A DNA stretch of 32,456 bases from assembly GCA_017459665.1 (NCBI GenBank), contig JAFUCN010000036.1, positions 1 through 32,456 on the forward strand, in the 5' to 3' direction. The notes beneath the pieces were generated by a model that had not been told where the DNA came from, did not search any database, and saw only the letters and a list, made by a program, of their open reading frames with translations. The position numbers and the translations under genes are program-made. The stretch is from Methanobrevibacter sp. (GTDB taxonomy: Archaea > Methanobacteriota > Methanobacteria > Methanobacteriales > Methanobacteriaceae). This document shows, in pieces, positions 1 to 32,456 of this stretch. Every line of letters begins with the position of its first letter. Position 1 is the first letter of the stretch.

Positions 1-1342
1 AGAACTCTTCGTATCCTTTACCGAATGAACGGATATCCATGTAGTAACAGGTTACTTCGGTGTCAGGTTCGTGGTCAGTACATAATTGAGCGTTTTTCAT
101 GGAGTACATGCAACATACTCTGGAACAGTATGGTTTACCGATTTGTTCATCTCTTGAACCTACACAGTGGATAAATGCTACACGTTTAGGTTCGATACCG
201 TCGGAAGGTTTGATTACGTGACCACCAGTAGGACCTGATGCGTTAATCATCCTTTCAATTTCCATAGCGGTAATAACGTTTGAGAAACGTCCGTAACCGT
301 ATTGGTAAATTCCGGATGGGTCGAATGGGTCGTAACCGATTGCAGCTACAATAGTACCGACTTCTAATTCGATTTCTTCAGGTTGTTGGTTGTGGTCGAT
401 TGCGTCTGGTCCACATGCTTGTACACATAAGTTACATTCGATACAGTAGTCTTTATCGATGGTTGCACATAATGGTACAGCTTGAGGGAATGGGATGTAT
501 GCAGCTTTTACCATACCGACACCTTCGTCGTAGTAGTTAGGTATTTCGATAGGACAAGCTTCTTGACAAGATCCACATCCAGTACATAAATCTTCATCAA
601 CGTATCTTGCTTTTTTCTCTACTTTTACTGTGAAGTTTCCGATGTATCCGTCTACTTCTTTAACTTCAGCATAAGAGATTAATTCGATGTTGTCGTGTTT
701 TGCACAGTCTACCATCTTAGGTGCTAAAATACACATTGAACAGTCGAGAGTTGGGAAAGTTTTATCTAATTGTCCCATTCTTCCACCGATAGTTGGGTTT
801 CTTTCTACCATGTAGGTTTTGAATCCCATGTCACCTAAATCTAAAGCGGTTTGAATACCAGCTACTCCACCACCAATAACTAAAGCAGTGTTGTTTACTG
901 CTACTTTAGTAGCTTCTAATGGTTCGAGTAATCTAGCTTTAGCAACAGCCATACGTGTTAAGTCTTTTGCTTTAGCGGTTGCTGCTTCAGGTTCGTTCAT
1001 GTGTACCCAAGAGTCTTGTTCTCTTAAGTTAGCAAATTCAAATAAGAATTTGTTTAATCCTGCTTCTTCTACACATCTACGGAAAGTAGGTTCGTGAAGA
1101 CGAGGGGAACAAGCTGCTACAACAATTCTGTTTAAGTTTTTCTCTTTGATTTCTTCTTGGATCATTGCTTGACCTGGGTCAGAACACATGTATTTGTAAT
1201 CAGTTGCAAATACTACATTAGGTAATGTCTTTGCATATTCTGCAACATCAGGACAGTCAACGACTCCACCAACGTTTACACCACAGTGGCAAACGAAAAC
1301 TCCGATCCTTATTTCTTCGTTATTATTTATTTCTTCTGCCAT
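1..1342 (-). CDS. hdrA: CoB-CoM heterodisulfide reductase iron-sulfur subunit A, partial (C-terminus beyond window)
   Basis: HdrA is the flavin-containing electron-bifurcating subunit of the cytoplasmic HdrABC/MvhADG complex, which reduces the CoM-S-S-CoB heterodisulfide in the last step of methanogenesis. About 447 residues are visible. The N-terminus carries a CHCG motif, then a dinucleotide-binding glycine motif ([15 protein letters not shown], near residue 154). Two [4Fe-4S] ferredoxin motifs follow, [12 protein letters not shown] near residue 254 and [11 protein letters not shown] near residue 301. Cys201 lies in LDCSMCIL, the place where, from memory, some methanogen HdrA proteins have selenocysteine; here the codon is TGT. 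The start ATG at 1342 follows an AAGGTGA Shine-Dalgarno at 1350-1356. No stop is reached before base 1, so the gene is cut by the window edge and not broken. The identification is very secure. Confidence 0.97.
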
Positions 1343-1375
1343 ATAATTCACCTTGTACAAGTCGTGAAAAATATC

Positions 1376-1472
1376 TAATATATATAAAAAATTGCAATTT
1401 TTAAAATAAGTTATAGAATTTTTACATAGTATTAGATATACATATGTAGTAAGAACACACTTATAAAGGTTT
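1376..1472 (-). promoter_or_regulatory. Candidate hdrA promoter region (two TATA boxes)
   Basis: The 299-base gap between the AEC gene and hdrA (1343-1641) is very AT-rich and has no convincing ORF or RNA gene. Read on the minus strand it has two TATA-like boxes. AACCTTTATAAG at 1460-1472 has a good upstream context and would give a leader of roughly 95 bases. A run of TATATATA at 1376-1389 would place the transcript start almost on the Shine-Dalgarno. I favour the upstream box but cannot decide from sequence alone. Confidence 0.4.
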
Positions 1473-1641
1473 CTGAAAAAATCTTAGAGTAAAGTTTATA
1501 TATGAGAAATAAATAACGGACTTATATTAACTTTAAATAAATAAAAAAGATTTAATAAGGATATTTTTGACAAATAAAGAATTAAAATCTATTTTTCGAT
1601 AAATGAAAAATTTAGGTTATAATAAATTTTCAATTTTTTTG

Positions 1642-2547
1642 TTATAATACCATGATAATCAGCGGAAGTGTAATCAAAGAGATTACAGTGTTGATTAAAA
1701 TACAGTCAGATGTCAGCTCATAATCTAACTTGTATGAAATAGCAAGTAACAATGACATCATTCCAGATGGCATTGCGGCCTCAACAATTGATATAGTATG
1801 CTCCAGATTTATTAATCCTATTTGTGAAGCAAATATAAAGGCAACCAGTGGGAAAAATGCCAATTTCATGACTGATGTAAAGGCAATCATTGATTTTGAT
1901 CTAGAAATCGCACCCAAATCAATTGAAAGACCTAATGCAATCATGATTAGTGGAATTGCACCTTGACCTAGATAATTGATGGTGTTTTCTAAAACACTGC
2001 CTATTGGAATGTTTAATATATTAAGAAGAATTCCTAAAATTACAGCCCACAATGGTGGAAACAAAGCAATCTTTTTAACGGATTTTTTAGCAGTACCGCC
2101 AAATTTCAATGTTAATACAAATGAAAGTGCTAAAAATGTGATTAAAGTAGCTATATCACAGAAAATTGCTCTTAAAAAACCGTCCTGACCATAAATTCCT
2201 AAAGTAACTGGATAACCCATAAAAGCGGTGTTAGCTATCATTACTGTAACTAAAACAGACCATAATTTCTTATCATCTAACTTAAACTGTTTTAAAATTA
2301 AATATGAAACAATACCCGTTATTAAAGAAGAAAATAGAATTACAAAAGGCAGTATGCCTAATTTCAAAATCATTGCCAAATCAGCATTATACAATGCATG
2401 GAAAATCATACAAGGCAATAGAATATACATAACTATTTTATTGAATGGATCAATGTCTTTAGAAGAAAGGAAATCTATTCTTTTTAAAAAATAGCCCAAC
2501 CCAATCATTAAAACGATTGATAAAATAGTAATTTCTATTGCATTCAT
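1642..2547 (-). CDS. AEC-family (auxin efflux carrier-like) permease
   Basis: This 301-residue protein is almost entirely hydrophobic, with about ten predicted transmembrane helices and no signal peptide. Length, the N-terminal pattern (LSIVLMIGLGYFLKR, then NKIVMYILLPCMIFHAL) and the C-terminal EAAMPSGMMSLLLA segment match the AEC / membrane transport protein family, whose prokaryotic members export or import organic anions such as malate. The substrate cannot be read from sequence. The ATG at 2547 has no Shine-Dalgarno; a TATA box lies 28 bases upstream (2571-2580), so the mRNA is probably leaderless. It lies between radA and hdrA on the same strand but appears to have its own promoter. Confidence 0.85.
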   Translation of the reverse strand: MNAIEITILSIVLMIGLGYFLKRIDFLSSKDIDPFNKIVMYILLPCMIFHALYNADLAMILKLGILPFVILFSSLITGIVSYLILKQFKLDDKKLWSVLVTVMIANTAFMGYPVTLGIYGQDGFLRAIFCDIATLITFLALSFVLTLKFGGTAKKSVKKIALFPPLWAVILGILLNILNIPIGSVLENTINYLGQGAIPLIMIALGLSIDLGAISRSKSMIAFTSVMKLAFFPLVAFIFASQIGLINLEHTISIVEAAMPSGMMSLLLAISYKLDYELTSDCILINTVISLITLPLIIMVL

Positions 2548-2570
2548 GTTATAAAAGTTAAAAATTAAAA

Positions 2571-2580
2571 GTATATAAAA
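2571..2580 (-). promoter_or_regulatory. TATA box of the AEC permease gene (leaderless start)
   Basis: The minus strand reads TTTTATATAC, centred about 28 bases before the ATG at 2547. Archaeal TATA boxes are centred about 26-27 bases before the transcription start, so transcription would begin at or next to the start codon. This fits the absence of a Shine-Dalgarno sequence. Confidence 0.5.
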
Positions 2581-2586
2581 TTATTG

Positions 2587-2601
2587 AAAAAAAGAAAAAA
2601 A
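2587..2601 (-). terminator. T-rich terminator after radA
   Basis: On the minus strand, immediately after the radA stop codon, there are two T-runs separated by a single C (seven T, C, seven T). Oligo-T tracts without a hairpin are the usual archaeal termination signal. It would end the rpa-radA transcript and separate it from the AEC gene. Confidence 0.5.
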
Positions 2602-2607
2602 TTAAAA

Positions 2608-3543
2608 TTAACTAACGATACCTTCGCTAGTAATTTTAAATACGCATTCACCTTCAGGTAAATGAGGAGAATCCACTAAACGTGCAATTCTTTTTCCAGC
2701 CAAACCTTTTTTAAGCCAAATTCTATAAGTAGAAGCGTGACCTAAAACGTGTCCCCCAATAGCTTTGGTTGGACTTCCAAAGAAGGAATCCGGTTTAGCT
2801 TGTACCTGGTTGGTAATAAATACAGCTACATTGTATGTATTAGCAATTTGTTGAAGGGAGTGTAAATGTTGATTTAATTTTTGTTGTCTTACAGCTAAAG
2901 ACTCTCTTCCAACATATTCTGCTCTGAAATGAGCCATCAATGAATCAACAATGACTAATTTGATATTATTACCGCTTTGAATGAGTTCATTAATCTTATC
3001 TACCATTAAAATTTGGTGAGAAGAGTTGAATGCACGAGCAACATGAATTCTTTGTAAAACTTCTTGAACATCCAATTCAAATCCGTTAGCGATTTGTTCA
3101 ATTCTTTCCGGACGGAAAGTGTTTTCAGTATCGATAAATACACATTCACCATCAAGACCGCCAAGTTCTTCAGGTAATTGAACAGTAACAGCTAATTCAT
3201 GAGAAATTTGACTTTTACCAGATCCAAACTCACCGAATACTTCAGTGATAGATTGGGTTTCAATTCCACCACCAATTAAATCATTGAATTCCTGGCTACC
3301 TACAGTAATGTGACCAACATCTCTTCTTCTTTCAAGTACATCGTATGCAGTTTCAAAATCAATATTTTCAGATCTACGGGCAGCTTCGATAACTTTTTCA
3401 GCTACACCTTCACCAATTTCGGCTTTTACAGATAATTCTTTTGGAGTTGCAGTAGCTAATCTCATCATGTCTGCAAAACCTGCATCTATTAATTTTTCTG
3501 CGGTTTTTTCACCAACACCTGGTAAATCACTTAATTCAACCAT
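2608..3543 (-). CDS. radA: DNA repair and recombination protein RadA
   Basis: RadA is the archaeal RecA/Rad51-family recombinase, which forms ATP-dependent filaments on single-stranded DNA for homologous recombination. The 311-residue protein has an N-terminal helix-hairpin-helix domain ([19 protein letters not shown]), the FxxA subunit-joining motif at residues 63-66 (FETA), a Walker A GEFGSGKS at 104-111, a Walker B LVIVDSL near 200, and the DNA-binding loop region containing [10 protein letters not shown]. An in-frame ATG three codons upstream (3552) lies directly against the AAGGA element. The ATG at 3543 has normal spacing and gives the usual family N-terminus MVELSDLPG, so I chose it. 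It follows rpa after 21 bases and is probably cotranscribed with it, which suits proteins that act on the same DNA. Confidence 0.97.
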
Positions 3544-3564
3544 AACAACCATTCCTTAATTTAT

Positions 3565-6153
3565 TTAATAATATTTAGATATAATTCTTTTAGGGCTTAA
3601 CCTATTTTCTTCATTGTATTCGTCAAAACTTACATTAGCGATTATCTCAACTGTTATTCCTTCTAAATCTTGAAGTTTATCTTCAATTCCATAACCGTCA
3701 TCAATAAGGCTAATTACTTCTTCTTTTTTCATTCCAAGTAACTCTTCAGCTAAGTTATCAAAGAAGGTAACTTGAATTTCTCCAGTATCATCTTCTATTC
3801 TTGTAGGAATCATGAATAAATAACTTGGCTCATCAAATATGTGACCACAGTTATCACAAACATATTCATCAATTGTTTCCTCTACATTAGCTCTACAATT
3901 TGGACATTTTTTAAGAATAGTTCTTTCAGTGCCAACATCCTTAATTGTACCAGTTACACAGACATTAGTATCATCTTCTCCTAAAGCTTCAATTGGTTTT
4001 GAAACAAAAATCATTTCCATCAATTCTTCTTGAGAAGGTAATTTATTTATTTCGCTTTCACTTGGTTCAAGTACAGCAGTGCTTCTGGTTACAGTAGCTT
4101 CAATACGGTTATCCATGTCTAGACCGAAACGAGGATTTTGCAATTTGATTGCTTGACCGATTTCGAATTCTTTTTGAGCATCTTTATCCCATAAAACAAC
4201 TCTAAGGGAACCAGTATCGTCTGCAATTTCAATATTTCTAACATGACCTTCACTGCCATCATCTCTTTCGAAATCACGAACATCATTTAATTCAATGATT
4301 CTGCCTATAACAATGATGTCTTGGTCATCTTCATCGATGTCATTGATATTTTTGTAATCGTAGAGAGTTTTTTCCAATGTGGATAATTCAGGTATGAACA
4401 TTGCGGATGCCTGTTCTTCAGATAATTTGATTAATCTGGCTCCTCCACCAATGTTTAAATCAACACTATACATTCCAAGTCTGGTTCTTGCATTTTCAAT
4501 TTGGTATGCATCACCGACATTGTATTCCTCTTGAGCTCTTTCATTCCATAAAGATAATCTGACTTTTCCAGATTCATCAGCAAAAAGAATAGATCTGACA
4601 ATACCCACACTACCGTCATCCCTTTGGAATTCATTGGTATCGTCAACAGAAAGAATCCTACCAACAACGTCAAGTTCGATTCCATCATCATCAATTGCAT
4701 AGATTTCTCCAATAGGAGTTGGTCTTAATTCATTTCTTAATGATTCGAATTCATCCAATTCTTCAACTGATAAATTTTGTGGGTTTATTGTGATTTGAGT
4801 ATTGAAGTTAGTGTTCATTGAGTATTGGCTTTGGGTATATTCATCATAACGGACATCACCGCCAATAATTTTAACAATATCTCCTTTGTTTAATGGAAGA
4901 TCTGTGTCATCGCCCCAGACAGTGACTCTTATATCTCCTGTTGAGTCTCTGACATCAAAGTTTCTGAGTTTTCCTTCACTTTGGTCTGTTTTTCTTATAA
5001 ATGTTTTAATGTCCTGGAGCCTTGCAACAATACCTTTGATTGAAACATCTTTCTGTTCGCTTACATCAGCGATAGGGGTGAATTCCTGAGCAATTTCAGG
5101 AACGTCAAAGTCTCCTTTGATTATTCTTCCATCCCAATGGGTAAGTGAAATTTCACTTTCCCCATCTCTGTTTGTCCTTTCACGTGCTTGGGCTTGAAGT
5201 ATTTTAACTGTATCGCCGTCTTCGAGACCTAAATCTTTAATTAACTCAACATTTTTATTCCATAATGTATAGGTGATTTTTCCAGAAGCGTCTTGTAATT
5301 CAAGGGATGCGACTTTTCCTTCTTTTCCATTCTTTTCATAGCTTCTTATTGTTGGAATTCTAACAATTCTTGCGATAATGTTGACTTTGTTTTCAGGTTC
5401 AATATCAGCAATTCTTGTAATTTCTTCTTCGTAAACTGGGAATTTTGAAGGGTCTTCTTCTAAATGTACGACAGTTGATCTTGGCCTTAGGTTTGCTTCA
5501 AGACCGGAATATCCTTCTTTGATGTCTACATTTTTAATCTGAATAATGTCTCCTTCTTTGAAATTCTTAATAAGCTTAATGTTTTGAGTCCAGAATACTG
5601 ACCTTATCACACCAGTATTGTCTTTCAACTCAACATTACAAACTTCACCGCTTGCCCCTTTACGAGTTTTGAATGATCTCGGATTTGAAATTGAAACAAC
5701 CCTACCAGAAATTGTAACATCCCTGCTTCCTTTTTCAAGTTCACTGATTGTGTTAGTAGAATATTCTGGTTTTTCAGAAACTGTTTCAACTTCTTCATCT
5801 TTAAACTCACCTTTAACCATTTTGGCAAAATCAACATCAGCATAAAAAGAAATATCTTCATTTTCTTTTCTGAAATGTTCCATTCTTTTCAGGAAATCTT
5901 CTTCAGATACTTTGTCTTTTACTTCTTCATAGATACTTCTTATTTCATCACTCATGGTTGAAGTTGATTCCTCATTTGAAAGTTCCTGATTAACATCAAT
6001 GCCATGGTTTTTTAAGACTTCACGAGCGCAGTCAACGTCATCTATAAAGTCTATACCAAAGCTTTCACGAACTTCTTCCATTTCAGCGAGGAATGCTTCT
6101 TGTGAAATTTGATCTTGTATTTTTTCGTATAATTCTAAAATTTCTTCTTGCAT
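3565..6153 (-). CDS. rpa: Replication protein A (single-stranded DNA-binding, multi-OB-fold)
   Basis: This is a large (862-residue) archaeal RPA that coats single-stranded DNA in replication and repair. Five OB-fold repeats can be followed by their GRI/GxV strand and DxTGxIRxxxW motif, starting near residues 146, 256, 369, 491 and 614. A sixth, C-terminal OB-like region (about 733-860) contains a zinc finger, CPNC...CDNC, near 749-769, as in eukaryotic RPA70. The first 110 residues are two copies of a short helical module (LYEKIQDQISQEAFLAEME near 8 and IYEEVKDKVSEEDFLKRME near 74). The chain is acidic throughout. The ATG at 6153 has a GAGGGG Shine-Dalgarno and a TATA box upstream. It is probably the first gene of an rpa-radA operon. 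Confidence 0.93.
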   Translation of the reverse strand: MQEEILELYEKIQDQISQEAFLAEMEEVRESFGIDFIDDVDCAREVLKNHGIDVNQELSNEESTSTMSDEIRSIYEEVKDKVSEEDFLKRMEHFRKENEDISFYADVDFAKMVKGEFKDEEVETVSEKPEYSTNTISELEKGSRDVTISGRVVSISNPRSFKTRKGASGEVCNVELKDNTGVIRSVFWTQNIKLIKNFKEGDIIQIKNVDIKEGYSGLEANLRPRSTVVHLEEDPSKFPVYEEEITRIADIEPENKVNIIARIVRIPTIRSYEKNGKEGKVASLELQDASGKITYTLWNKNVELIKDLGLEDGDTVKILQAQARERTNRDGESEISLTHWDGRIIKGDFDVPEIAQEFTPIADVSEQKDVSIKGIVARLQDIKTFIRKTDQSEGKLRNFDVRDSTGDIRVTVWGDDTDLPLNKGDIVKIIGGDVRYDEYTQSQYSMNTNFNTQITINPQNLSVEELDEFESLRNELRPTPIGEIYAIDDDGIELDVVGRILSVDDTNEFQRDDGSVGIVRSILFADESGKVRLSLWNERAQEEYNVGDAYQIENARTRLGMYSVDLNIGGGARLIKLSEEQASAMFIPELSTLEKTLYDYKNINDIDEDDQDIIVIGRIIELNDVRDFERDDGSEGHVRNIEIADDTGSLRVVLWDKDAQKEFEIGQAIKLQNPRFGLDMDNRIEATVTRSTAVLEPSESEINKLPSQEELMEMIFVSKPIEALGEDDTNVCVTGTIKDVGTERTILKKCPNCRANVEETIDEYVCDNCGHIFDEPSYLFMIPTRIEDDTGEIQVTFFDNLAEELLGMKKEEVISLIDDGYGIEDKLQDLEGITVEIIANVSFDEYNEENRLSPKRIISKYY

Positions 6154-6198
6154 ACCAAACCCCTCATAGAAAGTTAATTATTATTTTATGATTGTTAT

Positions 6199-6210
6199 GT
6201 ATATAAAGTA
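6199..6210 (-). promoter_or_regulatory. rpa: TATA box of the rpa-radA operon
   Basis: The minus strand reads TACTTTATATAC, about 50 bases before the rpa ATG. A start about 26 bases downstream would leave a leader of roughly 25 bases containing the GAGGGG ribosome-binding site at 6160-6166. Confidence 0.5.
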
Positions 6211-6310
6211 TTAGAGAGAGCATTTGAAATCTAATCGCCCATATGATTATTAATAAAAAATTCAATATAAATATTACTCAAGTACACAAATGTGAAAAAG
6301 CAGAAAAGTG

Positions 6311-7711
6311 TTAATATGCATTTGGATTTTTCTTAACAGCAGTTTTAATCATTATAGCTAAGTCCAAACCCATGTGCCAGTTTTCTACATACTCAATATC
6401 GTATTGAATACGTTTTTTAATTGATGTATCTCCACGGCATCCATGAATTTGAGCCCATCCAGTCAAACCAGGTCTAACTTGATGTTTAACCATGTATTTT
6501 GGAATATCTTTTTTAAACTGATCTACAAAATATGGTCTTTCAGGCCTTGGACCTACAACGCTCATGTCTCCTTTCAATACATTGAAAAATTGAGGCAATT
6601 CATCAATACTAGTTTTTCTGATAAAGTCTCCAACTCTAGTTTTTCTTGGGTCATCTTTAGTTGTCCATTCGGACTTTTCCTCACTAGGGTCCTGAACCTT
6701 CATACTGCGGAACTTGTACATCATGAAAGGTTTTCCGTTATGGCCGATTCTTTCCTGCTTAAATATAATAGGACCCGGTGATGTCAGTTTAATGGCTATA
6801 GCAGTTAAGATCATGATTGGTGATGTGATAATTATTGCTATAATGGATATTACATAATCGGAAGTGTATTTTAAGAATTTGTTAAAATTATCGTCAAGAG
6901 GAACATACCTGATGTTTATGATTGGAATGTCTTCAATCATGTCAATTGACGGCTGAGCAGGGAAATACCTTATATAATCCGGAATGATTTCCGCTTTAAT
7001 ACCCACACGCTCACAGCTTTCCACTAGCTCATTTATACGATAATAATACATCAACGGAATAGCCAGGACAACTCTGTCATACCTGTTATGACTTAAAATA
7101 TAGTCAATATCCTTAAATGCGCCAATAATTCTGCTTCCTTCAACTTCCATGCCTATATGGCTGGATCTTCCTAAAAATCCGCTGACGACAAAACCCAAAT
7201 AAGGATTCTCCCTAATTCTTCTTGCGAAAGTAAATGCCAAATCATTGTCTCCCACAATCAGAATATGTTTCAGATTTCTATTGTTAACCCTCAAATTCTT
7301 CAGGATGCTTCTGATTGTGAACCTTTCGATAATTCCAAAGAATGTTTCGATTATTGCCAGCAAGAACAGCATTATCCTTGAAAAGTCGGGCTGATTAATA
7401 ATAAACAGGATAGTAACTAGTGTAACAAATGCTACGATATTTACCTTAATAATCTGTGTTGCTTCTGAGAAAATATTCTTATAAGTTCTTCGGGGCTTAT
7501 AAAGACCAAATGCAAAGTATAAAAGTAAATATACAGGAACAACAGCAAATACAAAAAACAGGGCATAAGTCTGATAGCTCAAATGTCCCCCCTGTGAAAA
7601 TAAAGTTGTATTAAATCGTAACCAAAAAGAACAGACAAGAGAGATGGCTATTATCAAAACATCAAGTAATACTAATGTTACATTTAATATCCTTTGATTC
7701 TCCTTTATCAT
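6311..7711 (-). CDS. Polyprenyl-phosphate sugar-1-phosphate transferase (WbaP / EPS glycosylphosphotransferase type)
   Basis: This 466-residue membrane enzyme would start lipid-linked surface polysaccharide synthesis by moving a sugar-1-phosphate from a nucleotide sugar to a polyprenyl phosphate. The N-terminal 130 residues form about four transmembrane helices. A Rossmann-like CoA-binding domain follows (ILIVGDNDLAF). The C-terminal third is the catalytic sugar-transferase domain: a membrane-inserted helix, KQERIGHNGKPFMMYKFRSM, DELPQFFNVLKGDMSVVGPRPE, and RPGLTGWAQIHG. This three-part layout is the long WbaP/CpsE form. The ATG at 7711 follows a TGGTGT element. It is the last gene of the minus-strand glycosyltransferase run. 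The sugar specificity is not readable. Confidence 0.93.
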   Translation of the reverse strand: MIKENQRILNVTLVLLDVLIIAISLVCSFWLRFNTTLFSQGGHLSYQTYALFFVFAVVPVYLLLYFAFGLYKPRRTYKNIFSEATQIIKVNIVAFVTLVTILFIINQPDFSRIMLFLLAIIETFFGIIERFTIRSILKNLRVNNRNLKHILIVGDNDLAFTFARRIRENPYLGFVVSGFLGRSSHIGMEVEGSRIIGAFKDIDYILSHNRYDRVVLAIPLMYYYRINELVESCERVGIKAEIIPDYIRYFPAQPSIDMIEDIPIINIRYVPLDDNFNKFLKYTSDYVISIIAIIITSPIMILTAIAIKLTSPGPIIFKQERIGHNGKPFMMYKFRSMKVQDPSEEKSEWTTKDDPRKTRVGDFIRKTSIDELPQFFNVLKGDMSVVGPRPERPYFVDQFKKDIPKYMVKHQVRPGLTGWAQIHGCRGDTSIKKRIQYDIEYVENWHMGLDLAIMIKTAVKKNPNAY

Positions 7712-7762
7712 GATTACACCAGAAAACTAGTTTTATACTACTTATTTTGTTATCATGACTAA

Positions 7763-8620
7763 TTAAACTTTCTTTTTAAAAATATTCAAAAATAGCTTTA
7801 AAGCGCATAAAAGAGCAATTCCAATATAAACAACTGTATTTACTATAAATGAAGACTCCTCTGCATGATTTTTTTTATAATATATATACATTGCACGGTA
7901 AAACTCATAAATCAGTTTGGATTTCTGTTTTTTGCTGCTTGCACCTTTAAGGTGGGTTATCTTAGACTCACCATAATAGACTATTTTCCAGCCTGATTTT
8001 TTTATTCTATAACATAAATCAATATCCTCGCCATACATGAAGAATGTCTCGTCTAAAAATCCGGCTTCATTTAATGCTTTTGACCTTATAAACATGAACG
8101 CTCCTGTAAGACAGTCGATTTCATAGATTTCATCATCAGGCAGATTGTCCAGGTTATAGTTGTCGTCCTTGCTGTTGGTTGGAATATGAAACAGCCTGAA
8201 AAATGAGTTTTTGACATTTGGAAAACTTCTCTTACATGCCTTGTCAAGTTCTCCATTTTCCAAAAGAACCCTGCAGCCACATGCGCCGACATTATCGTGT
8301 TTTTCCATGTAATAATAAATGTTTTCCAGGGTATTCTCCCACACGATAGTGTCTGAGTTTAAAAGTAGAACATATCTGCCTTGAGCGATGTCCAATGCCT
8401 GATTGTTTCCGGCCGCAAACCCGTTATTTTCGGCTGAAGCTATGAATTTGACCTTATCATTAAAGTAATCCTTTAGTCTGGATAGACTATCATCGCCTGA
8501 TGCATTGTCAACTACAATTATCTCATATGAAAATGGATAATCATATTCTAGAATTGAATTGATGGTATTTTTTGTCAAATCAAAGGTTTGATAGTTTACA
8601 ATAACAACTGAAAGGTCCAT
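7763..8620 (-). CDS. GT2 glycosyltransferase, rhamnosyltransferase-like
   Basis: This 285-residue enzyme would add a sugar to the growing lipid-linked glycan at the inner face of the membrane. It has a GT-A fold of family 2: SVVIVNYQTFDLTKNTINSI at the start, VVDNASGDDS, LLNSDTIVW (the metal/nucleotide-sugar site) and FFMYGEDIDLCYRIKKSGW, a signature shared with WbbL-type rhamnosyltransferases. A C-terminal hydrophobic helix could anchor it. With a complete dTDP-rhamnose pathway nearby, rhamnose is a sensible donor, but this is inference. An in-frame TTG nine bases upstream (8629) lies in the GTTGAT ribosome-binding site, so the ATG at 8620 is preferred. The stop of the preceding gene (8626-8628) overlaps that site, which suggests coupled translation. 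Confidence 0.88.
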   Translation of the reverse strand: MDLSVVIVNYQTFDLTKNTINSILEYDYPFSYEIIVVDNASGDDSLSRLKDYFNDKVKFIASAENNGFAAGNNQALDIAQGRYVLLLNSDTIVWENTLENIYYYMEKHDNVGACGCRVLLENGELDKACKRSFPNVKNSFFRLFHIPTNSKDDNYNLDNLPDDEIYEIDCLTGAFMFIRSKALNEAGFLDETFFMYGEDIDLCYRIKKSGWKIVYYGESKITHLKGASSKKQKSKLIYEFYRAMYIYYKKNHAEESSFIVNTVVYIGIALLCALKLFLNIFKKKV

Positions 8621-8625
8621 TATAA

Positions 8626-9585
8626 TCAACTTTTTAAGAATTTTAAAGTGTTAATTATTAATTTGTATTCTATTTTAAAATAATTTTTTATATTTTTTGA
8701 CTTGAATTTTACTTTGGTTATTCTGCTTCTGCCATTGAGGCCTTCACGAATTCCCGCCAGATAAGTTGAACCGAACCCTTTTCTTACAAAGAAAATATAT
8801 TTGATGAAAAATCCTAAAAATAAGAAAACAAAATTTACAATCTTTAATGGAATCGGAAGATTTTTATAAACCACCCATACATTGTTACGGGCTGCCAGTT
8901 TAACTTTAAATTCATTGTATCTGCTTCCGGATGTTGCGCTTCCAATATGGTAAACAATAGCTTGAGGACATAGCAGGTTTTTATATCCATTGATTTTTGA
9001 TCTTATTGCCAAATCAACATCTTCCATGTATGCAAAAAAGTTATCGTCAAATAAGCCCAAATCTTTTAAAACTGATTTTTTATACATTGCTGCTCCGGCA
9101 CAGCTTGAAAATATCTCCATAACTTCTGTGTATTCATCCGAATGGTGATTTTCACCTGTTTTTTTAGTCCAAGCAAGCAGGTTATATTCATCACCAACGT
9201 CATCGATTAGTTCTTTATTATTATACTGGAGCATTTTCGCTTGTACTGAAAAGATTTCTTCACTAGAAGTTATCAAATTTATTAATTCTTTAATTGATCC
9301 CTTTTTGATTTCTGTGTCATTATTGATTGAAAAAATTAGTTCGTTTTTAGCTTTTAAAATACCCTGATTAACTGCAGGTGCAAAACCAATGTTTTCTGTA
9401 TTTTCAATTAACACCAGAGGAAAACTATAGGAATTATTCTTAAGAAACTCGACACTTCCGTCACTGGACCCATTGTCAACAATGATGACTTCCCCAATGT
9501 GTTCACTGTCCTGGTCAAGTGAATCTAAAAATGTCTTAAGGAATCTTTCCCCGTTATAGTTTGGTGTTACTACAGAAACTTTCAT
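8626..9585 (-). CDS. GT2 glycosyltransferase, rhamnosyltransferase-like
   Basis: This second family-2 glycosyltransferase has 319 residues. Motifs in order: SVVTPNYNGERFLKTFLDSL at the N-terminus, VDNGSSDGSVEFL, SINNDTEI at the donor site, and FFAYMEDVDLAIRSKINGYK followed by a conserved His region (IVYHIGSATSG). A hydrophobic segment (FVFLFLGFFIKYIFFV) and a basic tail at the C-terminus suggest membrane association. It is related to but distinct from its downstream neighbour. The ATG at 9585 is preferred over an in-frame TTG at 9594, which is part of the TTGAT ribosome-binding element. The upstream gene stops one base before its start, so the pair is translationally coupled. Sugar and linkage are unknown. 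Confidence 0.87.
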   Translation of the reverse strand: MKVSVVTPNYNGERFLKTFLDSLDQDSEHIGEVIIVDNGSSDGSVEFLKNNSYSFPLVLIENTENIGFAPAVNQGILKAKNELIFSINNDTEIKKGSIKELINLITSSEEIFSVQAKMLQYNNKELIDDVGDEYNLLAWTKKTGENHHSDEYTEVMEIFSSCAGAAMYKKSVLKDLGLFDDNFFAYMEDVDLAIRSKINGYKNLLCPQAIVYHIGSATSGSRYNEFKVKLAARNNVWVVYKNLPIPLKIVNFVFLFLGFFIKYIFFVRKGFGSTYLAGIREGLNGRSRITKVKFKSKNIKNYFKIEYKLIINTLKFLKS

Positions 9586-9586
9586 T

Positions 9587-10546
9587 TTAATCAATTGAAT
9601 TTTTTAGTCTTTTCCATGATTTATAATATATCTTTGGATTTAATAAGAATAGCTTAATCTTATAGGCAAATTTCTTATCACCTTTAAATTTGGACATCTT
9701 ATCTAATAAATCCAGCTCCTTCATTTTTGAAAGAACCTCATCAAAGTCATAGTTATTGTAAAAGAAATAGTTCATGTTTCCAAATATTGCCTTTGGAATT
9801 CTTGAGGTAATAATTAAGTCTGCCAAATCGTTTTTTCCGAGTTTTTTATAAAATTCTGCCAGATTTTCCAATATGCTCACCAATTCAAAGCGTCTGAAAT
9901 CTGTTGTTCTTATTGCTGAGTCCTGTCTTTGAATATAATAATAAGTAACTTCATTACTGATTGCAACATCACTTCCAAAAGCCAATGCCTTTAAAGCAAA
10001 CTCTGTATCTTCACCATAAACTGCATCGGTGTTGAATCTAATATTATTATCGTCGATTATGCTTTTTTTATACATTAACTGCCAGAAATGAAATGGAATT
10101 TCCATGTTCAGTTCCATCTTTATAAAATCATCACATGAAATGCTTGTCCTTGAGTAATGGTATGGGTTTGATAGTACCTCACCCTCTTTTTTAACAAATT
10201 GGATTAAGCTAAAGTCACTTTCTCCATTGTACAGTTCTGACAGGTGATTTCCGGTTATATAGTCATCACCATCAACAAATACTATGTATTCGCCTTGAGC
10301 CTCTTTAAGTCCACGATTACGGGCACTGCTTACTCCTGAATTTTCCTGATGAATAACCTTATAGGAAATAAGTGATTTTGATAGCTTTTCATTTATGATT
10401 TCCAAACTGTCATCAGTTGAACCGTCATCAATTACTATCAGCTCAAAACTTTTAAAATCCTGATTGATTATTGAATCTAAAGTGCTACCTATATATTGTG
10501 ATAAATTATAGACTGGGACTATAACACTAACTTTAAAATTATCCAT
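9587..10546 (-). CDS. GT2 glycosyltransferase (EpsJ/capsular type)
   Basis: This 319-residue family-2 glycosyltransferase is of a different subgroup from the two genes after it. It has the common capsular-type N-terminus (VSVIVPVYNLSQYIGSTLDSI), VIDDGSTDDSLEI, the SGVSSARNRGLKEAQGEYI helix and a clear DxD-type site, FVDGDDYI. The likely base region is YGEDTEFALKAL. The C-terminus is basic and has no obvious transmembrane helix. An in-frame GTG at 10555 lies inside the AAGGTGGG ribosome-binding site, so I place the start at the ATG at 10546. It follows the TagB-like gene by 10 bases and is probably cotranscribed. The donor and acceptor cannot be predicted. Confidence 0.88.
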   Translation of the reverse strand: MDNFKVSVIVPVYNLSQYIGSTLDSIINQDFKSFELIVIDDGSTDDSLEIINEKLSKSLISYKVIHQENSGVSSARNRGLKEAQGEYIVFVDGDDYITGNHLSELYNGESDFSLIQFVKKEGEVLSNPYHYSRTSISCDDFIKMELNMEIPFHFWQLMYKKSIIDDNNIRFNTDAVYGEDTEFALKALAFGSDVAISNEVTYYYIQRQDSAIRTTDFRRFELVSILENLAEFYKKLGKNDLADLIITSRIPKAIFGNMNYFFYNNYDFDEVLSKMKELDLLDKMSKFKGDKKFAYKIKLFLLNPKIYYKSWKRLKNSID

Positions 10547-10556
10547 TTTGCCCACC

Positions 10557-11636
10557 TTATTTTAAAAGATAATCAATAATTCTTTTAGATGCTTGACCGT
10601 CTATTGCATCAAATTGTGTAGAAACAAATTGTGATATTTTACTTTTGTCGAAGTTATTATTTCCTATTACATCTATTAGCTCTTCAGTTGTATAAACTAT
10701 CGGTCCGGGAACGGTTTTTTTAAAATCATAATAAAATCCCCTCTCACTGGATAAATAATTGTCCAAATCATATGTGAAAAATACTGTCGGCTTGTTTAAA
10801 GCACAGAATTCTATCATTATTGATGAGTAATCGGTTATCAGCAAGTCGCTGATTAACATCAACTCCTGTTCATTGGAATAGTCACTTACATCAACATACT
10901 CGCCTTTAGAAGAAATTGACTCGCTGTAAAATTTGTTTATCTTTGGATGAAGCCTTAAGGCCAATACATACTCGCCACCTAAGGATTCGTTGAATTTTCC
11001 CAAATCAAGGAAATTGAACACATCATTGTATTTTTCATCTTCTCTGAATGTCGGAGCATAAAGAATGATCTTTTTATCATCTGGAATATTATATTTTTTA
11101 AAGAATTCTGATTTTAACTTGTCCAGATTATGGTCTTCAAAGTAATAGTCCATTCTTGGAAGTCCCAAAGCCTTAATTTTATCCTTAGGCATCTGAAAAG
11201 CTTCGCTGTAATATTCTTTGATTTTTTCAGAAGTTGTGATTAAATAATCAGTGTTAGCGGAAATTTTGGAAAGAATTGGTCTGTTTTCAATTTCAACAGA
11301 TCCTCCAAACTTTTTGGAAGCGCCAGGAGCATGCCATAACTGAACTATGATATTTTCATCTTTGAACTTCATGAAAGCAAGTGGAAAAAAGTTGTCGTTT
11401 AAGAAAATGTATTTTGAAGAAGCTAAACTTTTAAAACTGCTAAAAGATAATTTATCCTTGTAAAAAAAGTGAAATTCAAAATTACCCCTTCTCTCGAATT
11501 CCTTCTTAATATAATCCAGATTGCCCTTAAAAGACTCTCTTGAATCTATTATAAATGAAATCCTGTTATTTTTGACAGGAGTAAATTTAAACAGTTTAAA
11601 TAAAATTCCATATATTTTATGCTTTAGATATGACAT
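10557..11636 (-). CDS. CDP-glycerol:glycerophosphate glycerophosphotransferase family protein (TagB/TarF-like)
   Basis: Members of this family transfer glycerol phosphate or ribitol phosphate from a CDP donor onto a lipid-linked acceptor, as in bacterial wall teichoic acid synthesis. The 359-residue protein shows family landmarks: an IVQLWHAPGASKKFGG segment with the key His, DYLITTSEKIKEYYSEAF, IILYAPTFREDEKY, LRLHPKI, and SDLLITDYSSIMIEFCALNKP. It is close to the size of TagB. An in-frame TTG at 11645 is a worse start than the ATG at 11636. It lies between the small membrane pair and three glycosyltransferases, so it probably builds or caps a phosphate-containing surface polymer. The CDP-activated donor gene is not in this window. 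Confidence 0.88.
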   Translation of the reverse strand: MSYLKHKIYGILFKLFKFTPVKNNRISFIIDSRESFKGNLDYIKKEFERRGNFEFHFFYKDKLSFSSFKSLASSKYIFLNDNFFPLAFMKFKDENIIVQLWHAPGASKKFGGSVEIENRPILSKISANTDYLITTSEKIKEYYSEAFQMPKDKIKALGLPRMDYYFEDHNLDKLKSEFFKKYNIPDDKKIILYAPTFREDEKYNDVFNFLDLGKFNESLGGEYVLALRLHPKINKFYSESISSKGEYVDVSDYSNEQELMLISDLLITDYSSIMIEFCALNKPTVFFTYDLDNYLSSERGFYYDFKKTVPGPIVYTTEELIDVIGNNNFDKSKISQFVSTQFDAIDGQASKRIIDYLLK

Positions 11637-11648
11637 ATAGACCAATAA

Positions 11649-11930
11649 TTAATGGAAGAAAGCGAGCATTCCAGGAATAGATTCAAGCATAGCCTGAAGA
11701 CCTAAAATGAATATTGCCAAACCACCAATAAAGTTAATATAACGTGCATATTTCATAGCAACTTTAGTACCAAATGTACCAATTAAAAGCCAGCAGCAAA
11801 CAGCAATTAAACTTAAAATAGCCAATCCCACTGGATTAACATGAGCAGCAACCCCTTGAGCAGCCAAAATTAAGTTTTCAATGTTACCGAAGATAAGCAA
11901 ACCCATAAATTGTTTTAAGTCACTGGTCAT
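11649..11930 (-). CDS. Small 3-helix membrane protein, second of a paralogous pair
   Basis: This is a 93-residue hydrophobic protein with three predicted helices (about 8-28, 36-55, 64-82). I do not recognise the family. It aligns without gaps with the upstream gene when started at the ATG at 11930: both have GNIEN at 15-19, QGV at 25-27, VNP at 31-33, IGTF at 50-53 and GLAIFILGLQAM at 70-81, then E83. That agreement, and the GGGGTGA Shine-Dalgarno, fix the start; a further upstream start at 11954 would overlap its neighbour. Positive charges lie in the N-terminus (K6) and the second loop (K56, K60, R63), the reverse of its partner. Only one base separates the two genes. It could be half of a transporter or flippase; the charge pattern is observed, the function is not known. 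Confidence 0.85.
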   Translation of the reverse strand: MTSDLKQFMGLLIFGNIENLILAAQGVAAHVNPVGLAILSLIAVCCWLLIGTFGTKVAMKYARYINFIGGLAIFILGLQAMLESIPGMLAFFH

Positions 11931-11931
11931 C

Positions 11932-12198
11932 CTATTCACCCCTAACGGATTCAATCATTGCCTGAAGACCTAAAATAAAGATTGCAAGTCCACCGATAAA
12001 ATCAATAAAATCAACATAATCAAATAACAATTGGGTTGCAAAAGTTCCAATCATTAACCAAACAATAACAACACAGATACTGGCTATTCCTAATTTTAAA
12101 GGATTTACACCAGCTACAACACCTTGTGAAGATAATACCAAATTTTCAATATTCCCAAATATGATTAAACCAACAAAAGGTAAATATTGCTCCAACAT
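11932..12198 (-). CDS. Small 3-helix membrane protein, first of a paralogous pair
   Basis: This 88-residue protein has three predicted helices (about 6-28, 36-58, 64-82) and is a clear paralogue of the next gene. Shared features are GNIEN with the buried Glu18, a QGVVAGVNP turn, IGTF, and GLAIFILGLQAM. Its charges are opposite to those of the partner: K35 in the first loop, three Asp (60, 63, 66) in the second loop, R86 near the end. By the positive-inside rule it would sit with the first loop and C-terminus in the cytoplasm, the other way up from its partner. The start has a GGTGAT element four bases before the ATG. The polar and acidic residues inside helix 1 recall LysE/TerC-like half transporters, but I cannot assign it. 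Confidence 0.85.
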   Translation of the reverse strand: MLEQYLPFVGLIIFGNIENLVLSSQGVVAGVNPLKLGIASICVVIVWLMIGTFATQLLFDYVDFIDFIGGLAIFILGLQAMIESVRGE

Positions 12199-12266
12199 TT
12201 AATCACCATTTCCCATAAATTCAAAAGATAAAAAAATATCTTATCTAATCAATATTAACTAATTAT

Positions 12267-12279
12267 AATATATAAAATT
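12267..12279 (-). promoter_or_regulatory. TATA box before the small membrane pair
   Basis: The gap between rmlB and the membrane pair (12199-12420) contains an AATTTTATATATT box on the minus strand, about 70 bases before the ATG at 12198. It could drive the membrane pair, the TagB-like gene and the three GT2 genes separately from the rml operon. An AGATA/TATCT inverted repeat lies between box and gene (around 12225-12243). Nothing else is seen in this gap. Confidence 0.4.
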
Positions 12280-12382
12280 ATCTTAAAAAATGATTTTTAA
12301 ATTTTAAAAAAAAATTAATATTTTACACTAAAAATTACATTTAAATTATAAAAAACTAGAAATATCGAAAATTAAATTGAAC

Positions 12383-12396
12383 AAAATAAAAAAATT
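12383..12396 (-). terminator. T-rich terminator after rmlB
   Basis: On the minus strand the DNA just past the rmlB stop reads as a T-run broken by one A (seven T, A, four T). This is a plausible archaeal termination signal for the rmlD-to-rmlB transcript. Confidence 0.4.
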
Positions 12397-12420
12397 AGAG
12401 GTAGATTTCAAGTGTAAAAA

Positions 12421-13428
12421 CTACCTGTTTGAATACATTTTTTTATAGTATTCCTGATACTGGCCACTTTTGACCTGTTCTGTCCAGTCCTGATTATCCA
12501 AATACCAGTGGATTGTCTCTTTGATGCCCACTTCAAAGGTATATTTTGGAGACCATCCCAAATCATTCTGGATTTTTGTTGAATCAATTGCATAACGCCT
12601 GTCATGGCCTAACCTATCTGTTACGAATTCTATTAGTGATTCATCCTTATCAAGTTCATCCAATATTAGCTTGACGATTTCGATGTTCTGCTTTTCATTG
12701 TTTCCACCTATATTGTAGACTTCACCAAGAACACCTTCATGCATCACCAAATCGATGGCCTGACAGTGGTCATAGACATGCAGCCAGTCCCTGATGTTTT
12801 TACCATCACCGTAGACAGGCAGCTTCTTGTCTTCTAATGTATTTGAAATCATTAATGGAATTAATTTTTCAGGAAACTGATAAGGCCCATAGTTATTTGA
12901 ACAGCGTGTGATATTTATAGGCAATCCGAATGTCTCACCATAAGCTCTTGTAATCAAATCCCCACCGGCTTTTGAAGCTGAATACGGACTGTTAGGCTGT
13001 AGCGGTGTGGTTTCTGTGAAATAACCAGTTTTACCTAATGTTCCATAAACCTCATCGGTTGAAATCTGAATGTATTTTTCAACACCATGCTCTTTGGCGG
13101 CATTCAATAGAACCTGTGTGCCCAAGACATTTGATTTGATGAATATTTCAGGATCTGTTATGCTTCTGTCAACATGGCTTTCAGCTGCAAAGTTAATTAC
13201 ATAATCGCACTCTTTTACCAAATCATCGACAACGCTTTTATCTCTAATGTCACCTTTTACAAATGAATAATTATCCTTATCTTCAATATCCTTTAAATTT
13301 TCAAGGTTTCCGCAGTAAGTTAGCGCATCCAAGTTAATAATTTTGTATTCGGAATATTTGTTTACCATGTATCTTACGAAATTGCTTCCGATAAATCCTG
13401 CTCCGCCTGTAACTAAAATCTTTGTCAT
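12421..13428 (-). CDS. rmlB: dTDP-glucose 4,6-dehydratase
   Basis: RmlB converts dTDP-glucose to dTDP-4-keto-6-deoxyglucose, the second step to dTDP-L-rhamnose. It is a 335-residue extended short-chain dehydrogenase with an NAD-binding VTGGAGFIGSNF motif at the N-terminus, FAAESHVDRSI, the substrate-specific STDEVYG loop with Asp-Glu, the catalytic YSASKAGGDL, and RCSNNYGPYQFPEKLIP. An in-frame ATG at 13440 is four codons upstream, but AGTGAT just before the ATG at 13428 is the expected ribosome-binding site and MTKILVTGG is the usual N-terminus. The rmlC stop lies inside that site. It is the last gene of the rmlD-barnase-barstar-rmlA-rmlC-rmlB run. Very secure. Confidence 0.96.
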   Translation of the reverse strand: MTKILVTGGAGFIGSNFVRYMVNKYSEYKIINLDALTYCGNLENLKDIEDKDNYSFVKGDIRDKSVVDDLVKECDYVINFAAESHVDRSITDPEIFIKSNVLGTQVLLNAAKEHGVEKYIQISTDEVYGTLGKTGYFTETTPLQPNSPYSASKAGGDLITRAYGETFGLPINITRCSNNYGPYQFPEKLIPLMISNTLEDKKLPVYGDGKNIRDWLHVYDHCQAIDLVMHEGVLGEVYNIGGNNEKQNIEIVKLILDELDKDESLIEFVTDRLGHDRRYAIDSTKIQNDLGWSPKYTFEVGIKETIHWYLDNQDWTEQVKSGQYQEYYKKMYSNR

Positions 13429-13432
13429 GTAA

Positions 13433-13993
13433 TCACTCATATTTAATTTGGGATTCCTTCAATCCTGACCATTCCTTGTCCTTATCAGACAATATTATCT
13501 CATCAATTCCTTCCAGTGGCCAGTCAATACCAATATCCTCATCATCCCATTTTATTCCACTTTCATCTTCACCGTGATAAAATTCTGTACATTTATAAAC
13601 GAATTCAGCTTCATCAGACAATACTAAAAATCCATGAGCAAATTTAGGAGGAATATATAACTGTTTTTTATTTTCATCAGACAATATCTCACCATACCAT
13701 TTGCCGTAAGTCGGAGAGTCTACTCTTAAATCCACACCAACGTCAAATACTTCTCCCTTAATGACACGAACAAGTTTGCCCTGAGGATAGTTAATCTGTA
13801 AATGAAGGCCTCTCAGTACGCCTTTTGTTGACTTTGACTGATTATCCTGAACGAAAGTCAAGTCATGACCTGCCTCTTTAAATTCGTTTTCCTGGTATGT
13901 TTCCATGAAATATCCTCTGTTGTCCTCAAAAACAGTAGGTTCAACAACAAACATGCCTTCAATTCCAGTATCGATAAAATTAAACTTACCCAT
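13433..13993 (-). CDS. rmlC: dTDP-4-dehydrorhamnose 3,5-epimerase
   Basis: RmlC epimerises C3 and C5 of dTDP-4-keto-6-deoxyglucose, the third step to dTDP-L-rhamnose. The 186-residue cupin-fold protein has FEDNRGYFMETY, FVQDNQSKSTKGVLRGLH with the catalytic His, YPQGKLVRVIKGEVFDVGVD, and the IPPKFAHGFLVLSDEAEFVYK segment. An in-frame GTG nine bases upstream (14002) is part of the AGTGAT ribosome-binding site, so translation should start at the ATG at 13993. The rmlA stop codon TGA (13999-14001) is embedded in the same element. Sixth in length among the genes around it but of normal size for the family. Confidence 0.96.
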   Translation of the reverse strand: MGKFNFIDTGIEGMFVVEPTVFEDNRGYFMETYQENEFKEAGHDLTFVQDNQSKSTKGVLRGLHLQINYPQGKLVRVIKGEVFDVGVDLRVDSPTYGKWYGEILSDENKKQLYIPPKFAHGFLVLSDEAEFVYKCTEFYHGEDESGIKWDDEDIGIDWPLEGIDEIILSDKDKEWSGLKESQIKYE

Positions 13994-13998
13994 AATAA

Positions 13999-14862
13999 TC
14001 ACTTGACCAAATTAAATAAGTATTGTCCGTAATCAGTTTTTTTAAGCTCTTCAGCTGTTTTCAATAATTCCTCATCGTTGATGTATCCTTTAAGGTATGC
14101 AATCTCTTCAAGACATGCAATATATAATCCTTGCCTTTTTTGTACTGTTTCAATGAAGTTTGATGCTTCAAGAAGTCCCTCGTGAGTTCCTGTATCGAGC
14201 CATGCCATACCTCTTCCCAGAAGTTCCACTTTAAGCTTTCCACGTTTGAGGTATTCCTCGTTTACAGAGGTTATTTCAACTTCTCCCCTCTCAGAAGGTT
14301 CCACGTTTTTGGCTATGTCAATTACTTCATTATCGTAGAAATATAACCCTGGAACAATGTAATTTGATTTTGGATTTTCCGGTTTTTCTTCAACAGACAG
14401 TACATTCCATTCGTCGTCGAATTCAACTACACCGAACGCCTCTGGGTTTTTGGTGTAGTAACCGAATATTACTGCACCCTCTTTTAGACTGGTTGCCCTT
14501 TCCAAGATTTCTGTGAATCTGTGTCCATGGAATATATTGTCTCCAAGAATTAATGCTACGTTATCGTCACCTATAAAGTCCTCTCCGACAATGAATGCCT
14601 CTGCAAGTCCGTTCGGTTTTTCCTGAACGGCATATTCGAACTTGATTCCTAAACTTGACCCATCGCCCAAAAGATCTTTATACATTGGCAAGTCACGGGG
14701 AGTTGAAATAATCAATATTTCCTTAATTCCAGCAAGCATTAAAACAGAAATCGGATAATAAATCATTGGCTTATCATATAAAGGCAGTAACTGTTTAGAA
14801 ACTGCTTTTGTAATCGGATAAAGACGGGTTCCAGAACCGCCTGCAAGAACAATACCTTTCAT
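13999..14862 (-). CDS. rmlA: Glucose-1-phosphate thymidylyltransferase
   Basis: RmlA joins glucose-1-phosphate and dTTP to give dTDP-glucose, the entry step to dTDP-L-rhamnose. The 287-residue protein has the nucleotidyltransferase motif [11 protein letters not shown] with its activating Arg, [27 protein letters not shown] with the metal-binding Asp, and [13 protein letters not shown]. The length is typical of the short RmlA form. An in-frame GTG at 14871 is inside the AGTGAT ribosome-binding site; the ATG at 14862 gives the standard [13 protein letters not shown] start. It follows the barstar gene after a 48-base gap with no promoter-like box that I could find, so it is probably in the same operon. 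Confidence 0.97.
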
Positions 14863-14910
14863 AATAATCACTATTTAAACTATTAATCTTTTAATTAATT
14901 AAGATAACTG

Positions 14911-15141
14911 TCAGGGATACAATGTTAATTTTAAAAACTCGTTTTCTGAAGCTACATCCTTAAATGTGTCAATTATGTCTTTTTCCACCATTTCACAGTT
15001 TATTATTTCAATTTCCGCGTCAATTTCACTAAGACAATCATATAACGCATCCAGATTTTTTCCATAATACTCAGGGAAGTTTAAAGCTTCCATCAGATAG
15101 TCATGGCCTTCAGTTTTGATTAGTTTTCCGTCAAGCTGCAT
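14911..15141 (-). CDS. Barstar-family ribonuclease inhibitor
   Basis: Barstar is a small cytoplasmic protein that plugs the active site of barnase. The 76-residue product carries the family hallmark FPEYYGKNLDALYDCLSEI (residues 22-40). The two aspartates that contact barnase in the Bacillus complex (D35 and D39 there) are present as D31 and D35; Trp38 is replaced by Tyr. The C-terminal strand (FLKLTLYP) and an acidic stretch before it fit the fold. Translation starts at the ATG at 15141, behind an excellent GAGGAGGT ribosome-binding site; the open frame runs further up but that part overlaps the ribonuclease gene and is not barstar-like. One base separates it from the ribonuclease stop, so the pair is translationally coupled. 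Confidence 0.92.
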   Translation of the reverse strand: MQLDGKLIKTEGHDYLMEALNFPEYYGKNLDALYDCLSEIDAEIEIINCEMVEKDIIDTFKDVASENEFLKLTLYP

Positions 15142-15142
15142 C

Positions 15143-15592
15143 CTAAACCTCCTCAAATGTGTTGTAGTGGTCGCTTGTGTAGTATACCTTAAAGTCACCA
15201 GTGTTATAGACTATCCTTTCTGCTCCACGTGCAGTTCCATTTGCGTTAATGTCACATTCTATGTATTTTGAATTGCTGTCTGGAAGCACATGCTGTCTGT
15301 TTGTAAATGTATCACCACCGATACTTTTTCCAGGGGCATAATCCTTAAGCGGACCACCGTGCCAACCCAATGCACGTGCCTCACTTTTGGTTATGTAATT
15401 GCTTGGAAGCTTGTGAAATTCCTTAATGTAAGCTGCAACCTCATCAACTGTGCAGTACTGGCCATCTTCTACTACATCAACATCACTTGAATCGTCACCA
15501 AAATTGAAAAAGTCAAAAAATCCTGCGCTAACGGCAGAAATACTGAATAAAGCGATAATTAATGCAGCAATAAAAACTAATTTCTTATTCAT
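15143..15592 (-). CDS. Secreted barnase-type ribonuclease
   Basis: This 149-residue protein is a barnase/N1-T1-family endoribonuclease. Residues 1-23 are a signal peptide (MNKK, hydrophobic core, VSA before the likely cut), followed by an acidic linker. Residues 46-149 align with Bacillus barnase: HKLPSNYITKSEARALGW, APGKSIGGDTFTNR and SDHYNTF are almost the same. All the catalytic and phosphate-binding residues are present: K69, D94, R99, E112 (general base), R122, R126 and H142 (general acid), matching barnase K27, D54, R59, E73, R83, R87 and H102. Two cysteines (47 and 113) could form a disulfide outside the cell. The ATG overlaps the rmlD stop as ATGA. The product should be exported and cleave RNA; its target is unknown. 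Confidence 0.94.
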   Translation of the reverse strand: MNKKLVFIAALIIALFSISAVSAGFFDFFNFGDDSSDVDVVEDGQYCTVDEVAAYIKEFHKLPSNYITKSEARALGWHGGPLKDYAPGKSIGGDTFTNRQHVLPDSNSKYIECDINANGTARGAERIVYNTGDFKVYYTSDHYNTFEEV

Positions 15593-16428
15593 TTTATCAA
15601 CTCAATATATTCCTTTATTGCCTCTTTATAGCTTCTAAGTGGTTTGAATCCTTTTTCTATCCAATTCTTATTGTTTAATACTGAGTAGCTTGGTCTTGGA
15701 GCAGGCCTTGCAAATTCAGATGCAGTTACAGGTATGACCTTAACGTCCAATTCTGCAACTTCAAATATGTATCTTGAAAATTCACACCATGAACAGCTTC
15801 CTGAATTGGTTAAATGATAAATTCCATAGTAATCCGTTTCGATTAGTTTGGCTATACCTTCAGCAAGATCCGGAGTGTATGTCGGTGTTCCCACCTCATC
15901 ATAAACAACAGTTATCTCTGAATGGTTTTCGGCAAGCTCAAGCATTGTTTTCGGGAAATTCTTGCCGTTGATGCCATACAGCCATGCGGTTCTGACAATG
16001 AAGAATTTATCCAATATTTCCTGAATGGCCTTTTCCCCTTCAAGTTTGCTTTTGCCGTAAACGCTTATAGGACCAATCTGGCCATCTTCATCAATAGGAT
16101 CTCTTGCAGTTCCGTCAAAGACATAATCAGTACTTATGTGAACCAAGGGACAATCAACTTGCCTACATGCCAAAGCCAAATTCTTTACACCTTCACCATT
16201 AACGGCATATGCAACATCCTGATTTTCCTCACAGCCGTCCACATCAGTATATGCGGCTGAATTGATGACAATATCAGGTTTTGCATCACAAATAAAATCG
16301 ATTGTGTGCTGTTTATCTGTAATATCCAATGTTTTTGAGGTTGTAAGGATTAGTTCGTGCCTGTCCTTTAGGACTTCCTGCAGGTCATGGCCCAACATTC
16401 CATTAGAACCTGTAATCAAAATCTTCAT
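15589..16428 (-). CDS. rmlD: dTDP-4-dehydrorhamnose reductase
   Basis: RmlD carries out the last step to dTDP-L-rhamnose, reducing dTDP-4-keto-rhamnose with NAD(P)H. The 279-residue short-chain dehydrogenase has ILITGSNGMLGHDL at the N-terminus, NSAAYTDVDGCEEN, HISTDYVFDGTA, the catalytic YGKSKLEGE and FIVRTAWLYG. An in-frame GTG at 16437 is part of the ribosome-binding site, so the ATG at 16428 is chosen. It is the first gene of the rml operon and is divergent from wecC. Its stop codon overlaps the start of the ribonuclease gene by four bases, which ties expression of the ribonuclease to rhamnose synthesis. Confidence 0.96.
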   Translation of the reverse strand: MKILITGSNGMLGHDLQEVLKDRHELILTTSKTLDITDKQHTIDFICDAKPDIVINSAAYTDVDGCEENQDVAYAVNGEGVKNLALACRQVDCPLVHISTDYVFDGTARDPIDEDGQIGPISVYGKSKLEGEKAIQEILDKFFIVRTAWLYGINGKNFPKTMLELAENHSEITVVYDEVGTPTYTPDLAEGIAKLIETDYYGIYHLTNSGSCSWCEFSRYIFEVAELDVKVIPVTASEFARPAPRPSYSVLNNKNWIEKGFKPLRSYKEAIKEYIELIK

Positions 16429-16460
16429 AATAACCACTTAAAACTTTTAATATTAGTTTA

Positions 16461-16470
16461 AATATATATT
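16461..16470. promoter_or_regulatory. Shared palindromic TATA box between rmlD and wecC
   Basis: The self-complementary AATATATATT sits almost midway between the divergent start codons, about 37-39 bases from each. A transcription start about 26 bases away on each side would leave leaders of roughly 11-13 bases, just enough to hold the ribosome-binding sites. One box could therefore serve both directions. The 75-base gap has no other TATA-like element that I would prefer. Confidence 0.45.
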
Positions 16471-16503
16471 CTAATTAATATTTAAAAGACGGAGTTAGAA
16501 ATT

Positions 16504-17742
16504 ATGAAAGTATGTATTATTGGTCAGGGCTATATTGGGCTTCCGACTGCAGCACTTTTTTCAAGAAATCACTGCGAGGTAGTTGGAGTAGATGTTTCAC
16601 AGGAAATGATTGACAATTTAAACAAAGGAATCATCCACATTGAAGAGCCAGGAATAGCTGAAATAATCAAAAATGCAGTTAAAAATAAAGTGTATGTTGC
16701 CAGTCTAACTCCACAAAAGGCAGACGCTTTCATTATAACCGTGCCAACACCATATATTGTTGAAAACTACAGCTGCGATTTAAGCTATGTTATAAATGCG
16801 TGTGAATCAATCGTTCCTTATCTTGAAAAAGGAAATACCGTTATTGTTGAGTCCACAATCGCACCTATGTCAACCGATGAGACAATAAAGCCTATATTTG
16901 AAAAGGCCGGCTTTACAATTGGTGAGGATCTATACCTTGCACACTGTCCTGAAAGGGTGCTTCCCGGAAGAATCATTGATGAATTGATTCACAATGACCG
17001 TATAATCGGTGGCGTGACACCTGAGTGTGCCAAAAAGGCCAGCGAAGTTTACGGTCAGTTTGTTGAAGGAGACCTGATGCTTACCGAGGCAAAAACAGCT
17101 GAGCTTTCAAAGTGTATGGAAAATACATTCAGGGATGTCAACATTGCCCTTGCAAATGAACTTGCAAAAATCTGTGCGGAAATTGGTGTGAATGCACTTG
17201 ACGTCATTGAAATGGCAAACAAGCATCCAAGAGTAAATTTACACTCCCCTGGGCCTGGTGTTGGAGGACATTGCCTTGCAATCGATCCGTATTTCATTTA
17301 TGCAAAGGCTCCCGAAACCGCCAAAATCATCAAACTGGCACGTGATACAAACAATTCCATGCCTGACTTTGTATGTGAAAACGTTAAAAAGATAATTCCA
17401 AATGGTAAAATCGCCATATTGGGCGTTTCATATAAGGGAAATACCGGTGATGACAGGGAAAGCCCTGCTTATGAGATAATAGCTAAATTAAGTCCAAACT
17501 ATGAAATAGCTATCCATGACCCACACATTTCAAATCCTGATTTTATAAGCCTAGATGATGCGACAAAAGATGCTGATTTGATTTTGGTATTGTGTGACCA
17601 CAATGAATTTAAAAACTTAGATTATGAGCTAATTTTAGAAAATATGTCAAATCCTATAATATTTGATACAAAAAATATAATAAAAGAAGTTCCATCTGAA
17701 ATTACATTATATAATTACGGGAACTTGTTTGAACTAAACTAA
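16504..17742 (+). CDS. wecC: UDP-N-acetyl-D-mannosamine dehydrogenase (WecC type)
   Basis: The enzyme oxidises UDP-ManNAc twice with NAD+ to UDP-ManNAcA, a uronic acid donor for surface glycans. The 412-residue protein belongs to the UDP-glucose/GDP-mannose dehydrogenase family: an N-terminal NAD-binding GQGYIGLPTA, VESTIAPMSTDE, AHCPERVLPGR, and TAELSKCMENTFRDVNIALANE. The catalytic Cys257 is in PGPGVGGHCLAIDP, and the UDP-binding domain contains SYKGNTGDDRESPA. HPRVNLHSPGPGVGG favours the ManNAc branch over UDP-glucose dehydrogenases. A GGAG element precedes the ATG. The 2-epimerase that would make UDP-ManNAc is not in the window. Its last bases overlap the convergent DUF2264 gene. Confidence 0.92.
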   Translation: MKVCIIGQGYIGLPTAALFSRNHCEVVGVDVSQEMIDNLNKGIIHIEEPGIAEIIKNAVKNKVYVASLTPQKADAFIITVPTPYIVENYSCDLSYVINACESIVPYLEKGNTVIVESTIAPMSTDETIKPIFEKAGFTIGEDLYLAHCPERVLPGRIIDELIHNDRIIGGVTPECAKKASEVYGQFVEGDLMLTEAKTAELSKCMENTFRDVNIALANELAKICAEIGVNALDVIEMANKHPRVNLHSPGPGVGGHCLAIDPYFIYAKAPETAKIIKLARDTNNSMPDFVCENVKKIIPNGKIAILGVSYKGNTGDDRESPAYEIIAKLSPNYEIAIHDPHISNPDFISLDDATKDADLILVLCDHNEFKNLDYELILENMSNPIIFDTKNIIKEVPSEITLYNYGNLFELN

Positions 17743-18950
17743 AAGTTAATAGATTGGTCTGGTTGAATTGGATGGCCATTCCATGCTTTTTTACTTGTCC
17801 ATTCGCCAGCAGGTGAACTCCAGAATACATCATTTGCATCCAAACCTAAAGGCAGGAATACTGCACAGCATAAGTAAAGGCTACCAGTTGTAACATTTTT
17901 TTCTGCGATGTCAGTCTGTGAACCGTATAATCCCATCAGTAACCAGCCATCGCTTGTGAAGTTCTGATTATCATCGAAAAGTCTTTGAAGAACTTTTGTA
18001 AGAGCACTTCTTACTTGAGCAGGACTAATGTTTCTTGGTAAAATCTTAAGTAAAGCAGCTTGGCTAAGCAAGTGGAAAACGCCGCAACGATAAGTTAGGG
18101 ACTTTCCTAAAAGAGGATAAGTTCCTTCAGGTGAAATCACTCTTTCAAGTTGAGAAGCCAGTCTAGATGATCTCATTAGCTGCACATCCAAAAATTCACC
18201 GTCCTGAAGAGAATATTTTCTCATTACTGCTAAAATATCGTTGAGCATAGGGTGAATAAAGAGACTGTTGTAGAAACTTACATCAAAGTCTTCACCGTCT
18301 GAGTAAATCGCATCTCCTAGATAGAATTCATCTCTGAATTTTCTAACACCATATGTTAAACGCTCCTTATCGCATTCACCTGTAAATTCCAAAAGAGTCG
18401 CCTCAATCATTGCGGTGTATAACAGCCAGTGATTTTCATAAGGTGCTATTATTCTTGTGTTTTTCAGTTCACGGATTATTCTGGCCTGAACATCCATAGG
18501 CAAATTAAGCCAGATTTCATTTTTAGCTCTCAGCAATCCTTGAGCAAATAAAGCAACATCAACTAAAGATTGTTTAGGTTCAACAACAAAAATATAATCG
18601 TTATTGTTCGGATTAACAGCGTTTGTAATAGCTCTTATTGTTAAAACTTTGTATTTTTCACGAAGCTGACCTTCCTCAGATGCATCTGCTCCAAGTTCAA
18701 GCCATGGAGCTATACCATTGAATACACGTGCAAAAGCTTCAAGGTATGTAAACTTTTGACCTTCACTGCTTTTAGACTCTGCAGGCATGTTCTTTCTAAG
18801 CGCACCTTTTGAAAGGTTGTTTAAAACTGGGAAAGCTATTTTTTGCAATGTTGAAACCCAATATATCCTATCTTGCCAGACTGGAGATTCCTCCTTAATA
18901 ACTGGAGGTTCTTCTTCTTTTTTAAATCTTTTAAAAAATGAGTTGCTCAT
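17739..18950 (-). CDS. DUF2264 domain protein
   Basis: This 403-residue protein matches my memory of DUF2264, an (alpha/alpha)-barrel-like family. Features include YLEAFARVFNGIAPWLELGA, a central YENHWLLYTAMIEATLLEF, DGEDFDVSFYNSLFIHPML and a C-terminal SSPAGEWTSKKAWNGHP. Relatives have been linked to glycoside hydrolase activity on uronic acids (GH154), but I hold this loosely. There is no signal peptide: the N-terminus is basic and charged, so it should act in the cytoplasm, perhaps on glycan or sugar intermediates of the neighbouring cluster. No Shine-Dalgarno precedes the ATG at 18950; a TATA box 28 bases upstream suggests a leaderless mRNA. It converges on wecC with a four-base overlap of stop codons. 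Confidence 0.75.
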   Translation of the reverse strand: MSNSFFKRFKKEEEPPVIKEESPVWQDRIYWVSTLQKIAFPVLNNLSKGALRKNMPAESKSSEGQKFTYLEAFARVFNGIAPWLELGADASEEGQLREKYKVLTIRAITNAVNPNNNDYIFVVEPKQSLVDVALFAQGLLRAKNEIWLNLPMDVQARIIRELKNTRIIAPYENHWLLYTAMIEATLLEFTGECDKERLTYGVRKFRDEFYLGDAIYSDGEDFDVSFYNSLFIHPMLNDILAVMRKYSLQDGEFLDVQLMRSSRLASQLERVISPEGTYPLLGKSLTYRCGVFHLLSQAALLKILPRNISPAQVRSALTKVLQRLFDDNQNFTSDGWLLMGLYGSQTDIAEKNVTTGSLYLCCAVFLPLGLDANDVFWSSPAGEWTSKKAWNGHPIQPDQSINF

Positions 18951-18973
18951 GGATATATTTTTTGTAAAACCTA

Positions 18974-18983
18974 TTATATAAAG
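18974..18983 (-). promoter_or_regulatory. TATA box of the DUF2264 gene (leaderless start)
   Basis: The minus strand reads CTTTATATAA, centred about 28 bases before the ATG at 18950. The bases between hold no Shine-Dalgarno sequence, so the transcript is predicted to begin at or just before the start codon. Confidence 0.5.
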
Positions 18984-19018
18984 ATTAAAAAAATTAAAAA
19001 TTTAAAAATAAAGCAAGT

Positions 19019-19029
19019 ATTATATATTT
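19019..19029 (+). promoter_or_regulatory. leuC: TATA box of the leuCDB-ribH operon
   Basis: ATTATATATTT lies about 47 bases before the leuC ATG. The predicted transcript start near 19050 leaves a leader of about 20 bases that contains the AAAGAGGT ribosome-binding site at 19056-19063. No attenuator, leader peptide or riboswitch is visible upstream. Confidence 0.5.
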
Positions 19030-19070
19030 TTAAATTAAAAATATTTACCATTAATAAAGAGGTTTAAAAT

Positions 19071-20324
19071 ATGTCAACAATGTCTGAAAAAATATTGGCT
19101 AGGGCTTCAGGAAAAGAAAATGTTGAAGCTGGAGATATAGTTATAGCAAATATTGATGTTGCAATGACTCATGATTTGACTGGACCTCTTTCAGTAGAAT
19201 CTTTTGAAAAAATTGGAGCTGAAAAAGTCTGGGATGTATCAAAAATTGTCATACCTTTTGACCATCAGGTTCCCGCTGATTCAATCGACTCAGCAAACAA
19301 TCATATCATTATGAGGGAATTTGTAAAAAAACAGGGTATCGAGCATTTTTATGATGTCAATGCAGGTGTCTGTCATCAGATATTGCCTGAACTTGGTCAT
19401 GTTGTTCCGGGTGAGGTAATTGTCGGTGCAGATTCACATACATGTACTCATGGTGCATTGGGAGCATTTTCAACCGGTATTGGTTCAACCGATATGGCAA
19501 TGGTATTTGCTGAAGGCAACCTGTGGTTGAAGGTTCCTGAAACCAACAGGTTTAACATTACCGGTAAGTTGAAGGAAAATGTTTATGCTAAAGACGTTAT
19601 TTTGCACATTATCGGTAAAATGGGTGCAGACGGCTCAACCTATAAAGCATGTGAATTTGCAGGTGAAACCGTATCTGACATGAGCGTTTCAGACAGAATG
19701 GTTTTATGTAACATGGCAATTGAGATGGGTGGTAAAACTGGTCTTGTTGAAGCCGATGCAAAAACCGTTCAATATGTTGAAAGCCGCTCCAATAAACCTT
19801 ATGAAATTTATAAAACTGATTTGGATTCATCTTCTTTGGATATAATTGACATTGATGTCAGTGATTTGGAGCCGCAGGTGGCATGTCCTCACAACGTTGA
19901 CAATGTAAAAGCAGTAAGTGAAGTTGACGTTGAACTTGATCAAGTGTTTTTAGGTTCATGTACAAACGGCAGACTTTCCGATTTGAGGGATGCCGCTAAA
20001 ATACTTAAAGGCAAAAAAATCGCTGAAGGCACAAGAATGCTTGTAATACCTGCTTCAAAAGAGGTTTACACAAAAGCATTGGATGAAGGTTTAATAAAGA
20101 TATTTGTCGATGCCGGAGCGCTTGTATCTGCTCCTTGCTGCGGTCCGTGTCTTGGAGGTCATACCGGGATAATTGGTCCTGGAGAAGTGAGCCTTTCAAC
20201 TTCCAACAGAAACTTCAAGGGAAGGCAGGGAAGTCCTGACGGTAAAGTATATCTATCTTCCGCTGCTGTTGCTGCCGCTTCAGCTATTGAAGGAAGAATT
20301 GTATCACCGGAGGTAAAACCATGA
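19071..20324 (+). CDS. leuC: 3-isopropylmalate dehydratase large subunit
   Basis: With LeuD this enzyme isomerises 2-isopropylmalate to 3-isopropylmalate in leucine synthesis. The 417-residue aconitase-family protein has [13 protein letters not shown] and [37 protein letters not shown] and [10 protein letters not shown]. The three [4Fe-4S] ligands lie in GADSHTCTH or GSCTNGR (near 298) and CCGPCLG (near 356-359). The N-terminal half resembles the leucine-pathway enzyme of methanogens; the [10 protein letters not shown] part is also seen in homoaconitase-type proteins, so some role in coenzyme B synthesis is possible. The small subunit loop settles the call towards leucine. The ATG at 19071 has good ribosome-binding spacing. 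It is the first gene of a six-gene operon and overlaps leuD by four bases. Confidence 0.9.
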
Positions 20325-20800
20325 AAGGCAAAGCCTGGAAATTCGGAAATGATATTGACACAGACATCATAGTTCCTGGAAGATATTTGATTTATACTGA
20401 TGAAGAAAGATTATCCCAACACTGTATGGAGGGTTTGGATTCTGAGTTCAACGATAAATGTAAAAAAGGAGACTTTATCGTGGCAGGAACCAATTTCGGA
20501 TGCGGTTCTTCAAGGGAACATGCCCCAATAGCCCTTAAAGGTGTTGGAATTAGTGCTGTAATAGCAGAGTCATTTGCAAGAATCTTTTACAGAAACGCTA
20601 CAAATGTAGGAGTTCCTCTTCTGGAAGCTCCCGGAATTACACAACTTATTGAAAACGAAGAAGAAATTGAAGTAGATATGGATGAAGGAACAATAACAAA
20701 TTCTCATGGAGAAACTATTACATTTAAAAAATTACCTCCATTCATGTTGGAAATACTCGAACAAGGTGGTTTGATTGAATACCTCAAAAACAAAAGATAA
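20321..20800 (+). CDS. leuD: 3-isopropylmalate dehydratase small subunit
   Basis: This is the swivelling small subunit that completes the active site of LeuCD. The 159-residue protein has [37 protein letters not shown] with the phosphate/carboxylate-binding loop, and [18 protein letters not shown]. The substrate-specificity loop reads YLIY. In methanogens YLVY marks isopropylmalate isomerase and YLRT marks homoaconitase, so this subunit should belong to leucine synthesis. It starts within the leuC stop (ATGA) with a GGAGGT ribosome-binding site. Its last 26 bases are shared with leuB. Confidence 0.93.
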
Positions 20801-21791
20801 ATATCAGATTGCAGTTATTCCTGGAGATGGAATCGGCCGTGAGGTAATGGAAGCGACTATACATGTCCTGGACGCCTTAGATATTTATTTTGATTATGTC
20901 TATGGTGAGGCAGGTGACGAGTGCCTTGAAAAAACTGGTACTGCACTTCCCGAAGAAACTTTAGAAATCATAAGAAATGCTGATGCCTGTCTGTTTGGAG
21001 CAGCAGGTGAAAGTGCCGCTGACGTTATCGTTAAAATACGCCAGGAAATGAAGATGTTTGCAAACCTAAGACCAATCAAATCATATCCTAATACTAATTC
21101 ATTATTTGACAATATTGACTTTATGATAGTGCGTGAAAATACCGAAGGATTATATATCGCAGGCGAGGAAAGCTATACTGACGAAGGTGCAGTGGCAAGA
21201 CGCATTATCACAAGAGATGCTGAAAAGCGCATTATTGACTATGCATTCAGATATGCACGTGAAAACAATAAGACTAAAGTCACAGGCGTTCACAAAGCAA
21301 ACGTGTTAAAGAAAAGTGACGGTTTGTTTAGAGAAATTTTCTATGAAGTTGCCAAGGATTATCCTGATATTGCAACCGAGGACTTTTACGTGGATGCAAC
21401 AGCAATGTATCTGATTACACAGCCTGAAAGCTTTGAAGTGATTGTGACTACAAACCTTTTCGGAGACATATTATCCGACGAAGGCGCAGGTCTTGTTGGC
21501 GGATTGGGTTTGATTCCATCTGCAAACATTGGTGAAGACGGAGCATTGTTTGAACCTGTTCACGGTTCAGCACCAGACATTGCAGGCCAAGGCAAGGCAA
21601 ATCCGATAGCTATGATGCTTTCAGCTATAATGATGCTTAGATATCTCGGCGAAAATGAAGCCGGTGACAAATTCGAAAAAGCAATTCTAAAATTACTTAA
21701 TGACGCTAATACTTTAACTGGTGATTTGGGTGGTAGCGCTAGCACCATGGAAGTGGCCGGTGAAGTTATAAATAATTTAAACGGAGACTGA
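20775..21791 (+). CDS. leuB: 3-isopropylmalate dehydrogenase
   Basis: LeuB oxidatively decarboxylates 3-isopropylmalate with NAD+, giving the leucine precursor 2-oxoisocaproate. The 338-residue protein has IAVIPGDGIGREVMEA, a substrate-binding FANLRPIKSYP, IVRENTEGLYIAGEE, the catalytic Tyr and Lys regions (ESYTDEGAVARRII; VHKANVLKKSDGLF), the metal-binding aspartates in NLFGDILSDEGAGL and the NAD-site GSAPDIAGQGKANP. The start is odd: the only in-frame start that keeps the IAVIPGDG strand is a TTG at 20775, behind AAGGTGGT, inside leuD. The overlap of 26 bases suggests coupled translation. A homoisocitrate dehydrogenase (AksF) role is the alternative, less likely given the linked LeuD. Confidence 0.9.
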   Translation: MNTSKTKDKYQIAVIPGDGIGREVMEATIHVLDALDIYFDYVYGEAGDECLEKTGTALPEETLEIIRNADACLFGAAGESAADVIVKIRQEMKMFANLRPIKSYPNTNSLFDNIDFMIVRENTEGLYIAGEESYTDEGAVARRIITRDAEKRIIDYAFRYARENNKTKVTGVHKANVLKKSDGLFREIFYEVAKDYPDIATEDFYVDATAMYLITQPESFEVIVTTNLFGDILSDEGAGLVGGLGLIPSANIGEDGALFEPVHGSAPDIAGQGKANPIAMMLSAIMMLRYLGENEAGDKFEKAILKLLNDANTLTGDLGGSASTMEVAGEVINNLNGD

Positions 21792-21796
21792 AAAAT

Positions 21797-21907
21797 ATGG
21801 ATTTTAAAAAATTAACAAAAATGCAAATGGCAGCACTTTTTATCATATTCATTATGGTAGTAAGTGGGGTTGCAGGATTCCTTCTCATTATATTTAGTGG
21901 AGCATAA
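21797..21907 (+). CDS. 36-residue single-helix membrane peptide
   Basis: This short gene lies between leuB and ribH. It codes for a basic, polar N-terminus (MDFKKLTKMQ), then one continuous hydrophobic helix of about 24 residues (MAALFIIFIMVVSGVAGF and on), ending in SGA. A GGAG ribosome-binding site sits in the end of leuB ten bases before the ATG, and the spacing to both neighbours (5 and 20 bases) is that of an operon gene. I do not recognise the family. The helix would place the N-terminus in the cytoplasm. Placement in an operon of soluble enzymes suggests it may serve another membrane process. Confidence 0.7.
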   Translation: MDFKKLTKMQMAALFIIFIMVVSGVAGFLLIIFSGA

Positions 21908-21927
21908 ATCAAAAAGAGGTAGATAAA

Positions 21928-22344
21928 ATGGCAAAATATGAAATAGCAGCAGTAGTTGCTGAATTTAATTATGATATTACACAAATGATGTTAGAACTCG
22001 CAACAGCAGAAGCAAAAAATAGAGGTTGTGAAATTACAAAAGTAGTCGCTGTACCTGGCGTATTCGATATGCCACTTGTAATTAAAAAATTATTACAAAA
22101 AGGTGAATACGATGCAATTATCACTCTCGGTGCTGTAATCGAAGGCGCAACTGACCACGACCAAATCGTGGCACAACACGCTTCCCGTAAAATCGCTGAT
22201 TTGGCACTTGAATATGACACTCCAGTAGCACTCGGTATTACCGGTCCTGGAATGACAAGAATGGATGCTCACAGACGTGTTAAAAACGCAAAAAGTGCTG
22301 TTGAAGCAGCAATCAAAATGTGCGACAGATTAAAAGAAATTTAG
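21928..22344 (+). CDS. ribH: 6,7-dimethyl-8-ribityllumazine synthase
   Basis: RibH condenses 5-amino-6-ribitylaminouracil with 3,4-dihydroxy-2-butanone 4-phosphate, the next-to-last step to riboflavin and so to F420-linked and flavin enzymes. The 138-residue protein has AEFNYDITQMMLELA at the start, VPGVFDMPLVIKKLL, the active-site GAVIEGATDHDQIV with catalytic His, and GITGPGMTRMDAHRR near the end. It is short, as archaeal forms are. The ATG follows an AGAGGTAGAT element. Fifth gene of the leuC operon. Confidence 0.95.
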   Translation: MAKYEIAAVVAEFNYDITQMMLELATAEAKNRGCEITKVVAVPGVFDMPLVIKKLLQKGEYDAIITLGAVIEGATDHDQIVAQHASRKIADLALEYDTPVALGITGPGMTRMDAHRRVKNAKSAVEAAIKMCDRLKEI

Positions 22345-22351
22345 TGATTGG

Positions 22352-23290
22352 ATGGAAATTTTAAAACCAGATGAATTAAGAGAGAAATTTACAGATCCAT
22401 GGATTGCACCATATGAAAAAGTACTGACTATGGTTGATGGGGACAAAGTGGAAATTGTAGAATACCACCCATGCATTTCAGGATCTCATTGGTTATTAAA
22501 TCAATACAGAAATAACTCTGAGCTAATCGATTCAGCTTACCGTGACGGTAACAAACATGTCTACTTATGTCATGTAGGTTCAGCTCCATTGGACTTGAAA
22601 GCAAGTTTTAACGCTGCAGGAATTGATGAAATCGTTGTTGACAATGATGAAGTCAAGGTAACCCACGCAGGTCTTGCTGGTGCAGGTGTTGGAGCTGGAA
22701 TGTGTAGAGGAATGGGTAAAGGCGTAAAATACGTTGAGCTCATCCAAGTTGGAGGAGGCTCAAAGGCAGGTAAAGCTACAGTGGTAACACCTAAACTTGA
22801 AAAGGTTGTCATCGGTGTTGACGATACTGATACCAAAGATGCCGGAGCTACCTGGACAATGGCACATAATTTGGGTGTTGAACTTGCAGGTGAAGGCTTT
22901 GAATATCTAGACCACATTATTGTCCAATTGTATCCGCACAACCCTCATAAAACACAGAACTGTGTATCAATAGCTTTGACATTTGCTGTTGAAAGTGATA
23001 AAAAGCAGGAATTGATTGACAGAGTAATTGAAATCTTAAAAAGGGATACTCTATCTGATAAAACAGCTATTGCTATTTTGGAAGGACTGGATATTCCTGA
23101 AAAATTAAGAGAATATTCCATTGCTACAAAATCCGGAATGATGGATGTTGAAACAGCTGAAAAAGTTGCTGAAGAATTAAACATTCCATTGATTGCAGTT
23201 ACCGGTGAGCAAGGAAAAGTAGGTGCTTTAGCTGCTCTTGGTCTATATAACGACGTGGAAGAGGCAGTAAAAGCTTATGATAAAAAATAA
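22352..23290 (+). CDS. Methanogenesis marker protein 11
   Basis: This 312-residue protein matches my memory of methanogenesis marker protein 11, found in methanogens and of uncertain function. The N-terminal half has GSHWLLNQYRNN, HVGSAPLDLKASF and a glycine-rich AGLAGAGVGAGMCRGMGKG. From about residue 150 there is VVIGVDDTDTKDAGATWTMA followed by IIVQLYPHNPHKTQNCVS, which resembles the DDT-type domain of TiaS, the archaeal tRNA-Ile2 agmatinylcytidine synthetase. That likeness hints at nucleotide chemistry but the protein lacks the full TiaS layout. It lies seven bases after ribH with AGTGAT as ribosome-binding site, the last gene of the operon. Confidence 0.85.
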   Translation: MEILKPDELREKFTDPWIAPYEKVLTMVDGDKVEIVEYHPCISGSHWLLNQYRNNSELIDSAYRDGNKHVYLCHVGSAPLDLKASFNAAGIDEIVVDNDEVKVTHAGLAGAGVGAGMCRGMGKGVKYVELIQVGGGSKAGKATVVTPKLEKVVIGVDDTDTKDAGATWTMAHNLGVELAGEGFEYLDHIIVQLYPHNPHKTQNCVSIALTFAVESDKKQELIDRVIEILKRDTLSDKTAIAILEGLDIPEKLREYSIATKSGMMDVETAEKVAEELNIPLIAVTGEQGKVGALAALGLYNDVEEAVKAYDKK

Positions 23291-23295
23291 ATCTT

Positions 23296-23328
23296 GAGTT
23301 AAACTCTTGATTTATATACTATTTTTTT
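23296..23328 (+). terminator. Possible terminator at the end of the leu-rib operon
   Basis: A short GAGTT-A-AACTC inverted repeat is followed by a run of seven T ending at the stop of the convergent glycosyltransferase gene. The stem is too short to be sure of; the T-run alone could end transcription in an archaeon. Confidence 0.3.
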
Positions 23329-25031
23329 CAAAAATTGAAATTCAGGAAATAGCCCTGACTATCATGAGTAAAGTGTTTAATTGAAGTTGAATTAACGTCT
23401 TTAAATAAAACCACGACCTCATGGCCATCCTGATAGAATGTTGTATTGCTGTCAACTTCAAAATTGAACGAAGTTAAATATTCGCCATTTACAGCAATGT
23501 CATAAACATCATTTTCATTAAAATTACCTGATGAAGTTACAACACTTTCATTATCGATTAATACCTCATAAACTGATGCATTATCGTCTCTTGATGAAAT
23601 TATGAATTTTTCCTTTAGTATTTCAGAGGAGTTTCCATCATTATAGCTGTGTGTTACTATAGCTCCATCAAATATTTCTTTAAGACGGCTGTTTTGAATA
23701 ATATACTGGGATTCCACTCCAATGGATTTTTGAACTTCAATAGGCACCCTCAATATATCTGATTCACCTTCCCTTGTATCATTGACAGCGTAAGTCACGC
23801 CATTGATTTCTATCGTGTCATTTGCCTTGATACCCAATGTCATCATTGCATCTGCCGGTACACGTATCTGATCTGATTCATCCTCAATAGCTGTATCGAT
23901 AGTATAAGGACCTCTTACTGAAATTGAATTGTCTGATGGGGAGTCATCTGCATAGATAATCAGATTCCTTGAGTTTGGCTCGATTGACAGGACACCGTTT
24001 TCAAAGTGTGCTGCTCCGATGAATGTTGAAATCATCAAAAGCAATACTATAATGGATATGATAAGTGGAAAATGAATTTTAATGAATGATCTTACAAGGC
24101 TTTTACCTGGTGTCTTTCTAAACATTACAATTGATTTTACAACTACCTTAATAATGTAGTAAATAGCTAAAATCAATCCTATAACTGAAACAATTACTCC
24201 AATAGCAAGCGGAACGAATTTCACGAAAAATATAGTGAATAATCCTAAAATAATCAATGACAATCCGACGATTGACATTCTGATGTAGTGACCGATGTCA
24301 TCAATCATCACTACCCTTCCGTACTTGTTAGCACGGCTTATGATTGTCCTTACAACTTCGTTTGCCATCAGATTCAATTCAGAAAGAGGGGACATGTCAT
24401 GCTCGATTGCACCGATGTCCACTTCAGTAATTGAAATACCCAAAACGTCAGCATCAATAACAATACCGACATCTACACCATAGTCATTTTCAAAGTCCAT
24501 TTTCTTTAAAATCTCTTTACGTGCCGCAAACTGACCGCTTAAAGGTTGCTCAAATGTAATTTCAGGGAAGAAAAAGTTTAAAAGCGGCTTTGCTGTAAGC
24601 TCTGTTACACGTCCACTAGCACGAGAGAATTTGGTTTTAGTGATATCGGTTTTTCTCTCCAGAATTGGCTTGATCATGGCTTCGACTTTTTTGGAATTTA
24701 AGTTATAAATGTCCGCATCGATAAATGCAATGATATCACATTCCGCTTCCTTATAACCAGTACGCAATGCTGCACCTTTTCCCTTATTAACCTCATGGTT
24801 AATTACACGTGCTCCTGCATTTAAAGCCTCGCTTTCAGTGTTATCCGTTGATCCGTCATTTACAACAATGATTTCATCAACACAGGATACTTTTTTGACT
24901 ACATTGACAACAGTAGCAACAGTTTCCTCCTCATTGAAAGCCGGTATGATTACTGAAACCTTTTGATATTTCGGCTTTTCAGATTTTATACTGGCAAGTA
25001 AAAATGCAAGGATTACAAAAAACCAATACAC
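23328..25031 (-). CDS. GT81/GpgS-like glycosyltransferase with membrane anchor and extracytoplasmic repeat domain
   Basis: This is a 567-residue fusion. Residues 25-240 are a GT-A glycosyltransferase close to glucosyl-3-phosphoglycerate synthase: VSVIIPAFNEEETVATV, VNDGSTDNTESEALNAGARV, an IDAD metal site at 104-107, GRVTELTAKPLL, and EQPLSGQFAARKEIL with the YGVDVGIVID strand and H211. Free-standing GpgS proteins end there. This one goes on with three hydrophobic helices (about 252-270, 272-299, 320-341) and a 225-residue tail with Asn/Ser-rich sequence, probably outside the cell. The tail has two copies, 38 residues apart, of SDxxRVPxxxxxxxGIxxxxxI (386 and 424), recalling AbrB-like or double-psi barrel strands. 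A GTG start at 25031 follows GGGAGAT. Sixty bases separate it from the upstream HTH-array gene. Confidence 0.85.
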   Translation of the reverse strand: MYWFFVILAFLLASIKSEKPKYQKVSVIIPAFNEEETVATVVNVVKKVSCVDEIIVVNDGSTDNTESEALNAGARVINHEVNKGKGAALRTGYKEAECDIIAFIDADIYNLNSKKVEAMIKPILERKTDITKTKFSRASGRVTELTAKPLLNFFFPEITFEQPLSGQFAARKEILKKMDFENDYGVDVGIVIDADVLGISITEVDIGAIEHDMSPLSELNLMANEVVRTIISRANKYGRVVMIDDIGHYIRMSIVGLSLIILGLFTIFFVKFVPLAIGVIVSVIGLILAIYYIIKVVVKSIVMFRKTPGKSLVRSFIKIHFPLIISIIVLLLMISTFIGAAHFENGVLSIEPNSRNLIIYADDSPSDNSISVRGPYTIDTAIEDESDQIRVPADAMMTLGIKANDTIEINGVTYAVNDTREGESDILRVPIEVQKSIGVESQYIIQNSRLKEIFDGAIVTHSYNDGNSSEILKEKFIISSRDDNASVYEVLIDNESVVTSSGNFNENDVYDIAVNGEYLTSFNFEVDSNTTFYQDGHEVVVLFKDVNSTSIKHFTHDSQGYFLNFNF

Positions 25032-25091
25032 TTAATATCTCCCTTAAAATTTTTATTACATTTATAATTTTATTCTTTAACTCTTTTAAAG

Positions 25092-28000
25092 TTAACCTTG
25101 AGTGAAGGCATTTCTTTTAAGAATTTTTTTGACAAAATTAAATAGGTCAGGGTCATCTTCATCATAGAAGCTTTTGGAAAAACCGGATTTCTTGAATGCA
25201 TTAAGCATTTTTCCAACATCAATCGTATTGCCGTCAATTCTGATGATTCTGTCTTTTTGGTTGAAAATGCCGTTCTTTTCCCAAATGTTATACTCTTCAG
25301 CTCCCAATTCCTTTTTCATTCTCTTATTTAACCAGTTTTTTGGAAGTCCCATTTCCTTTGCATGGACTAATGCCATTACCCTTGGAACAATCACACCAAC
25401 TTCGAATATGAATGAAAATTCCTTGAAGGCCTCTTCGCCATTCTTGCCCCTGAAAAACCAGTCATATATCTCATCCAAACTGACGCCTAAAATCTTTGAG
25501 AGCTTAGTTCCGGTTGCATGGTGCTTTTCGATTTCATCAATGGCTATCTTAAACCTTCTCTTTAATATCATTTCATCAATTCTATCCCTGTTTTTGCTTA
25601 ATTCCTCATTAGTAAGACAAGAATTTTTCAGCGCAATTTTCAGGGATTTTTTTGCCAAAACCGCATCGACATACAAATCGATTTTCAAGTCAAGATAATC
25701 GCTGCTGAATTTAGAGAATTTTTCGTTTCCGGATTTGCCCAGCTCATAATAATATTCAAGCTCCTTAACGGTTATTCTTGAGCTTTTCAATGCCTTGTTG
25801 TATGATTTTGTCTTGAAATCCTGCAGGAACTTGTCAAGAAGATTTGGAATCACCTTGTCTTCATACAAATCACTTACCTCCCTGCAGTCCATGAATCCCC
25901 TTTTTCCAAGATCGATGAACTCTTCAATTTGTGTTATTGGAATATCATATTTGTTTGACACTTCCCTGATTGTCTTTTCATGTCTGAAACCTTCAACAAC
26001 AAGGTCCTTTTCCATTATCTTGTTTTCATAGCTGAATCTTGAAAACAAATCTATCTGAGTGTTTTTAAGCCACTTGTTTATTATGTTGTTTGAAAGGCCA
26101 ACGCCTCTTGCAGAATCCGGCTTGTTTTTTCCGTTTTTTCTTTTTTCGAGATACTTATCCATAAGCAGTTCGGTTGTTTCAAGATAAAAGCTGGATGGCT
26201 TATTTGTGGCGATGAATTCATCCTGATCTTTGATATACCATGAATTGAAATCCTTTTGGGAAATTTCGCACTTCTGAATTGAATTGTAAAAGTCATTAGT
26301 CTTTAAAAGCCTTACGAACAGACGTTTTCTGTTCAAGGCGAATTCCTCATCAAATCTCAAATGGAAATCCGTCTTTTCCCTTTTGCTGGTATTATATATT
26401 TCAAGAAATTCCCTTGGAGTAAGCTGGGCTGAGTTGATTGCTTCTCTAACGCTCAAATCATCCTTCAGGGCGTTGATTATTTTGCCCCTTTTTACAAGGT
26501 TTGAAGTGATATGGGCATTTTTAGCGATGAAATTTTGTGTTATCTTCAAATCCTCATGATTAAGCCAAGATTTAATCATGTTCTGGTTTATGTTCATGCG
26601 TTTACATATTTCCTGCTTTTTCAGGCCCTTTTTTCTATATCCAAGATACTTGTCCATCAGAATTTTAGTCACTTCAAGGTAAAATTGGGAATATTCAGCT
26701 TCGCCTGACCTATACCATTTGTTGAATTCTGTTTTTGTAATTTTGCTGATTCTGATTGCCCTGTTTAATGCTGTGGTCTTCAAGTGCTTTATGAAAGTTT
26801 TCTGCCGTTTTTCAACATATTCCCTGTCAAACTCCTTATGGAAATCATCACCGTCATTTTCTGATCTTATATAAAGCCTGTTGAATTCCCTTTCACTGAT
26901 TTTAAGGGTTGAAAGTGTTTCCTTTAAAGTTTTGTTGTTTTTGATTTCCTTTAAAATCAAATCCTTTTTTATTTCATTTGTCCTTTTTAGAAAGTCATCT
27001 CCTGCAAAGCTGTTTTTCCAGAAAGCGTAGATGTCATCTGAAATGTTGAGCCTGTCCTTGATGTTTTCATCATCCATATTTCTCTTTTTGCATCTGAAAA
27101 AGTCCTTGATTAGGATTTTATTAAACAGTATAAACGCATCGTTTAAATCACCGTTGATAAACTCTGTTTTTCTGTGATTGAACCAGTTTTTGATATTTAA
27201 CTCATCCATCTCAGAGGCCTTCATGCTTTTTTCAATGTTTTCCATTTGAAGAAGCTTTTCTTCAAAATTCCTCTCAAGCTTAATATTGACCAGCCTGAAA
27301 AATTCAACGAATGGCTTTTGATTTATGCTCCCCTTCCAATATTCCATTGTGTTTTTTACCTCATATGCGGTGATTTCATCATTGTAAAACTTTGTAATCA
27401 AAAGCCCGATTTCAATATACTCATCGATTTCGCCAAGATAAGTGTTGAATTTATCATCATTGACGTGATAGTTTTCACCCTTTTTAATCAGGATGTTCTG
27501 CCTTGAAAAATCAGCCAAAAATGAAACCGCCTCGATTTCACTCAACCCATAGTCAATCAAATCGCTTTTTGTAAACTCATCCCTGTCGAATGTGTTTTTG
27601 ATGCTTACCAAAAGATTCAAATTGTCGATTTTAAGATTGCAGGAATCGCACATGTTTGAAAGGTGGTTTGTGTTTTTGCTTCCGCATATTATGCAGTCCT
27701 CAAAATGAATGTGCCTTTTTTGGGGAACCTTATACTCTGGAATGATTACGTGCCTTTTATTATCACAGTAATCTGTGAAATATTTCTTTGAAATGTAGAA
27801 TAGCCTTTTGTGCAAATCAAAGGCAAGCTTAATCTCATCATCAGGGTTTTGATAGCTGTTGTGTATTTTGTTTCTCAAATTATAGGCTTCCTGGAGCTTG
27901 TTCTTGTAGATATAGGAAATTTCGCCTGACCTGTAGAGATTGTCGATTTTTTTATAAAATGATATGAGATTGCTGTCAAGCTTGTTTTTAGATAATCTGT

Positions 28001-28142
28001 AGATATCCTTGACCAGAGTTTCTAAAAACTGTGTAGCATCTGCTGTTACTGCCCTTGGAGAGTTTATTACATCCTCTTCCAGTTTTACGCCGATTTCATA
28101 CAATTCTTTGTTAAAACTTTTTAAAAAATCAAAATTTGACAT
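25092..28142 (-). CDS. 1016-residue protein: DUF4145-like domain, zinc finger and tandem HTH-like repeats
   Basis: I do not recognise this whole protein. Residues 1-125 form a helical domain resembling DUF4145, ending in an arginine-rich helix (EAYNLRNKIHN at 85). A four-cysteine zinc finger follows: C150, C153, C165 and C168. Residues 240-960 are a chain of about twelve units of 35-45 residues, each a hydrophobic helix, a short turn and a helix ending in an aromatic pattern such as KTEFNKWYRSG or MIKSWLNHE. This is the shape of homeodomain/sigma-4-like helix-turn-helix units. Three consecutive units form a super-repeat of about 158 residues (b-c-d at 396, 450, 494; e-f-g at 553, 608, 659). 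No enzyme motif is seen. The ATG has AAGGTGAT upstream. DNA binding is an inference. Confidence 0.85.
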   Translation of the reverse strand: MSNFDFLKSFNKELYEIGVKLEEDVINSPRAVTADATQFLETLVKDIYRLSKNKLDSNLISFYKKIDNLYRSGEISYIYKNKLQEAYNLRNKIHNSYQNPDDEIKLAFDLHKRLFYISKKYFTDYCDNKRHVIIPEYKVPQKRHIHFEDCIICGSKNTNHLSNMCDSCNLKIDNLNLLVSIKNTFDRDEFTKSDLIDYGLSEIEAVSFLADFSRQNILIKKGENYHVNDDKFNTYLGEIDEYIEIGLLITKFYNDEITAYEVKNTMEYWKGSINQKPFVEFFRLVNIKLERNFEEKLLQMENIEKSMKASEMDELNIKNWFNHRKTEFINGDLNDAFILFNKILIKDFFRCKKRNMDDENIKDRLNISDDIYAFWKNSFAGDDFLKRTNEIKKDLILKEIKNNKTLKETLSTLKISEREFNRLYIRSENDGDDFHKEFDREYVEKRQKTFIKHLKTTALNRAIRISKITKTEFNKWYRSGEAEYSQFYLEVTKILMDKYLGYRKKGLKKQEICKRMNINQNMIKSWLNHEDLKITQNFIAKNAHITSNLVKRGKIINALKDDLSVREAINSAQLTPREFLEIYNTSKREKTDFHLRFDEEFALNRKRLFVRLLKTNDFYNSIQKCEISQKDFNSWYIKDQDEFIATNKPSSFYLETTELLMDKYLEKRKNGKNKPDSARGVGLSNNIINKWLKNTQIDLFSRFSYENKIMEKDLVVEGFRHEKTIREVSNKYDIPITQIEEFIDLGKRGFMDCREVSDLYEDKVIPNLLDKFLQDFKTKSYNKALKSSRITVKELEYYYELGKSGNEKFSKFSSDYLDLKIDLYVDAVLAKKSLKIALKNSCLTNEELSKNRDRIDEMILKRRFKIAIDEIEKHHATGTKLSKILGVSLDEIYDWFFRGKNGEEAFKEFSFIFEVGVIVPRVMALVHAKEMGLPKNWLNKRMKKELGAEEYNIWEKNGIFNQKDRIIRIDGNTIDVGKMLNAFKKSGFSKSFYDEDDPDLFNFVKKILKRNAFTQG

Positions 28143-28190
28143 TTTTAAATCACCTTATTTTTCTTTAATTTTTTAAAACCATTTTCAAAT

Positions 28191-28202
28191 GTATTATAAA
28201 GT
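28191..28202 (-). promoter_or_regulatory. TATA box of the HTH-array gene
   Basis: The minus strand reads ACTTTATAATAC about 54 bases before the ATG at 28142; the predicted leader of some 25-30 bases contains the AAGGTGAT ribosome-binding site. The remaining 282-base gap (28143-28424) is AT-rich; apart from a possible 17-residue reading frame on the plus strand at 28336-28389 I see nothing in it. Confidence 0.45.
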
Positions 28203-28424
28203 TTAATTTCAAGTGATATATAAGCCATTTGTTTTTAAAAAAGCATTATTGTTGTTAGAATAAAAAATTACGCGATTAAATCAATATTTATGTTTGTGTG
28301 TAATTTTAAAATGAAATTATTAAAAAGGAGAATAAATGTGTAAAAAAAGAAAAAAGGATAAAATTAGTGAATTTAACCAATTTACCTAAAAATATTTGAT
28401 TATATTAAAATAGAAAAGATATCC

Positions 28425-28652
28425 CTAATTTTTAAATTCGTGTTTTAATTGAACAGAGTTAACCGGTTCAACAGCCATATATCGACCAACCATTTCATCC
28501 AATGAAAGGCTTTTAATGAATTCTAACTCTACTTTTCCATTTTTATTGATTATCCATTGAATTTTATCGTTTTTATTCAAATTCAAATCATTTCTAATTT
28601 CTGAAGGTATATCTGTCTTAAATCCATCATATATTCGGGTAATAGAAGTCAT
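28425..28652 (-). CDS. AbrB/SpoVT-type DNA-binding protein (orphan antitoxin-like)
   Basis: This 75-residue protein has the swapped-hairpin AbrB/MazE pattern: TRIYDGFKTDIPSEIRNDLNLNKNDKIQWIINKNGKVELEF read over residues 5-45, where IPSEIRNDL and NKNDKIQW are the typical segments. The C-terminal tail (SLDEMVGRYMAVEPVNS) would be the toxin-binding part of an antitoxin. No toxin-like gene follows or precedes it within the gap sizes expected, so it may be an orphan regulator or a remnant. The ribosome-binding site AAGGAGGA is the strongest in this part of the window. Confidence 0.75.
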   Translation of the reverse strand: MTSITRIYDGFKTDIPSEIRNDLNLNKNDKIQWIINKNGKVELEFIKSLSLDEMVGRYMAVEPVNSVQLKHEFKN

Positions 28653-28700
28653 AATATCCTCCTTAATAACTTTTAAGTACTAGAATATATTAAAAAACAT

Positions 28701-28711
28701 AGTATATAAAA
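28701..28711 (+). promoter_or_regulatory. TATA box of tex (leaderless start)
   Basis: AGTATATAAAA is centred about 24 bases before the ATG at 28730. The bases between carry no Shine-Dalgarno, so transcription probably begins at or beside the start codon. The divergent AbrB-type gene has its own TATA-like box (28684-28694, minus strand). Confidence 0.5.
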
Positions 28712-28729
28712 TTAATTGAATTGAATAAT

Positions 28730-30877
28730 ATGATAGCTAAAACACTCGAAAATGAATTGAATCTAAAAAACTGGCAAGTTAAAAAAGTAATCAACCTGAT
28801 TGATGCGGGAAATACTATTCCCTTTATCGCAAGGTATAGAAAAGACGTTACCGGTTCACTTAACGATACAACACTTAGAAAATTCGATGAAAGACTTAAA
28901 TACTTGAGAAATCTTGAAGACAAAAAGGAAAAAATCATAAAAAGAATTGATGAGCTTGGAAAGCTTGATGATGAGCTTAAAAACAAGATTTTAAATGCAA
29001 AAACCCAGGTTGAACTTGAAGATCTGTATCGCCCTTACAAATCAAAAAAGCAGACAAGAGCAACCAAAGCCCGTGAAAATGGCCTGGAACCTTTGGCCGT
29101 GATTATCCTAAGGCAGGACGTTAAAGAGAGTGTTAAAAAAATAGCTAAAAATTATGTTAATGAGAATGTAAAGACTCCAGAAGATGCAATTAAGGGAGCT
29201 CAGGACATTATCGCAGAAGAGATTTCAGACAATTCCGACTTCAGAAAAAAAATCAGAAAAAATACCTTCTTTACCGGCCAGATTGAAACAAAGGCAAAGG
29301 ACAAGGATTCCTCATCAGAATATGAAACCTATTATAATTATTCAGAAAACATAAAAAGAATGCCGCCGCACCGTATTTTAGCTATCAACAGAGCGGAAAA
29401 CGAAGGAATAATAAAAGGCAAAATAGTCTGTGACAGTGATGAGGTGATAAAATACTTAAACAGGCATGTATTAAAGAACACCTCAGATATTCCTGAAAAA
29501 ATCGAATATAACCCTTATACAACTCCAATCATTAAGGAAGCTGTTGAGGACGCATATAAAAGACTGATTGCTCCTTCAATTGAGCGTGAAATCAGAAACT
29601 ATCTCACCGAAAAGGCTGAAGAAAAATCAATTGAAGTCTTTGCAAAAAACCTGAATCAGCTTTTAATGGAAAGTCCTCTTGTTGGAAAGACAATTCTGGG
29701 CTGGGATCCCGCATTCAGGACAGGCTGTAAGCTGGCAATCATTGATGATACAGGTAAAGTCCTTGATACTGCCTTAATATATCCGACAGCACCTCAGAAT
29801 AAGGTTAAAGAGTCAATTGAAACTGTCCGTGAACTGATAAGGAAATATGACATTAACGTTATTGCTATAGGTAATGGAACAGCTTCAAGGGAATCTGAAG
29901 AGATTGTGTCTCAAATAATCAAGGATACAAACGTTGAATACATCATCATCAATGAAGCGGGCGCATCAGTATATTCCGCATCAAAGCTAGCTGATGAGGA
30001 ATTTCCGGATTTCTCAGAAGGTGAGAGAAGTGCCGTTTCCATTGCAAGAAGGCTTCAGGACCCGTTGGCTGAACTTGTAAAAATTGACCCTAAATCCATC
30101 GGTGTCGGCCAGTATCAGCATGACATGAACCAGAAACAATTATCAGAGTCACTTACAGGTGTTGTCGAGAAAGTAGTAAATGAAGTGGGCGTTGATTTGA
30201 ATACCGCTTCTGTTAGTCTTTTAAACTACATTTCAGGAATCGGAAACACCACTGCTAAAAACATTATCACATACCGGGAAGAAAACGGAAGCTTTAAAAA
30301 TCGCCGTGAACTTCTAAATGTCAAAAAGCTAGGAAAAAAGACATTTGAGCAATGTGCAGGTTTTGTTAAAATCGACAATCCTGATTATCCTCTGGACAAT
30401 ACCACGATTCATCCCGAATCTTATGATGCGACCTTAAAGCTGCTTGAAAAACTAAACTATTCAGTTGATGATATCGGAAAAGATAATCTGAAGTTGGATA
30501 ATTTGGATTTGGATGAAATCTCAAAAGAGCTAGATATTGGAAGTGAAACACTAAAAGACATCATTAAGGAGCTTAAAAAACCAGGCCGTGACCCGAGAAG
30601 TGACATGCCAAAACCTATTTTGAGAAAAAATGTCCTGTCAATTGAAGACTTGGAAATCGGAATGATAATGCAGGGAACCGTCAGAAACATCGTTGACTTT
30701 GGTGCATTTGTAGATATCGGAGTTCACCAGGATGGACTGGTTCACATCTCACAGCTTGTAGCTGATAGGTTTGTAAAACATCCTTTAGATATCGTCAGTG
30801 TTGGTGATATAGTTGATGTTAAAGTCCTGGATGTTGATTTAAAAAGAAATAGGATTAATCTAACAATGATTATTTAA
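28730..30877 (+). CDS. Tex family transcription accessory / RNA-binding protein
   Basis: Tex proteins are bacterial nucleic-acid-binding factors linked to transcription and RNA handling; they are related in layout to eukaryotic Spt6. The 715-residue protein has the helical Tex N-terminus (IDAGNTIPFIARYRKDVTGSLND, EDLYRPYKSKKQTRATKARENG), a YqgF/RNase H-like domain from about residue 322 (GWDPAFRTGCKLAIID), helix-hairpin-helix units near 487-550 (NYISGIGNTTAKNIITYREENG) and a C-terminal S1 domain from about 643 (GTVRNIVDFGAFVDIG). Length and order match bacterial Tex closely. An in-frame TTG sits nine bases upstream of the ATG chosen. Tex is not a general archaeal gene, so acquisition from bacteria is likely. 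The 3' end overlaps a convergent small gene by 18 bases. Confidence 0.93.
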   Translation: MIAKTLENELNLKNWQVKKVINLIDAGNTIPFIARYRKDVTGSLNDTTLRKFDERLKYLRNLEDKKEKIIKRIDELGKLDDELKNKILNAKTQVELEDLYRPYKSKKQTRATKARENGLEPLAVIILRQDVKESVKKIAKNYVNENVKTPEDAIKGAQDIIAEEISDNSDFRKKIRKNTFFTGQIETKAKDKDSSSEYETYYNYSENIKRMPPHRILAINRAENEGIIKGKIVCDSDEVIKYLNRHVLKNTSDIPEKIEYNPYTTPIIKEAVEDAYKRLIAPSIEREIRNYLTEKAEEKSIEVFAKNLNQLLMESPLVGKTILGWDPAFRTGCKLAIIDDTGKVLDTALIYPTAPQNKVKESIETVRELIRKYDINVIAIGNGTASRESEEIVSQIIKDTNVEYIIINEAGASVYSASKLADEEFPDFSEGERSAVSIARRLQDPLAELVKIDPKSIGVGQYQHDMNQKQLSESLTGVVEKVVNEVGVDLNTASVSLLNYISGIGNTTAKNIITYREENGSFKNRRELLNVKKLGKKTFEQCAGFVKIDNPDYPLDNTTIHPESYDATLKLLEKLNYSVDDIGKDNLKLDNLDLDEISKELDIGSETLKDIIKELKKPGRDPRSDMPKPILRKNVLSIEDLEIGMIMQGTVRNIVDFGAFVDIGVHQDGLVHISQLVADRFVKHPLDIVSVGDIVDVKVLDVDLKRNRINLTMII

Positions 30878-31072
30878 TACAATACTTTCACTTGTTTCAA
30901 TCTCTTCATTTAGATGAGTTTCATAATATCTCCAATTTCTCAAATCAACATACATTTTCATGTTATTTGATTTTTGAAATAACTCATCTAAATTTTCAAT
31001 TGAACCATATTTTTCTTTCATTTCACGTGTAAACTCATAACCCTTTTGTTTTTTGACTGAAGTAATAATCAT
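30860..31072 (-). CDS. Small protein of unknown function (70 residues)
   Basis: I do not recognise this gene. The 70-residue product is mixed charged and polar: a basic N-terminal part (SVKKQKGYEFTREMKEKYG), an acidic middle (ENLDELFQKS), then YVDLRNWRYYETHLNEEIE. It has no hydrophobic helix or signal peptide. It looks real because an AAGGTGTT ribosome-binding site lies at the correct distance before the ATG and a TATA-like run (TTATATAAATT) lies 30-40 bases upstream. The size and the acidic tail would suit an antitoxin or small regulator, but there is no partner gene. Its 3' end overlaps tex on the other strand. Confidence 0.6.
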   Translation of the reverse strand: MIITSVKKQKGYEFTREMKEKYGSIENLDELFQKSNNMKMYVDLRNWRYYETHLNEEIETSESIVLNNHC

Positions 31073-31191
31073 GTTAACACCTTAAGGAAATATTCAATTT
31101 ATATAACATATAAATATTGTCCTTTCCTTATTAAATTTATTAAGTACTAAAAATATAATAATTGTATAATTATTTTAGAAGGGATTTTTGA

Positions 31192-32211
31192 ATGACACCA
31201 AAAATAATGATTATTCTTGGAAGCGGATCGGATATTGCCATAGCAGAAAAAAGCATGGACATTTTAGAAAAACTCGAAATACCATACAGTCTTAAAATCG
31301 CATCAGCCCACAGAACCCCGAATCTTATTCGCGAAATTGTAAAACAGGGTACTGATGCAGGAATTGAAGTGTTCATTGGAATTGCAGGCCTTGCAGCGCA
31401 CCTGCCGGGTGCAATTGCAGCTTATACACCAAGACCTGTTATCGGTGTTCCGGTTGACGTTAAGACCGGAGGCATTGATGCACTCCAATCAATTGTCCAG
31501 ATGCCTTATCCTTCCCCTATCGCTACAGTTGGAATAGACAGAGGAGATAACGCTGCAATACTGGCTGCACAATTTATCGCACTTCACGATGAGGAAATAC
31601 GTCAAAGAATTATTAACTTAAGAAAGGAATATGCTGCAAAGGTTAAAAAAAGCAACGAAGACATTATTCAAAAGATAGATAAGAAATTCATTCAAAATGA
31701 CTTTTTAAGAATTAAAGATTTGGAAATCAGCAAACCTAAAATCGAAGATGATATCTGCACAAAAAACAGGGATGCTGAAGTTGTCGTTATTGTTGGAAGA
31801 CAAACCGACATGGCAACCGCCAAAAAGGTCACCGTCATTTTAGACAGACTTAAAATAAGCCACGATACTAAAGTGGTCTGTCCAATCAGGTCAAACCGCA
31901 AGTTCACAAATTATGTTAAATGCATGAAAAATGCAAAGATATTCATTGGAATCAGTTCAAACTCCTCACAGGTTACAGGTGGAATCGTAGGCCTTACCGA
32001 CAGGCCGGTTATCGGAGTTCCTTGTACCAATGAAAATGGTGATGACTATATGCTTACTACCGTCAGCATGCCGCCGGGCGTTCCTGTTGCAACCGTCGGT
32101 ATAAACAACGGTAAAAACGCTGCAGTACTTGCAGGGGAAATCCTTTCTATCAGCAATCCTGAAATTGTAGGACTGTTAGACAAATTAAAAGACAAAAAAA
32201 TTAACCTATAG
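31192..32211 (+). CDS. purE: PurE, 5-(carboxyamino)imidazole ribonucleotide mutase / AIR carboxylase, two-domain form
   Basis: PurE makes 4-carboxy-5-aminoimidazole ribonucleotide in purine synthesis. The 339-residue chain is two PurE domains in a row, about twice the bacterial length. The first (1-160) has all class features: [16 protein letters not shown], the active-site ASAHRTP near residue 40 and [23 protein letters not shown]. The second (about 195-339) keeps the fold pattern ([26 protein letters not shown]) but has CPIRSN in place of SAHRTP and SSQVTG in place of AAHLPG, so it has probably lost catalysis and stays as a structural half. A GAAGGGA site precedes the ATG. A UbiD-like gene follows after seven bases. 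Confidence 0.94.
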
Positions 32212-32218
32212 TGATAAC

Positions 32219-32456
32219 ATGATAATCAACGATGAAAATATTATTGAAATTACCGATGAGCTTTCAAGCGAATATGAGGTAGCAAAAGTACTCAGAAAAT
32301 ATCCAAAAGACACAGTTATCATAAAAAACGTTAAGGGATTTGACATACCTGTCATTTCAGGAATATGCAATACAAGAGACAAGATTGCAAAATCAATCAA
32401 CTGTGAAGTTTCTGAAATTACCCAAAAAATCATTGACGCTATGGAAAACCCGATAA
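32219..32456 (+). CDS. UbiD-family decarboxylase, partial (C-terminus beyond window)
   Basis: Only the first 79 residues are present. They show a UbiD-like N-terminus: [38 protein letters not shown]. UbiD enzymes use prenylated FMN; in many archaea such a protein serves the modified mevalonate pathway as the anhydromevalonate phosphate decarboxylase, but the substrate cannot be judged from this part. The ATG follows an AGTGAT ribosome-binding site directly after the purE stop, so the two are likely cotranscribed. The frame stays open to the window end. Confidence 0.85.

Follow-up and report, generated by a model that had tools for sequence, protein, structure and literature searches.

Two short genes lie next to each other in a 32,456-nucleotide contig from Methanobrevibacter sp. 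(JAFUCN010000036.1), and this whole stretch is referred to here as the window. They encode similar membrane proteins with opposite charge patterns, which raises the question of whether the two proteins are the halves of a single inverted-repeat transporter. The genes are:

11932..12198, minus strand: upstream half (U), an 88-amino acid, three-helix membrane protein with an ATG start and GNIEN at residues 15-19
11649..11930, minus strand: downstream half (D), a 93-amino acid, three-helix membrane protein read from ATG 11930, with GNIEN at residues 15-19

U is first in the order of transcription (12198-11932) and D is second (11930-11649). The D frame is also open from TTG 11954 (11954-11649), a possible earlier start, but the alignment with U and with the relatives favors ATG 11930. 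The window proteins align without gaps, with 51 of 88 residues identical, and have in common the motifs GNIEN (15-19), VNP (31-33), IGTF (50-53), and GLAIFILGLQAM (70-81). Judged by eye from hydropathy values, each protein has three hydrophobic stretches. The charged residues are K35, three Asp in loop 2 (60, 63, and 66), and R86 in U, and K6, K56, K60, and R63 in D. The gapless alignment, the motif positions, and the charged residues were all as described in an initial reading made without database searches (the sequence-only reading), which numbered D from ATG 11930. The dN/dS values were about 0.07-0.14, which indicates purifying selection, in four comparisons with two relatives where synonymous sites were near saturation. 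A second U/D pair was found in another contig of the same genome (G000:C98:17472-18018).

The sequence-only reading had assigned opposite orientations to U and D, and the relatives bear this out. The locus set consisted of 174 loci (168 pair arrays and five other groups), many of them mutual copies from two collections. It contained 120 distinct pairs, of which 116 were scorable after four were dropped for gaps. The Lys/Arg bias is opposite in 116/116 of these pairs, with the excess located in loop 1 and the C-terminus of U and in the N-terminus and loop 2 of D; related rows are not independent, and the fairer figure comes from an earlier, smaller set, where the opposite bias was present in 84/84 pairs and in 27/27 once thinned to less than 80% identity. 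The recurrence of the pair, its gene order, and its charge pattern is far beyond chance. Applying the positive-inside rule to the Lys/Arg excess, U is predicted to be N-out/C-in, with K35 and R86 in the cytoplasm, and D is predicted to be N-in/C-out, with K6, K56, K60, and R63 in the cytoplasm.

A profile of 36 rows detected the family in 104 of the 151 genomes of the phylum, in four of 20 genera. The named records with one of the two proteins belong to Methanobrevibacter, Methanosphaera, and unnamed Methanobacteriaceae, many of them from animal guts. The copy number is even in 99 of the 104 positive genomes, a count that alone does not prove pairing in genomes whose loci were not read. The two genes are separated by 22 bp or less, or overlap slightly, in 104/116 pairs; the remaining 12 are one fusion and 11 pairs in which the script found no ATG. 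Five genomes have an odd copy number. Contig ends account for G053 and G072, where one copy or its partner is cut off; G078 carries a fragment interrupted by two stops, and G106 has a triple composed of one U followed by two D genes (L161:4700-5740, G106:C10, minus strand). The only candidate singleton among the five is in G058, a lone D copy with an open frame three residues shorter than its kin (L109:6001-6260, plus strand), which is perhaps a decaying remnant. This copy has no partner and keeps the downstream-type charges. Neither of the outcomes that the sequence-only reading had named as evidence against itself appeared, be it one predicted orientation shared by both proteins or single homologues without charge bias.

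The search reached this phylum, viral contigs, where the family profile had no match, and, through short peptide patterns taken from one of the two proteins, 84,980 genomes; distant relatives in other groups may have escaped it. A literature search found nothing on GNIENL in Methanobrevibacter and, among the matches listed, no article that dealt with this gene pair by its title or the start of its abstract.

Fused six-helix relatives had been suggested as support for the two-half arrangement, and one was found. In L077, from a rabbit-gut draft genome (the same place as G096), U and D are part of one 196-amino acid frame, and a charged linker sits where the C-terminus of U and the N-terminus of D meet, both of which are predicted to be cytoplasmic. 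Its close relative L105 retains a stop and a start at the junction. L077 is a single case from one draft genome, in which an assembly error is possible. L160, another candidate for an in-frame fusion, was dismissed because its sequence includes a run of N. For structure prediction the natural fusion stood in for the pair. An AlphaFold run without paired rows was poor (pTM 0.34) because all half proteins were aligned to the first half. With 21 paired rows (in-frame neighbors read through stop codons) and 14 single halves, the model reached a pLDDT of 87.6 and a pTM of 0.80, the kind of confident fold that had been looked for. The model has six transmembrane segments, three per half, and helices 1 and 4 are interrupted at the GNI of GNIEN (non-helical residues 18-20 and 122-124). 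Taken together, the near-constant pairing, the charge patterns, the fusion, and its model argue that U and D would very probably form an antiparallel membrane complex of two halves.

Comparison of the L077 model with structures by Foldseek produced no matches at E <= 0.001 in PDB and BFVD; among the matches listed, the only LysE-superfamily fold recognized was that of CcdA (5vkv, E=3.3). The best VIA-align matches were mostly halves of MFS proteins (NorA and others), with Z up to 10.2 and rmsd mostly about 4-5. MFS domains are also 3+3 inverted repeats. This likeness was set aside, as a Z of about 10 is uninformative for helical bundles according to the tool's own note.

SemiSWEETs are three-helix bundles that dimerize in parallel, and each protein could instead be a homodimeric carrier of sugars or small molecules of that kind. 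Weak matches to the NCBIfam model SemiSWEET_2 occur in 15/36 rows (best E=0.0017), which would fit this explanation, but unrelated families match equally well or better (SpoIIIAC 4e-4, PGAP2IP 4e-4), and the SemiSWEET_2 matches were therefore put down to composition. The fusion scores 14.9 bits against a cut-off of 80. In addition, both the opposite bias in all scorable pairs and the joining of two three-helix units by a single linker speak against a parallel pair. We consider a SemiSWEET-like carrier highly improbable and retain the antiparallel heterodimer.

The relationship of the pair to described families was then sought with Pfam and NCBIfam scans of both proteins, of the window pair linked into a single sequence, and of 36 alignment members, together with a Pfam scan of 23 members. 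Among the matches listed, no model reached its cut-off, and the scattered weak rows are treated as composition because the best of them belong to unrelated families. A search of PDB sequences with the family profile gave no matches, and PF02659 (MntP) produced no row for the window proteins or the 23 members. In profile comparisons, the fused profile matched the MntP profile over 123 columns (probability 87, score 44.3), compared with 18.9 for the reversed profile and 15.7 or less for 15 column shuffles. The match to the CcdA profile was weaker (25.5; reversed, 11.7; shuffles, 17.6 or less), and the TerC profile, made of three sequences, gave no signal. When individual proteins were ranked, the fused profile placed 8/8 archaeal MntP proteins and E. 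coli MntP above all 77 true decoys, the best of which was BioP (23.5). Two of six CcdA proteins also exceeded the decoys, and none of nine other E. coli LysE-superfamily members did (ArgO, RhtB, RhtC, RcnA, DsbD, MarC, and three TerC).

The signal is distributed unevenly between the halves. D alone scored above decoys for 8/8 archaeal MntP proteins, with E. coli MntP (19.0) under the best decoy (22.8), and it matched MntP helices 4-6 (probability 87) and not helices 1-3 (probability 2). U alone placed no MntP above decoys (best 19.9 versus a decoy best of 21.9), and 2/6 CcdA proteins exceeded its decoys. An acidic linker that is also present in MntP may contribute part of the fused-profile signal; D, which matches MntP by itself, has no linker. 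The sequence GNIENL is invariant in 36/36 rows of the family alignment, which includes both halves, and Q25 is nearly so. The Glu is invariant in both halves, and the family alignment sets that of D on an Asp of MntP, which we take to be an essential residue; when E. coli MntP alone is used, the alignment shifts by three residues. TerC and GDT1 each matched 0/151 genomes of the phylum. On the basis of the profiles, we lean toward the pair being a relative of the LysE superfamily, a remote one linked through MntP, and not an MntP member. Among the families to which the sequence-only reading had pointed (LysE, TerC, GDT1, and MntP), profile similarity was to MntP, and membership in TerC or GDT1 was not found. 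Its overall interpretation is upheld in part, through the opposite bias, the near-strict pairing, the fused relative, and the confident fold of the fusion; the pore and the export of a polymer building block that it proposed are conjectural.

For the history of the pair, an unrooted tree was built from the 64 rows of 32 thinned pairs. All 32 U rows lie on one side of a single branch and all 32 D rows on the other; this branch has a support of 100/96 and recurs in 99% of 200 bootstrap trees. The midpoint root, which was used for drawing, lands inside U and leaves three U rows on the D side. Most simply, one duplication would have come first, followed by inheritance or copying as whole pairs. 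The mean identity between U and D within pairs is 55.4% (44.7-70.9, n=116), while that between the halves of MntP is 25.8% (31 sequences). Because of this difference, the duplication that gave rise to U and D appears to be far more recent than that within MntP.

The genes that surround the pair in the window are:

10557..11645, minus strand: CDP-glycerol:poly(glycerophosphate) glycerophosphotransferase-like gene (PF04464, E=1e-75), directly downstream of the pair and included as context
7763..10555, minus strand: three family-2-like glycosyltransferase genes (PF00535 for 7766-8629, the other two by similarity cluster)
12421..14871, minus strand: rmlB, rmlC, and rmlA (dTDP-rhamnose synthesis), upstream of the pair, named by sequence reading and conserved in order
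15589-16437: rmlD (PF04321, E=3e-99)

In the loci drawn, 32 genes belong to the similarity cluster of the PF04464 gene, and most of them immediately follow a pair. The order in type-1 loci is rhamnose genes, U, D, PF04464 glycerophosphotransferase, glycosyltransferases, and sugar-phosphate transferase, and type-2 loci include several kinds of glycosyltransferases. Context was scored in 82 distinct loci, 72 of them with enough neighbors, and a locus was taken to have a glycan context when at least two of its four nearest genes were of a glycan type. Such a context was present in 45/72 loci and absent in 27/72, where the neighbors include, for example, thiolase/HMG-CoA synthase genes, an adhesin-like repeat protein, an MFS gene, and an ABC-2 protein. 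The second pair of the same genome has as neighbors an MFS gene and, beyond one small ORF, a gene for an M24 metallopeptidase, in place of glycan genes. Linkage to TagB/glycan genes is frequent and not obligatory, because 27/72 loci have no glycan context. The link to a TagB-like gene drawn from the letters alone therefore holds in the window, where the PF04464 gene adjoins the pair, and does not extend to the loci located away from glycan genes.

This context bears on a second alternative, that the pair exports a lipid or polymer precursor (a lipid-linked sugar or a glycerol-phosphate unit) for the neighboring surface glycan, as proposed for GAP. The LysE superfamily includes this lipid-exporting family, according to the accessible text of PMC4608589. 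The frequency of glycan loci and the position of the pair directly upstream of the PF04464 gene agree with such a role, but the 27 loci located elsewhere do not, and an assembly of six helices and 180 residues seems small for a lipid-linked sugar. Since those loci lie outside a glycan context and the family nearest by profile, MntP, exports metal, the suggestion that a polymer building block is exported was not sustained, and we regard a precursor exporter as unlikely. The variability of the neighborhoods would be explained if the pair were not a transporter at all and served instead as an antiparallel scaffold in the membrane, or as an accessory pair, by which different membrane enzymes are anchored or regulated. 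Such a role is consistent with the small size of the proteins and with the fact that no solved protein was matched by sequence and none significantly by fold. However, the invariant polar/acidic motif in helix 1 of both halves, with its predicted helix break, is a trait of transporter sites, and the profile similarity to MntP is that expected of a transporter. The scaffold seems to us less likely still than the precursor exporter, and the U/D pair is probably a transporter.

Several features of the loci were observed that stand apart from this question. A barnase-type ribonuclease gene in the window (15143-15592, minus strand; PF00545, E=8e-18; signal-peptide-like start) overlaps a barstar gene (14911-15198, minus strand; PF01337, E=7e-12). 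Both sit between archaeal rhamnose genes, and the ribonuclease cluster counts 29 members across the loci drawn, with the same position in type-1 loci. A DUF2264 protein is encoded beside the rhamnose cluster (17739-18950, minus strand; PF10022, E=2e-93), and a 1016-amino acid ORF (25092-28142, minus strand) matched no Pfam family at E <= 0.001. Near the fused gene of L077, within an archaeal glycan cluster, positions 712-3237 and 6980-8005 (plus strand) encode PF04765 glycosyltransferase-like domains, presumably of the TOD1/MUCI70 type, a name familiar from plants. Rfam searches of eight sources identified four tRNA matches only, in L095 and L102 and none in the window. L102 (4667-4825, plus strand) and L095 (4857-5009, minus strand) each have two tRNA genes close to the pair, which might mark an integration site.

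The mechanism that we propose starts from what was computed here, namely the pairing, the opposite bias, one fusion with its predicted fold, and the separation of U from D in the tree, and adds to it, by inference, the heterodimer, transport, the direction of export, and the substrate. Each of the two genes would supply one half of a single six-helix secondary transporter. U (N-out/C-in) and D (N-in/C-out) would assemble into an antiparallel heterodimer, and its pseudo-twofold axis would lie in the plane of the membrane. The GNIEN of each half would break its helix 1, so that two Asn and one Glu reach a shared central site from both sides. The pair would show in split form the 3+3 inverted-repeat plan that characterizes the LysE superfamily, its apparent remote kin through MntP, and the halves would, most simply, go back to a three-helix gene that was duplicated once in the Methanobrevibacter/Methanosphaera lineage. 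Overall, we find it rather likely that the pair is such a split 3+3 inverted-repeat, six-helix secondary transporter made of antiparallel halves and probably related to LysE.

With respect to the substrate, a divalent cation exporter, e.g., of Mn2+, is the best single guess because relatives in the superfamily export Mn2+ or Ca2+, and glycosylation or the synthesis of lipoteichoic acid suffers when they are lost; it is a tentative assignment that may well be wrong, and the finding of no Mn riboswitch in the eight sources searched counts against it. In the accessible portions of PMC7380456 and PMC12096827, LysE-superfamily relatives move Mn2+ or Ca2+ out of the cytoplasm, loss of metal export by TMEM165/Gdt1p harms glycosylation (PMC7380456), and TerC proteins are tied to LtaS and lipoteichoic acid synthesis, which is harmed by their loss (PMC12096827). 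Export of a divalent cation such as Mn2+ by the pair would then supply metal-dependent enzymes at the cell surface, including those of glycan assembly. MntP is present in 113/151 genomes of the phylum, many of which also have the pair, so the pair is not simply a replacement for MntP. A more speculative proposal, doubtful at this stage, is that the family is a recent, independent replay of the origin of inverted repeats, with its successive stages visible in one archaeal lineage. A three-helix half nearest to the C-terminal half of MntP would have been duplicated in gut methanogens, its copies fixed in opposite orientations as a near-obligate pair, and the two fused in one lineage. The product would be a minimal divalent-cation exporter that provides metal to surface glycan enzymes and would correspond in archaea to TMEM165/GDT1 of the Golgi.

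Inverted-repeat transporters are thought to have arisen from small dual-topology proteins by duplication and fusion, and two families that show the steps were known in 2014, as stated in the accessible text of PMC4067407. An archaeal family is now added to the few that show them, with 120 distinct pairs, one fusion, and halves 55% identical; with the halves still this similar, the fixation of topology is testable by swapping a few charges. The analysis also provides a testable role for a gene pair that has no family model and is found in most genomes of its four genera, whose carriers include Methanobrevibacter and Methanosphaera, common methanogens of animal guts.

SMR (EmrE/Gdx) and DUF606 are small membrane proteins that form proven or presumed antiparallel pairs, DUF606 existing as singleton, pair, or fusion. 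Their subunits have four or five helices, whereas those of the family described here have three by hydropathy, as does each half in the model, and neither family gave a row among the Pfam families listed for the window proteins and 23 members. TerC (PF03741) resembles the fused protein through a weak Pfam score over both halves (E=0.082) and through matches in 5/36 rows, and differs in that the score is 13.1 bits against a cut-off of 27.8, in addition to the lack of profile signal with its three sequences and of matches in the phylum. MntP (PF02659) has the 3+3 helices seen here in the fusion and its model, as well as the fused-profile match, but it is one chain, its halves are on average 26% identical, and the likeness does not reach the Pfam level. 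The closest parallel, by description, is UPF0016/GDT1, for which the accessible text of PMC4067407 reports a series of singletons, pairs, and fusions. It describes adjacent cyanobacterial pairs with Lys/Arg bias opposite by gene position, fused two-domain relatives with a charged central loop, and a cyanobacterial pair that complements yeast gdt1 only when both proteins are expressed, and it reports pairs in cyanobacteria only. Both families consist of three-helix single-domain proteins with adjacent pairs of opposite bias (here 116/116) and fused forms. PF01169 (UPF0016/GDT1) gave no row for the window proteins (E up to 10) or among all 19 families matched by the 23 members, and it is also absent among the 25 of 46 families listed for the 36 rows. 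The E-x-G-D-(K/R)-(S/T) motif of UPF0016/GDT1 is absent here and GNIENL is found instead, and the family described here is archaeal and almost always paired, with halves 55% identical. The kind of arrangement is already known from the UPF0016/GDT1 series, with UPF0016 compared by description and TerC by three sequences, and the family itself is new to the libraries searched.

What the first reader, a model, noticed from the sequence alone, without database searches (positions are those of the whole stretch)
14911..15592. Complete secreted barnase with its barstar in an archaeal dTDP-rhamnose operon
The 149-residue product has a signal peptide and all seven catalytic or phosphate-binding residues of barnase; the next gene is a barstar with the conserved YYGKNLDALYDC helix. 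The pair is inserted between rmlD and rmlA with a 4-base overlap (ATGA) to rmlD and one base between ribonuclease and inhibitor. Barnase/barstar is a bacterial system. A secreted RNase made with cell-surface genes suggests competition with neighbouring microbes, scavenging of RNA, or control of mixed biofilms. Barstar would prevent self-damage before export, and the tie to rhamnose genes hints at link to envelope state.
Basis: partly seen in the sequence, partly recalled or inferred. Interest (0 to 1): 0.88.

Follow-up and report, generated by a model that had tools for sequence, protein, structure and literature searches.

The report
Gut methanogen's exported barnase with barstar
A rumen methane-producing archaeon carries a complete gene pair for an exported RNA-cutting enzyme (barnase) and its built-in inhibitor (barstar); the pair is a long-conserved loan from gut bacteria shared by most of its relatives, so it is a real, widespread but basically known kind of system whose job in the gut is untested.

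Summary
Window 15143-15592 (-) encodes a 149-aa barnase (Pfam PF00545, 8e-18; PDB barnase 7e-28) with every catalytic residue; 14911-15141 (-) encodes a 76-aa barstar. Both sit between rmlD and rmlA with the reported 4-base overlap and 1-base gap. The pair is not a curiosity of one genome: PF00545 is in 89 of 139 Methanobacteriaceae genomes (56 of 67 in this genus), in 5 of 17 genera, and nowhere else in the phylum sample; a barstar adjoins it in nearly all. The archaeal pairs form one clade (100/99) whose relatives are mostly lipoprotein barnase-barstar pairs of gut Clostridia. The barnase domain is under strong purifying selection (dN/dS about 0.07), unlike polymorphic toxins. The rhamnose link does not generalise: 55 of 56 congeneric loci lie next to rmlD, 0 of 32 elsewhere. 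Best reading: an exported guanyl-type RNase acting on extracellular RNA, with a cytoplasmic barstar guard, acquired once from gut bacteria and kept. Whether it feeds the cell, modifies matrix RNA or harms competitors is open. Barnase-barstar in methanoarchaea was already noted in 2012, so this is a new member of a known kind. Structure jobs did not settle the complex interface.

The parts
15143..15592 (-). Barnase-type guanyl-preferring ribonuclease, 149 aa, N-terminal Sec-type signal followed by a PF00545 domain (about aa 48-149)
   Evidence: ORF; PF00545 8e-18; PDB barnase 7e-28; catalytic residues; predicted fold TM 0.90 to barnase
14911..15141 (-). Barstar, 76 aa, no signal peptide, intact YYGKNLDALYDC helix with D31 and D35 (barstar D35 and D39)
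   Evidence: PF01337 7e-12; PDB barstar 1.6e-5; motif kept in nearly all relatives
15524..15592 (-). Signal peptide region of the barnase (MNKKLVFIAALIIALFSISAVSA), by inspection
   Evidence: sequence; conserved VSAGFFDF N-terminus in close relatives
15589..15592 (-). ATGA overlap between rmlD stop and barnase start (likely translational coupling)
   Evidence: sequence; same 4-base overlap in 41 of 52 measurable loci of the genus
15589..16437 (-). rmlD, dTDP-4-dehydrorhamnose reductase, upstream neighbour
   Evidence: PF04321 3e-99; adjacent in 55 of 56 loci of the genus
13999..14871 (-). rmlA, glucose-1-phosphate thymidylyltransferase, downstream neighbour
   Evidence: PF00483 3e-76
12421..14002 (-). 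rmlC and rmlB, rest of the dTDP-rhamnose operon
   Evidence: PF00908 1e-73, PF16363 8e-94

Best explanation
This is a canonical barnase-barstar pair, acquired once by gut Methanobacteriaceae from a gut-bacterial (Clostridia-like) source and then kept as a stable part of the genome. The barnase is made with an export signal, leaves the cytoplasm (free or tethered at the surface) and cuts extracellular RNA at guanines. The barstar has no signal, stays in the cytoplasm and blocks any enzyme that folds before export. In this genus the pair lies inside the rhamnose operon and its translation is probably coupled to rmlD. The most likely use is breakdown of RNA outside the cell (RNA from lysed neighbours, or matrix RNA); a direct antibacterial role is possible but unproven. 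Shown: both genes, their conservation, pairing, context and purifying selection. Inferred: export, RNase activity, inhibition, direction of transfer and ecological role.
For: Family and PDB matches. K27, W35, N58, E73, R83 and R87 invariant, H102 and Y103 in 86 of 87 archaeal homologues. The barnase half of the model superposes on barnase at TM 0.90, rmsd 1.3. PF00545 in 89 of 139 family genomes and PF01337 in 87, nearly always adjacent; no barstar above the cut-off in a genome without barnase. All archaeal pairs form one clade, 100/99. Among 68 gut-bacterial relatives 53 have an adjacent barstar, 44 a lipobox-like N-terminus, and all 68 share the ECD motif with the archaea where Bacillus barnase has EAD. 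dN/dS: barnase domain 0.067, rmlA 0.048, rmlD 0.104, barstar 0.24: a conserved enzyme with a faster-evolving partner. The export signal differs by genus (Sec-type here, lipobox in 13 of 16 of the M. ruminantium genus) but a hydrophobic N-terminal segment is retained.
Against: No activity, transcript or secretome data were found. No signal-peptide predictor was available. The complex was not confirmed: fused-chain models gave pTM 0.74 and 0.58. Direction of transfer rests on distribution, because the tree is unrooted and the bacterial sample was chosen by similarity. One genome (G106) has barnase without a detected barstar. The barnase tree puts Methanosphaera next to this genus, unlike the aEF-2 tree, though vertical descent is not rejected (AU p 0.136).
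Confidence: 0.62

Rival explanations
1. Antibacterial effector with immunity protein: the exported RNase enters or is delivered into competing bacteria, and barstar protects the producer and its kin.
For: Barnase domains and Imm-barstar are recurrent parts of polymorphic toxin systems (PMC3482391); some bacterial relatives sit at the C-terminus of proteins of about 1030-1080 aa (L152, L184). Archaeal secreted enzymes that kill bacteria have been shown (PMC12352652).
Against: No delivery domain: the protein is a signal plus one domain. No polymorphism: the barnase domain has median identity 85% within the genus and dN/dS 0.067. One barnase per genome and no orphan immunity genes. From general knowledge, bare barnase is not known to enter bacteria.
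Confidence: 0.27
2. Nutrient scavenging only: extracellular RNA is cut to nucleotides that the methanogen or its partners take up. (A narrower form of the best explanation.)
For: Stable, enzyme-like conservation; surface or lipoprotein anchoring in several genera and in gut Clostridia.
Against: No nucleotidase, phosphatase or nucleoside transporter recognised in the window. Not tested genome-wide.
Confidence: 0.3
3. Envelope-linked function: the RNase works with the rhamnose glycopolymer machinery, or is regulated by envelope state.
For: rmlD adjacency in 55 of 56 loci of the genus and a 4-base overlap in 41 of 52.
Against: 0 of 32 loci in the other genera have rml genes nearby. The other flank of rmlD is about as stable, so the region is simply syntenic. 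Several congeners have rmlD-rmlA with no pair.
Confidence: 0.08
4. Intracellular toxin-antitoxin module (abortive infection or growth control), with the N-terminus acting as something other than an export signal.
For: Toxin and inhibitor genes are adjacent; a broken toxin with an intact inhibitor in G039 and a deletion scar in G004 resemble module decay.
Against: Hydrophobic signal or lipobox N-terminus retained across genera; toxin-first order; barstar is a single 76-aa domain without a DNA-binding part.
Confidence: 0.07

Closest known systems
Barnase-barstar of Bacillus amyloliquefaciens and relatives (PF00545/PF01337)
   Same: Fold (TM 0.90), catalytic residues, export signal on the RNase and none on the inhibitor, conserved inhibitor helix
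   Different: Archaeal host; about 50% identity over the domain; inhibitor shorter (76 aa against 89-90); Cys after the catalytic Glu; next to rml genes with a short overlap to rmlD
Barnase-barstar pairs of gut Clostridia (Lachnospiraceae, Oscillospiraceae, Butyrivibrio) found here (L141-L207)
   Same: Nearest bacterial relatives, mostly 50-56% identity; adjacent barstar in most; ECD motif; export-type N-terminus
   Different: Mostly lipobox N-termini with longer linkers; their gene neighbourhoods beyond barstar were not studied
Simple barnase-barstar systems of methanoarchaea (PMC3482391) and the M. stadtmanae secreted RNase listed as lateral transfer (PMC3445992)
   Same: Same kind of pair in the same archaeal family; M. 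stadtmanae's pair is L124 here
   Different: Those papers give a mention only; extent across gut Methanobacteriaceae, context, selection and losses are added here
Polymorphic toxin systems with Tox-Barnase and Imm-Barstar
   Same: Same catalytic and immunity domains, toxin-immunity gene order
   Different: No delivery module, no variable C-terminus, single immunity gene in this genus, strong purifying selection

Membership tests
Barnase family (PF00545, N1/T1-type microbial RNase) | Sequence match above the curated cut-off | tested here: met
   65.2 bits against 24
Barnase family (PF00545, N1/T1-type microbial RNase) | Catalytic and phosphate-binding residues K27, R59, E73, R83, R87, H102, Y103 | tested here: met
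   all present in the window protein
Barnase family (PF00545, N1/T1-type microbial RNase) | Barnase fold | tested here: met
   TM 0.90, rmsd 1.3 to barnase chains
Barnase family (PF00545, N1/T1-type microbial RNase) | Secretion | tested here: inconclusive
   N-terminal signal by inspection only; no predictor or secretome
Barnase family (PF00545, N1/T1-type microbial RNase) | Guanyl-preferring RNase activity | not testable with these tools
   needs purified protein
Barstar family (PF01337) | Sequence match above the curated cut-off | tested here: met
   45.6 bits against 23.4
Barstar family (PF01337) | Barnase-contact helix with the two Asp residues (barstar D35 and D39) | tested here: met
   YYGKNLDALYDC, D31 and D35 here
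Barstar family (PF01337) | Binds and covers the barnase active site | tested here: inconclusive
   fused-chain models pTM 0.74 and 0.58, no coordinates to inspect
Polymorphic toxin system | Secretion or delivery module fused to a variable C-terminal toxin | tested here: not met
   signal plus single domain; 149 aa
Polymorphic toxin system | Polymorphism or diversifying selection, immunity gene arrays | tested here: not met
   dN/dS 0.067; single immunity gene in this genus
Type II toxin-antitoxin module | Cytoplasmic toxin; antitoxin usually with a DNA-binding domain | tested here: not met
   toxin has an export-type N-terminus; barstar is a single domain of 76 aa

The most novel reading that the evidence does not exclude
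Most gut Methanobacteriaceae carry one orthologous exported barnase, taken once from gut bacteria, as a fixed inter-domain interaction enzyme that acts on the RNA or cells of their bacterial neighbours; its absence from M. smithii would then mark a different way of living among bacteria.
Probability: 0.25. Interest if true: 0.75.

Novelty: new member of a known kind. Interest (0 to 1): 0.5.

Why it matters
Direct antagonism of archaea against bacteria, or feeding on their remains, is hardly documented. Here a well-understood enzyme-inhibitor pair is present, with intact active sites, in most rumen Methanobrevibacter and Methanosphaera species sampled, including cultured strains with complete genomes (M. 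millerae SM9, M. ruminantium M1, M. stadtmanae), and is absent from M. smithii PS. That gives a natural presence/absence series and a simple biochemical assay to ask what an exported RNase does for a methane producer in the gut. It is also a clear example of a bacterial gene pair that became a stable archaeal trait.

Tried and rejected
Mobile-element or phage origin: no match in phage records and only four records of the plasmid collection, three of them over 2.6 Mb, below 50% identity; viral contigs gave only partial 34-42% matches. MAG contamination: rejected, because the same rmlD-barnase-barstar order recurs across the genus, including the complete M. millerae SM9 genome. Rhamnose or envelope link: rejected as general. 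Transfer from Methanosphaera into this genus, suggested by tree conflict: not established (AU p 0.136). A first fused alignment (A3) put barstar rows onto barnase and was discarded. A first aEF-2 tree used wrong-strand fragments and was discarded and rebuilt. No RNA family in the window; the sigma-70 scan was at chance level and is not suited to archaea. The mBio 2019 review on archaeal toxins is not held in the library.

Full report
What is there. The finding's coordinates hold two minus-strand genes: barnase 15143-15592 (149 aa) and barstar 14911-15141 (76 aa). Upstream is rmlD with a 4-base ATGA overlap; downstream are rmlA, rmlC and rmlB, then a CDP-glycerol glycerophosphotransferase, three glycosyltransferases and a bacterial-type sugar transferase, that is, a cell-surface polymer cluster. 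Pfam, PDB and catalytic-residue tests all identify barnase and barstar. AlphaFold2 of the two read as one chain (barnase stop plus one base read as Gly, only to put both halves in one model) gave a barnase half at pLDDT about 90 that matches barnase at TM 0.90, rmsd 1.3. The barstar half is folded at pLDDT mostly 76-89 with a barstar-like order of elements. Their relative placement is not settled: pTM 0.74 for the window pair and 0.58 for a relative with a longer linker, and no coordinates were returned.

How widespread. PF00545 is in 89 of 139 genomes of the family and 56 of 67 of the window's genus, in 5 of 17 genera, and in none of the other families in the phylum and domain samples. Barstar is in 87, next to the barnase; of the two barnase genomes without it, G008 is cut by a contig end and G106 seems to lack one. 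The first three have the pair; M. smithii PS does not. Named records of close relatives are Methanobrevibacter, several of them from deer, goat and other ruminant gut samples.

Context. In the genus, rmlD is directly upstream in 55 of 56 loci; rmlA lies within 700 bases downstream of the barnase in 38 and further away in 12. The 4-base overlap is in 41 of 52 measurable cases. In the M. ruminantium genus the pair lies beside a glycosyltransferase-like gene and a threonyl-tRNA synthetase gene, in Methanosphaera beside other genes; no rml genes are near in any of 32 loci outside the genus. Of 11 congeners without barnase, two gave no rmlD match; five have rmlD and rmlA next to each other with no pair (G021, G029, G032, G137, G140), and so has G054; M. 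smithii PS (G033) and G011 have no rmlA next to rmlD; and G004 keeps a remnant that matches the barstar 3' end and the sequence after it at up to 92.5% over 80 bases, a deletion scar. So the pair has been lost at least once; whether the clean rmlD-rmlA sites are ancestral or losses is open.

Origin and evolution. The nearest bacterial relatives are from gut Clostridia, mostly at 50-56% identity, with two Kiritimatiellota and one unnamed gut bacterium at 46-57%. Of 68 bacterial loci, 53 have an adjacent barstar, 44 a lipobox-like N-terminus and all 68 the ECD motif, which is EAD in Bacillus barnase. The archaeal sequences form one clade in both the barnase tree (94) and the barnase plus barstar tree (100/99). 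The bacterial sample was chosen by similarity to the archaeal query and the tree is unrooted, so direction (bacteria to archaea) rests on breadth of distribution. Within the archaea, Methanosphaera groups with this genus rather than outside it as in the aEF-2 tree, but an AU test does not reject the species order (p 0.136). Selection within the genus: median dN/dS 0.067 for the barnase domain, 0.24 barstar, 0.104 rmlD, 0.048 rmlA, by a simple counting method on the minority of pairs not saturated at synonymous sites.

Reading. The anatomy says exported RNase plus cytosolic guard. Conservation says a maintained enzyme, not a polymorphic toxin. The genus-specific context says that the rhamnose genes are a place, not a partner, as far as can be shown. 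I therefore put most weight on cutting RNA outside the cell; whether the gain is nutritional, structural or competitive is open. Prior literature already recorded this kind of system in methanoarchaea; its extent and stability in gut Methanobacteriaceae, the bacterial kinship of both genes, and the loss scar are what this analysis adds. The literature search covered only an open-licence library, so an earlier report of the same extent cannot be excluded.

Noticed in passing
L124:5332-5571 (M. stadtmanae), L121:5422-5664, L118:6476-6721, also L115, L120, L123: A second, degenerate barstar-like ORF follows the barstar in several Methanosphaera genomes (28% identity to the first in M. stadtmanae, 3e-9); the YYGxNLDALYDC helix is not kept and Pfam does not recognise it.
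   Followed up: partly
L096:3088-3546 (G106): The only full barnase with no barstar detected nearby has Glu at the position of barnase R59, a residue known (general knowledge) to contact barstar; a single case.
   Followed up: partly
L068 (G039), same contig as L140: Barnase reading frame broken while the barstar is intact.
   Followed up: no
L222, between rmlD and rmlA (G004): About 80 bases match the barstar 3' end and downstream region of relatives, a deletion scar of the pair.
   Followed up: yes
L152 and L184 (gut Clostridiales): Barnase domain at the C-terminus of proteins of about 1030-1080 aa that share an N-terminal stretch and are followed by barstar: looks like a delivered or polymorphic toxin.
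   Followed up: no
window 25092-28142 (-): 1016-aa ORF with no Pfam match.
   Followed up: no
window 3565-6153 (-): 862-aa protein with multiple OB folds (RPA-like) next to a Rad51-type recombinase at 2608-3552.
   Followed up: no
window 10557-11645 (-): CDP-glycerol:polyglycerophosphate glycerophosphotransferase homologue beside the rml genes, suggesting a teichoic-acid-like polymer in a methanogen.
   Followed up: no
L208-L219 (viral contigs): Partial barnase-like matches (34-42% over about 45-54 residues) in IMG/VR contigs.
   Followed up: no
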